This document shows positions 1 to 43,994 of a DNA stretch of 43,994 nucleotides, one piece after another. Both the position numbers and the translations under genes were made by a program. A model generated the notes under the pieces. It did not search any database. It had not been told where the DNA came from and was given only the letters and a program-made list of their open reading frames with translations. This stretch comes from Bacteroidota bacterium (GTDB lineage Bacteria > Bacteroidota > Bacteroidia > B-17B0 > Aurantibacillaceae), in the NCBI GenBank assembly GCA_030681615.1, contig JAUXSA010000173.1, forward strand, positions 1 to 43,994. The letters are read 5' to 3'. The first letter of the stretch is position 1. Each line of letters starts with the position of its first letter.

Positions 1-1808
1 GGGGCTACGCCGCCTGTTACGCCTGTTATACCCAACACCCCTGTATTGCCCACACAGGCTGTAGGGGAAGTGGTAAAGGTTACGTTGGTGGGAGGGAGTG
101 TATTAACGATTGTAACAATTTTAGTGAACACACAGTTATTAACGTCTTTTACTGTTATTGTATAGTTACCTGCAGGTAAATTAGTTAAAGGTGGTGCGGC
201 AAGGAAGGGGCCGTTGTTTACACTATATGTGTAAGGTCCGGTACCACCCGTTACAACTCCTAAAGCTATTGCTCCGTTAGTATTACCGCAAGAAGCATTG
301 GTAAATGTAGTTGCAAGGTTAGTTACACCAGGGGTATTAGCAATGTTAGTTACGGATGATGTTACGCAGCCGAAATTATTTGTAAGCGCAGCCGTATAGG
401 CGCCTGAGCCCAGACCAGTAACGGTTTGAGAAGGGATGGCATTTCCATTTAATGAATAACTTATTACTGTTTGACCGGCTGGCGTTGTGTTATTAATAAC
501 TATACTTCCATTATTATTACCGCAAATAGCGGGATTTGGAACGATAGTTAAACTCGGATGAGGATTTACAGTAATAACAGATGTTGTAAAAGCGGTACAG
601 CCCCCTGTATTAACGGAGTGAGTAACGGTATAAGTACCAGGTGTTGTAACACTGCCTGGACCATAATTGGCTGACGCACCTGCAGCCGGCGCACCCGCAG
701 TAGGGCTAAACACATAACTATGTGTTCCGCCGGGAGTAGCAGCATTAAAGCTATAACTGTTTCCGTTTAAGCACTGCGTAGGTGTGGGAACTGTAAATGC
801 CGGATTTGGGCCCGCCGTTATGGTGACATTGGATGTGACCGTATGTGAACAGGTTCCGTTGGAGACGACATGTGTAATGGCATAAGTACTGGCATTTGCA
901 AAAGTTATGACGGGGTTGGCAATATTTGCCGAAACAATATTAACGCCGACCGCAGGCGCAGCCGACCAGGTATGTGTTACACCAGCAGTACCGGTGTGGT
1001 TAAAATTAATAGGGGCATTTGCACAGCCTGTTGCCCCAGTAAAAGCAGCAGAAGGGGTAGTGCCAACGTTAACAGTAATTGTTTTTGTAATTGGCACTTG
1101 ACAAGGAGCATTAACCGTTACAGAATAAGTTGTACTCACGGCCGGCGAAACAACAATGCTTGTAGCAGTTGATCCGCTAGGAGTCCATGAATAAGTGGTG
1201 TTTCCGCAAGCTGATGTTGCAATGTTGTTAATAGATAAGGTTGCAGAGTTTGGTGCACAGTAATTGGGTGGTACAGCAGTAACACTAAAATTTAATGCGG
1301 TAAATGCTCCCGGTACAACAAAAGATGTCATGGCCGACCAGGGCCCGGCGGGCGGAATGGCGGTACTGCCCCCCAGCCACTCCCGCGAGCGTAAAAAATA
1401 GGTTTGGCCAGGGCATAGAGCTGTAAAAGGTATGAACACCGCGGTATAAGGCTCCACAACACATTGGTCAGGCCAGCCGGGACCTACATAATTAGGCACA
1501 TTTAATAATCCAAAATACCAAGGGTGAGCGTTATATGTTGTTCCAGGACCAGTCCAGTTATCAATTGTGTTTTGAACTGCAGGAGAGGGTAAGCCTGTTA
1601 AACCTGCAACTGTACAGGCAATCTCCACTTGCATCCAGTAAGGCCCGCAGCCACAAGTAGCCCCATTTGAAGAGCCGTTAACCGTTACCCCAGTTGGCCC
1701 AACTGTAACATTATAATTCATTAACGCTAAACCATGGCATGCCCTTACCTGATAACTTATGAAGGTTATAAAAATAAAGGTGATTAATAATTGTAATTTT
1801 TTATTCAT
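1..1808 (-). CDS. Partial large secreted protein with PKD/SprB-like repeats (C-terminus beyond window)
   Basis: An uninterrupted minus-strand reading frame starts at ATG 1808-1806 (MNKKLQLLITFIFITF...) and is still open at base 1, giving at least 602 residues. I spot-checked the translation at several places and found no stop. Residues 1-23 look like a signal peptide ending near VRA-CHG. A Cys-rich domain of about 140 residues follows (GCGPYW, WPDQCVVEPY). Then come tandem Ig/PKD-type and SprB-like units of about 75-90 residues, rich in Thr, Asn, Gly and paired Cys, for example CGNTNGAIALGVVTGGTGPY followed by LPAGNYTITVKDVNNC. Such proteins in Bacteroidota are exported by Sec, then T9SS, and act as adhesins or gliding-type surface proteins. 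The sorting domain itself would lie outside the window. Substrate unknown. Confidence 0.85.
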   Translation of the reverse strand, partial: MNKKLQLLITFIFITFISYQVRACHGLALMNYNVTVGPTGVTVNGSSNGATCGCGPYWMQVEIACTVAGLTGLPSPAVQNTIDNWTGPGTTYNAHPWYFGLLNVPNYVGPGWPDQCVVEPYTAVFIPFTALCPGQTYFLRSREWLGGSTAIPPAGPWSAMTSFVVPGAFTALNFSVTAVPPNYCAPNSATLSINNIATSACGNTTYSWTPSGSTATSIVVSPAVSTTYSVTVNAPCQVPITKTITVNVGTTPSAAFTGATGCANAPINFNHTGTAGVTHTWSAAPAVGVNIVSANIANPVITFANASTYAITHVVSNGTCSHTVTSNVTITAGPNPAFTVPTPTQCLNGNSYSFNAATPGGTHSYVFSPTAGAPAAGASANYGPGSVTTPGTYTVTHSVNTGGCTAFTTSVITVNPHPSLTIVPNPAICGNNNGSIVINNTTPAGQTVISYSLNGNAIPSQTVTGLGSGAYTAALTNNFGCVTSSVTNIANTPGVTNLATTFTNASCGNTNGAIALGVVTGGTGPYTYSVNNGPFLAAPPLTNLPAGNYTITVKDVNNCVFTKIVTIVNTLPPTNVTFTTSPTACVGNTGVLGITGVTGGVA

Positions 1809-2282
1809 AAACTTAATTTAAATATTAACTATTTTTTTAAAAACAAGTAAAGCATATTAAACTCAAAATGGTAAGTTAAACTAAAACCCCTCAAAGGCTT
1901 TATAAATTGCACATGTTAAATGTAGCAACATATTTAACTTAGTAAAAATCATTCACTCATTCAAATTAACCATTCAATAATTGACTGTTAAAAGAAAATG
2001 TTGAGAACCTGTTAATTACATGTTGATACTATCGGTTTGCACACACTTTCAAGGCCATTGAAACTGGGGAACGGCCTTAAAAGTTGGGGAAATTTTACCC
2101 GCTTTTGGCAAGATTCTCCTAAAAATTTTAGATTTTAGACGTTAGTTAGTTGGCCTGTTTGACTTCTTAAAAATAATAAAAAATGATTTTATTAGAAGTT
2201 TCAAAAAAATTGAAAATAACGAGTGTTATTTCACCTAAATAAACCAATATATATTTTAGGTATATTTGTAAAAAAATAGATT
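1809..2282. other. Divergent intergenic region, 474 bp
   Basis: This is the only gap above 300 bases. It separates the divergent starts of the large repeat protein and ferritin. I see no RNA gene or convincing small ORF. It contains a weak hairpin (AAGGCCATT at 2051-2059 against AACGGCCTT at 2070-2078, one mismatch) and a consensus promoter element just before ferritin. The rest is AT-rich and unremarkable. Confidence 0.6.
2261..2268 (+). promoter_or_regulatory. Bacteroidota -7 element of ferritin gene
   Basis: TATATTTG matches the TAnnTTTG consensus exactly and lies 14 nt before the ferritin ATG, which implies a very short leader. No good TTTG is seen 19-20 nt upstream, so the -33 box is weak or absent. 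Confidence 0.45.
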
Positions 2283-2807
2283 ATGTTATCAGCTAAAGTT
2301 AGTGCGGCATTAAATAAACAAATAGAAATGGAAGGCTCTTCTTCCCAATACTACCTTGCAATGGCAAGTTGGGCAGAAACCCAGGGTTTAAATGGGGTTT
2401 CGGCATTCTTATACGTTCATACAGATGAAGAACGCATGCACATGCTAAAACTGCTTAAGTTTGTGAATGAGCGTGGCGGCCATGGTATAGTGCCTGCATT
2501 AAAACAACCTCCTGTAACATTTAAATCTGTAAAATCTGTTTTTGAAGAAATTTTAAAACATGAAATGAAAGTTACTGCTGAAATAAATAATCTTGTTGAA
2601 ATTACTTTAAAAGAAAAAGATTATACTACCCACAATTTTTTACAATGGTATGTGAGTGAGCAAATAGAAGAAGAAGCTTTAGCAAGACAAATAGTTGATA
2701 AATTGAAATTAATTGGCGATGATAAAAGCGGTCTTTATTTCTTTGACAGGGACCTTGAAGGAATGGCAAAAACTGAAGCTGCAAAAGAAGCTAAGCCGGT
2801 GAAATAA
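2283..2807 (+). CDS. ftnA: Non-haem ferritin
   Basis: The 174-residue four-helix-bundle ferritin stores iron in the cytosol by oxidising Fe(II) at a ferroxidase centre and mineralising Fe(III) in a 24-mer shell. The ferroxidase ligands are all present at FtnA-like positions: E17, E50 and H53 (DEERMHM), E94, Q127 and E130 (SEQIEEE). The length is normal for bacterial ferritin (about 165-175). The C-terminal tail ends in an A/K/E-rich stretch. The gene is preceded by its own consensus promoter and converges with the DivIC-like gene, whose stop lies one base beyond this stop. It therefore looks monocistronic. No Fur or PerR box was recognised. Confidence 0.96.
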   Translation: MLSAKVSAALNKQIEMEGSSSQYYLAMASWAETQGLNGVSAFLYVHTDEERMHMLKLLKFVNERGGHGIVPALKQPPVTFKSVKSVFEEILKHEMKVTAEINNLVEITLKEKDYTTHNFLQWYVSEQIEEEALARQIVDKLKLIGDDKSGLYFFDRDLEGMAKTEAAKEAKPVK

Positions 2808-2808
2808 T

Positions 2809-3093
2809 TTATTTTGTTACAAAAACAAAAACGTCCTCGTTATCTTTTTTCATTAAGTATTTTTCGCGTGCAAAGATCTCGAGGCTTTTTGTATTGGTTT
2901 GCAATTCGCTTAAATTAGTTTTGTTGTTTTCGATTTCAGAGATATAATACTCTTTTTCTTTTTGCAGTTTATTTCGCTTTTGAATCAGATCAAATTGTGT
3001 AACCACATCGTTCTTATCAAAAAAAAGTAACCAAACAATAATTCCAATTATCGTTAAAAAATATTTATTTCGGATGATCTTAATTAAAAACAT
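2809..3093 (-). CDS. DivIC/FtsB-like septum formation initiator
   Basis: A 94-residue single-pass membrane protein starts at ATG 3093. It has a short cytoplasmic N-terminus, one TM segment (about residues 11-26, FLTIIGIIVWLLFF), then a coiled coil (QKRNKLQKEKEYYISEIENN) and the typical end of the family, with ...LEIFAREKYLMKKDNEDVFVF. DivIC/FtsB proteins pair with FtsL and FtsQ at the division septum. A longer frame reaches 3246, but that extension would run antisense into the neighbouring transpeptidase gene. The 3093 start also sits just after a consensus promoter, so I chose the short form. Confidence 0.85.
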   Translation of the reverse strand: MFLIKIIRNKYFLTIIGIIVWLLFFDKNDVVTQFDLIQKRNKLQKEKEYYISEIENNKTNLSELQTNTKSLEIFAREKYLMKKDNEDVFVFVTK

Positions 3094-3109
3094 ACTAAAT
3101 TTAATGTAA

Positions 3110-3117
3110 CAAAAATA
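3110..3117 (-). promoter_or_regulatory. -7 element of the DivIC-like gene
   Basis: On the minus strand this reads TATTTTTG, an exact TAnnTTTG match, 16 nt before ATG 3093. It supports the short start of the DivIC-like gene and lies in the gap between two divergent genes. Confidence 0.4.
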
Positions 3118-3136
3118 GATCAAAAAAAAAGCAAAA

Positions 3137-3904
3137 ATGAACATGAAAAAAAAGATTATCAATACAGCCTTGTTAGTTACGCTTATTTCACTGTTTTCTT
3201 TTCGTTCTACTTTTGATAATGGTTTTAAAACCGCCCAGCTCAGCAATAAGCGGGTAAGAACTGCTTACGATAAAAAATGGGTTAGCTTGCAGGCAGAGTT
3301 GGAGGCTAAAAAAATAAATAAGGATAATTTTGAAGTCTATTTCCGCATTTTTAAACTTGAAAAAGAATTTGAGGTTTGGGTAAAAAATAAAGCAGATATT
3401 AAATATACTTTGTTAAAAACCATTCCGATTTGTGCTTCAAGCGGCGACCTTGGCCCTAAAAGAAAACAAGGAGATTACCAGGTACCCGAAGGTTTTTACG
3501 AGATCGCTACTTTTAATCCAAACAGCAGCTATCATTTAGCCATGAAAATAAATTATCCAAACCAAAGCGATAGAATTAAAAAAACCGGTACCGATCCGGG
3601 TGGTGATATAATGATACATGGTTACTGCGTTACCATTGGTTGCATTCCTTTAGAAAACGATCCTATAGAAGAAGTATATGTTCTTGCCACCGAAAACATG
3701 AACAGGAAAAACGTTACAAAAATGGCCATTTATCCTTGTAAATTCAACGAAAAAAATAACGATATGCTCACAAAAAAATATGATGCAGAAAAAAATAAAT
3801 TCTGGGAAACATTAAAAAAACCTTACCACCATTTCGAAAAAACCAATACTATACCAAAGATCTCAACTTCTAACACAGGAGAATATATTTTTAATGAACA
3901 ATAA
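3137..3904 (+). CDS. L,D-transpeptidase (YkuD/YafK-like) family protein
   Basis: This 255-residue exported protein has an N-terminal hydrophobic segment (residues 7-21). The YkuD catalytic signature is at 161-170: H161-G162...G168-C169, in the string IMIHGYCVTIGCIPLEND. C169 is the nucleophile and H161 the general base. Family enzymes form or cleave 3-3 peptidoglycan crosslinks or attach proteins to peptidoglycan; YafK/DpaA-like members act on Lpp-type links, so the exact reaction is uncertain. Starts at codon 1 and codon 3 (MNM) are both possible. The last 11 nt overlap the following lipoprotein gene, suggesting translational coupling. Confidence 0.85.
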   Translation: MNMKKKIINTALLVTLISLFSFRSTFDNGFKTAQLSNKRVRTAYDKKWVSLQAELEAKKINKDNFEVYFRIFKLEKEFEVWVKNKADIKYTLLKTIPICASSGDLGPKRKQGDYQVPEGFYEIATFNPNSSYHLAMKINYPNQSDRIKKTGTDPGGDIMIHGYCVTIGCIPLENDPIEEVYVLATENMNRKNVTKMAIYPCKFNEKNNDMLTKKYDAEKNKFWETLKKPYHHFEKTNTIPKISTSNTGEYIFNEQ

Positions 3905-4298
3905 TATTATGAACTTTTCTTTCCTAAAAAAAATAATTTTATTGCCAATTTTGTTTGTGCTTGTGTTCTCTTGCGGACAAGGCGGAGAAGAAGATGTTAC
4001 AGTGCCCGATAATATATTAAGTGAAGAAAAATTTACAAAAATACTTCTTGATTTTGCATTAGCCGAAAGCGCAAGTAACATTAATGTAAAAAATGTTCCT
4101 GCAGAGAGATCTGATTCTACTTATGCCTTTGACCCTCTTGTAGAAAATAAAGTTTCGCGCGCCCAATACGATTCTGCAATTGTTTTTTACTCTAAACACC
4201 CCGGCTTATATAAAAAAATATACGAAAATATATTAGTTTCTTTAAGTAAAATGCAAGTTAAAAATGATACTACCAAAATTGGTCAAGTTTCAAAATAG
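3894..4298 (+). CDS. DUF4296 lipoprotein
   Basis: This is a 134-residue lipoprotein. The N-terminal hydrophobic stretch ends in the lipobox VFSC with the lipidated Cys at residue 27. A DUF4296-type domain follows: ILSEEKFTKILLDFALAESA, then a Tyr/Lys-rich helix (YDSAIVFYSKHPGLYKKIYE). DUF4296 is a Bacteroidota family of unknown function. The start overlaps the 3' end of the transpeptidase gene by 11 nt. A second ATG at 3909 (MNFSFLKK) would give a more usual 21-residue signal peptide. Its 3' end overlaps the convergent unknown gene by 29 nt. Confidence 0.8.
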   Translation: MNNNIMNFSFLKKIILLPILFVLVFSCGQGGEEDVTVPDNILSEEKFTKILLDFALAESASNINVKNVPAERSDSTYAFDPLVENKVSRAQYDSAIVFYSKHPGLYKKIYENILVSLSKMQVKNDTTKIGQVSK

Positions 4299-5796
4299 CA
4301 AATTTTTCCCGCTTACCGCCGTCCAAATATAATATTACATCATCTTGCTTGTTTGACTGGTAGGGCATGGGTACGGCATCAAAAATAGCATTGTGGTAGA
4401 TCAGTTTTTTCTCTAAACTTCCATCGTTGTTTAATTTATACATCACCAAGTTAGATCGCGCAAGATTAGTTTCTTTTTTAAAACGATGGAAATTAAAACT
4501 ATTGGCATCTTTCTTAAAATTCTCAGGAGCTTCTAAAAGAATAAAATGCAATTTATCCCCATACATAAATGGCATTGCCTTGGCGATATGTTTAAATCGT
4601 GTGCGGCCCTGGAAAGAATAAATTTTTCGTGGAATAATTTTTTGATATGCTATTTTTCCTGTTTTAGTTTCATTCTTCCAAACAAGTAGCTCTTTAAAAT
4701 AATAGTCCTCCACTCTTTCCGAAACCTGATGATCGAACCCATTCACATTAAAATTCCGAAAATGATCGTACTCTTTTGAACTGGCATTTTTATAATCTGT
4801 GCCGTCATAAAAAGTTAAACTTTCTTTTATAGGTTCGTTTAAGGGCGTTATAACAGAGTATATCTCCTCTGAAAGAGCTATATTAAACATCTGATTAAAA
4901 AAATAAACATTTTCTTCTCCGGAATTATCTTGTTTAGCAAAATGTGCACTTGCAGTAACTACATTATTTATTACACTTAATCTAATACTGTTTAATGCAG
5001 TTAAATTACTTATTGCCAGATCTCTTCGAACGGCAAAAGATGAGTTATTTAAAAAGCCTGCTATAACCAGTGAATCAAAAAACATAACCGGCACTGCCAT
5101 TTGAGCATGGTTAATATATTTTCTTTTAAAAGATGCGATATGAGCTTTTACAAAAACACAAAACAGATCATTACTTTCGTTACACTCAAAGGCAATAGAA
5201 TAACCTGTTGCATCATTTTCAATTGGCAACTTTTTTTTCCATGCGATCTTTCTTTTTTCAACATCAAATAACAATACTAGTTTTTTTACAGCAAAATTGC
5301 CGTAAGTTTGAGAGGCTATAATTAAAATATTATTGTTTTGTGTTCTTTTATATTCAAGATCTACGCGCGTTACACCTTTTTCCTTTTCAATAGTGGCAAG
5401 CTCTATAAAGCTTGAAGCTTTTCCAAGTGTGTCAATGATCTTTAAGTAAAGTGTTTTTTTAGAATTCAAAACTCTTTCGAACAAAAAATAAACCTGATAA
5501 TTGTGTTCAAAAAATAAATGATCTAGTTTTTCGTAATCGAACCAATCTGCATTTACACTGTCTAATTTTAGGGGCGTAAAAGAAAGAATCTCAGCACTTG
5601 GTTTCGCTCTTCTTTCGAGTGTAATATCATGCGCTGCTTTGTTATAACGCAATAAAAAAAAATAACCTGGGTTGTTATTGATAATTGAAATGGGCACGTT
5701 CTTTTTACGTGTTTCAAAATCTCTACTATAAACGGTTTGCGAAAAAAAAGAAACGCAATAAGTCACTAAAAAAGTAATTATTGCAAGCCTGAACAT
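4270..5796 (-). CDS. Secreted protein of unknown function
   Basis: I do not recognise this 508-residue protein. Residues 1-20 form a signal peptide (MFRLAIITFLVTYCVSFFSQ). The rest is beta-rich with no TM segment, no obvious catalytic motif and no T9SS sorting domain. It has many alternating hydrophobic strands and reads like a periplasmic propeller-type protein. Its ATG begins one base after the glmS stop (TAA-A-ATG), so its translation is very probably coupled to GlmS. The last 29 nt overlap the convergent DUF4296 gene. Confidence 0.7.
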   Translation of the reverse strand: MFRLAIITFLVTYCVSFFSQTVYSRDFETRKKNVPISIINNNPGYFFLLRYNKAAHDITLERRAKPSAEILSFTPLKLDSVNADWFDYEKLDHLFFEHNYQVYFLFERVLNSKKTLYLKIIDTLGKASSFIELATIEKEKGVTRVDLEYKRTQNNNILIIASQTYGNFAVKKLVLLFDVEKRKIAWKKKLPIENDATGYSIAFECNESNDLFCVFVKAHIASFKRKYINHAQMAVPVMFFDSLVIAGFLNNSSFAVRRDLAISNLTALNSIRLSVINNVVTASAHFAKQDNSGEENVYFFNQMFNIALSEEIYSVITPLNEPIKESLTFYDGTDYKNASSKEYDHFRNFNVNGFDHQVSERVEDYYFKELLVWKNETKTGKIAYQKIIPRKIYSFQGRTRFKHIAKAMPFMYGDKLHFILLEAPENFKKDANSFNFHRFKKETNLARSNLVMYKLNNDGSLEKKLIYHNAIFDAVPMPYQSNKQDDVILYLDGGKREKFAILKLDQFW

Positions 5797-5797
5797 T

Positions 5798-7642
5798 TTA
5801 TTCTACCGTAACACTCTTTGCCAAATTTCTTGGCTGATCTACATTACAGCCACGCATAACAGCAATATGATACGATAATAATTGTAACGGGATAACAGCG
5901 ATCAACGGTACAAGAAACTCATCTGTTTCAGGAATCTCGATACAATAATCTGCAACACTTTTAACTTCAGTGTCGCCCGAAGTTACAACAGCAATTATTT
6001 TTCCTTTACGTGCTTTTACTTCCTGAATGTTGCTTACCACTTTTTCGTAGTTAGCGCCTTTTGTAGCAATTACAAATACAGGCATCTCCTCGTCAATTAA
6101 AGCAATTGGACCATGTTTCATTTCTGCCGCCGGATAACCTTCGGCGTGGATATAAGAAATTTCTTTTAGTTTTAATGCGCCCTCTAATGCTACCGGGAAA
6201 GAAACACCGCGGCCTAAATATAAAGCATTGCTTGTGTCTTTATGAATGAATGCGATCTCGCGCAGTTGATCATTTAATTTTAATACTTCTTCTATTTTCC
6301 CTGGAATAGCTTCCATTTCGTAACACAGTTGGCGGTAACGGCTCTCTGATAAAGTACCACGCACTTTTGCCATATGCAAGGCCATAAGCGTTAGAACAGT
6401 TACTTGCGCTGTAAATGCTTTTGTGGAGGCAACACCGATCTCAGGACCGGCATGGGTATAACTGCCACCATGCGTTGCACGGGCGATAGATGAACCAACA
6501 ACATTACAAACACCAAGAACAGTAGCGCCTTTTGATTTTGCTAATTCAATGGCAGCTAATGTATCAGCGGTTTCGCCACTTTGTGAGATAGCAATAACTA
6601 TGTCATCCTGAAAGATGATCGGATTTCTGTATCTGAATTCTGAAGCATATTCTACCTCAACAGGCACGCGTGCAAATTCTTCAAATAAATATTCGGCTAC
6701 TAAACCCGCATGCCATGAAGTGCCACAGGCAACAAAAATAATGCGCTTTGCTTTCTCAAATTTCTTTTCATGATCAACAATCCCGCCCATTTTAATTTCA
6801 CCTTCGTTGGCTTTTAACCTTCCGCGCATGCTGTCTAATACAGAACGTGGCTGCTCATAGATCTCTTTTAACATGAAGTGATCGTAACCGCCTTTTTCAA
6901 TAGATTCTATCTCTAATGTTAGTTCCTGTACGTATGGGGTAACTTCTTTATCTTTTAAATTTCTGATCTTTAATTCCTGGCCTCTTCTTAACACTGCTAC
7001 TTGCTCGTCTTCTAAATACACAACGTTCTTTGTGTACTCAATAATTGGTGAAGCATCTGAAGCAATAAAAAAATCATCTGATCCGATACCAATAACCATT
7101 GGACTACCTTTTTTTGCAGCAACAATTGAATCAGGATCGTTCTTATCAAGCACAACAATTGCGTAAGCACCAATAACTTGTTTTAAAGCAGCTTGTACAG
7201 CGTGCCCAAGTTTCATTTTCTCGTGCGTTTTAATTTCTTCAATTAAATGAATAAGTACTTCTGTATCTGTTTGAGATTGGAATGTGTGTCCGCGTTTTGT
7301 TAACCCTTCTTTAATAGCAGCGTAGTTTTCGATGATACCGTTATGGATCATCACCAGATCTTTTGTTTGAGAATAGTGAGGATGTGAATTTACATCATTT
7401 GGCTCACCGTGTGTAGCCCAACGTGTGTGACCAATACCAATGTTACCACTAGTGTCTTCGTTCTTTACAAATGCCAGTAACTCACTTACTTTACCCTTAC
7501 GCTTATAAACATTAAGAGTTCCGGCCTTATTTATCATAGCAACACCAGCGCTATCGTATCCACGATATTCTAAACGTTGTAATCCTTTTATTAAGATCGG
7601 GTAAGCTTCGCGCTTACCAATATATGCTACAATTCCACACAT
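5798..7642 (-). CDS. glmS: Glutamine-fructose-6-phosphate aminotransferase (isomerizing)
   Basis: GlmS (614 residues; family usually about 600-615) makes glucosamine-6-phosphate from fructose-6-phosphate and glutamine, the first step towards UDP-GlcNAc for peptidoglycan and LPS. The N-terminal nucleophile Cys2 is present (MCGIVAYIG), followed by the class II glutaminase domain (HTRWATHGEPND; HNGIIENY). Two SIS domains follow (ACGTSWHAG...ISQSGETADT; LGRGVSFPVALEGALKLKEISYIHAEGY), then the canonical end LAKSVTVE. It lies 47 nt after the rluB-like gene in the same direction and is followed one base later by an unknown secreted protein. No glmS ribozyme is visible in the short leader. Confidence 0.98.
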   Translation of the reverse strand: MCGIVAYIGKREAYPILIKGLQRLEYRGYDSAGVAMINKAGTLNVYKRKGKVSELLAFVKNEDTSGNIGIGHTRWATHGEPNDVNSHPHYSQTKDLVMIHNGIIENYAAIKEGLTKRGHTFQSQTDTEVLIHLIEEIKTHEKMKLGHAVQAALKQVIGAYAIVVLDKNDPDSIVAAKKGSPMVIGIGSDDFFIASDASPIIEYTKNVVYLEDEQVAVLRRGQELKIRNLKDKEVTPYVQELTLEIESIEKGGYDHFMLKEIYEQPRSVLDSMRGRLKANEGEIKMGGIVDHEKKFEKAKRIIFVACGTSWHAGLVAEYLFEEFARVPVEVEYASEFRYRNPIIFQDDIVIAISQSGETADTLAAIELAKSKGATVLGVCNVVGSSIARATHGGSYTHAGPEIGVASTKAFTAQVTVLTLMALHMAKVRGTLSESRYRQLCYEMEAIPGKIEEVLKLNDQLREIAFIHKDTSNALYLGRGVSFPVALEGALKLKEISYIHAEGYPAAEMKHGPIALIDEEMPVFVIATKGANYEKVVSNIQEVKARKGKIIAVVTSGDTEVKSVADYCIEIPETDEFLVPLIAVIPLQLLSYHIAVMRGCNVDQPRNLAKSVTVE

Positions 7643-7689
7643 AGTTATTAAATCAAAAAATGGTTTTCTATCCTTTAAAAATACAAAAT

Positions 7690-9159
7690 TTATCCGATCA
7701 TTTGCAAAAAGCCAATTTCTTTTGCTGTTAAAAAGCGGTGCTTGCCACGCGGCAGATCCTTTTTAGTTAAGCCTGCAAATACTACCCTGTCTAACTTTAC
7801 AACATCATAGCCTAAGTGCTCAAATAAACGTCTAACAATTCGGTTACGGCCACTGTGTATCTCAATCCCTATCTCCTTTTTTCCTTCGCCTACAAAGGCA
7901 AGATCATCGGCTTTTACCACACCATCTTCTAATTCAACACCTTCTTTTATCGCTGTAAAATCTTCGGTTTTAAGTCCTTTATTTAAACTTACATGATATA
8001 CTTTTTTAACGCCGTATTTTGGATGCGTTAATTTTGTTGTTATCTCTCCGTCATTTGTGAACAATAATAAACCAGTTGTATTTCTGTCTAAACGTCCAAC
8101 AGGGTATAAGCGCTCTCTGCAAGCGCCTTTTATTAATTCCATTACGGTTTTGCGTTCTTGTGGATCATCAACCGTGGTAATGTAATCTTTAGGTTTGTTC
8201 AATAATAAATAAACCTTGCGTTCGCTTTTCACGGCCGCATCGCCATAAGTTACAGTATCTCCCGCCTTGATCTTATATCCCAACTGGTCTATTACCACAC
8301 CGTTTACTTTTACTACGCCGCTTTGAATCAAAACATCAGCATCTCTGCGCGAAGCTATTCCTGCATTTGAAAGATATTTATTTAAACGTGTCAACCCATC
8401 GGCGCTGGCGGTTTTCTTTACTAGGTCTGGTTTTTTAAATTTCTTTTTATCGCCGTCGTTTTTTGACGCATTTGAAAAAGTATTTCCCTCCTCAAACTCA
8501 TCAAATTTTACGCGCTTTGTTTTATCTGAATCTTCGTTAAAACTTCTGCTGCTTTTTCTGTGAGGCTTTTTATCGTCCTTTTCAAATTTTGGTGAATCAA
8601 ATTTTCTCTCCGGCTTTTTAAAACCGAAATCTTTTTTCTTATCTCCAAAGTCTTTCTTAAATGGTTTTCTTTCATCCCCTCCGCTAAAGCTCTTGCGGGG
8701 CTTATCGCCAAACTTCGAATCTTTTTTAAACGGTTTGCGTTCTTCCGAATTATCAAAACTTCTTTTTGGTTTATCACCAAAATCTTTTTTGTATGGTTTT
8801 TTGTCGCCTGACTTTTCGAAGTTTCTTTTTGGTTTATCGCTAAATCCAAAATCTTTATCGCCGCCATAACTTTTCTTATACGGCTTGCGTTCTTCTGAAT
8901 TTCCAAAACTTCTTTTTGGCTTATCGCTGTATTTTTTATCCGAACCTTCTGATTTTTTATAAGAAGTACGTTCTTCTGAACTGTTAAAACGTTTTTTTGG
9001 CCTCTCGTCTTTATCTGAAAATGAATCGCCTTCTCTTTTTGGCTTATCGTTATAAGAAGATTTTCCGAAGGGTTTTTTGAACGCTTTATTGGCGTCTTTT
9101 GTTTTAAACGATTTTCCTTTACTGCTTGCTCCTGACCTAGTGTTGTTTGTTTTGCGCAT
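7690..9159 (-). CDS. rluB: RsuA/RluB-family rRNA pseudouridine synthase with long basic N-terminal extension
   Basis: This 489-residue protein has three parts. Residues 1-253 are low-complexity, charged and Gly/Phe-rich. Residues 256-305 are an S4 RNA-binding domain (LTRLNKYLSNAGIASRR). The RsuA/RluB catalytic domain then runs to the end, with the motif YPVGRLDRNTTGLLL, catalytic Asp 358. Family enzymes convert a specific uridine of 16S or 23S rRNA to pseudouridine; RluB (23S) is the closest guess. The extension is built of degenerate repeats with core DKPKRSF...EERKPYKK and doubles the size of a normal RluB. It probably adds nonspecific RNA contacts. The gene follows yraN by 17 nt. Confidence 0.9.
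   Translation of the reverse strand: MRKTNNTRSGASSKGKSFKTKDANKAFKKPFGKSSYNDKPKREGDSFSDKDERPKKRFNSSEERTSYKKSEGSDKKYSDKPKRSFGNSEERKPYKKSYGGDKDFGFSDKPKRNFEKSGDKKPYKKDFGDKPKRSFDNSEERKPFKKDSKFGDKPRKSFSGGDERKPFKKDFGDKKKDFGFKKPERKFDSPKFEKDDKKPHRKSSRSFNEDSDKTKRVKFDEFEEGNTFSNASKNDGDKKKFKKPDLVKKTASADGLTRLNKYLSNAGIASRRDADVLIQSGVVKVNGVVIDQLGYKIKAGDTVTYGDAAVKSERKVYLLLNKPKDYITTVDDPQERKTVMELIKGACRERLYPVGRLDRNTTGLLLFTNDGEITTKLTHPKYGVKKVYHVSLNKGLKTEDFTAIKEGVELEDGVVKADDLAFVGEGKKEIGIEIHSGRNRIVRRLFEHLGYDVVKLDRVVFAGLTKKDLPRGKHRFLTAKEIGFLQMIG
8562..9048 (-). repeat. Degenerate coding repeats in the RluB-like extension
   Basis: Residues 38-200 of the pseudouridine synthase contain about five to six copies of a 21-29-residue unit. 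The copies begin near residues 79, 108, 129, 152 and 173, each with core DKPKR-[SN]F-x-x-[SG]-x-[ED]-R/K-KP-[YF]-KK. A more diverged copy precedes them. The period varies, so the repeat has expanded and drifted. Confidence 0.8.
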
Positions 9160-9176
9160 GGTAGGGCAAATATACG

Positions 9177-9548
9177 CTACTTTATTGATGGATAAAAGGC
9201 TCCCTCTAAATGTTTTACACTGATCTTGTTATTATTTTGTAAAACAGAAACAATATCAAACCGGCACTCCAGCTCAATATCATTTGACACCAAATACTCA
9301 TGCGCAGCTGATACCAAAAAGCCCTGCTTTTTTTTGGTCACAAACAGTTCGGGCTCTCCAAAATCGCTCGTGCTTCTTGATTTAACTTCCACAAAAACGA
9401 TCAGGTTCTTATATGAGGCGATAATGTCCACTTCTAGTTTCTTAAAGCGCCAGTTTTGCTGTAAAATCGCATAACCCTTGTCTAAAAGATGTTTTTTGGC
9501 TATTTTTTCACCTTCAATTCCTAAATTATGAGAATTTTCGTTTTTCAT
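9177..9548 (-). CDS. yraN: YraN/UPF0102 family nuclease-like protein
   Basis: This 123-residue protein is of the UPF0102 family, which has a restriction-endonuclease-like fold. Visible signatures are GIEGEKIAKKHLLDKGY at the start, LEVDIIA with the conserved Asp, and VFVEVKSR, the E-x-K catalytic-like motif. Function in Bacteroidota is not established; the family resembles Holliday-junction resolvases. It is the first gene of the probable yraN-rluB-glmS cluster and is divergent from the DUF4412 gene, with 52 bp between the two starts. Confidence 0.93.
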   Translation of the reverse strand: MKNENSHNLGIEGEKIAKKHLLDKGYAILQQNWRFKKLEVDIIASYKNLIVFVEVKSRSTSDFGEPELFVTKKKQGFLVSAAHEYLVSNDIELECRFDIVSVLQNNNKISVKHLEGAFYPSIK

Positions 9549-9600
9549 TGTAATAATTATCCCGAAAATACATAATTTAGTAATCTAATAATTCCTGAAA

Positions 9601-10239
9601 ATGAAAAAGATTTTACTTGCATTAACTGTGTGTTTTTGTTTAACGCAAATTACCGCTCAAAACTTTAACGGAAGTATTGAGTTTAAATACTATAACCAAA
9701 AAGACACTAATACTAACATTTATTTGGTAAAGGATAAATTAATAAAACTAGACCAATATGGCAAAAAATCAAACGCCATTGAGGGTAGCTTTATTTTTGA
9801 TCTTACAGAAAATAAAATAAAGTTCGTTAATCCAAAACGTAAAGTTTGGGGAGAACACAAAAGCGAAACTCCTCCGATTGTAAAAGGAGTTTGTACAGTT
9901 ACAAAAGGTACAAGCACAAAATCAATTCAAGGTATTAAGTGTACAGAGTACACAGTACAAAACTCTGAAGAGAATACTGTAATTACCTATTGGGTAGCTG
10001 AAAACAAATTTTCGTTTTTTGTACCGGTAATTAAACTCTGGAACAGGAAAGACAAACAAAGTATTTACTTTAACCAGATCAAAGATCTGCCTGAGGGAAG
10101 CATGCCTTTGTTAAGCGAAGAGAAGCAGTTAAGTGACGGTAAATTATTAACTAAATTAGAAGTAGTTAAAATTGGCCGCAAAGTGCCGGATGATGCAAGC
10201 TTAGCGGTGCCTCCAAACTATAATAAATTCGATCAATAA
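9601..10239 (+). CDS. DUF4412 secreted protein
   Basis: This 212-residue exported protein has a clear signal peptide (MKKILLALTVCFCLTQITAQ, cleavage before NFNG). A DUF4412-like beta-rich domain follows: FNGSIEFKYYNQKD, then VKDKLIKLDQYGK, FIFDLTENKIKFVNPKRKVW, and a late tract ending LAVPPNYNKFDQ. The resemblance to LolA/LolB-like lipid-binding folds is only a general impression. It has its own intrinsic terminator 22 nt after the stop, so it appears monocistronic. Confidence 0.75.
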   Translation: MKKILLALTVCFCLTQITAQNFNGSIEFKYYNQKDTNTNIYLVKDKLIKLDQYGKKSNAIEGSFIFDLTENKIKFVNPKRKVWGEHKSETPPIVKGVCTVTKGTSTKSIQGIKCTEYTVQNSEENTVITYWVAENKFSFFVPVIKLWNRKDKQSIYFNQIKDLPEGSMPLLSEEKQLSDGKLLTKLEVVKIGRKVPDDASLAVPPNYNKFDQ

Positions 10240-10261
10240 TTTTTTATTTATAAAAATGAAG

Positions 10262-10285
10262 AAGGGGCTTAAAGCCCCTTTTTTT
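10262..10285 (+). terminator. Intrinsic terminator
   Basis: A seven-base-pair G/C-rich stem (AAGGGGC, loop TTAAA, GCCCCTT) is followed by an unbroken T run. It ends the DUF4412 transcript. The convergent membrane-protein gene stops at 10306, so the hairpin may also act in reverse. Confidence 0.85.
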
Positions 10286-10305
10286 ATTGTGCAAATAAAG
10301 TTCGT

Positions 10306-10671
10306 TTAATCTCTTTCGCGTTTGGGTTTATCATTTACACCAAACAAGGCATTTAATATGCCCGTAATAAGGGATAATATTAAACTGAATAATAACGCCC
10401 ACCAAAAACCGTCTACGTGGAAACCGCTTACCAGTTTTTCGGCAAAAATAATTATGAAGGCGTTAATAGCCAATAAAAAAAGTCCTAAAGTAAAAACCGT
10501 TATTGGTATGGTTAGAATAGTTAGAATTGGTTTTACGATCGTATTTAAGAAGGCTAAAACTACCGCCACCATTAATGCAGATAAATAATCATCAACCCTT
10601 ACATGAGGTAAAATATTGGCAACTATAAAAACTGCCAGTGCCGAGATGATTATTTTTAAAATAAAATTGAT
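10306..10671 (-). CDS. YvlD/phage-holin-4 family membrane protein with non-canonical start
   Basis: This is a small four-TM membrane protein of the YvlD (phage holin family 4) type. Family features are NTIVKPILTILTIPITVFTLGLFLLAINAFIII and the late motif GFHVDGFWWALLFSLILSLI. The first ATG (10572) gives only 88 residues and deletes the first TM. The open frame continues upstream from 10573 as ...NFILKIIISALAVFIVANILPHVRVDDYLSAL, which is what this family normally has, back to a stop at 10683-10681. That stretch contains no ATG, GTG or TTG. The best-placed codon is ATC at 10671, giving (M)NFILKIII. I annotate from there, with the true start unresolved. Confidence 0.75.
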   Translation of the reverse strand: MNFILKIIISALAVFIVANILPHVRVDDYLSALMVAVVLAFLNTIVKPILTILTIPITVFTLGLFLLAINAFIIIFAEKLVSGFHVDGFWWALLFSLILSLITGILNALFGVNDKPKRERD

Positions 10672-10699
10672 GGTGTAAAATTACTTGTTTTATTTAAAT

Positions 10700-10730
10700 C
10701 CCCCTAACCCCCTTTTACAAAGGGGGAATT
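10700..10730. repeat. Dispersed C/G-run repeat with perfect hairpin
   Basis: A tract with C-rich and then G-rich runs contains a hairpin of 8-bp arms, CCCCCTTT (10708-10715) and AAAGGGGG (10719-10726), with a 3-nt loop. From general knowledge, very similar C-run/G-run tracts recur in intergenic DNA of many Bacteroidota. It lies between two minus-strand genes and could attenuate read-through. Confidence 0.6.
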
Positions 10731-10735
10731 AAAAG

Positions 10736-12001
10736 TTAGGTTTTTTGTTTCTTCTTTTTTGCTGCCGGAAACAAAATATTATTCAGGATCAATCTATAAC
10801 CGGGCGAGTTTGGATGTAACGACAGGTCTGTTGGCGGCTCCTCCACCCTGTGCTCATAATCTTCGGGATCATGGCCTGCGTAAAAGGTCCAGGTGCCTTT
10901 ACCAATATCGCCATGTATATAACGCGCTTCGCCAAATGCTTTTGCCTCGCCCATAATTAATACATTCTTTTTAATATATTTTTTATCAAAGGCAGCTGTT
11001 TGTCCCCAAAAACCTTGTATTGTGTTTGTGTGGTTTTGACAAAGCATAGTTGGCACAGGATCCCACTTAGCAGAGAACTCAAACAACGTAAAGAGATCTG
11101 TTTTTTGTGTCATGCCAAAATTCCGACGTGTTAAATAGGTGTCAATAGTTGAGTACTCGTACTCGTAAGGATTTTCTTTTAATTTATAATTCTCGAAAGC
11201 AAATCCTTTTGAAAAATCTAATTTTGATTGTGCATTTTTATCTGCAGGATCGTGATCGAACATACTCTCGCAAATATCAACTCCTTCTGCAGCCAATGCA
11301 ATATCATAACTGTCGGTAGCGCTGCACATGGCAAACAAAAAGCCACCACTAAAAACAAAATCTTTTATTTTTTTTGCTGAGTTTAATTTCATTAAAGACA
11401 CTTTTGCGAAACCTAATTTTTTTGCAAGCGCTTCATTTTCTTTTACCTCGTTTTGATACCAGGCCGCGTTTTGAAACTGCGAATAAAATTTACCGTATTG
11501 GCCCGTAAAATCTTCGTGGTGTAAGTGCAGCCAATCGTAATCCTTTAATTTTTCAAGAAAAATTTCTTCGTCATAAACAATATCGTAAGGTATTTCGGCA
11601 TACTTTAAAACCAGTGTTACGGCATCGTCCCATGGTTGTTTACCTTTTGGCGAATACACGGCAATGCGCGGTGCTTTTTCTAATTTAATAGCATCTTGAT
11701 TTGCTTCAGGGTTTGCAATTTCGGCAAGAATAGAATTTCCCTGCGCGTCGGAAATAGTTTCGTAGCTAATGCCTCTTATTACACATTCGTTAGAAACTGG
11801 TTTTGCATTAGGGATCATAAAACTGCCACCGCGATAATTTAACAACCAATGTATCTCTAACTCGCCCTTTAAAGCCCAATACGCAAGGCCATATGCTTTT
11901 AAATGATTCTTTTGCTCTTCATCCATCGGGATTAGAATATAAGCCGCAAACGAACGGCTAACAAAAAAAAATGCAAAAAATATGATGAAAATTCTTTTCA
12001 T
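10736..12001 (-). CDS. Periplasmic protein of the family named 'asparagine synthetase B-like'
   Basis: This 421-residue exported protein has a signal peptide (MKRIFIIFFAFFFVSRSFA) followed by AYILIPMDEEQKNHLKAYGLAYWAL, the hallmark of a Bacteroidota family that databases often label asparagine synthetase B. I see neither an N-terminal Cys glutaminase nor an ATP-pyrophosphatase loop. It has instead a central segment GGFLFAMCSATDSYDIALAAEGVD that resembles ThuA/class-I-glutaminase-like folds, and a late HGDIGKGTWTFYAGHDPEDY. The enzymatic label is probably wrong and the function is unknown. It is co-directional with the lipoprotein and YwqK-repeat genes upstream. Confidence 0.7.
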   Translation of the reverse strand: MKRIFIIFFAFFFVSRSFAAYILIPMDEEQKNHLKAYGLAYWALKGELEIHWLLNYRGGSFMIPNAKPVSNECVIRGISYETISDAQGNSILAEIANPEANQDAIKLEKAPRIAVYSPKGKQPWDDAVTLVLKYAEIPYDIVYDEEIFLEKLKDYDWLHLHHEDFTGQYGKFYSQFQNAAWYQNEVKENEALAKKLGFAKVSLMKLNSAKKIKDFVFSGGFLFAMCSATDSYDIALAAEGVDICESMFDHDPADKNAQSKLDFSKGFAFENYKLKENPYEYEYSTIDTYLTRRNFGMTQKTDLFTLFEFSAKWDPVPTMLCQNHTNTIQGFWGQTAAFDKKYIKKNVLIMGEAKAFGEARYIHGDIGKGTWTFYAGHDPEDYEHRVEEPPTDLSLHPNSPGYRLILNNILFPAAKKKKQKT

Positions 12002-12072
12002 TAATGAATACTAATTTAAGAATAATTGAAGGAGTAACGGAATGATTTTTGGGAAAAAAAGTTAAAAGCAAA

Positions 12073-12903
12073 TTAAGCGCCCGCGATAAGTTTATTCCTT
12101 AAAGCAGTAATCTTTTCCTTAATGGTTTTAATGGTCTCAAGGTTTTGAACAGTGTTGGCCTCGGCCACTTCAAAGGCATCCCTTATAGATTTAAGATCGG
12201 CGATAATGAATTTTGTACCATCTGTTAAGTTAGAAGCTTCTAACATAATAATGATATTCTTTAGCGACTCGTTTTGATCGATTATTGTTTTGATTATTTT
12301 TTCGCCGTTGGCAGTTTCTGCTATCTGGCACGAAACATACATTCCCTCAACCCACGAACCGGTAAGGATAACAGCAGAGGTAGCTGGACGATTATTTACT
12401 TTTAAGATCTCATCTGCTTTTTTAAATGCGGCAGTAATAATTTCCAAAGTAGAATCTTTATTCTCGCGGTTAGCTTCCATCCTGTCAAACATGGCCTGGT
12501 CAAAAGCATTATTAACACCAATGTTTGCTGCTAAAGAGTTAACGCATTTTAAGAAAACCATACTTTCCTGAGTTTGATCAAACGAGTTGGCAATACTTAG
12601 GTCAGAACCATAGATACCAAGGTTAGCAGCTTTATAGAACTCTACAGTATATTTTGAAACAGAGTTTGGATCGTTTAAAAAATCAGGATTGTAGTCAATT
12701 TTATTATCCTCAATTAATTTTAAAATTAATTTTCTATCTGGCATTGAGTTAAATACATTTTGTGCATTTAATTTTGTTTCCTGAACGGCTTGCTTTGTGT
12801 TATCATCAATCACAAGATTTTCATCCTGTTTTTCGCCATTCTTGCAAAAGGTGAAAGAAAATGCAAAAACCACTAAAATTATTTTAAAACTGATCCTGGT
12901 CAT
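12073..12903 (-). CDS. Lipoprotein of unknown function
   Basis: This 276-residue protein has a signal peptide ending in a lipobox-like FTFC with Cys20, then a mostly alpha-helical body (SMPDRKLILKLIEDNKIDYN; YGSDLSIANSFDQTQESMVFLKCVNSLAANIGV; VILTGSWVEGMYVSCQ). I recognise no domain with confidence. It follows the YwqK-repeat gene by 37 nt and precedes the asparagine-synthetase-like gene by 71 nt, all on the minus strand, so the three may be cotranscribed. Confidence 0.75.
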   Translation of the reverse strand: MTRISFKIILVVFAFSFTFCKNGEKQDENLVIDDNTKQAVQETKLNAQNVFNSMPDRKLILKLIEDNKIDYNPDFLNDPNSVSKYTVEFYKAANLGIYGSDLSIANSFDQTQESMVFLKCVNSLAANIGVNNAFDQAMFDRMEANRENKDSTLEIITAAFKKADEILKVNNRPATSAVILTGSWVEGMYVSCQIAETANGEKIIKTIIDQNESLKNIIIMLEASNLTDGTKFIIADLKSIRDAFEVAEANTVQNLETIKTIKEKITALRNKLIAGA

Positions 12904-12940
12904 AAATTGTACTTCACAAATATAACAAAAAAAATTCCAA

Positions 12941-14695
12941 TTACTTTTTTACCCCGTTTTCATAGGTTATTCTATTGATTTCTTTACCGCTTTTATCATA
13001 GAAAACCCATAAACCGTGAGGCACGCTTTGCACTTTGCCTTTTCTTCTATCATTCACAATTTTATAATTACACTCGCTTTGCAGTTTGGCATTTGTATAA
13101 TACGAAACGCTTTTGCCGCTTAGCTTTCCATTTTTAAAATGCTGAATACGATTAATGCCGCCGGTCTCGTAAAAATAAGTCCATGAGCCATGTTGATGTC
13201 CTTTTCGATACTTGCCTTTTGTATCAACAAAGCTTCCCCTCTCAAACCATTGGATATAGTTCCCATGTTTTATACCGTTTACATACGAACAGGTTTCACG
13301 CGGTTGACCATTTTCGTAAAAATAATCCCATTTTCCTGTTTTTTTACCTTTACTGTTATAACTTCCGGCATAGTTGGGCTTGCCATTAGTATACCAACCC
13401 TGCCAATCGTCTACTAACTGCGCGTCTTTAAAGCTGCCCTCGTCTTTTTTGGTGCCATTATCCCACCAACTCGTCCATAAACCATTTTCTTTACCGCCAA
13501 CAAAGGGGCCTTCCTGCAATTTTTTGCCATTTTCGAACCAGGTGGTCCAAACGCCAGTCTTTAAGCCAGTATCGTAATTTCCCTGGCGCCATTTTTCTCC
13601 TGTGCGGTAAAAATAGTTCCAGGTTGCGGTTTGTTTATCGTTCAAATAATAACCTTCACTTTCAACTTTTCCATTAGAGTAATAGTAGGTCCATTTGTCT
13701 TCTCTTAGATCATCCTTCAAAGTGCCCGCCATTTCAAGCTGCCCCTCGCTTGTATAAAATTTCCAGAGACCATTTTTCTTGTTATTTATAAAATTTCCTT
13801 CGCTTTTTATTTTATGATTTTGAAAATAAGATGAATAATACCCATTCAATGCTCCTCCTTCATAAGTGGCTTCATAATCCAACTCGCCATTGGCGTGAAA
13901 AAAACGCCAAACGTCATCTTGCAAACCGCCTTTATAAAAACCCATTGCTTTAACAACGCCGTTATCATAGTTAGCGGTAATGCTTCCATTGCCGTTGGTT
14001 ACCAACTGTTTACCTTTACTATCCCAAAGATCGGTAAGGTAAAGTATACTATCTTTATATTCTTTTACAAATTTCTTCTGGCCGTTATCGTAGTACTCTT
14101 CCCATATGTTGCAGGGCTTACCGGCACAATAATATTGAATGGCTAATAGCTTACCCGTTTTAGTATAGGTTTCAACTTTACCCTGGCGTTTATCTTTTTC
14201 AAAATTACCTTTACTTTCCAGCTGACCATTATCAAAATAGTAGGTCCACTCCCCTTCTTTCTTTCCTTTTTCAAAAGGCTCGCGGCTTTTAACCTTTCCG
14301 TTCTCATAAAAAGATGTCCACGTACTATCGGCGATGTTATCTATAAATTTTGTTAGCTGCGAGATCTTACCGGATTTAAAATAATACACGTTGGTACCAT
14401 TTTTCTTGCCATTATCGTAGTGCTCAACTGCTTTTTTGGTCCCATTCTCGTAATAGAATGTCCAGATACTATCTTCTTTTCCTAAAAAATGGCTGAGCTT
14501 GCCCGAATAATAATAACCTTTTGACAATACGTTGCCACTTGGATAATACTCGGTGTATGCGCCGTAGGGCACACCTTTGTAATAATCGGTCTCAGATTTT
14601 AACTGGGTTTCTTTAGCATCGTAATACTCTTTTTTAAGTTGAGAGGAGATGGTAAAACTGGAAACAAAAAGGAAAATAAAGGCTAAAAATCTCAT
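12941..14695 (-). CDS. Exported YwqK/MORN_2 repeat protein
   Basis: This 584-residue protein has an N-terminal signal peptide (MRFLAFIFLFVSSFTISS). Almost its whole length is about 22-24-residue repeats of the MORN_2/YwqK type, with pattern G-x-W-x-x-Y-Y-x-N-G-[KQ]-x-x-x-E-G-x-[FY]. Examples are GEWTYYFDNGQLESKGNFEK and GVWTTWFENGKKLQEGPF. I count roughly twenty units. Automatic pipelines call such proteins 'toxin-antitoxin system YwqK family antitoxin', but nothing here indicates a toxin partner. Periplasmic or surface scaffolding is more likely. Confidence 0.85.
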   Translation of the reverse strand: MRFLAFIFLFVSSFTISSQLKKEYYDAKETQLKSETDYYKGVPYGAYTEYYPSGNVLSKGYYYSGKLSHFLGKEDSIWTFYYENGTKKAVEHYDNGKKNGTNVYYFKSGKISQLTKFIDNIADSTWTSFYENGKVKSREPFEKGKKEGEWTYYFDNGQLESKGNFEKDKRQGKVETYTKTGKLLAIQYYCAGKPCNIWEEYYDNGQKKFVKEYKDSILYLTDLWDSKGKQLVTNGNGSITANYDNGVVKAMGFYKGGLQDDVWRFFHANGELDYEATYEGGALNGYYSSYFQNHKIKSEGNFINNKKNGLWKFYTSEGQLEMAGTLKDDLREDKWTYYYSNGKVESEGYYLNDKQTATWNYFYRTGEKWRQGNYDTGLKTGVWTTWFENGKKLQEGPFVGGKENGLWTSWWDNGTKKDEGSFKDAQLVDDWQGWYTNGKPNYAGSYNSKGKKTGKWDYFYENGQPRETCSYVNGIKHGNYIQWFERGSFVDTKGKYRKGHQHGSWTYFYETGGINRIQHFKNGKLSGKSVSYYTNAKLQSECNYKIVNDRRKGKVQSVPHGLWVFYDKSGKEINRITYENGVKK

Positions 14696-14830
14696 TATGT
14701 GAATTTACCGACTATAATGCCTACGAAGCTTTTTAGTTACAGCTTTTGTGAACAACTATTTGTTTGGAAAAGGCAATCTATAAAACACTAAGTTTTTATT
14801 AAATTCGTTATATTAGTATATACCTAAGTA

Positions 14831-16078
14831 TTGATTTTGAAAACAAATTATTTAATTAAAGTTCTTTTGCTGTTTTTTCTCTCATGCCAATTATATTTGC
14901 CAGCGCAGTTAACCTCCGGCAATTGCGTGCGTGGTGGTGGTATTAGTTTTTTGCTCGATGCCTATCTTGCATCGATTGGAGCTTGTAATTGCCAAAAAGA
15001 AATAGCGAGCTTATATAGTTTTCCAAAATGCAACAACAATTCGTATGAGATAGTTTTTGAAGACAGCTTTAATGATCTGGTACTTGATAGTTCCAAATGG
15101 GAAATACAGGGATATGGGCAAGGTGCTATACAGGGTGGACAAAACATAGAGTATAATTCTTTAGATAACGTTTCACTATCCGATGGCGTGTGCCATATTA
15201 TTGCTAAAAAAGAAACTGTTTTAAGGAAACTCGTCAACTGGCAGGATAGCAATGCGATTCAAGCAGATGGTTTGCCAAACCTAAGGATATATAATTATAC
15301 ATCATCAAATCTGTGGACCAAAAAAAAGTTTTTCCACGGAAAATATGAGATTAGATGCAAGATGCCTTCTGGTAAAGGTTTTTGGCCGGCATTTTGGATG
15401 TTTGGCGGTAAGCGATGGAATGAAATAGATGTTTTTGATAGTTATGCAGGTGTAAAAACCGTTGTTACAAGTATCGGCCATGATTATGAAGGAATCGGTA
15501 AGGCGTCAGGTTGCAATAAATATTATGGAGGATATGATCTTACAGAATGGCATACATTTACTTGCCTTTTTGAATTTGATAAAATCAGCATTCTTATTGA
15601 TGGTGATCCTGTAAGAATAATATATAGGGTTGAAACTTTATCCGGGCAACCTGTAAGTTGTGGCGATAATATAAGTGTTGGAAATTACTTTCATTTAAAA
15701 TCCTTTCCTATTGAACGAATGAACGTAATAATTAACCTAGCTTTAATTTCAGAAAATGGTCCTGGTGGATCTGTTCCTTTAGATGCAGATACGCCGCTAC
15801 CAAGTTCTTTTGATATAGATTATGTAAGAATATGGGAAAAATCAGGTGATGGAGAATATATATCAGTCTTACCAAATCCTACCCAAAGTAAAGTAACCAT
15901 TAAAGTATCTAATGTTCCGTCATCCCTAAAGATTTCAAATGCCTTAGGCGAAATCATTTATAATGGTATTTATTTAAGCGAATTAGACTTATCGCAATTG
16001 CAACCTGGAATTTATTTTATTACAGCAAATTTTAGTGATAGTTCAAAGACTGCTAAAGTAATTAAAGTTAACCCTTAA
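14831..16078 (+). CDS. GH16 family protein with T9SS sorting domain
   Basis: This 415-residue protein starts at TTG 14831 or at the TTG two codons later; no ATG is available. A signal peptide (about residues 8-26) precedes a GH16 jelly-roll (about 72-335) with typical strings: YEIVFEDSFND, SSKWEI, FFHGKYEIRCKMPSGKGFWPAFWMFG, and FDIDYVRIWE. GH16 enzymes cleave beta-1,3/1,4-glucans or galactans. The catalytic motif, normally ExDxxE, reads E198-I-D200-V-F-D203, so the acid/base Glu is replaced by Asp. A C-terminal T9SS type A domain (about 345-415, VLPNPTQSKVTIKV) marks it for surface display or release. It converges with the GT39 gene without a gap. Confidence 0.88.
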   Translation: MILKTNYLIKVLLLFFLSCQLYLPAQLTSGNCVRGGGISFLLDAYLASIGACNCQKEIASLYSFPKCNNNSYEIVFEDSFNDLVLDSSKWEIQGYGQGAIQGGQNIEYNSLDNVSLSDGVCHIIAKKETVLRKLVNWQDSNAIQADGLPNLRIYNYTSSNLWTKKKFFHGKYEIRCKMPSGKGFWPAFWMFGGKRWNEIDVFDSYAGVKTVVTSIGHDYEGIGKASGCNKYYGGYDLTEWHTFTCLFEFDKISILIDGDPVRIIYRVETLSGQPVSCGDNISVGNYFHLKSFPIERMNVIINLALISENGPGGSVPLDADTPLPSSFDIDYVRIWEKSGDGEYISVLPNPTQSKVTIKVSNVPSSLKISNALGEIIYNGIYLSELDLSQLQPGIYFITANFSDSSKTAKVIKVNP

Positions 16079-17479
16079 TCAATTACCTCTTTGAACGGTA
16101 CCCGAAATTTCATTATAATAAAAAAGTAAGTATCCTTCAGAATTAATTTTCGCTAACTCGCTTTCTTCTAATTTACTTTTGGAATAGGCAACGCAATCAT
16201 TATAAAACATGAATTCAATTGGTTCTTTTACGTTTAAAACAATTGACTTTTTTGGTAAGACGTATTTAATGTTTTTGTATTCGTAATTATATTTCTTTGC
16301 CTCTACCTTTTTAAACCCAAAGCCAGTGCGCTCAAAACAATATCTTACCGGAAGAATTATTATTGAAAACAATAAAATCCACACAAAAGTGATTGTAATT
16401 TTATTGATGTTTTTATTTATATATTTATCTTTTATTTCGAAAAAAAACCATGAAGTGATAATAAATAGTGCCGGACAAATAAATAATATATATCCCTGCA
16501 TTTTTGTTTTGACAAATGAGAAAAATATAATTGGCATAATTATCCAAAACAATAGGGCAAATAAATTGTAGTTTTTTAATTTCTGTTTGTAAAAAATGTA
16601 ACCACAATAAATAACTGGGAGATAAACTATTTCAGAATAATTAATGCGAATCTTATCTAAGTAATAAAAGTACCCTCCATTTTGACCATCTAATTCGTTT
16701 GACACATGAAGCCAGTGATGATAATATTCCCATCTTGCTTCCAAAGGATAATTGTTTAGAATAAAAATTTGCCATGGTAAGGCAATTAATAAGCAGGTAA
16801 TTAAAGAGGTGCTAATTTGTTTGATCGTTATTTTTGCTTCTGTTTTTGCATTTAAAAGAAAAAAGAAATGAATTGGCAACACTATTAAACAAGGGAGCCA
16901 TTTGGTTAAAATGGCGAAGCCCATAAATACGCCACTTAAAACTGAATAACTGTATTTTCTATTTTGAGCGTTATAATATGCAAATAGCACAGCGATCTCA
17001 ATAAAAACAAGAAATAATGTATCGTAATGATCAGTAGCTATTCTACCAGCCCCCACTTCAATTATTAAACCGTTTACTGCAAAGAAAAATGCTGACATTA
17101 AACCGATTTTTTTATTAAAAATAGTTTTGCCTAATAAATAGGTTACTATTATTGCGAGAAACGAAAACATAAGTGATGGCAGCCTAGTAACAAATTCGCT
17201 TAAACCAAAAAGTTTATAGCTAATCGCTATTAACCACAAAGGTAAAGGTTGTTTGTGAAGCCAGATATGGTTACCATACCATATTTTATAATCATACTTA
17301 AGTAATGGAGTTTCATAGAGGGTGGGCTTAAGAGGATGTGACATTAAATTTTTAGAAACCAAAGCGTGATAGCGTTCATCCCACTTATGTAAAAAATCAT
17401 CCTGCGATATGCTTATACGCAACGCTAAGCCGATTAATAAAATAATGATTAAATAAATAGTATGTTTACTTACATTCAC
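16079..17479 (-). CDS. GT39/ArnT-like glycosyltransferase
   Basis: This 466-residue polytopic membrane protein has about ten or more TM segments. It shows the GT-C/GT39 signature: an early acidic motif in the first periplasmic loop (WDERYHALV, Asp-Glu), then HKQPLPLWLIAISYKLFGLSEFVTRLPS and GRIATDHYDTL. Such enzymes transfer sugars from polyprenyl-phosphate donors to proteins or lipid A in the periplasm; the acceptor here is unknown. The GTG start overlaps the stop of the preceding small secreted protein (TAGTG). It therefore sits in a lepA - small protein - GT39 string. Confidence 0.88.
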   Translation of the reverse strand: MNVSKHTIYLIIILLIGLALRISISQDDFLHKWDERYHALVSKNLMSHPLKPTLYETPLLKYDYKIWYGNHIWLHKQPLPLWLIAISYKLFGLSEFVTRLPSLMFSFLAIIVTYLLGKTIFNKKIGLMSAFFFAVNGLIIEVGAGRIATDHYDTLFLVFIEIAVLFAYYNAQNRKYSYSVLSGVFMGFAILTKWLPCLIVLPIHFFFLLNAKTEAKITIKQISTSLITCLLIALPWQIFILNNYPLEARWEYYHHWLHVSNELDGQNGGYFYYLDKIRINYSEIVYLPVIYCGYIFYKQKLKNYNLFALLFWIIMPIIFFSFVKTKMQGYILFICPALFIITSWFFFEIKDKYINKNINKITITFVWILLFSIIILPVRYCFERTGFGFKKVEAKKYNYEYKNIKYVLPKKSIVLNVKEPIEFMFYNDCVAYSKSKLEESELAKINSEGYLLFYYNEISGTVQRGN

Positions 17480-17799
17480 TACACTTGGATTTTTTCTTCA
17501 AAAATCTGACCCTTTAAATTGGCACTAATGATAAGTTGTTTATTCTTATTAAACAAAACCGGAACTTCGCTATTAGTTAAAATTTCTAACTCTTTGATTG
17601 TTTGTCCTACCCTATTTTTAACCGCTACTTTTGTTTTGTCTTCAACTTTTAACTTTTCAGGATTTACTTTTTCTTTATTAAACTTATCGCCATCAAGATA
17701 ATTCCATTTCCCAATTTTATTTGGATACACCTGCCATAAAAACTGGGCGTTTAAAGTGAAGCTAAAAAATAATAAAACAATAAATTTCTTCATCTTCAA
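17479..17799 (-). CDS. Small exported protein, unknown function
   Basis: This 106-residue protein has a signal peptide (MKMKKFIVLLFFSFTLNAQ, mature start FLWQVYP). The short, Lys-rich mature part ends in strands (LEILTNSEVPVLFNKNKQLIISANLKGQIFEEKIQV). I do not recognise the family. It lies 27 nt after lepA and overlaps the GTG start of the GT39 gene by one base, which implies cotranslation with the glycosyltransferase. Confidence 0.7.
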   Translation of the reverse strand: MKMKKFIVLLFFSFTLNAQFLWQVYPNKIGKWNYLDGDKFNKEKVNPEKLKVEDKTKVAVKNRVGQTIKELEILTNSEVPVLFNKNKQLIISANLKGQIFEEKIQV

Positions 17800-17826
17800 A
17801 AGAATTCAAATAAGCTTTTTTTAACT

Positions 17827-19617
17827 TTAATCATTCAACTTCAACACCGCCATAAATGCGCTTTGCGGAATTTCAACATTCCCAACTTGCTTCATGCGTT
17901 TTTTACCGGCTTTCTGTTTTTCCAATAATTTACGTTTACGGCTAATGTCACCACCATAACATTTTGCGGTAACATCTTTACGCATGGCACTGATAGTTTC
18001 GCGTGAAATAATTTTTGCACCAATAGCTGCTTGTATAGGAATTTCGAATTGTTGTTTCGGGATCAATTCTTTTAATTTTTCGCAGATCTTTTTACCAAAT
18101 AAATACGCATTGTTTCTGTGAATAAGGCAAGATAATGCATCCACAGGCTCTCCTTTTAAAAGTATATCTAACTTTACAAGATCAGAATCGCGCATGCCTG
18201 TTGGGTGATAATCAAAAGAAGCATAGCCTTTTGAAATAGATTTTAAACGATCGAAGAAATCAAAAACAACCTCTCCTAACGGCATTTCAAAAACTAACTC
18301 AACGCGGTCTGCCGTTAAATAATTTTGTGTAACTATTTGTCCGCGTTTTTCAATACACAAACTCATTACCGGGCCAATAAAATCTGATTTGGTAATAATG
18401 TTTGCTTTAATATAAGGTTCTTCTATTCTATCAATACGTCCCGGATCCGGTAGATCACTCGGGTTATTTACTGTTACAACTTCGCCATTGGTTTGGTAGG
18501 CAATGTACGATACGTTAGGAACCGTTGTAATAACGGTCATATTAAACTCACGCTCTAAACGTTCTTGCACAATTTCCATGTGCAACATTCCTAAAAAGCC
18601 ACAACGGAAACCAAAACCTAAAGCCAAAGAAGATTCTGGTTCCCAGGTTAAAGAAGCATCGTTCAATTGCAGTTTTTCCATACTGTAACGGAGTTCTTCA
18701 AAATCTTCGGTATCTACAGGATAAATTCCGGCAAACACCATTGGCTTTACTTCTTCAAAACCGTGAATACCTTCTTCGCAAGGACGATCAAAATGAGTAA
18801 TTGTATCTCCTACTTTTACTTCTTTTGCACTTTTAATTCCGGAAATAATATAACCTACATCACCCGTGCTTAGTTCAGGACGAGGCTCAGGTTTTAATCT
18901 TAAAACACCTATCTCATCGGCATTATAGAACGCGCCTGTATTTACAAATTTTACTTTTTCGCCTTTTTTAATTGTGCCGTTCACAATTTTAAAATAAGCA
19001 ATAATACCTCTAAAAGAATTAAAAACGCTATCAAATATCAATGCCTGCAAAGGTGCAGCGGGGTCGCCAACCGGGGCTTTAATACGATCAATAATTGCAG
19101 CTAAAATTTCTTCAATACCCATTCCTGTTTTTCCGCTGGCAGGAATGATCTCATCTCTCTCGCAACCAATCAGGTCAACAATCTGATCTTTTACCATCTC
19201 CGGTTCTGCGCTTGGCAGATCCATTTTATTTAAAATAGGAATAATGGTTAAATCATGTTCTAATGCTAAATATAAATTTGAAATGGTTTGTGCTTGAATG
19301 CCTTGTGCCGCATCTACAATTAACAATGCACCTTCGCAGGCAGCAATAGAGCGTGATACCTCGTAGCTAAAATCTACGTGGCCTGGAGTATCAATTAAAT
19401 TTAAAACAAATTTTTCGCCTTTGTATTCATAGTCCATTTGAATGGCGTGGCTTTTAATGGTAATGCCACGTTCTTTCTCAAGGTCCATGTCGTCAAGAAC
19501 CTGCGCCTGCATGTCGCGTTTGTTAACCGTTCCGGTAAATTCCAATAAACGGTCAGCTAACGTACTTTTTCCGTGATCGATATGTGCAATAATACAAAAG
19601 TTCCGAATGTTTTTCAT
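17827..19617 (-). CDS. lepA: Elongation factor 4 (LepA)
   Basis: LepA/EF4 (596 residues, normal length) is a ribosome-binding translational GTPase that assists translation initiation, ribosome biogenesis or back-translocation under stress. Visible features are the P-loop AHIDHGKST (residues 11-19), switch I RGITIKS, G3 DTPGH, G4 NKMD, the EF-G-like domains III-V, and the LepA-specific C-terminal domain ending [26 protein letters not shown]. It has a consensus promoter 38 nt upstream and leads into the small secreted protein and GT39 genes. Confidence 0.98.
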
Positions 19618-19654
19618 TTTAAAATCCTGATCTACCTCTAAATTAATTTAGCCG

Positions 19655-19662
19655 CAAATATA
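19655..19662 (-). promoter_or_regulatory. -7 element of lepA
   Basis: The minus-strand sequence reads TATATTTG, an exact TAnnTTTG match, followed by GCGGC and a leader of about 30 nt to the lepA ATG. The -33 position shows no TTTG at 19-20 nt spacing. Confidence 0.5.
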
Positions 19663-19691
19663 CAAAAAAGTCGCCTTTTATGGCTCCTTTT

Positions 19692-19723
19692 ATTGGTATT
19701 ATAACAATTAGGCACTACTTTCG
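19692..19723 (+). promoter_or_regulatory. Probable promoter of the GH18 gene
   Basis: ATTG at 19692-19695, a 20-nt spacer, then TACTTTCG at 19716-19723 (one mismatch to TAnnTTTG), 6 nt before the ATG. Spacing fits the Bacteroidota -33/-7 arrangement. It is divergent from the lepA promoter. Confidence 0.4.
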
Positions 19724-19729
19724 AAGCAA

Positions 19730-21535
19730 ATGAAACACTTTACTCTATCCTGTTTGTTGATTTTTTGCGGAAATGCTTTCTCGCAAGATGCCGGCTTTAA
19801 GTCTATTATGCAGGAACAAAGCGAATACTACGGATCGTTGAATTTAAAAACCGATGCTCAATTTGATAGTTTACAAATTGCAGAAAATGGTATAGCTCCC
19901 GCAAACAAAGGACTTGAATCGGTTCTTTCTCCAACCTGTACTTTAAATAAAAAAGTTTATGGCTGGCATCCATATTGGGTTGGTACTGCATATACTGCTT
20001 ATCAATGGAATTTATTAAGTGACCTTTGTTATTTTAGTTATGATGCTTCTCCATCAACCGGTAATAATACAAATGCCTCCTTTGCATGGACAACCGCGAG
20101 TGTAGTTACTGTTGCAAAAAATAACGGAAAGAAGATACATATTTGCGCTACCATGTTTAGTGGCCATTCTACTTTTTGGGCAAGCAGTACGGCACAAACA
20201 ACATTTATAAATAATATGGTGTCACTTTTAAATGCAAGAGGTGGCGACGGTGTGAATATTGATTTTGAAGGTATGGGCTCTTCAGACAATGTTCCATTCA
20301 TCACATTTATGACCAATTTAAATAATGCATTAAATGCGGCAAATCCAAATTATAAGCTATCTGTTTGTTTGTATGCAGTAGATTGGAGCACGGCATTTAA
20401 TATGCCTGCATTAAATAGTATTGTAGATGATTTTACAATTATGGGTTATGCTTATTATTATTCCGGAAGTTCGCAGGCAGGCCCATCCGATCCATTATAT
20501 AATTTTCAGACAGGTTATAATTATACGCTTTCAAAAACAGTTACCTATTATTTAAAAGCGGGCGCAACACCATCAAAATTATTATTGGGGTTACCTTATT
20601 ATGGCCAGGAATGGGAGGTAACAGCAAATAATTTACCGGCAAGCACAACCGGTAATTTTTCTTCATCGCGCACTTTAAGTTATATCAATAACAATCCAAC
20701 GCCATATAGCGCGGCTAATAAAAGTTGGGACGGCACAAGTTACACACCCTATTACTCTTATTTAAACTCAAGTGTTTGGCGCCAGTGTTTTATTGATGAT
20801 GTTTATAGTTTAGGAAGAAGGTACGATATGGTAAACCAACGCGGATTGGGCGGGATTGCTATTTGGGCGTTGGGTTACGATGCCGGCATGACAAGTTACT
20901 GGACCTTATTGCAAAATAAATTTACAGATTGCGCGCCGTTAGTTTGCAACGATAGTATTTTTGATATGGGTGGCCCTATGCGAAATTATTACGACAGCGA
21001 AAGTTATACTTATTCTTTAGCGGCACCAACCGGAAGTGTTGTAAAATTGCAATTTAAAAGTTTTGGAACGGAGCAGGGATATGATTCGTTGTTCTTATAT
21101 AATGGCCCTACTGTTGCGTCGCCCTTAATTGGTTCATACACCGGAACCAACAGTCCCGGAACCGTTACCTCAAGCGGACAAAATTTAACCTTACGTTTTA
21201 AAAGTGATGGCGCTACGGTAACATTTGGATTTAAGGCAGTTAAATCTTGTACGCCTCAACCAGTTGTAACGGGGTTAAATTCATATGAAGAAATGGATGA
21301 GCTCTTACTTTACCCTAATCCAACTACCGGAAAATTATTTTTAAATACTGCAAAAATAAAAGCGTTTGAATTATTTGATGCGCAGGGCAAATTAATTTTA
21401 AGCAAAGAAATTAATTTTGAAACAGAATTTATTTTAGATCTGGCTACTCTGAATGTAAACAAAGGTTTGTTTATCCTTCGTTTACATCAAGAGAATAACG
21501 CCATTCAAACTAAAAAAATAATTTATTCAGATTAA
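19730..21535 (+). CDS. GH18 chitinase-like protein with CUB and T9SS domains
   Basis: This 601-residue secreted protein has a signal peptide (to about residue 18). A GH18 barrel (about 75-400) carries the catalytic motif GGDGVNIDFEG, with catalytic E180 conserved; the second Asp of DGxDxDxE is Asn, as in some spore-type GH18 proteins. Other GH18 marks are KVYGWHPYW, DDFTIMGYAYYY and LLLGLPYYG. A CUB-like domain follows (about 413-512, CNDSIFDMGGPMRNYYDSES), then a T9SS type A domain (LYPNPTTGKLFLN). Likely substrates are chitin, other beta-1,4-GlcNAc chains or glycoprotein N-glycans. Its stop overlaps that of the convergent PNGase F-like gene within TTAA. Confidence 0.9.
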   Translation: MKHFTLSCLLIFCGNAFSQDAGFKSIMQEQSEYYGSLNLKTDAQFDSLQIAENGIAPANKGLESVLSPTCTLNKKVYGWHPYWVGTAYTAYQWNLLSDLCYFSYDASPSTGNNTNASFAWTTASVVTVAKNNGKKIHICATMFSGHSTFWASSTAQTTFINNMVSLLNARGGDGVNIDFEGMGSSDNVPFITFMTNLNNALNAANPNYKLSVCLYAVDWSTAFNMPALNSIVDDFTIMGYAYYYSGSSQAGPSDPLYNFQTGYNYTLSKTVTYYLKAGATPSKLLLGLPYYGQEWEVTANNLPASTTGNFSSSRTLSYINNNPTPYSAANKSWDGTSYTPYYSYLNSSVWRQCFIDDVYSLGRRYDMVNQRGLGGIAIWALGYDAGMTSYWTLLQNKFTDCAPLVCNDSIFDMGGPMRNYYDSESYTYSLAAPTGSVVKLQFKSFGTEQGYDSLFLYNGPTVASPLIGSYTGTNSPGTVTSSGQNLTLRFKSDGATVTFGFKAVKSCTPQPVVTGLNSYEEMDELLLYPNPTTGKLFLNTAKIKAFELFDAQGKLILSKEINFETEFILDLATLNVNKGLFILRLHQENNAIQTKKIIYSD

Positions 21536-24500
21536 TTAATAACTACTTTTTTAGTAACGGTATCTCCATTCTTGGTAATAGTTACAAAATAAATTCCTCT
21601 TGTTATAGAAGAGGTATTAAATTCCATCGCGTCATTTTTCTTAGTGAAAGGAATTGTAATTACTTGCCCTAATAGATTTGTAATTTGAATTTGTGCGCCC
21701 TCTAATTCTGATCCTTCGAGTATAAATTTATTTTGTGCAGGATTTGGATATAAATTAAGGAATGCGCTTAACTGATTTTCTCTTACAGATAAAGGTCCAT
21801 TAGTTGTAAAGCTGTACTCAAACCTGCCGCCAAAATCAGGTTGAAAAGTTTTGAATACAACAGCAAAATTATCCTTTAACCTTACATAACCAGAACCTTG
21901 TGCGGTGTTAGCCCACCATGATAAACCATCTCCACCGGTATCATCAACAATTAACGTGTAACAGCCATCTAAAATATAATAATCTTCGTAAACAGTATTT
22001 GGATCTGTAAAGTTACTTTGACCAACAATGTTTCCAGCTGCATCAATAAGTTTATAAGTATTGCTGAATGGATTATTATTGGTTTTAAATTCTATTGAAA
22101 AATGATCGGGAACAACTCCCGGCACAACAAATGGCGAACTGTAAATATTGTTGAACGAATAATCATCTACAACCGAGTTTGCTTTTTTTATCTCAACATT
22201 AAATTTATTATTTGTTGGCGTTATGCCCGATTGCCATAAAGTATTTACGGGTAACGAGATCCTTGTAGTATCCATAAAGGCCAGGTTTCCGGTCCAGTTA
22301 TAAGTTTGTTTTGCACTGGAATTATTTACCCAGTATTCTATTTCAAGACTTGTTAGAATTGTTGAACCTGTATTTCTTACAAGAATAACCGGGTTGGCGC
22401 AAATAGGATTATTTCTTGAATACAGTACTTTATTGCTTGGTGCTAAAACATCTACAATAGCTGCATCAATACTGTGGTTGGCGCCTCCATAGGTTACTAA
22501 TTGGTTGGCAACAATGTAACGGTAATCTCCCGTTGAAGCCGGAGGATTAGACGTATGATAATCTAATGTTACAGTTGAACCCGGTGTAACGGAAGCAGTA
22601 ATATTATATTCTTTTGTTAATGAGGTTTCGCCTGGGCACCAGCCCTGTCTGTCATAAACCCAAGTCCCACCTTGAGGGAAAATTGGATTATGTGAGCACT
22701 CTTGCGTGATCTGCCAACTCATTTCATAAGAACCACCATTAATATTAAACAAGTGATTTACTAATCCGCCGTTTTGGTGAAACTCTCCTTGCGCACCATG
22801 GCCGGTAATGGTAGAACGAACTTTAAAGCTTTGTCCACTTGCATGCATTAAAACATTTTGGGGTTCAAAGCGTGCATTATTTGTGATGCTTTGAATTGGC
22901 ACGCCACCATAACGGGCACCGCCTTGCCATAATTGTTTAAATTCCAATACATTTCTTGGGGGTGTGCCAACAATAAACATAAAATCAATATCCATCTGTT
23001 CCTGGTTCTCGCCACCCATGGTCATTAATAATCTTTTTGGCCCGTTCAACAATGGTGTAAAATCGGTTACATCATAATACCAGGTTTTGCCGGCAGCACC
23101 CAGATCTAGGCCTTTGCCATAAGGCGTTACAAACGACATGATCTCGTTATAAAAAGGATAACGCCTGTAGTAATTAAGATTAATAATGTTTATTGTACCT
23201 GTTGGTGTAATAGCAAGTGTTCCTGTTAATGTACCAAGATCACCATCATAAATTTTTATTGGAGCTGTTGCGTATAAATTAGATGTTGATGATAAAACAA
23301 CAGCATCATGTGTCATGGGTGTTAATGTTGCGTTTGATGTAATAGAATACTGTTGAACAACATTTGGATTTCGCGCAACTGAATCTTTTGTAATAACTGT
23401 TGTTGTAGTTAATGCGTAAGTTCCATTTAAGAAAACAATGTTCGGCCTAATTGTAGTTTCAGAAAAAGAACGTTTTAAATTATTTCCACGGTCGTAGGTC
23501 CATTGTAAATTAACACCGGTAGAAATTAAACTATTCTTTGTATCGGTAATATTTAATCCGGCGCCTTCATTCATTTTATAATAAGCAACTAGGTTCGTAT
23601 AAAATGGATGTGTTGCATCAATTGGTTTGTTCATCCATGCTTGAATATCAACCAGAGATAATTCTTTATCCCAGATAGAAAATTCGTTGATCTTACCCTT
23701 GTAATTAAGATTGTTTGCAAGCAAAGCATCTTTACCAAGAATCAACGTTAAAATAGAAATTGGTTTTGTTTTACCTGTACCTGAGCTCCACAATAAACCG
23801 TTCAAATAAATTTTCATGCTACCGGTTGTTGCGTTTTTAGTAAAGGCCCAATGGTTCCATTGTCCGCCCTGCTCTCCAACTGTAGCAACTTTGTTAATCC
23901 TGTCATAACCGCCGGCGCTGTAACCGCAATCAAAATACATGTTGTTATCGCTCCATGGTAAATGCAAATTTAAATTACGTTGATTTGTATTTGCAGAATA
24001 ACCTTCTAATAAAGAAGTGTTAGTTGGCAATTGCGCCGAATTACCATAAGCCCAAAATGCAACAGTAATTTGGTTGTTGATGGTTGAAAGCATGGAAGTA
24101 TTTAAATACGAATGTCCTAATGCAGAAAGATCGAGCGCGTAATTATTTTTTGCATACAAAGCCATTACCGATGGTGAGCTTGCACCGTTAAATACTATAG
24201 GACTGCTTGGATTTGTGTTGGTAAAAGAAAATTCGATCAACACATTGCTTGTGCCGTTCCATACAAATGGTGTGTGAAATTGAAGGCGGTTGCTTCCGTT
24301 AATAAAAGAAAAATTTTGGTTGAACACATTTGTAAAACCCGTTAAAGTAACCGTATTAGAATTTAAAGTTGTGGCGCTGCTATGTTGTATACCTACTTTA
24401 AAAAAATTAACGCCACCGCCTGTATTGGCAACATTTAATAATATACCATCTATATTTCCGGCAACAAAACCTGCTGTGGTTAATTCTGCAGCTGTGTATA

Positions 24501-25002
24501 AGATCTGCGACTTACCCGATCTTTCATCTGACTTCAATAAATTAGGAACAGGAGTTGAACCAACACCAATTGTATGTTGTGTTTCTGAAACAATGTTATT
24601 TAATACAACATTGCTTTGGCTAAAATTATAATAATCATAAACAGGTTGTGATACATATGGAAAAACAGTACCTGTGAAATTTGAGATAACATGACTAGGT
24701 TGCAAATTAAGGTCGGTCTCAATTTTTGAAGAGTCTACTATATATGTATTGCAAGAATAATCCCACTCGCCGCAACCTTGATTAGGAGCAGATTGTGTTG
24801 AGATGAGTGCGTTCTTGCAACGCATATTATATTTTAAAATTATTTTCTCATAGGTTAAACTAGTGTTTGGAAAATTAATTACGGTATCGCGTGTTGTGCT
24901 TCCGTACTTAAAGGCTTTTATAACAATGGTATCGCCGGGCACTTGCGCATTAATAGTTAAGGCTACAAAAAACAATACTGTGTGAAGGATAATTTTTTTC
25001 AT
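21532..25002 (-). CDS. PNGase F-like protein with LamG insert and T9SS domain
   Basis: This 1156-residue secreted protein begins with a signal peptide (to about residue 19). An N-terminal jelly-roll resembles peptide-N-glycosidase F-related proteins, with motif NQGCGEWDYSCNTYIVDSS. A LamG/concanavalin-like domain lies at about 280-490 (WNHWAFTKNATTGSMKIYLNG; KINEFSIWDKELS). A C-terminal PNGase F-like half follows (WYYDVTDFTPLLNGPKRLLM; GHGAQGEFHQNG; QECSHNP). The end is a T9SS type A domain (LYPNPAQNKFILEG). PNGase F removes N-glycans from Asn; whether this relative is catalytic is unknown. It lies next to the GH18 gene, so glycoprotein degradation is a reasonable joint role. Confidence 0.8.
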   Translation of the reverse strand: MKKIILHTVLFFVALTINAQVPGDTIVIKAFKYGSTTRDTVINFPNTSLTYEKIILKYNMRCKNALISTQSAPNQGCGEWDYSCNTYIVDSSKIETDLNLQPSHVISNFTGTVFPYVSQPVYDYYNFSQSNVVLNNIVSETQHTIGVGSTPVPNLLKSDERSGKSQILYTAAELTTAGFVAGNIDGILLNVANTGGGVNFFKVGIQHSSATTLNSNTVTLTGFTNVFNQNFSFINGSNRLQFHTPFVWNGTSNVLIEFSFTNTNPSSPIVFNGASSPSVMALYAKNNYALDLSALGHSYLNTSMLSTINNQITVAFWAYGNSAQLPTNTSLLEGYSANTNQRNLNLHLPWSDNNMYFDCGYSAGGYDRINKVATVGEQGGQWNHWAFTKNATTGSMKIYLNGLLWSSGTGKTKPISILTLILGKDALLANNLNYKGKINEFSIWDKELSLVDIQAWMNKPIDATHPFYTNLVAYYKMNEGAGLNITDTKNSLISTGVNLQWTYDRGNNLKRSFSETTIRPNIVFLNGTYALTTTTVITKDSVARNPNVVQQYSITSNATLTPMTHDAVVLSSTSNLYATAPIKIYDGDLGTLTGTLAITPTGTINIINLNYYRRYPFYNEIMSFVTPYGKGLDLGAAGKTWYYDVTDFTPLLNGPKRLLMTMGGENQEQMDIDFMFIVGTPPRNVLEFKQLWQGGARYGGVPIQSITNNARFEPQNVLMHASGQSFKVRSTITGHGAQGEFHQNGGLVNHLFNINGGSYEMSWQITQECSHNPIFPQGGTWVYDRQGWCPGETSLTKEYNITASVTPGSTVTLDYHTSNPPASTGDYRYIVANQLVTYGGANHSIDAAIVDVLAPSNKVLYSRNNPICANPVILVRNTGSTILTSLEIEYWVNNSSAKQTYNWTGNLAFMDTTRISLPVNTLWQSGITPTNNKFNVEIKKANSVVDDYSFNNIYSSPFVVPGVVPDHFSIEFKTNNNPFSNTYKLIDAAGNIVGQSNFTDPNTVYEDYYILDGCYTLIVDDTGGDGLSWWANTAQGSGYVRLKDNFAVVFKTFQPDFGGRFEYSFTTNGPLSVRENQLSAFLNLYPNPAQNKFILEGSELEGAQIQITNLLGQVITIPFTKKNDAMEFNTSSITRGIYFVTITKNGDTVTKKVVIN

Positions 25003-25101
25003 GTTCTATATAAATTTAAATGCTTTTAGATTTTTAGGTAAAAAAAGAGTTTTAACTAAACAACTAAGGTAAATAATTCAATTTAAAGGTGCAACAAATT
25101 T

Positions 25102-26541
25102 TTAATTTGCCTGCGGATCCAGGTCTATGGCCTCATCCCCGGATTTATAAGGCACATAAGTATAGATAAATTGAAACATTTCTTCGGTGGTTTTCATACT
25201 TTCTACACCATTACCTTGCGTAATACTTTGTGGCGGAGAAAAAGGATTATTTGGATTTTTAGTGGTGTTATCAAAAGTACCAAACACAAAAATAGTGCAA
25301 CCTCTTTCTAATTTTACAGGATGTTTAAAGGTGTAATAATATTGCCATCTAAAATCCCACTTGTTTATTTTAATTAAAGGAATGGTATCCCCGTTTGGTT
25401 TTAAAGCAAAGGTCCAAAAGGTTTTTCCAATTAAATGCATGTGTGGATTAATAGAAAGCATAGAAATTGGCTGCGACAAAGTTGTTTGTGTTTGAAATGT
25501 TTTTACCTCGTTTGGCGGAATAATAAATTCAGGTTCAATTTTTGAAATACCAAATGTACCCAACTGTGTTTCTGTTACCGGACGTTCAATAGCAGTCTTC
25601 CTGTAAAACACATTTATATAACTACTATCTAACAGATCTTTATTACTTGGTCCGTAATGAATATTATTTAATAAAAACGCACCGTTCTTTTTAAATCTAT
25701 AGCCGCCAATTTGTTTTGGATAGGATGGTGGAATATATCCCGGTAAATAATACACCACATTTGGTGTGAGTGTTGGAAATTGCGGTTGCAAATTATCAGT
25801 ATACGGCAAATGCATTTTTGTATATACATCTATCAATTGCGCCCTGGTATCTTCGTGAATAGATTTGCCGGTTAAATAATTAAAAGGGCGTTTACTATCA
25901 TAACTAATTAAATGTCCGTTTACATGATGAATTAATTTACGTTGACCAGGAACAAACTCTACAAAATCTATCAGTGTATCTTTTTCTATTTCGTAAGGAA
26001 ACTTCATGATTAAAAAAGCGTCGGTTCCATTACCTTTTACAGCGTATGCTTTTTGTGCTTTAACTATAAGGTCAGGTTTTCCAAAATAAGATCCGGTATA
26101 AAATGTTGGCGCTTTTGGTTCTGTTAAACTATCGCCGCGCAAACATTTTGTGTCTACCCAAACTTTTAATAATTCTATCTCTGTTTTGGTTAGAACGCGT
26201 TCGCCAATAAAGTGTGAATAGTTTGGGTCGGCTGGCCACGGCGGCATGTATTTAGTTTGCGTAACAAATTTAATAAGCTTTGCTTTTTTTACTGCATCGG
26301 CATAACTCAATAAAGTAAAAGGACCGCTTTCGCCGGCACGATGACATGGCGAACAATTTTTGTATACGATCGGTGCAATGTGTTTGCTCCAGGTAATTTC
26401 TTTATCGGTGATAATTTTTTCTTCTTTTTCGGATGGAGAATCACAAGAAGAAAAAATTCCGAAAAAAGCAATAAGAAAAAAAGCACTAAGAATTTTCTTT
26501 GTGATCCTCTGTGTCTCTGTGTCTCTGTGGTAAAAAGTCAA
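25102..26541 (-). CDS. Cytochrome c / copper type II monooxygenase-like lipoprotein
   Basis: This is a 479-residue predicted lipoprotein (lipobox FSSC, Cys33). It has a haem c site C63-S-P-C66-H67, with M99 as a candidate axial ligand (KYMPPWPADP). A longer domain resembles peptidylglycine/ascorbate-dependent Cu monooxygenases: HH pair (LIHHVNGH), NNIHYGP, and H-M-H (NPHMHLIGK). Known relatives hydroxylate using two coppers; the fused cytochrome could supply electrons. The substrate is unknown. The only start is TTG 26541, 2 nt after the DUF420 stop, and the first 20 codons lie in a dispersed repeat. Confidence 0.8.
   Translation of the reverse strand: MTFYHRDTETQRITKKILSAFFLIAFFGIFSSCDSPSEKEEKIITDKEITWSKHIAPIVYKNCSPCHRAGESGPFTLLSYADAVKKAKLIKFVTQTKYMPPWPADPNYSHFIGERVLTKTEIELLKVWVDTKCLRGDSLTEPKAPTFYTGSYFGKPDLIVKAQKAYAVKGNGTDAFLIMKFPYEIEKDTLIDFVEFVPGQRKLIHHVNGHLISYDSKRPFNYLTGKSIHEDTRAQLIDVYTKMHLPYTDNLQPQFPTLTPNVVYYLPGYIPPSYPKQIGGYRFKKNGAFLLNNIHYGPSNKDLLDSSYINVFYRKTAIERPVTETQLGTFGISKIEPEFIIPPNEVKTFQTQTTLSQPISMLSINPHMHLIGKTFWTFALKPNGDTIPLIKINKWDFRWQYYYTFKHPVKLERGCTIFVFGTFDNTTKNPNNPFSPPQSITQGNGVESMKTTEEMFQFIYTYVPYKSGDEAIDLDPQAN
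26481..26536. repeat. Dispersed ACAGAGACACAGAG-type repeat inside a gene start
   Basis: On the minus strand the tract reads CCACAGAGACACAGAGACAC, then AGAGGATCACAAAGAAAATT, then CTTAGTGC. An internal 8-bp duplication (GTGTCTCT twice on the plus strand) is present. From general knowledge, this sequence is a familiar dispersed intergenic repeat in Bacteroidota and other bacteria, and its antisense translation (CLCVSVVK) is a well-known spurious peptide. Here it encodes the start and n-region of a lipoprotein signal peptide. Confidence 0.7.
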
Positions 26542-26543
26542 GG

Positions 26544-27134
26544 TTAATAATTATAATAAGGCGCTATCATTAAATAAACCACCACGCCGCTTACCGTTAC
26601 ATATAACCAAACCGGATAACTAAAGCGCGTTAATTTTTTATGTTTCTCGCGCTGATCAGTAAGGCCATAATAAAACGATAATAAGATCATTGGTAAAACC
26701 GCCACTGCTAAAAAAATATGCGTTAATAAAATAATAATGTATACAGGTTTAATGCCACTAACTGCTGCGCTTTCTGCCGCGCTCATAATTCCGTCATGGT
26801 CCACATCGCCATATTTTGTATCAGGAATAAAATAATGTGCCGTTACATAACACAATAAAAAAACAGAACTAAAAATAAAAGCGGTAATATTTAATTTTTT
26901 ATGCAGTTGTATATTTCTTTTTTTAATGGCCCATAAAGAAAATAAAAGTAAAATAGTGCAGCTTCCGTTTAAAAAAGCGTTTACCATTGGCAGTTTGTAT
27001 ATAAGGTTTGGGAAAGTATCCGGATGCGGGATCCATTTTTGGTTAAGCACAACAACCAGGGCGCAAACAGCAACTGTTGTAATATAAATAGTTAATTTAA
27101 CGCCTTTTTCGCTATAACTGCTAAGTGTTGCCAT
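26544..27134 (-). CDS. DUF420 membrane protein
   Basis: This 196-residue integral membrane protein has about five TM segments. DUF420 (YozB/CtaM-like) members are linked to cytochrome oxidase assembly or haem-copper biology. Conserved His residues occur in QLHKKLN, CYVTAHYF, ILLTHIFLAV and EKHKKLTRFSYPVWLYV. A short acidic loop (YGDVDHDGIMSAAESAA) looks EF-hand-like and is, as I recall, common in Bacteroidota versions. The stop is 2 nt before the TTG start of the cytochrome/copper lipoprotein, so the two are probably one operon with a respiratory or redox role. Confidence 0.85.
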   Translation of the reverse strand: MATLSSYSEKGVKLTIYITTVAVCALVVVLNQKWIPHPDTFPNLIYKLPMVNAFLNGSCTILLLFSLWAIKKRNIQLHKKLNITAFIFSSVFLLCYVTAHYFIPDTKYGDVDHDGIMSAAESAAVSGIKPVYIIILLTHIFLAVAVLPMILLSFYYGLTDQREKHKKLTRFSYPVWLYVTVSGVVVYLMIAPYYNY

Positions 27135-27154
27135 CTTTTAAATTTTTGATAAAG

Positions 27155-27175
27155 ATACTAGTATTTCAAATACTA
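27155..27175. promoter_or_regulatory. Overlapping palindromes between divergent genes
   Basis: TAGTATTT-C-AAATACTA (27159-27175) is a perfect 17-bp palindrome and overlaps a second one, ATACTAGTAT (27155-27164). The site lies between the divergent DUF420 and 617-aa exoprotein genes, a typical operator location. No adjacent regulator gene is seen. Confidence 0.35.
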
Positions 27176-27189
27176 AAAGCGGTTAAAAA

Positions 27190-27220
27190 CTTGGTTCTAT
27201 ATGATTTTTTTGTACATTTA
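27190..27220 (+). promoter_or_regulatory. Probable promoter of the 617-aa exoprotein gene
   Basis: CTTG at 27190-27193, a 19-nt spacer, then TACATTTA at 27213-27220. This is a near-consensus Bacteroidota promoter (final G replaced by A), placed 19 nt before the ATG. Confidence 0.4.
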
Positions 27221-27239
27221 GATAACTAAAACCTTTAGC

Positions 27240-29093
27240 ATGAAATTTTTATACAGCAGTTTATTTATTGTATCATTTTTAGTTTCCGGCATAGCGCAGG
27301 AAACCGCAACCAAAAAAACTTCCTTTACTTTTCAAAGGCAGGCAGTAGTTAATTATAATAGCGCGCAACCAGACTACAGCCCTAAATTAATGCTTCGCGA
27401 GATGCCAAAACAAAGATCCGAGAAAATGGAGATCTATAATTATCCTGCAAATTATAAGATGGGCCAGGCCAATACGGCTGCTATCCTGCCAACGCTTTCT
27501 ATCGGACAAAACTTTGTGGCTAACCCATGGGGTTTAAGTACACCTAATGATAACGACATGGCTATTTCAAATAGCGGCATGTTAGTTTCTGTAATAAACA
27601 CCAATATTTTTGTAAGAAATACGGTTACAAATGTTAACTCGCCCATTAAATCTTTAGCTGCATTTACAACGCCTATTAACAGCCTGCACCAGGAGTTCGA
27701 CCCTAAAGTAATGTACGATCCGTTAAAAGACCGTTTTGTTTTGGTGTGTTTGGTGGGCTTTGTAGATACTACCAGTAAAATAATTGTTGGCTTCTCGCAA
27801 ACCAACGATCCTTCGGGTGCCTGGAATTTATATGCCCTACCCGGCAATCCTTTAAATAATAATTTGTGGTCAGATTATCCAATGATAAGCATGACGGATA
27901 AAGAATTATTTTTAACCGTTAATCTTCTTTACAACAATCAACCATGGCAAACAGGTTTTAACGAAACCTTAATTTGGCAAATGAAAAAAGACAGTGGTTA
28001 TGCAGGCTTGCCTTTAGGTTCAGTTTTACACTCCAACATTAAATTTAATAATAAGCCTATTCGTAATTTATGTCCTGTAAAAGGTGGAAGCCAATTATAC
28101 GGGCCAAACATGTATTTTATTTCTAACCGTAACCTGGCATCGCAAAACGACACTGTTTTTTTAGTGAATGTTACCGATACTATTGGCGCGCCAACAGGCA
28201 CTGTAACCACCAAAGCATTAATTTCAAATCAACCTTATTCTTTACCCGTAGATGGCAGACAAACCAACACGGTGCAAACATTAGCTACAAATGATTGCCG
28301 TAACCTGGGCGCTTTTTTAGAAAATGGTAAGATACAATATGTACACAATACTAATAACCCGGTTAATAACCGGCCAACTATTTATTATGGTGTAATAAAC
28401 AACCCCGCGGCCGTTAGTCCAACCGTAACAGGTTATGTTATTTTTAACGATACTATGGATTTTGCTTACCCTAATATTTCGTACGCCGGAAATTCTGCAA
28501 CAGATAATACGTCTATTTTTACGTTTAATCATAGCTCTAATAAAGTATTTGGCGGCACCTCTGCTATAAGAGCCGATGCGCTGGGCGATTTCTCGCCGGT
28601 GTTACGTATACAGAACGGCACTACTTATGTAAACATGTTAGCAGCCACACAAGAAAGATGGGGCGATTATTCAGGTTCGCAACGCAGGTATAACGATCCG
28701 GGTAAAGTTTGGATGAGTGGTTACAATATGTATTTCTACAGCGGCTCATACCCTTTTGCGCACAGGGCATGGGTAACCGAGTTGGGTTTAAGTCCTTTTA
28801 TAGTTACTGGCATTAAGCACGAAACAAAACCGAGCGAAGTTACAGCCAACGTTTTTCCAAATCCTGCAAAAGATATTTTTAGTGTTGAGCTAAATTTAGC
28901 ACAGCCCGAATATTTAAGTTTTGAATTGTACGACCAACAGGGTAAATTAATTACAACCCTGTTGCGCGATTGGGTTAAGGTAACACAAAACACCTTTAGC
29001 TTTAGCACACAAGCATTAAGCAAAGGCCTTTACCTTTTAAAAATAAAAGGAAATTATAATACGGCTATTACGAAAAAGGTAGTGGTGGAATAA
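27240..29093 (+). CDS. T9SS-exported protein, probable beta-propeller
   Basis: This 617-residue protein has a signal peptide (MKFLYSSLFIVSFLVSGIAQ). A large beta-rich region has a string seen in Bacteroidota exoproteins (FDPKVMYDPLKDRFVLVCL, GFSQTNDPSGAWNLYALPG, NLWSDYPMISMTDKELFLT, ERWGDYSGSQRRYNDPG). A C-terminal T9SS type A domain starts near residue 540 (VFPNPAKDIFSVEL, ending TKKVVVE). No catalytic motif is recognised and the function is unknown. It lies immediately left of the accessory segment and is separated from it by a strong imperfect palindrome. Confidence 0.8.
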   Translation: MKFLYSSLFIVSFLVSGIAQETATKKTSFTFQRQAVVNYNSAQPDYSPKLMLREMPKQRSEKMEIYNYPANYKMGQANTAAILPTLSIGQNFVANPWGLSTPNDNDMAISNSGMLVSVINTNIFVRNTVTNVNSPIKSLAAFTTPINSLHQEFDPKVMYDPLKDRFVLVCLVGFVDTTSKIIVGFSQTNDPSGAWNLYALPGNPLNNNLWSDYPMISMTDKELFLTVNLLYNNQPWQTGFNETLIWQMKKDSGYAGLPLGSVLHSNIKFNNKPIRNLCPVKGGSQLYGPNMYFISNRNLASQNDTVFLVNVTDTIGAPTGTVTTKALISNQPYSLPVDGRQTNTVQTLATNDCRNLGAFLENGKIQYVHNTNNPVNNRPTIYYGVINNPAAVSPTVTGYVIFNDTMDFAYPNISYAGNSATDNTSIFTFNHSSNKVFGGTSAIRADALGDFSPVLRIQNGTTYVNMLAATQERWGDYSGSQRRYNDPGKVWMSGYNMYFYSGSYPFAHRAWVTELGLSPFIVTGIKHETKPSEVTANVFPNPAKDIFSVELNLAQPEYLSFELYDQQGKLITTLLRDWVKVTQNTFSFSTQALSKGLYLLKIKGNYNTAITKKVVVE

Positions 29094-29107
29094 TTTTTTG
29101 TTTGCTT

Positions 29108-29143
29108 AATATTTGGGTCGACGTGACGCGAACCCATAATATT
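29108..29143. other. Bulged 36-nt palindrome at left edge of accessory segment
   Basis: The left half is AATATT-TGGGT-CG-A-CGT and the right half ACG-CG-A-ACCCA-T-AATATT. This folds into a nearly continuous stem with three single-base bulges and a one-base loop. It is more GC-rich in the core than the surroundings. It lies between the convergent 617-aa exoprotein gene and the AAA ATPase gene. It may be a bidirectional terminator or the end of an inserted segment. Confidence 0.5.
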
Positions 29144-29151
29144 GGCTGTGT

Positions 29152-31521
29152 TTACGCAGTCGAGACTTCAACACCAATACTTAACAGCAGCGCCTCATAT
29201 TGTTCATGGTCCTTTTCCTTGATTTTATCCAACATAAATGTTGCTGTTTTTTTCATTTCAGGTATGTCAATTGGAGTCATACTTCTTTCGAATAAACCCT
29301 CTAAATGCGAAAATTCATTGTTAATTCGGTCTGTCATTGTAGAAGCCTGTCTGTTATCGCCAAAAAACTTTGTTAGTTTTTCAATTTGGTTCGTTGCATT
29401 TGGATATTTGTAATATAGAAATGCTTCTAGGAATTTTCGTGTGTTGTTCCCAAAGTTATAAAACAAACTATGATGACTCTCCTCATCTACGTCAGCAGTT
29501 GAACACATATAAATTTGATGGAAAAGAAAATTAAATTCTGTTACATAATCTTTCAAATACTTTGGCATTATTCTAATTCTGCTATTTTCCTTTTCTCTAG
29601 AAATCAAAAAATAATTGCTCAGATTTTTGTTTGATGCTCCAGGTAAACGTTTCAAATATTTGAGAAAATCAAGATTATGAGTAGAAATGAATATTTGTTC
29701 AAACTCCAGTTTCGAAATAATTTCGGCGTTGATAAGACTATAAACGAAAAAAATATGGTTGCTGTCTAAGCTTGAAATTGGGTCGTCAATCCAAATGATA
29801 GGTTTACTCCCCTTAGTTTCAACATCTTCAAGTTTAGCCATGAAATAACAAAATGCAATCAGACTACATTCGCCTTCACTTAGATGATGAGCTTTCTTTC
29901 CATTTCTAACAATTTCAAACCTTATTTTTTTATCAGTTTCTTCCAATGCTTGCAATGTTAGAAAGTCATGTCCGAAAAAATTATTTAGGTATTCATTTAC
30001 TTTCAACGCTCCTTTTTCTTCATCTTTCATCAAGCGTTCTTTGTCTTCAATCTGAATAATTTGCTGATGTATCTTGCGCTCTACCGCTTCTTTATTCAGC
30101 GTTTCAGTGTTAGAAGAGTCTTTTAAAGTTTGAATTCTTGCAGTTACGTTTGAGTATTGTATTGTTTTTACAAAATCACTGACTTCTTGTAATCGTAATA
30201 GTTTTTTTGCTTCGGTTTGTTCGTTTCCTAATGAATTGCTGTAATCGTTCGCTTGGACTCGGAAGTTTTCAAATGTTGTCCAACATTCCTCAAGTTGTTT
30301 GCTATTGTCTTTGATATCAGTATACAGCTTGGAACTTAATGGGTCATCTTTTCGTTCTTGAAGACTTACTCTAACACGATCTAATTCTGATTTTATACTT
30401 TCAATTGTTTGTTTCCTTTGCAAAATTAAAACATCTAAATCTGAATGAAATTTTGAATAAAAAGCACTTTTGTTTATTTGTAATTGTGTGTCAATATTGC
30501 GAATTACAGTTTCAGTTTCTGTAATCACCGCTTCAATTTCCTTTTCCAGTTTTTCAGATTCTTCGTCAAAATGGCTATCAAGTTTTTTCCAACGCTCTTC
30601 GGAAATATCGTTACCACAAAATGAACATTTTTCAATCTTGTTCTTGTGTATTTGCCGCCCTTCTTTTACCCAACGGTTGAGAATAGAATCTCTTAATAGC
30701 TGCTCAATTTTGTTGGAACTACTAATTGATTTAGTAACAAGGTTTTTTGCTTTTGTATTAAGATTGTTTAAATCTAAAATTGGTTTTATAATTCCGGGAA
30801 TATCTGCATTAGCTTTTTCCTTAAGTAAATTAAGTTTTTGTGTTATTTCATCATCTGTCAATGGTTGAAATGAAGTCTCTAATACAGCAGTAATATCGTT
30901 TTGCAATTTACTTATGTTATAGTTCTGGTCGCCAAATTTTTCAGACTTGTACTTTATACCATCTGGATTATTTGTCGCTTTAAACTTTAATTGTTGATCT
31001 AAACTGTTGTTTTCCGTTTGATACGTTTGTAGAGCATTACTCGCAATCGATTTAGCGTTTTTTAATTCAAGATAAAATCCACTTTCACTTCCTTCTTCGT
31101 TATTTCCCAAATCATTTTTTAGTGTTTGTATTTCTGCTTCAATATTTGCATTACCTCCAATTATCGCAAAAGGCGTAATGCTTTCGTCTGAATTAACAAT
31201 GAATCGTAAATTATCTTTTACAAAGTCTTCGTTAAATACTCTTATTTTTTTGCCGTGTGTGTTTAAACTGTTTTGCGTGGAGTCAGCACCATCTTTAATG
31301 CTAACTTCAAATTGTGGATTTTCATATTTGTCGGATATGTTGCCTAATTCTAATGCTCTAACTATTCGAGAAAGAGTTGTTTTGCCCGAATAATTTCGCC
31401 CATAAAAAATATTAATTGACTTAAATAATATTACATTGTTTCCTTCATCACGGATAGTCGTGTCCCAGATGAAATTTTTGAAAACGGCAAGATTATTTAT
31501 GGATTTGAATTTTGTAATCAT
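29152..31521 (-). CDS. AAA_13 / RloC-PrrC-like ABC ATPase with CxxC zinc-hook motif
   Basis: This 789-residue protein has a split ABC-type ATPase. Walker A is GRNYSGKTT (41-49), the signature is LSEGE (547-551), Walker B is IIWIDDP (575-581) and the switch His is H615 (STHNLD). Residues about 130-520 are coiled coil. Near the middle is C299-S-F-C302-G, a Rad50-like zinc-hook motif as known in the RloC anticodon nuclease. After the ATPase, R695-x3-E699 and H739 resemble the PrrC/RloC R-E-H nuclease triad, with a slightly longer spacing to His than I recall for PrrC. A tRNA-cleaving or other abortive defence role is an inference. It lies 51 nt downstream of the GHKL gene. Confidence 0.85.
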   Translation of the reverse strand: MITKFKSINNLAVFKNFIWDTTIRDEGNNVILFKSINIFYGRNYSGKTTLSRIVRALELGNISDKYENPQFEVSIKDGADSTQNSLNTHGKKIRVFNEDFVKDNLRFIVNSDESITPFAIIGGNANIEAEIQTLKNDLGNNEEGSESGFYLELKNAKSIASNALQTYQTENNSLDQQLKFKATNNPDGIKYKSEKFGDQNYNISKLQNDITAVLETSFQPLTDDEITQKLNLLKEKANADIPGIIKPILDLNNLNTKAKNLVTKSISSSNKIEQLLRDSILNRWVKEGRQIHKNKIEKCSFCGNDISEERWKKLDSHFDEESEKLEKEIEAVITETETVIRNIDTQLQINKSAFYSKFHSDLDVLILQRKQTIESIKSELDRVRVSLQERKDDPLSSKLYTDIKDNSKQLEECWTTFENFRVQANDYSNSLGNEQTEAKKLLRLQEVSDFVKTIQYSNVTARIQTLKDSSNTETLNKEAVERKIHQQIIQIEDKERLMKDEEKGALKVNEYLNNFFGHDFLTLQALEETDKKIRFEIVRNGKKAHHLSEGECSLIAFCYFMAKLEDVETKGSKPIIWIDDPISSLDSNHIFFVYSLINAEIISKLEFEQIFISTHNLDFLKYLKRLPGASNKNLSNYFLISREKENSRIRIMPKYLKDYVTEFNFLFHQIYMCSTADVDEESHHSLFYNFGNNTRKFLEAFLYYKYPNATNQIEKLTKFFGDNRQASTMTDRINNEFSHLEGLFERSMTPIDIPEMKKTATFMLDKIKEKDHEQYEALLLSIGVEVSTA

Positions 31522-31572
31522 TGTTTTCTTTTATTGATTTGACGGGGTTTATAATTGCCCAGTGTTATTTCT

Positions 31573-32958
31573 TTATTTGTCCAGTATTTGTCTACACAGG
31601 TCACCAATGCTCTCTGTTAGTGAGCTTTCAAACGCTCTCGTAACGTCGTCATAACCTGTCTTTGCGTGAATTAATTCATGAATTAAAGTGCCAGAATATT
31701 CTTCAACATTCTTTAAGGTCTTACGCGACAAAACAACTGAATTGGTCTTTTCATCCCAACACCCAAGAGTTTCGACATCGGCAAAAAAGTCTTTTCTCAT
31801 TGTTGATGATATTTTTATCGCTTTTACTTTTTTTGGTTGTCCGCCGAAAAGCTCAATGATTTTCGGAGTTAATTTATAAATAGCTTTTTCTTTTTCATTT
31901 AATTTATCTGGTTCGATAAAAGTAAAATCAAAACTGTCATTATAGATTGATACAAATTGTCCTATGTCAACTATGGGATTGCCGGCCAAGTCTTTTAATC
32001 CTTGAATTTTATATTTTAAGTTGTCTGGAATGGTGATTATTTCATGCCCACTATTTTTTGCTTGGTCAATCATGTCGGGATGGTGCATTGCTTCAGAGGA
32101 AGTAACAAACAAGTATTTTCCTTTTTGATTTAATATTTTTACAGAGTGTTCTTGCACGTCAATCCAGGTTAACTCGTCATGTGCAGTACCAAGAGTAATA
32201 TTTGTTAAGTCCTTTGCAAGGATTTCTGCAACTTCTTTTGTCTTGCAGGAGAGTAAGATCTTCTTTATCGAGTCGGTGTATGCACTACGACCAACATTTG
32301 TCCTTTCTCTATTCAATGCTTTTTTAATAGATGCCGTCAACGCGGTAATATTGTAACTGAAAAGAAAATTTTCTTCTTCAGCAACTTTCACGCCATTTAT
32401 ATAAATGTTACCGCAATTACCAATTCGTTTAACGACCTGTCCTTGTTTTGTGGTTTCGCTGACAGTTTCGCCAGAAAACTTTAGAAATAATTTCTTCGCT
32501 TCCTCAACATCTTTGTCTGTAACACCAGTTAGTTCAAATTCGGTCCCGATGAATTCACTGTCTGTTGGCTCGCCAATTATTGCGTGTAGAGTAATGATGT
32601 CTTTAAACCCTTCCTTTGCTGATTTGATTATAGTTATTTTGCTGTGTTTCGAATTAGCTGTAACTATAATTCCTTTTCTGTCAAATGTTGCTAAAGCGTC
32701 CTTTAAGCCAATGCCGAATTTGCCAATAACATTTGGGTTCATCAGCTTTTCCTGGTTTTCATTCTGTGTTAAATGCGTATATTTTATCCCACGTCCGAAA
32801 TCGCGTACAAACCATGATTTACCATGTTTGTAAATTTCAACCTCCTTAGTCTTAGTCATTATTTGTTCGTCTAAGGCATTTGCGATAATTTCTCTGATAG
32901 CATGATGTGTCTCCCAGTTCTCGAGAATTTTCTCAATGTTTAAGTCAAATTTTTTCAT
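31573..32958 (-). CDS. GHKL ATPase fused to HExxH metallopeptidase-like domain
   Basis: This protein is 461 residues from ATG 32958 (MKKFDLNIEK). ATG 32973 and TTG 33012 are longer alternatives. The N-terminal half has a complete Bergerat ATP site: N-box E23-IIA-N27-ALDE, G1 D53-F-G-R-G57, and G2 IGKFGIGLKDAL (78-89), as in Hsp90, MutL and MORC proteins. A middle segment (residues ~130-230, ending RERTNVGRSAYTD) looks like an S5-type transducer domain. The C-terminus carries H427-E-L-I-H431 with E444 (RAFESSLTESIGD) as a possible third zinc ligand. I recall similar unnamed 'ATP-binding proteins', but no characterised function. It heads the two-gene operon with the zinc-hook ATPase. Confidence 0.85.
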   Translation of the reverse strand: MKKFDLNIEKILENWETHHAIREIIANALDEQIMTKTKEVEIYKHGKSWFVRDFGRGIKYTHLTQNENQEKLMNPNVIGKFGIGLKDALATFDRKGIIVTANSKHSKITIIKSAKEGFKDIITLHAIIGEPTDSEFIGTEFELTGVTDKDVEEAKKLFLKFSGETVSETTKQGQVVKRIGNCGNIYINGVKVAEEENFLFSYNITALTASIKKALNRERTNVGRSAYTDSIKKILLSCKTKEVAEILAKDLTNITLGTAHDELTWIDVQEHSVKILNQKGKYLFVTSSEAMHHPDMIDQAKNSGHEIITIPDNLKYKIQGLKDLAGNPIVDIGQFVSIYNDSFDFTFIEPDKLNEKEKAIYKLTPKIIELFGGQPKKVKAIKISSTMRKDFFADVETLGCWDEKTNSVVLSRKTLKNVEEYSGTLIHELIHAKTGYDDVTRAFESSLTESIGDLCRQILDK

Positions 32959-33055
32959 CTTGTCTGCCGTCATAGCATTAAAATAACCATTGGATTGACG
33001 GACTTTATCCAAATAGAAATAATTATAAAAGTTTTTTGTTTCCTTATACTATGAT

Positions 33056-33063
33056 CAAATATA
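33056..33063 (-). promoter_or_regulatory. -7 element of the GHKL/zinc-hook operon
   Basis: On the minus strand the sequence reads TATATTTG, an exact TAnnTTTG match. It predicts a transcript start near 33050 and a leader of about 75-90 nt to the ATG starts. A perfect palindrome occupies the place of its -33 box. Confidence 0.5.
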
Positions 33064-33084
33064 TAACAATTTACTTACCAAACC

Positions 33085-33104
33085 ACCTACTGCTAGCAGT
33101 AGGT
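33085..33104. promoter_or_regulatory. Perfect 20-bp palindrome (operator candidate 1)
   Basis: ACCTACTGCT followed by its exact reverse complement AGCAGTAGGT. It begins 22 bp upstream of the -7 element and overlaps the expected -33 box, a standard repressor position. As RNA it would form a hairpin, but no T run follows, so a terminator is less likely. Confidence 0.5.
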
Positions 33105-33128
33105 AAAATTCAAGTTTTAACATATCAA

Positions 33129-33148
33129 AATAGGTAATATTACCTATT
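33129..33148. promoter_or_regulatory. Perfect 20-bp palindrome (operator candidate 2)
   Basis: AATAGGTAAT followed by its exact reverse complement ATTACCTATT. Its centre is 44 bp from that of the first palindrome, about four helical turns. It shares the TAGGT half-site with the first palindrome, in everted order. A third TAGGTAA occurs at 33179-33185. Confidence 0.5.
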
Positions 33149-33227
33149 GCATGGCACATAAACATTTCATAATCTTGATAGGTAAAAGCTATTAAACTTT
33201 AAAGAATAAAAAGGCCAATTGTTACTA

Positions 33228-33473
33228 TCATTTAAAATTTGGAATCGTAACACCTTCAATATATTTTTCTAATCTTTCGCCTTGCTTAAAAGGTACAATA
33301 TCAATTATTTTTTCATTTGGTTTACTAACAATTACTTCTACGAAGAAATTATCCAAAAAATATAGATTTATACCTTGATTATTAGAGAGAGTATTTTCTA
33401 AAAAAATTCCTTTATCCCAAAGCATATCTGCTTTAGAATTAATGTCAAGTTTTATAAACTCGTATATAGTCAT
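33228..33473 (-). CDS. Small protein of unknown function
   Basis: This 81-residue protein (MTIYEFIKLDINSKADMLWDKGIFL...) has a compact alpha/beta pattern: a helix around KADMLWDKG, strands INLYFLDNFFVEVIV and EKIIDIVPFKQGERLEKYI. It resembles small uncharacterised Bacteroidota proteins starting T-x-x-EF-x-L that I recall from accessory regions. No TM, helix-turn-helix or catalytic motif is visible. It is co-directional with the GHKL/zinc-hook operon and separated from it by the palindromic promoter region, so it is probably a separate transcript. Confidence 0.7.
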   Translation of the reverse strand: MTIYEFIKLDINSKADMLWDKGIFLENTLSNNQGINLYFLDNFFVEVIVSKPNEKIIDIVPFKQGERLEKYIEGVTIPNFK

Positions 33474-33591
33474 TTCAAATCTATAATTGAGGATAAGAAC
33501 CGAAACACAACTTTAAAAAGTGTAACCAGTAAATCCTGATAATTCTTGCGTAAGTATTTTTCTTTTTTTTGATAAGCAGAAATTAAATATT

Positions 33592-33607
33592 AAATATAGC
33601 TATATTT
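33592..33607. repeat. 16-bp palindrome before the transposase gene
   Basis: AAATATAG followed by its reverse complement CTATATTT, 23 nt before the transposase ATG. It could be a transposase-binding site, an operator, or chance in very AT-rich DNA. Confidence 0.3.
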
Positions 33608-33630
33608 CCTATAAAAAGGAAAAACAAATT

Positions 33631-34911
33631 ATGGTTATTCGAACTTATGATTTCCGCTTAAAACTTGATGCCATAAACGGCAGACTACCAAGTAAATTTA
33701 AAAATATAGTTAATGACAAAATGCTGTCTGCATGGAGGAAAGTAAAGTGGGACAGTCTGATTGGATTTGATTATTATAATAAGCAGGAGAAAAATATAAG
33801 AAAACTAAACTCGGAGATTGATACATTAAAAGAATCTGCAAAGGAAACTTTGAAAGAAATAAAGGCCGAGAATGAAGTTTTATTGCTTGCAATAAAAATT
33901 GCATCAAGTGGTAACGAATATCGAAGATTAATATATGAGAATAGAAATGAAATTATTGATTTTGTTGAAAAAAATAAAAAAGCAATTGGAGTTAAAAGAA
34001 GTTCTCAATTACTAAATATTAGCAATATGACATACTACGAGTGGAAATCAAAGGCAAAAGATGATTGTCAACACTCTAGTAGACTTACTTGTATTAAAAG
34101 ATCTCCAAATCAAATTACGTTGGAAGAAGAGTTTAAAATTCTCCAATTACTTCAAGATCCAAGGTATGACCACTTTCCTGTTAGCTCTTTGGTTTGGAAA
34201 GCTCGCTATGAGAATATTGTTCACGCAGGAAGGACAAGTTGGCGTAGACTTCAAAGACGATACAAAGTTGTTAGATTAAAACCAAAGAAAAGAAAAAGAT
34301 ATTATTCGAAATCACTAAAAGCAGAATATGCGAATCAATATCTCCATGCGGATATAACATACTTTAAACTAAAAAATGGTGATACCTATTATATCTATCT
34401 TGTAAAAGATAATTATTCAAAATACATTAAATCTTGGGAAATTTCCAATAAAATTAATGCCGATACACGCATTAAAACATTTCAGCATTCGCTCTCGGAT
34501 ATCGATGATAACTCAAGTATGAAAGTGTCTTTCATTACAGATTCTGGGACCGAAAATAAAAACAGTAAAGTCAAAAATTTCTTTAAGCCATTTAAAAATG
34601 TAGATATTAAATATGCAAAAAAGGATATCGCGTTTTCCAACTCCATGATAGAAAGGTATAACATGGATTTAAAGTATATGTACCTTTATAGAGAAAATAT
34701 TTACACACTAAAAGCATTAATCACGGCTGTTCGTTTTGCAATAAAAGAACATAATTATATTAAACGGATGGAGTGTATAAATGGGCAAACCCCCTATGAA
34801 CTTTATAATGGGTTGCCCTCAAAAATTGAATGGATTAATGAACAAAAAAAACAAGCAAAAGAAAATCGATGTAAGAAAGTTAAGAATACAATTTGCTGCA
34901 AACTTCGATAA
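33631..34911 (+). CDS. DDE (rve-type) transposase
   Basis: This 426-residue protein has a coiled/HTH N-terminal part (helix about 47-90, then IGVKRSSQLLNISNMTYYEWK, HTH-like). An rve integrase core follows, with catalytic Asp in LHADITYFK, Asp in FITDSGTENK, and Glu in SNSMIERYNMDLKYM, about 36 residues after the second Asp. It resembles IS3/IS481-type single-ORF transposases of Bacteroidota. The frame is intact, so the element may be active. I could not find terminal inverted repeats by eye within about 150 bp on either side. Confidence 0.88.
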   Translation: MVIRTYDFRLKLDAINGRLPSKFKNIVNDKMLSAWRKVKWDSLIGFDYYNKQEKNIRKLNSEIDTLKESAKETLKEIKAENEVLLLAIKIASSGNEYRRLIYENRNEIIDFVEKNKKAIGVKRSSQLLNISNMTYYEWKSKAKDDCQHSSRLTCIKRSPNQITLEEEFKILQLLQDPRYDHFPVSSLVWKARYENIVHAGRTSWRRLQRRYKVVRLKPKKRKRYYSKSLKAEYANQYLHADITYFKLKNGDTYYIYLVKDNYSKYIKSWEISNKINADTRIKTFQHSLSDIDDNSSMKVSFITDSGTENKNSKVKNFFKPFKNVDIKYAKKDIAFSNSMIERYNMDLKYMYLYRENIYTLKALITAVRFAIKEHNYIKRMECINGQTPYELYNGLPSKIEWINEQKKQAKENRCKKVKNTICCKLR

Positions 34912-34913
34912 AA

Positions 34914-34973
34914 GCTGTAATGTACAATGGCAACGAAAGCATTATTAGTGATGCGGTAAAAGTGGAGTATTAA
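34914..34973 (+). pseudogene. Possible 3' remnant of a disrupted gene
   Basis: Directly after the transposase stop, another frame reads AVMYNGNESIISDAVKVEY and then TAA. The peptide has normal composition, unlike random AT-rich translation, and no start codon fits it. It may be the tail of a gene cut by the transposon. Short length keeps this tentative. Confidence 0.3.
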
Positions 34974-35015
34974 ACAAACAGATAAAACAATTATTACTTC
35001 TAATATTAAAAAAAC

Positions 35016-35050
35016 AAAAACCCGTTTCGGTTATACCGAAACGGGTTTTT
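35016..35050. terminator. Strong bidirectional intrinsic terminator
   Basis: A perfect 16-bp stem (AAAAACCCGTTTCGGT and ACCGAAACGGGTTTTT) has a 3-nt loop and A/T runs on both flanks. It ends the minus-strand S74 gene (stop at 35070) and can stop transcripts arriving from the transposase side. It is a natural right boundary of the accessory segment. Confidence 0.9.
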
Positions 35051-35069
35051 AATTAAGAAGTAAATAGCT

Positions 35070-36076
35070 TTAATTCTGTTTTATTAATTTTTTAGTATCT
35101 ATTACTTTTCCATCAACAATTAAATAATAGCTGTATAAACCATTGGTAAGATCGTTTGCGTAAACATTAATTTGACCTTTGCCTTTTTGGTTAACATCCA
35201 CCGCTTTAATAATACGACCATCCATAGTATTAAAAATAATTTGGGCCACTTTAAAATCAACCGGAATATTGTAAGTAATAATTGTACTCTCAGCAAAGGG
35301 GTTGGGCACGTTTTGATTTAAAACAATTACATTTTTATCGCTTAGCTCTATATTAACTTGGTTACCAATAATTCCTGTAGTGCGAACATCAGAGTTTGAA
35401 CAGCAGCTAGCAACGTTTTGTGTTAAAACCTGAATTAACGAATCCTGCTTTTTATTTTGTTCTGTTAATTGTTGCACCGCACGTATTAAAATAGGAATAA
35501 GTTGAGTGTATTCTAAACCTTTAAAGTTAACTGCAGGCGTTATTACGTTTCCTAAACTATCGAATTTTGCGGGATTTATGTTGTTAGTTACTAAAGCAGG
35601 AATAACAGTTTGAACATCCTGTGCAATTAACCCATATTGTAAGCCTTGCGGCAAACTCATACTTGGATATTGTGTTAACTTATAATCAAAGGTCTTAGGT
35701 TTTAGAAGATTTATTGTAGCCAACGCGTTTGAAATTGTGTCAATATTTTGTTTCAATGCAAGATCACTTGCAAACCCAAAAGCGCCATTTACATAAACAT
35801 CGCCATTAAAATAACCCGCGTAGTTTGCGGGTGATGTTAATGACTGTGGTGCATAACCATAAACCGCATAATTTGTATTTAAAGAACCGTCAGCCTCTCC
35901 ATAAACGCCAAAGTGTGTAACATCTTCGTTAGCTATCATTGACGAACCCCACAAGCCAAAAGAATAGCCTGGACCGCCATTAGAAAGCAACCATGTATTT
36001 GAACCGTTTTGTCCCCTAACTACACTGATGTTGGAAAAATTACAACTAACGAAAGAAAAATTAAGGTTTTTTTCAT
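35070..36076 (-). CDS. S74-chaperone exoprotein with T9SS-like tail, frameshifted signal peptide
   Basis: The ATG at 36076 starts a good signal peptide (MKKTLIFLSLVVIF) that runs into a TAG at 36022-36020. The +1 frame from there is open to 35070 and encodes the mature protein (NISVVRGQNGSNTWLLSNGG...). One extra T in the run at 36035-36039 would join them. The mature part has VYGEADGS repeats, then an intramolecular chaperone domain of Peptidase S74 type (SDLALKQNIDTISNALATIN, with the Ser/Lys of the SDxxxK motif; GLIAQDVQTVIP). A C-terminal T9SS-type domain follows (VPNPFAESTIITYN). Without the repair, the longest frame begins at TTG 35990 and lacks a signal peptide. Confidence 0.75.
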
Positions 36077-36087
36077 ATGATTATTTT

Positions 36088-37029
36088 TTAATGATTGATA
36101 ATTATTTTATAATGTTTGTTTTTTGTTTCAATAAAATATACTCCAGGTAGCCAATCAATAGAGTGGATAACACAACCGTTGCCTTTAATATCAGTTTTTA
36201 CATCAATTAAATTACCATAGCCGTTAAAAACCTTTATGTCATTTTTTGTTGCTTCCCCGACAACAAAAAAATCATTTGCAGGGTTAGGATATAATAACGG
36301 TTTGCTTTTATTGTTTTCATATTTATTAATTCCTGTAATGTAATTGGCAGCATAAGTTGAATCTGTACTTACACATACCTCGTCAATATAATAATATGAA
36401 ATACTGCCAGTACCATGATTTAATACTGTGGTATTTACATCGTCAAAAAAATTACCAATCATAAGATAACTGTAAGTAGAATCAGCAATAAAAGAGCCTG
36501 ATATTTTTGTCCAACTAATAGTATCTGTAATTACTGTATTACTATAATAGTGTGCCGTATTATTAATAGATACCCAGTTTTGCTTTATCTTACTAAACTT
36601 TATCCCTAATTTATTGGTACTATATCCTACTATTAAATTGCTATCCGCACGACTTATCTTGAAAGAAATAAAATATTTTTGAGAAACTGTTAAAGATGAG
36701 GATAGCTGCCCAATAATTATTTCCCTATAAAAACTACCCGCATCATATGTAATAAGCCCAGAATAAGCATTTCCATAAGCTGGATACTGGAAGCCCAAAA
36801 GATTTTTAGGAATTTGAAAATAAGTAGTTGTTCCGCATGTATTAAAGTAATCTGCAGTTGCTCTGCATGTGTCCCAACCGGTTGCCTTATCAATATCACC
36901 GCCCTGATTAGTTGGACACGCAGTGTATGTTTCAAAAGAAGGGTTAACTACCAAATTGACCTGAGCTTTTGATGCAATGAAAAAAAGCCATAAAACTACC
37001 AAAAAATTTATTTTTTTATTTCTAAACAT
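36088..37029 (-). CDS. T9SS-exported jelly-roll protein, paralogue B
   Basis: This 313-residue protein has a signal peptide (to SKAQ, residue 22). Then VNLVVNPSFETYTACPTNQG opens a carbohydrate-binding-module-like jelly-roll (about 24-225, closing with ISYYYIDEVCVSTDS). A C-terminal T9SS type A domain follows (LLYPNPANDFFVV). No catalytic residues were recognised. It is a tandem paralogue of the gene just upstream, and its ATG overlaps that gene's stop by 8 nt. It lies 11 nt before the S74 gene start, so the three probably form one transcript. Confidence 0.8.
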   Translation of the reverse strand: MFRNKKINFLVVLWLFFIASKAQVNLVVNPSFETYTACPTNQGGDIDKATGWDTCRATADYFNTCGTTTYFQIPKNLLGFQYPAYGNAYSGLITYDAGSFYREIIIGQLSSSLTVSQKYFISFKISRADSNLIVGYSTNKLGIKFSKIKQNWVSINNTAHYYSNTVITDTISWTKISGSFIADSTYSYLMIGNFFDDVNTTVLNHGTGSISYYYIDEVCVSTDSTYAANYITGINKYENNKSKPLLYPNPANDFFVVGEATKNDIKVFNGYGNLIDVKTDIKGNGCVIHSIDWLPGVYFIETKNKHYKIIINH

Positions 37030-37999
37030 TTACGACTATTTTTTTGTGTTTTGTACTTTTTTGATTGCTTACAACTACAACATAATATCCATTTTCTAAA
37101 AACGAAACATCAATTTCCTGAAAACCCTCAAATCCCTTTTCTATTAATGTATTGCCAAAAAGATCTATTACCTTGAAAGTATATTCTCCTAATTCTTTAA
37201 TACAAATTTTTTTAACCTGAGAATCGTAATAAAAAGAAGTCTCATTAATAGAATTTTTGTTTATATCAGTTGCATAATTTTGCGTGAAAGCCGAATCTGT
37301 GCTTAAGCAAACATCATCAATAAAGTAATAGGCGTAAATACCGCCTGATTGATTAGTAATAGTAGTATTTGCATCATCAAAAAAATTACCAATCATAAGG
37401 TATTGATAGGCGGAGTCTACAATAAAGGATCCAAATATTCTTACCCAATTTAAAGTGTCAGTAACGATAGCATTATTATAAAAGTGCGCTGTATTGTTAA
37501 TGTTGACTGTGTACGATTTCATATTGGTTAATTTTACTCCTACTTTATTGGTGCTATAACCAACAAATACATTATCATTACCTCGATTAACCATAAATGA
37601 TACGAAATATTTTTGCGAAATGGATAATGGAGTTGTCAATTGAGTGCCCATTATTTCTCTTGCCAAGCCTCCGTTATAATAAGCAATTATTCCGGCGTAA
37701 GAATCCCCGTTAAATGGCAGCTGGTATCCAAACGCATTGTTTGGAACGTCAGCAGATGGGTCAGTAGAGCATTGGTTAAAATAATCAGGAGTGCCGTTAA
37801 AACTATCCCAACCTATAGCCTCATTTATTTCAGATAAACCATTTGGGCAAATCGTGTAACTTTCAAAACTTGGATTAGGTACTAAATTAATTTGCCCAAT
37901 ACAAAAATTAATTTTTACAAAAAGTAAAATTAAAAGAGGTAAATATTTTAAAGACGATTTAATGTATATCAAATATATAATAAAAATTTTAAGAAGCAA
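37022..37999 (-). CDS. T9SS-exported jelly-roll protein, paralogue A
   Basis: This protein is 325 residues from TTG 37999. TTG 37972 gives a more normal signal peptide (MIYIKSSLKYLPLLILLFVK...CIGQ), and no ATG is available. The mature part begins INLVPNPSFESYTICPNGLS and matches paralogue B in length and order: ADYFNQC/PDYFNQC, GYSTNKxGxKxxxxK, MIGNFFDD, IDDVCLSTDS. The C-terminal domain is T9SS-like but lacks the usual PNP start (YYDSQVKKICIKELGEYTFK, ending HKKIVVNV). It is the first gene of the minus-strand string leading to the S74 protein. Confidence 0.8.
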   Translation of the reverse strand: MLLKIFIIYLIYIKSSLKYLPLLILLFVKINFCIGQINLVPNPSFESYTICPNGLSEINEAIGWDSFNGTPDYFNQCSTDPSADVPNNAFGYQLPFNGDSYAGIIAYYNGGLAREIMGTQLTTPLSISQKYFVSFMVNRGNDNVFVGYSTNKVGVKLTNMKSYTVNINNTAHFYNNAIVTDTLNWVRIFGSFIVDSAYQYLMIGNFFDDANTTITNQSGGIYAYYFIDDVCLSTDSAFTQNYATDINKNSINETSFYYDSQVKKICIKELGEYTFKVIDLFGNTLIEKGFEGFQEIDVSFLENGYYVVVVSNQKSTKHKKIVVNV

Positions 38000-38095
38000 A
38001 TTTTAAAGGAATAAGTTTGTGTTAAAAGATGGTTTTAGCATCAACCGAATTTTTAACTAAATATTTTTAGAAACAACATACTCAACATTATTAAG

Positions 38096-38103
38096 TATTT
38101 TTG
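38096..38103 (+). promoter_or_regulatory. Possible -7 element upstream of the small secreted gene
   Basis: TATTTTTG matches TAnnTTTG exactly and would give a leader of about 85 nt before the ATG at 38195. No clear -33 box was seen. Confidence 0.3.
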
Positions 38104-38194
38104 TTTTTATGAACTATCCATGTTTGCCAAAACACAAAATCAAAAGGCTAAACTGGATAAACCATATGACAATTAAAAATAATAATTTCTACAT

Positions 38195-38602
38195 ATGAAA
38201 CACTTTCTTATTTTTTGTATGCTAATTTGTTTTGGTTTTGCAGATGCACAGCAAAATAAAAATTACAAAAAACATCCCTATTGGATAGAGATGATCAAAG
38301 ATCCTAATGTTAATTATTTTGAAGCAATAAACGCCTACGAACAATTCTGGAAGAACAAACGCAAACCTTTAGAGGAGGATGAACTAATTGGCCAAACAAA
38401 AGGCGAAGCCAGTAAAGAAAAAAAGATGGACAGCCGCCGCGAGATGCGCGAAAAAAGAAAAGAAAAAGAACTTTATAAAAAATACGGTTTAGACTGCAAA
38501 AAATTCGAGCATTGGAAAATGCAGGTAAAACCTTATGTGCAAGCCGACGGTCACATCATTAGTAAAGAAGAACAATTAAAAATGTGGGAACAAAAACAAT
38601 GA
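38195..38602 (+). CDS. Small basic secreted protein
   Basis: This 135-residue protein has a signal peptide (MKHFLIFCMLICFGFADAQ). The short, very charged mature part has YWIEMIKDPNVNYFEAINAYEQFWKNKRKPLEEDE, then a Lys/Glu/Arg-rich helix. I recall that such short proteins often precede large propeller-type T9SS proteins in Bacteroidota, but no function is known. Its TGA stop overlaps the next gene's ATG (ATGA), so the two are translationally coupled and their products may act together. Confidence 0.75.
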   Translation: MKHFLIFCMLICFGFADAQQNKNYKKHPYWIEMIKDPNVNYFEAINAYEQFWKNKRKPLEEDELIGQTKGEASKEKKMDSRREMREKRKEKELYKKYGLDCKKFEHWKMQVKPYVQADGHIISKEEQLKMWEQKQ

Positions 38603-41600
38603 GAGCATTATTAAAATTTGTGCTTGCTCTTTGTGTTTGCCATTTTGCACTAGCGCAACCTGCCACTTCATGGTCAGCATCAGGGCCAATAAATTTTCCT
38701 GTAAACGCCAGCGGGCAAATAAACGGTATAGGCCGCACCACGCAAATAAAATTTGATCCAATAAACACCAACCGCATGTATGTTACTTCTGCAACCGGTG
38801 GTTTATGGCGCAGTAACGATACAGGCGCTACCTGGCAAAATGTGGGCACAGATTATTTTCCAAAAATGGAATGTGCTTCTATTTGTATTGATCATACCAA
38901 CAACAATATTTTATATTTAGGCAGCGGTGATCCAAATTATTATTCTTCAGGTTTTGGTGTTTGGAAAAGTACCAACGCAGGAACAAGCTGGGCCATTTCA
39001 AATACAGGTATGGGTAACCGTTTGGTGGTTGAGTTAATTATGGATCCCATCAACAGTCAAAATATTTTAGCAGCAACAGATAACGGAATTTATAAGTCAA
39101 CCAACGCCGGCTCTAACTGGTCTGTTGTAAAAACCGGTGGTACTTTTAAAGACATGGTTTTAAAACCTAACAGCGCTGATACTGTTTATGCTGTTACCGA
39201 TTCTCAACTCTGGCGATCTTTAAATTTTGGTGCCACATGGACACAGATAACCGCAGGTGTTTTTGTTCCGTCAAGCAACGGGCAAGGCATGCGCTTGGCA
39301 GTAAGCAAGGCAAGTCCAAATGTGGTTTACATTTCTATGATCGCTAATGAGGGGTTGACGTTAAAATCAACCAACTTTGGAACGAGTTTTAATACAGTAT
39401 ATAATAATGCCGCGCAAAGTTTAGTTGGCTATGATGCAACAACCCCCGGGCAGGGAGATTATAATTTTAGTATGACCTGCGACCAGAACAACGCTAACGT
39501 TTTATACATTGCCGCGCATTGCGTTTGGAAAAGTACTAACGGCGGCGTGGCCTGGACAAAATTAACCAACTGGTACGATAACTGCCATACCGATATGCAC
39601 GGTATAAGACAACATCCTTTTTATAACAATATGTTATTTAATGTAAATGATGGTGGCGTTTTTGTGTGTCGTAATGGTGGCGTAACCTGGCATGATCGTT
39701 CTAACGGTTTAGAGGCCACAGAAATTTACCATGCAGCACAAAGTAAATTGCAACGTAATACCGTTAGTATTGGTACGCAGGATAATGGTGAACTCTTTTT
39801 AAATTCAACCACCTGGTTCACTAACCGTGGTGGCGATTGGGGAAGTAAAATGTTATTCTCTTATAATAGTGCCAACACCGTTTATTATTACGAGAACGGA
39901 AATCGTCGTCCGGTTAACGGCTCAGAGACAAGCTACAATTTACCTTTTACAGCCAACAACAATATTAATTTAGCCTTCAATAAAAAAATTCCTAACACCG
40001 GTTTTTGTGCTTTGCAAAATATTTACAGAAGTAATTCTTTAACAGCTACCACACCAACATGGACGCAAATTGGTACTACTACAAATACCGTTGTTGCTTT
40101 ACATTCGTCATGGGCAGATTCTTCTGTGATCTATGCGTTTACGGGTAACAATGTTTTATATCGCTGCGATAATGTTTTTGCAGCTTCACCAACATTTACA
40201 ACTTTTGGTGCACCGGGCGCCACGGGTATTGCCGCATGCATTACAAGTATTGCCACAAACAGCAATGTAGTTATTGTGTCTTGCGGAAATACGATTTATC
40301 GTTCAACTAATAAAGGACAAACATTTACAAATTATAATACAGGTATTACAGGCGGTTTAAATATCATTGCTATTTATCACGATGAGTTTAGTAATGATGA
40401 AAGTGTTTATGCCTGCACAGCAAAAAAAGTGTATTACAGAAACTCATCTTTAACATCGTGGCAAAACATTACTTATAATTTACCAACCATTGCCGACATG
40501 AATGAATTTATGTTCTTTAATTCAGGTACCGCAGCTTCAACATTAAGAGTTGGTTATTATGGTCGCGGCGTGTGGGAATTACCAATAAATACTTCTATGC
40601 CGCCTGCACCAAGTTTTACAGTTAACAAACAAATTATTTGTCCAAACACAACGGTTAATTTTTCTGATCTTAGTTATGGTAATCCAATAGCATGGCAATG
40701 GACATTTACCGGTGGCAGTCCTGCAACATCAACGCTTACAAATCCTTCGGTTACTTATTCTGTTCCGGGGCTTTATCAAGTGTCGTTAAATGTAACAAAT
40801 GTAAATGGTACAAGTGTGTTAACACAAACAGCTTATATAAATGTAACCTCATCGTTAATACTTCCTATAACTCAAAGTTTTGTTGGCCCATTTCCTCCAA
40901 ATAACTGGTCGTTATTTGACGATACACAAGACCAGGTAATTTGGCAAAAAAGTAATACCGTTGGTGGATATAGTGCAAGTAGCGAAAGTGCATTTTTTGA
41001 TAATTACAATTTTGCAGAGTTAGGAAAGCGCGATGCGATTACCACGCAGAATTATAATTTAATTGGTGTAACCAATCCAAAACTTTATTTTGATGTAGCC
41101 TATGCACGTTATGATAATGTAAATTTTGATTCTTTAGCTGTTGGTGTATCAACCAACTGCGGACAATCATATAACATTGTGTATACAAAAGGCAGTACCA
41201 CTTTAGCAACTGCGCCTGATAATACAGGATTTTTTACACCAACCGCTACACAGTGGCGCACAGATACAGTATTCCTAAGTGCTTATGTTGGACAGCCAGA
41301 AGTAATGATCACTTTTCAAAATCGCGGAAACTACGGTAATGTACTTTATATAGATAACATTAATTTAAATGCGAGTTTAATAACTACAGATATTAAAACA
41401 CCAGCCTCAGAAATTTCGATGTTTGATGTTTATCCAAATCCTGCTATCGAAAAAATAACTATTGCTTTTAATTCGCAATTAGAAACTGTGAAGGCAATTA
41501 TTATAAGAGATGCACTTGGAAGAGTTGTTTACGAAAATAATAAACCTTCTTCACTTACATCTCAAACAATTGATGTAAGTGCATTTACAAAAGGAATTTA

Positions 41601-41658
41601 TTTTGTGAGCGTTGAGAGTAATAAAAAAACGTTTACTAAAAAAGTGATCATTCAGTAA
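38599..41658 (+). CDS. Large T9SS-exported BNR-propeller / PKD / jelly-roll protein
   Basis: This protein is 1019 residues from ATG 38599 (MRALLKFVLALCVCHFALAQ, signal peptide). A GTG five codons upstream is an alternative, but the ATGA overlap with the previous stop favours the ATG. Residues about 40-640 are sortilin/BNR-type propeller blades (WRSNDTGATWQNVG, VWKSTNAGTSWAIS, IYKSTNAGSNWSVV, IYRSTNKGQTFTNY). A PKD domain follows (WQWTFTGGSPATSTLTNPSVTYSVPG), then a MAM/choice-of-anchor-J-like jelly-roll, then a T9SS type A domain (VYPNPAIEKITIAF, ending KKVIIQ). It is likely a surface adhesin or glycan-binding protein. Confidence 0.88.
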   Translation: MRALLKFVLALCVCHFALAQPATSWSASGPINFPVNASGQINGIGRTTQIKFDPINTNRMYVTSATGGLWRSNDTGATWQNVGTDYFPKMECASICIDHTNNNILYLGSGDPNYYSSGFGVWKSTNAGTSWAISNTGMGNRLVVELIMDPINSQNILAATDNGIYKSTNAGSNWSVVKTGGTFKDMVLKPNSADTVYAVTDSQLWRSLNFGATWTQITAGVFVPSSNGQGMRLAVSKASPNVVYISMIANEGLTLKSTNFGTSFNTVYNNAAQSLVGYDATTPGQGDYNFSMTCDQNNANVLYIAAHCVWKSTNGGVAWTKLTNWYDNCHTDMHGIRQHPFYNNMLFNVNDGGVFVCRNGGVTWHDRSNGLEATEIYHAAQSKLQRNTVSIGTQDNGELFLNSTTWFTNRGGDWGSKMLFSYNSANTVYYYENGNRRPVNGSETSYNLPFTANNNINLAFNKKIPNTGFCALQNIYRSNSLTATTPTWTQIGTTTNTVVALHSSWADSSVIYAFTGNNVLYRCDNVFAASPTFTTFGAPGATGIAACITSIATNSNVVIVSCGNTIYRSTNKGQTFTNYNTGITGGLNIIAIYHDEFSNDESVYACTAKKVYYRNSSLTSWQNITYNLPTIADMNEFMFFNSGTAASTLRVGYYGRGVWELPINTSMPPAPSFTVNKQIICPNTTVNFSDLSYGNPIAWQWTFTGGSPATSTLTNPSVTYSVPGLYQVSLNVTNVNGTSVLTQTAYINVTSSLILPITQSFVGPFPPNNWSLFDDTQDQVIWQKSNTVGGYSASSESAFFDNYNFAELGKRDAITTQNYNLIGVTNPKLYFDVAYARYDNVNFDSLAVGVSTNCGQSYNIVYTKGSTTLATAPDNTGFFTPTATQWRTDTVFLSAYVGQPEVMITFQNRGNYGNVLYIDNINLNASLITTDIKTPASEISMFDVYPNPAIEKITIAFNSQLETVKAIIIRDALGRVVYENNKPSSLTSQTIDVSAFTKGIYFVSVESNKKTFTKKVIIQ

Positions 41659-41665
41659 ACGTTTT
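41626..41665. terminator. Hairpin straddling the stop codon of the 1019-aa gene
   Basis: AAAACGTTTACT (41626-41637) and its exact reverse complement AGTAAACGTTTT (41654-41665) flank a 16-nt loop. The TAA stop at 41656-41658 lies inside the right arm. The T run after it is short, so terminator strength is uncertain. Confidence 0.5.
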
Positions 41666-41673
41666 AAAAATTA

Positions 41674-41740
41674 TTTTCGTGAACCAGACCTTCAAGGTCT
41701 CCCGCAAATTTGTAAAGACCTTGAAGGTCTATTACGAAAA
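41674..41740. repeat. Nested palindromic repeat, AGACCTTCAAGGTCT type
   Basis: Two 15-bp odd palindromes, AGACCTTCAAGGTCT (41686-41700) and its reverse complement AGACCTTGAAGGTCT (41716-41730), lie within outer arms TTTTCGT (41674-41680) and ACGAAAA (41734-41740). The unit fills the gap between the convergent 1019-aa and fabI genes, whose stop is at 41741. From general knowledge, similar CTTCAAGGTC repeats are dispersed in Bacteroidota. It can act as a bidirectional terminator. Confidence 0.7.
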
Positions 41741-42550
41741 CTATTTCATTTTATCCAATTGTTCCTGGCTAACACCTGTTGAAGAATAACCTCCGTCATG
41801 AAAGAGGTTTTGCATAGTAACCATCTTGGTCAGATCACTAAAAAGACTTACACAAAAATTAGCACAATCTTCTGCGCTTGCATTACCAAGTGGCGATTGC
41901 AATTCAGCAAAATCATAGAAATCCATAAAACCTTTAATGCTTGTTCCGGCTTTGGTTTTTGTTGGAGATTGCGAAACCGTATTTATTCTAACGTTTTTCT
42001 TCTTGCCATAATGATAGCCAAAGCTGCGTGCAATACTCTCTAACATTGCTTTGATATCAGACATATCCGTGTAAAAAGGGAAAGCGCGTTGAGCTCCCAT
42101 ATATGTAAGCGCAACTACAGAGCCCCAATCGTTAATAGCATCTAATTTGTATGCTACTGCAAGCATTTTATGAAACGAAAGAGCCGAAATATCTGCACCT
42201 TTTTGGTAATATTCATAGTTTAATTCTGTGTACGGAATATCTTTACGCATATTAACACTCATACCGATCGAGTGCAAAACAAAATCGATCTTCCCTCCCA
42301 AATGCGCCATTGCTTCGGTATATAATTTTTCGATCTCCTCAACGCTTGTTGCATCGGCAGGAATTATTTTAGAATTGGTTGCTGCCGCTAATTTATTTAT
42401 TTCGCCCATGCGCATTGCAATTGGCGCGTTGGTAAGCACAAATGTAGCACCTTCTTCATGTGCTTTAAGAGCCACTTGCCATGCAATTGAATTTTCGTCT
42501 AATGCTCCGGTAATAATTCCGCGTTTTCCTTTTAATAAGTTATAAGCCAT
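41741..42550 (-). CDS. fabI: Enoyl-[acyl-carrier-protein] reductase (NADH)
   Basis: FabI (269 residues, normal length) reduces trans-2-enoyl-ACP in the last step of type II fatty acid elongation. Visible marks are the divergent SDR nucleotide-binding region (GKRGIITGALDENSIAWQVA), LHSIGMSV, and the active site Y150...Y160-x6-K167 (FYTDMSDIKAML), matching E. coli Y146/Y156/K163. The end is HDGGYSSTGVSQEQL. It is flanked by two different palindromic repeats. The short gap to the next co-directional gene contains an inverted repeat, and no TAnnTTTG match was found there. Confidence 0.95.
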   Translation of the reverse strand: MAYNLLKGKRGIITGALDENSIAWQVALKAHEEGATFVLTNAPIAMRMGEINKLAAATNSKIIPADATSVEEIEKLYTEAMAHLGGKIDFVLHSIGMSVNMRKDIPYTELNYEYYQKGADISALSFHKMLAVAYKLDAINDWGSVVALTYMGAQRAFPFYTDMSDIKAMLESIARSFGYHYGKKKNVRINTVSQSPTKTKAGTSIKGFMDFYDFAELQSPLGNASAEDCANFCVSLFSDLTKMVTMQNLFHDGGYSSTGVSQEQLDKMK

Positions 42551-42600
42551 TTTTTGTGTTTTTTAGTTGTGTAAATATACGATTATTGCTTAAAATAAAG

Positions 42601-42678
42601 CCACAGATTTCGCAGATTACACTGATAATTAATTTACTTCTTTTTTATAAAAATCTGCGCTATCTGTGAAATCTGCGG
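42601..42678. repeat. Inverted repeat, CCACAGATTTCGCAGAT type
   Basis: The left arm CCACAGATTTCGCAGAT (42601-42617) pairs with the right arm ATCTGTGAAATCTGCGG (42662-42678), with two mismatches, around a 44-nt AT-rich centre. From general knowledge, this CACAGATT...AATCTGTG repeat is a common dispersed intergenic element in Bacteroidota. It lies between the LtaS-like gene and fabI. Confidence 0.7.
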
Positions 42679-42681
42679 CTC

Positions 42682-43994
42682 TTATTCGAATAAAAAATGA
42701 TCACGTCTAATAAAATAATTAGCCGATTCGTAGATCATCATCATGTTCTTTTCCATAGAGTCGCCTTTTTGCTTCATGCTCTCTACATAGTTTACAGGAT
42801 CAAGGTTTTTATATTTCCTTAAATAACGCTGGTTGTTTGAAAGGGTCTTATAATAATAAAACCCAGCGCTATCCACGCAACCAATTTTATCGTCAGCCGA
42901 AAAAACCACGAAGGGATGTTTCTTCTTTAAAATATTTATTCCAAAAGTACTGTTGGTATAAGTTGCGCCAATTATTCCCATGATGGTTGCCGGCACATCG
43001 GGTTGATAAGCAGGATAAGTAATAGTATCGGCTTTAAAAAGCGCAGGTTGATGAATGACAAAAGGAACATGATTATAAGAGATGGGCATTTCGTAAGTGT
43101 GCCCCATGGATAAACCATGATCGCCCAAAAACATAAACACAGTATTATTATACCAGGAAGTTTTTTTTGCCTGTTCCATAAAACGGCCAATGCTCCAATC
43201 AGCATACAGCGTACAGTTATCCTGTTCATTCCCACTATTTGGTTTAAAGGGAATATCTTTTGGAACTTTCCACGGACCGTGATCTGAAGCTGTCATTAAA
43301 ACAGCAACAAATGGTTTTTCATTTTTTCTTGCATTGGTAACTTCCATTAGTTTATCCAATAATACATGATCAGGTACACCTAAAGTACTTTCGGCCTGCG
43401 TGAAATTAAAATCGTACTGACTTACAAAATGATCGAATTTATTTATTTTATAAAAACCCTCCATGTTATCAAAATGCGGATCGTGTGTAGAGTAAGCGTA
43501 AGTTTCGTAACCCTGTTCGGTTAGTAAAGGACCAATACCACTGAACGCTTTTTTTACATAACACTTCATGGCCTTCTCGGCCAGGATACTCGGAAAACCG
43601 GTGCTTGTAGAAAACAAACCGTTAAAAGTGTGAATGCCCGAAGAGAAAAAATTATTAAAGAAGACCGATTCGCCAATAAGCTTATCAAAATTTGGCGTTA
43701 GTTTTTTTCCATTATAATAACCCATTTTGTAAAGCGACATGCTTTCCATAACAATAACTACAAAATTGTATTTTTTGTTTGCACTATCTGTAACAACCCT
43801 GTTTATATTTTGCTCAAAGGGTTCTTTTATTTTTAAATAATTTCGCGTGAAAGCTATTTGCTCATCGATATTTTTTGGTACTATATATGGTTTTTTATTT
43901 TCATTATACGCAACGGTTTTCCAAAAAGTAAAATTTTGATTTATGTCCACCTGGTTAATAAAATTAATTAGCGAAACAATATATAGAACTTCGT
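42682..43994 (-). CDS. Partial LtaS/MdoB-like phosphoglycerol transferase (sulfatase fold)
   Basis: The frame is open to the right edge, so the N-terminal membrane domain lies outside; the first in-window codons (EVLYIVSLINFIN) look like the end of a TM segment. The extracytoplasmic domain has the alkaline-phosphatase-superfamily signature of LTA synthase/MdoB relatives: metal-site Glu in VVIVMESMSL, a nucleophile Thr in GIHTFNGLFS, TASDHGPW, and the metal-binding D-H of FMFLGDHG. Such enzymes transfer phosphoglycerol or phosphoethanolamine onto envelope glycans. The apparent in-window start (GTG 43950) is internal. Confidence 0.85.
   Translation of the reverse strand, partial: EVLYIVSLINFINQVDINQNFTFWKTVAYNENKKPYIVPKNIDEQIAFTRNYLKIKEPFEQNINRVVTDSANKKYNFVVIVMESMSLYKMGYYNGKKLTPNFDKLIGESVFFNNFFSSGIHTFNGLFSTSTGFPSILAEKAMKCYVKKAFSGIGPLLTEQGYETYAYSTHDPHFDNMEGFYKINKFDHFVSQYDFNFTQAESTLGVPDHVLLDKLMEVTNARKNEKPFVAVLMTASDHGPWKVPKDIPFKPNSGNEQDNCTLYADWSIGRFMEQAKKTSWYNNTVFMFLGDHGLSMGHTYEMPISYNHVPFVIHQPALFKADTITYPAYQPDVPATIMGIIGATYTNSTFGINILKKKHPFVVFSADDKIGCVDSAGFYYYKTLSNNQRYLRKYKNLDPVNYVESMKQKGDSMEKNMMMIYESANYFIRRDHFLFE

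Follow-up and report, generated by a model that had tools for sequence, protein, structure and literature searches.

A GHKL ATPase-zinc protease gene beside an RloC gene in a variable segment of a Bacteroidota contig

RloC proteins, zinc-responsive anticodon nucleases that excise the wobble nucleotide, have been defined by ABC-ATPase motifs, a CxxC hook within a coiled-coil insert, a C-terminal Arg-x3-Glu-x36-52-His triad in which Ser often precedes the His, and a length of 658-897 aa (PMC2610378). In the available text of PMC3710099 the gene for PrrC is placed inside the hsdMSR operon, and in that of PMC12137116 VcSduA is described as a single-gene, Shedu-type defence of Vibrio cholerae with measured activity. 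Wss1/SPRTN proteases resolve DNA-protein crosslinks, according to the accessible part of PMC5127644. Here, we analyzed a 43,994-nt Bacteroidota contig (JAUXSA010000173.1, hereafter the window, with coordinates on the forward strand) in which an RloC-type gene neighbours one for a GHKL ATPase joined to a zinc protease. A sequence-only reading had proposed that the two form an undescribed two-gene system.

The variable segment and its RloC gene

As that reading had described, the two genes were co-directional on the minus strand and 51 nt apart (spacer 31522-31572), with the GHKL-protease gene upstream (31573-32958, 461 aa from ATG) and the ABC gene downstream (29152-31521, 789 aa). The GHKL frame is open back to a TTG at 33012, giving a longer possible call (31573-33012); relatives begin with MKKFDLN, which corresponds to the ATG at 32958, and the end at 33063 previously given for the pair extends past the gene. 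An 81-aa ORF located 5′ of it on the same strand (33228-33473) lacked a convincing family match and may not be a gene. The DDE transposase reported beside the pair was recovered on the plus strand (33631-34911), with an rve core and an IS3/IS481-like character that fell below the cut-offs of the IS3 and IS481 models.

Both genes were located in a variable segment (29093-38055), in which the sister genome G817 had different genes between matching flanks: its alignment ended at 29092, included a 64-base match at 34908-34971 and restarted at 38056. The content of this spot was unlike in each of three sister genomes (G817, G804, and G832), and G804 had a relative of the transposase there, at 80% DNA identity. 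T9SS cargo genes had been placed on both sides; one, at 27240-29093, was clear (Pfam Por_Secre_tail, 4.4e-13), while the match on the other side, at 35070-35990, was below the cut-off (0.043).

The ABC protein matched AAA_13 (Pfam, 438 bits) and, over almost its full length, the PADLOC PDC-S06 model PDLC04887 (1032.6 bits). Its ABC-ATPase motifs comprised a Walker A (GRNYSGKT, at 41), a signature (LSEGE, 547), and a Walker B (IIWIDDP, 575). The zinc-hook motif CSFC at 299 lay between Walker A and the signature, and the C-terminal triad read R695-x3-E699-x39-H739, with S738 preceding the His, so that the split ATPase and PrrC/RloC-like tail of the earlier description held up. In every published sequence feature that was checked, including its length, the protein agreed with RloC, and by sequence we assign it as such. 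PrrC was rejected as its identity, given the CxxC and the lack of Pfam-recognised R-M genes in the seven proteins scanned from 26544 to 35990 of the window; a match to HEF_HK below the Pfam cut-off was disregarded. The gene is already catalogued on its own, as PADLOC candidate PDC-S06, the "S" of which we take to mean single-gene.

Motifs and predicted fold of the GHKL-protease

The GHKL-protease gene encoded Bergerat-fold motifs near its N-terminus (32701-32895, minus strand), comprising an N box (residues 22-31), a G1 box DxGRG (53-57), and a G2 box GxFGxGLK (79-86). At the other end was a zinc metalloprotease domain (31576-31995, minus strand) with HELIH at residues 427-431 (31666-31680) and a probable third zinc ligand at D438. 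Of the 134 relatives found in the bacterial and archaeal search, 80 were examined. The family alignment comprised the window protein and 80 relatives (41-84% identity to it; 81 sequences in all); left out of it were L001, L004, L029, L032, L093, and L094 (the window itself or fragmentary, split or truncated copies), L019, L022, and L065, and L005-L009 matched over short stretches only and did not count as relatives. All of the key residues of the proposed combination, a Bergerat ATP site and a C-terminal HExxH in one protein, were identical in 81 of 81 sequences, namely R22, E23, N27, D30, D53, G55, G57, G79, F81, G84, L85, and K86 of the ATP site and H427, E428, and H431 of HExxH, the window included, a conservation that rules out chance motifs. 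G82 was retained in 80, and N216, R217, E218, and R224 were likewise invariant. Position 438 was Asp in 73 members and His in 8; in SprT-like proteases the third zinc ligand is His.

HATPase_c_3 was detected in the window protein (Pfam, 1.1e-5) and, at E 0.01, in 56 of the 81 members, while SprT-like reached that threshold in 11, the best being the window's own at 0.00079, with a score of 19.7 bits versus a cut-off of 25.6. DUF4263 was found neither when the window protein was compared with Pfam at E 1 nor among the nine Pfam families listed for the 81 members at E 0.01; membership in Shedu (VcSduA-type) was rejected because this nuclease domain is missing. No PADLOC model matched the window protein at E 1.

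The structural model of the GHKL-protease ranked the N and M regions of Hsp90 first (4ivg, Z 12.7, rmsd 7.6, 269 aligned; Foldseek versus Hsp90, 9.4e-11), even if the likeness to Hsp90 by sequence was weak, and model residues 4-259 aligned to the ATPase regions of GyrB and MORC2. Full-length Hsp90 alignments extended to residue 461 only at an rmsd of about 13-16. With the C-terminal domain isolated, zinc proteases matched first, and Hsp90 appeared only at E 1.5-2.1. The top four VIA-align ranks for this domain were Wss1 (5xbn, Z 8.9, rmsd 2.9, 104 aligned; 5jig, Z 8.2; 5ln5, Z 8.0) and SPRTN (6mdx, Z 8.1), scores of Z 8-9 that barely exceed background, while ArdC and IrrE ranked low (Z 4.6 and 4.3) and Foldseek, run with the domain alone, returned nothing below E 0.001 (best 0.016). 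The predicted domain order is therefore GHKL ATPase, S5/Hsp90-middle-like region, and Wss1/SPRTN-like zinc metalloprotease, and it is this union of an Hsp90-like GHKL region with a Wss1/SPRTN-like protease, as judged from motifs and models, that forms the novel part of the locus.

Pairing, distribution, and neighbourhoods

The association of the two genes was not conserved. Only 2 of 87 other loci had an RloC/PDC-S06-type gene at most two genes away from the GHKL gene, adjoining it in L023 and second downstream in L064, such that three loci in all, with the window, have this arrangement; 65 of the 87 had at least 1.5 kb downstream and 54 at least 1.5 kb on both sides, and for L002, L003, and the viral loci AAA_13 was assessed by a home-built profile alone, one that missed the L064 gene. 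From the RloC side, none of 29 other loci had a GHKL relative within 1.5 kb. At the genome level, 50 genomes with a GHKL gene, of unstated completeness, yielded an AAA_13 match at E 1e-20 in two cases, versus 26 among 198 Bacteroidota genomes counting that of the window, in scans that scored best candidates only (five per Bacteroidota genome, up to 17 per GHKL-bearing genome). An obligate link was thus rejected in three ways, and the proposed two-gene system, which was to be abandoned if homologues proved rarely adjacent, does not stand; nor did the division of labour suggested for the two proteins receive comparative support.

A looser functional connection, in which the GHKL-protease modulates ABC/SMC-type defence ATPases generally (RloC, OLD/AriA-like, HEC-04, PDC-S46), for example by proteolytic activation or clearance, would accommodate the PDC-S06-type genes of the window, L023, and L064, as well as the further ABC/SMC-type defence ATPases observed near the gene in L018, L027, and L073 and GajA in L067. 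The nearby ATPases came from several families, none of them conserved, 48 of the 50 GHKL-bearing genomes (completeness unstated) lacked an AAA_13 match, and since defence islands commonly contain ATPases of this type, their co-location with the GHKL-protease is expected; we regard this connection as quite improbable. Among the immediate neighbours of 88 loci, the window included, we also considered a family of 166-177 aa proteins without a Pfam match as a fixed partner. Outside the Chloroflexota/Dormiibacterota loci it abutted the GHKL start only in L002, L021, and L028 and was not beside the gene elsewhere, including in the window, and was therefore dropped as a general partner. L004 also contributes a member of the cluster, with a match on the GHKL side limited to a C-terminal fragment.

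Relatives of the GHKL-protease were scattered over many bacterial and archaeal phyla, which were intermixed on its tree (27 label changes versus a least possible 17). No match was present in 36 congeners, and 395 genomes of the phylum, the window's own included, contained two other full-length copies. In Pseudomonadota, 14 of 398 genomes had any match, and three of these were true relatives: G396 (the centre genome of that search), G631 (also the genome of L017, which therefore adds no new case), and G489, in which the copy was in two pieces. In the other 11, the match covered only a short stretch of GHKL or protease sequence. E. coli genomes gave no match to the gene at the DNA level. Nine plasmid records had a copy, eight of which covered at least 80% of the query, with one being a C-terminal fragment and one distant (25.5%). 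Copies were also present in five viral contigs, and a single one of 50,697 phage records, from a Moorella phage, contained a distant copy.

The plasmid, viral, and phage copies, together with conjugation-type genes in L023 (judged by eye), would fit a role in counter-defence or competition, in which plasmids, ICEs, and phages use the protein to break down the defence proteins of the host, and a relation to phage RIIA-type GHKL proteins; matches in BFVD included RIIA and uncharacterised phage proteins, and phrog_6077 and phrog_8203 were also matched. We consider this role very unlikely, given the rarity of the gene in phage records and the copies in or beside R-M and Gabija operons, which indicate the defence side.

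Many copies were in neighbourhoods of a defence type. On plasmid pSR56 the gene was between hsdS and hsdR; in L081 and L042 it was near type I R-M genes, in L010 it followed a type II MTase and REase, and in L067 it followed gajA-gajB (Gabija). The proteins of the neighbourhoods matched, at 1e-15, 148 (130 proteins) and 98 (131 proteins) PADLOC families versus 5 for 126 random proteins, a contrast that serves as an enrichment signal only, since a single neighbour with several domains can match a large number of families, and that, being counted per family rather than per protein, gives no per-locus defence frequency. The neighbours came from genome loci L010-L089, with L065 omitted as a near-copy of L061, and numbered 261 after four of 265 longer than 1300 aa were removed; among them is a fragment of the GHKL gene that is split in L029. 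The control consisted of 130 random genes, minus four long ones, from 179 in 20 stretches of 12 genomes, at least two of which (G309 and G400) carry a GHKL gene, and its phyla were unmatched to those of the neighbour set.

Other copies had different surroundings. Those of Chloroflexota/Dormiibacterota had a common syntenic neighbourhood (clusters 3-8, 10, 11, and 29) not recognised as defence, several further copies adjoined housekeeping or unknown genes, and R-M genes were not recognised in many other loci. No recognisable defence gene was seen near the copies on a Euzebya plasmid and a Priestia plasmid, the latter in a record without annotation there. In view of that synteny and of the copies adjoining housekeeping or unknown genes, some of the family may have no role in defence, and a defence-type context is supported for part of it.

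The non-defence neighbourhoods of the Chloroflexota set, the lack of a fixed partner gene, the SbcCD genes near a Croceicoccus plasmid copy, and the rank of Wss1 and SPRTN as the closest structures to the protease domain (one further comparison was not significant) would each be compatible with a DNA-protein-crosslink repair enzyme of mobile elements, a GHKL-clamped Wss1/SPRTN relative that frees DNA of covalently trapped proteins and has no immune role. The patchy distribution in Bacteroidota and Pseudomonadota and the PADLOC contrast fit immunity better, and we rate the repair role as unlikely.

Proposed action and comparison with known systems

Overall, we consider it probable, if far from certain, that the locus contains two independent mobile defence genes in one hotspot, RloC and a stand-alone GHKL-gated protease, rather than a two-component system. 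In RloC, the ABC/zinc-hook ATPase would restrain a C-terminal HEPN-type anticodon nuclease, to be freed upon DNA damage or phage attack. In the GHKL-protease, binding of ATP would shut a dimer clamp of the Hsp90/MORC kind round a client, and this closure would deliver the client to the Wss1/SPRTN-like zinc protease at the C-terminus. Proteins bound to DNA are the substrates of Wss1/SPRTN proteases, GHKL-S5 modules like those of MutL, topoisomerases, and MORC act by moving or clamping DNA, and restriction operons harbour some copies of the gene. For these reasons we infer that the likeliest clients would be proteins located on the invading DNA, for example ones for anti-restriction, replication or packaging, and that their cleavage would benefit the host.

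More tentatively, the GHKL-protease may represent a new class of prokaryotic immune effector, in which an ATP-driven Hsp90/MORC-like clamp is coupled to a protease of the Wss1/SPRTN type, so that proteins on invading DNA are removed or destroyed, and which in some genomes is a restriction add-on in the prrC slot. That slot lies between hsdS and hsdR, and the pSR56 copy occupies the same position as the suicide factor PrrC. The shared slot could also point to an abortive, GHKL-gated protease, which once triggered would cut an essential host protein and halt the infected cell, and the layout of a GHKL N-terminus with a C-terminal effector is that of VcSduA in the available text (PMC12137116). 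With no conserved antitoxin-like partner among the immediate neighbours of the 88 loci and no known toxicity or target, an abortive action seems rather unlikely.

Cellular regulated proteolysis is usually driven by P-loop AAA+ ATPases, and a GHKL ATPase fused with a zinc protease would supply another kind of engine; were the immune-effector class real, Bergerat-fold ATPases, like AAA+ ATPases, would drive regulated proteolysis. The family spans many phyla, yet its member in the window has no PADLOC model, and, as some copies lie in restriction operons, the role of the protein is open to immediate testing. Since the neighbour is an ordinary RloC, effort belongs on the GHKL-protease alone and not on the pair. 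A literature search, conducted mostly without subscription papers, returned no GHKL-metalloprotease fusion in defence, and in the portion available of the DefensePredictor paper HATPase is named in a figure legend only (PMC13092281).

In comparison with described systems, the ABC protein shared its motifs, CxxC, triad spacing, and length with RloC of Geobacillus kaustophilus and Acinetobacter baylyi, with no motif difference found, and by sequence its distinction is an unusual neighbour, the GHKL-protease. PDC-S06 of PADLOC is a candidate name only and, as far as seen, has no GHKL partner. The MORC/paraMORC proteins of R-M systems resemble the GHKL-protease in their GHKL and, by predicted fold, S5 regions, in their patchy distribution, and, for some of its copies, in R-M neighbourhoods, while their tails are nuclease, TIR or unknown, and the available text does not contain "peptidase", "protease" or "metallo" (PMC2292703). 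Hsp90 proteins (TRAP1 and HtpG) have in common with the modelled GHKL-protease the N-terminal ATPase and middle domain, unlike which the GHKL-protease continues into an HExxH zinc-protease domain. Wss1 and SPRTN share HExxH and are the best structural match to that domain, and the eight of 81 members with His at the likely third-ligand position resemble them further, whereas the 73 with Asp do not, and the fusion to a GHKL ATPase sets the whole family apart. Closest in layout, as far as the accessible text describes it, is VcSduA, which has the same single-chain order of N-terminal GHKL ATPase, clamp-like middle, and C-terminal effector, the effector being a DUF4263 PD-(D/E)xK nuclease in VcSduA and a predicted zinc protease in the GHKL-protease (PMC12137116).

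The gene pair and the identity of the ABC protein

The sequence-only reading correctly described two co-directional genes, both on the minus strand of the window and separated by a 51-nt spacer. The first to be transcribed, the GHKL gene, encodes an Hsp90-like GHKL region and a C-terminal HExxH zinc protease domain (GHKL-protease). It spans 31573-33012 if read from a TTG, but its start is most likely the ATG at 32958, giving 461 aa, since relatives open with the same MKKFDLN. The second, the ABC gene (29152-31521), encodes 789 aa. Upstream of the pair lie an 81-aa ORF with no convincing family match and the gene of a DDE transposase, which has an rve core. Elsewhere in the window, two adjacent genes encoding secreted proteins that are similar by eye (36088-37029 and 37022-37999, with an 8-base overlap) look like a tandem duplication.

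The ABC protein matched AAA_13 (438 bits) and, over residues 1-785, the PADLOC PDC-S06 model PDLC04887 (1032.6 bits). RloC, in the excerpted description (PMC2610378), has shared ABC motifs, a CxxC in a coiled-coil insert, an R-x3-E-x36-52-H triad in which Ser often precedes the His, and a length of 658-897 aa. The window protein falls within the published length range and has all of the motifs, specifically Walker A at 41, LSEGE at 547, IIWIDDP at 575, CSFC at 299, and R695-E699-H739 with x39 spacing and S738 before the His, and on this basis we assign the protein, by sequence, to RloC. RloC and PrrC carry a nuclease domain that is placed in the HEPN superfamily in the relevant part of PMC3710099. 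An extract of PMC11514479 lists PDC-S06 as a candidate in other genomes, such as Streptococcus thermophilus. The window's RloC gene is of an already known kind.

The proposal that the two genes form an undescribed two-gene defence system was not borne out. Besides the window, 87 GHKL loci were compared (80 from genomes, L002, L003, and five viral), of which 65 had at least 1.5 kb of downstream flank and 54 had it on both sides. A PDC-S06-type gene was located near the GHKL gene in only two of the 87, L023 and L064. At L064 it was the second gene downstream. At L023 (Paenalcaligenes) it adjoined the GHKL gene, 263 nt downstream, and conjugation-type genes were seen by eye further on. This AAA_13 gene (11788-14000) is in two ORFs, and may be broken or represent two subunits. 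In the reverse direction, the 30 loci recruited by the ABC protein had a GHKL relative in the window only, and none was within the 1.5 kb flanks of the other 29, many of which are distant or partial relatives. Of the GHKL-bearing genomes, 50 (50 of 78 loci submitted) were scanned with a profile that misses the L064 gene, and two gave AAA_13 at E 1e-20; among 198 Bacteroidota genomes, the window's own included, 26 did. The two positive genomes were those of L023 and L014, the latter having its AAA_13 elsewhere in the genome. Rare adjacency and rare co-occurrence together argue that neither gene requires the other.

Distribution, insertion site, and neighbours of the GHKL gene

The window GHKL protein had no match in PADLOC and, in Pfam, reached HATPase_c_3 barely above the cut-off and SprT-like below it. 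Searches of genome contigs exposed 134 relatives (80 loci kept), while viral contigs gave five loci, two of them partial, and phage records a single distant match. Nine plasmid records matched, eight covering at least 80% of the query, one of these distant at 25.5%. The match in a Citrobacter braakii plasmid (NZ_CP136728.1, 108980-109228) was confined to the last 17% of the GHKL-protease, at its C-terminus (57.8% identity), and is either a fragment or a protease piece standing alone.

The GHKL protein had no match in 36 congeners, and only two full-length copies besides the window's were found among 395 genomes of the phylum (own included). The GHKL tree intermixed phyla, with the window protein closest to L010, then to one Bacteroidota and one Campylobacterota copy, in a set of ten rows and five named phyla; such label changes alone are no proof of transfer, and bins may contain stray contigs. 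In the sister genome G817, a flank gene was 97% identical to the window's, and the alignment stopped at 29092, touched for 64 bases at 34908-34971, and restarted at 38056; the gap between the matching flanks was occupied by two large genes unrelated to the window's. A second sister genome, G804, had the same outer flanks, different genes inside, and a related transposase, and in a third, G832, the left flank alone matched (within the 19 kb taken). A DndB-like gene is present at the same spot of G832 (L174, 6741-8978), together with a D12-class adenine methyltransferase that seems truncated, lacking its start. Based on these differing contents, the spot is a hotspot receiving varied cargo, sometimes defence-like.

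Each neighbourhood was represented by two genes per side, each at least 130 aa long and within 4.5 kb (261 proteins in all). At E 1e-15 these matched 148 PADLOC families (130 proteins) and 98 (131 proteins), against 5 for 126 random control genes. Salinibacter plasmid pSR56 had the order hsdM-hsdS-GHKL-hsdR, with 51 nt between the GHKL gene and either neighbour, a position between hsdS and hsdR that we take to be the exact prrC slot. At L081, a type I methyltransferase was upstream, and HsdS-like pieces and an HsdR-like start were read by eye, the latter having no PADLOC match at 1e-30. A type I restriction subunit was located 687 nt upstream at L042. At L010, an 84% identical relative, the genes immediately upstream encode a type II methyltransferase and an REase. 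The end of gajA-gajB was 125 nt upstream at L067, and an OLD/AriA-like ATPase 42 nt downstream at L018. Other loci had DrmD-like and type IIG genes (L038), a HEC-04-like ATPase upstream (L027), or PDC-S46 (L073). Nearby genes in a Natrinema plasmid encoded SIR2-family, ADP-ribosylglycohydrolase, and Piwi proteins, a Halorussus plasmid had type I R-M about 4.5 kb off, and a distant, much longer Alkaliphilus homologue was near DUF262 and Cas3 genes. The gene for PrrC sits within an hsdMSR neighbourhood, according to the section consulted of PMC3710099.

By contrast, the Chloroflexota and Dormiibacterota loci had syntenic neighbours in common that were not recognised as defence genes, and housekeeping neighbours were seen by eye at L003 (msrB), at L022, where they were of secretion type, and at L078, where one was methyltransferase-like. 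Downstream of the GHKL-protease on pSR56 (L176, 12485-13204), after hsdR, was a separate gene annotated as a SprT-family protease. Additionally, a gene of 166-177 aa without a Pfam match abuts or overlaps the GHKL start at L002 (2871-3404), L021 (2819-3319), and L028 (2384-2893), and is a possible subfamily-specific partner.

Conservation and predicted fold of the GHKL-protease

ATP-site residues and HExxH were identical across all 81 aligned sequences, apart from one change at G82. Position 438, seven residues past the second zinc His, was D in 73 and H in eight, and all eight of the latter (seven Chloroflexota and one Candidatus Dormiibacterota) had M instead of E at 444. This Asp/His swap is the behaviour expected of a third zinc ligand, which residue 438 may be. 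The D438H + E444M clade (HExxHx6HGxxF) comprised L068, L074, L079, L080, L083, L084, L086, and L088, and belongs to the syntenic loci mentioned above.

The whole-protein model (mean pLDDT 88.0, pTM 0.72) had Hsp90-family N and middle domains as its top fold matches. Foldseek placed it with 8fx4 at 9.4e-11, yet with a TM-score of 0.30, and VIA-align matched residues 7-338 to 4ivg (Z 12.7, rmsd 7.6, 269 aligned). GyrB and MORC2 ranked after Hsp90 (residues 4-259, Z about 11), and the family profile matched the Hsp90-beta middle domain weakly over residues 235-337 (E 0.013). Among viral models, uncharacterised phage proteins were best, followed by RIIA among others.

Modelled alone (pLDDT 93.6), the protease domain ranked Wss1 first in VIA-align (Z 8.9, rmsd 2.9, 104 aligned), then S. 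pombe Wss1 (8.2), SPRTN (8.1), and Wss1 again (8.0), with YbeY directly below (7.6). Wss1 was also the best PDB match of the family profile, at a non-significant E of 0.084, while Foldseek returned nothing under E 0.001, archaeal selecase-type peptidases being best. The structural ranking favours Wss1/SPRTN but the Foldseek and profile matches were not significant, and we therefore treat a Wss1/SPRTN-like domain as a lead supported by rank rather than as proven membership.

Comparison with known GHKL systems

As excerpted, PMC12137116 presents VcSduA as a single-gene defence of measured activity in which the authors hypothesise that the GHKL ATPase controls a C-terminal nuclease, and PMC2292703 presents paraMORC proteins as GHKL-S5 engines with diverse tails in R-M systems. 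By analogy with both, ATP would close the GHKL-protease dimer into a clamp, which would in turn deliver a client to the protease domain. The likeness to Wss1/SPRTN (PMC5127644, in extract), together with the R-M context, suggests that clients could be DNA-bound proteins. All of this is inference on our part, from the dimer clamp and its ATP gating to the client and any protective effect. The GHKL-protease merits study by itself, apart from RloC. While VcSduA has a C-terminal nuclease alongside its GHKL ATPase, the window GHKL protein has a C-terminal protease domain, and its family is an uncharacterised variant of the GHKL-plus-effector kind, defence-associated in many copies.
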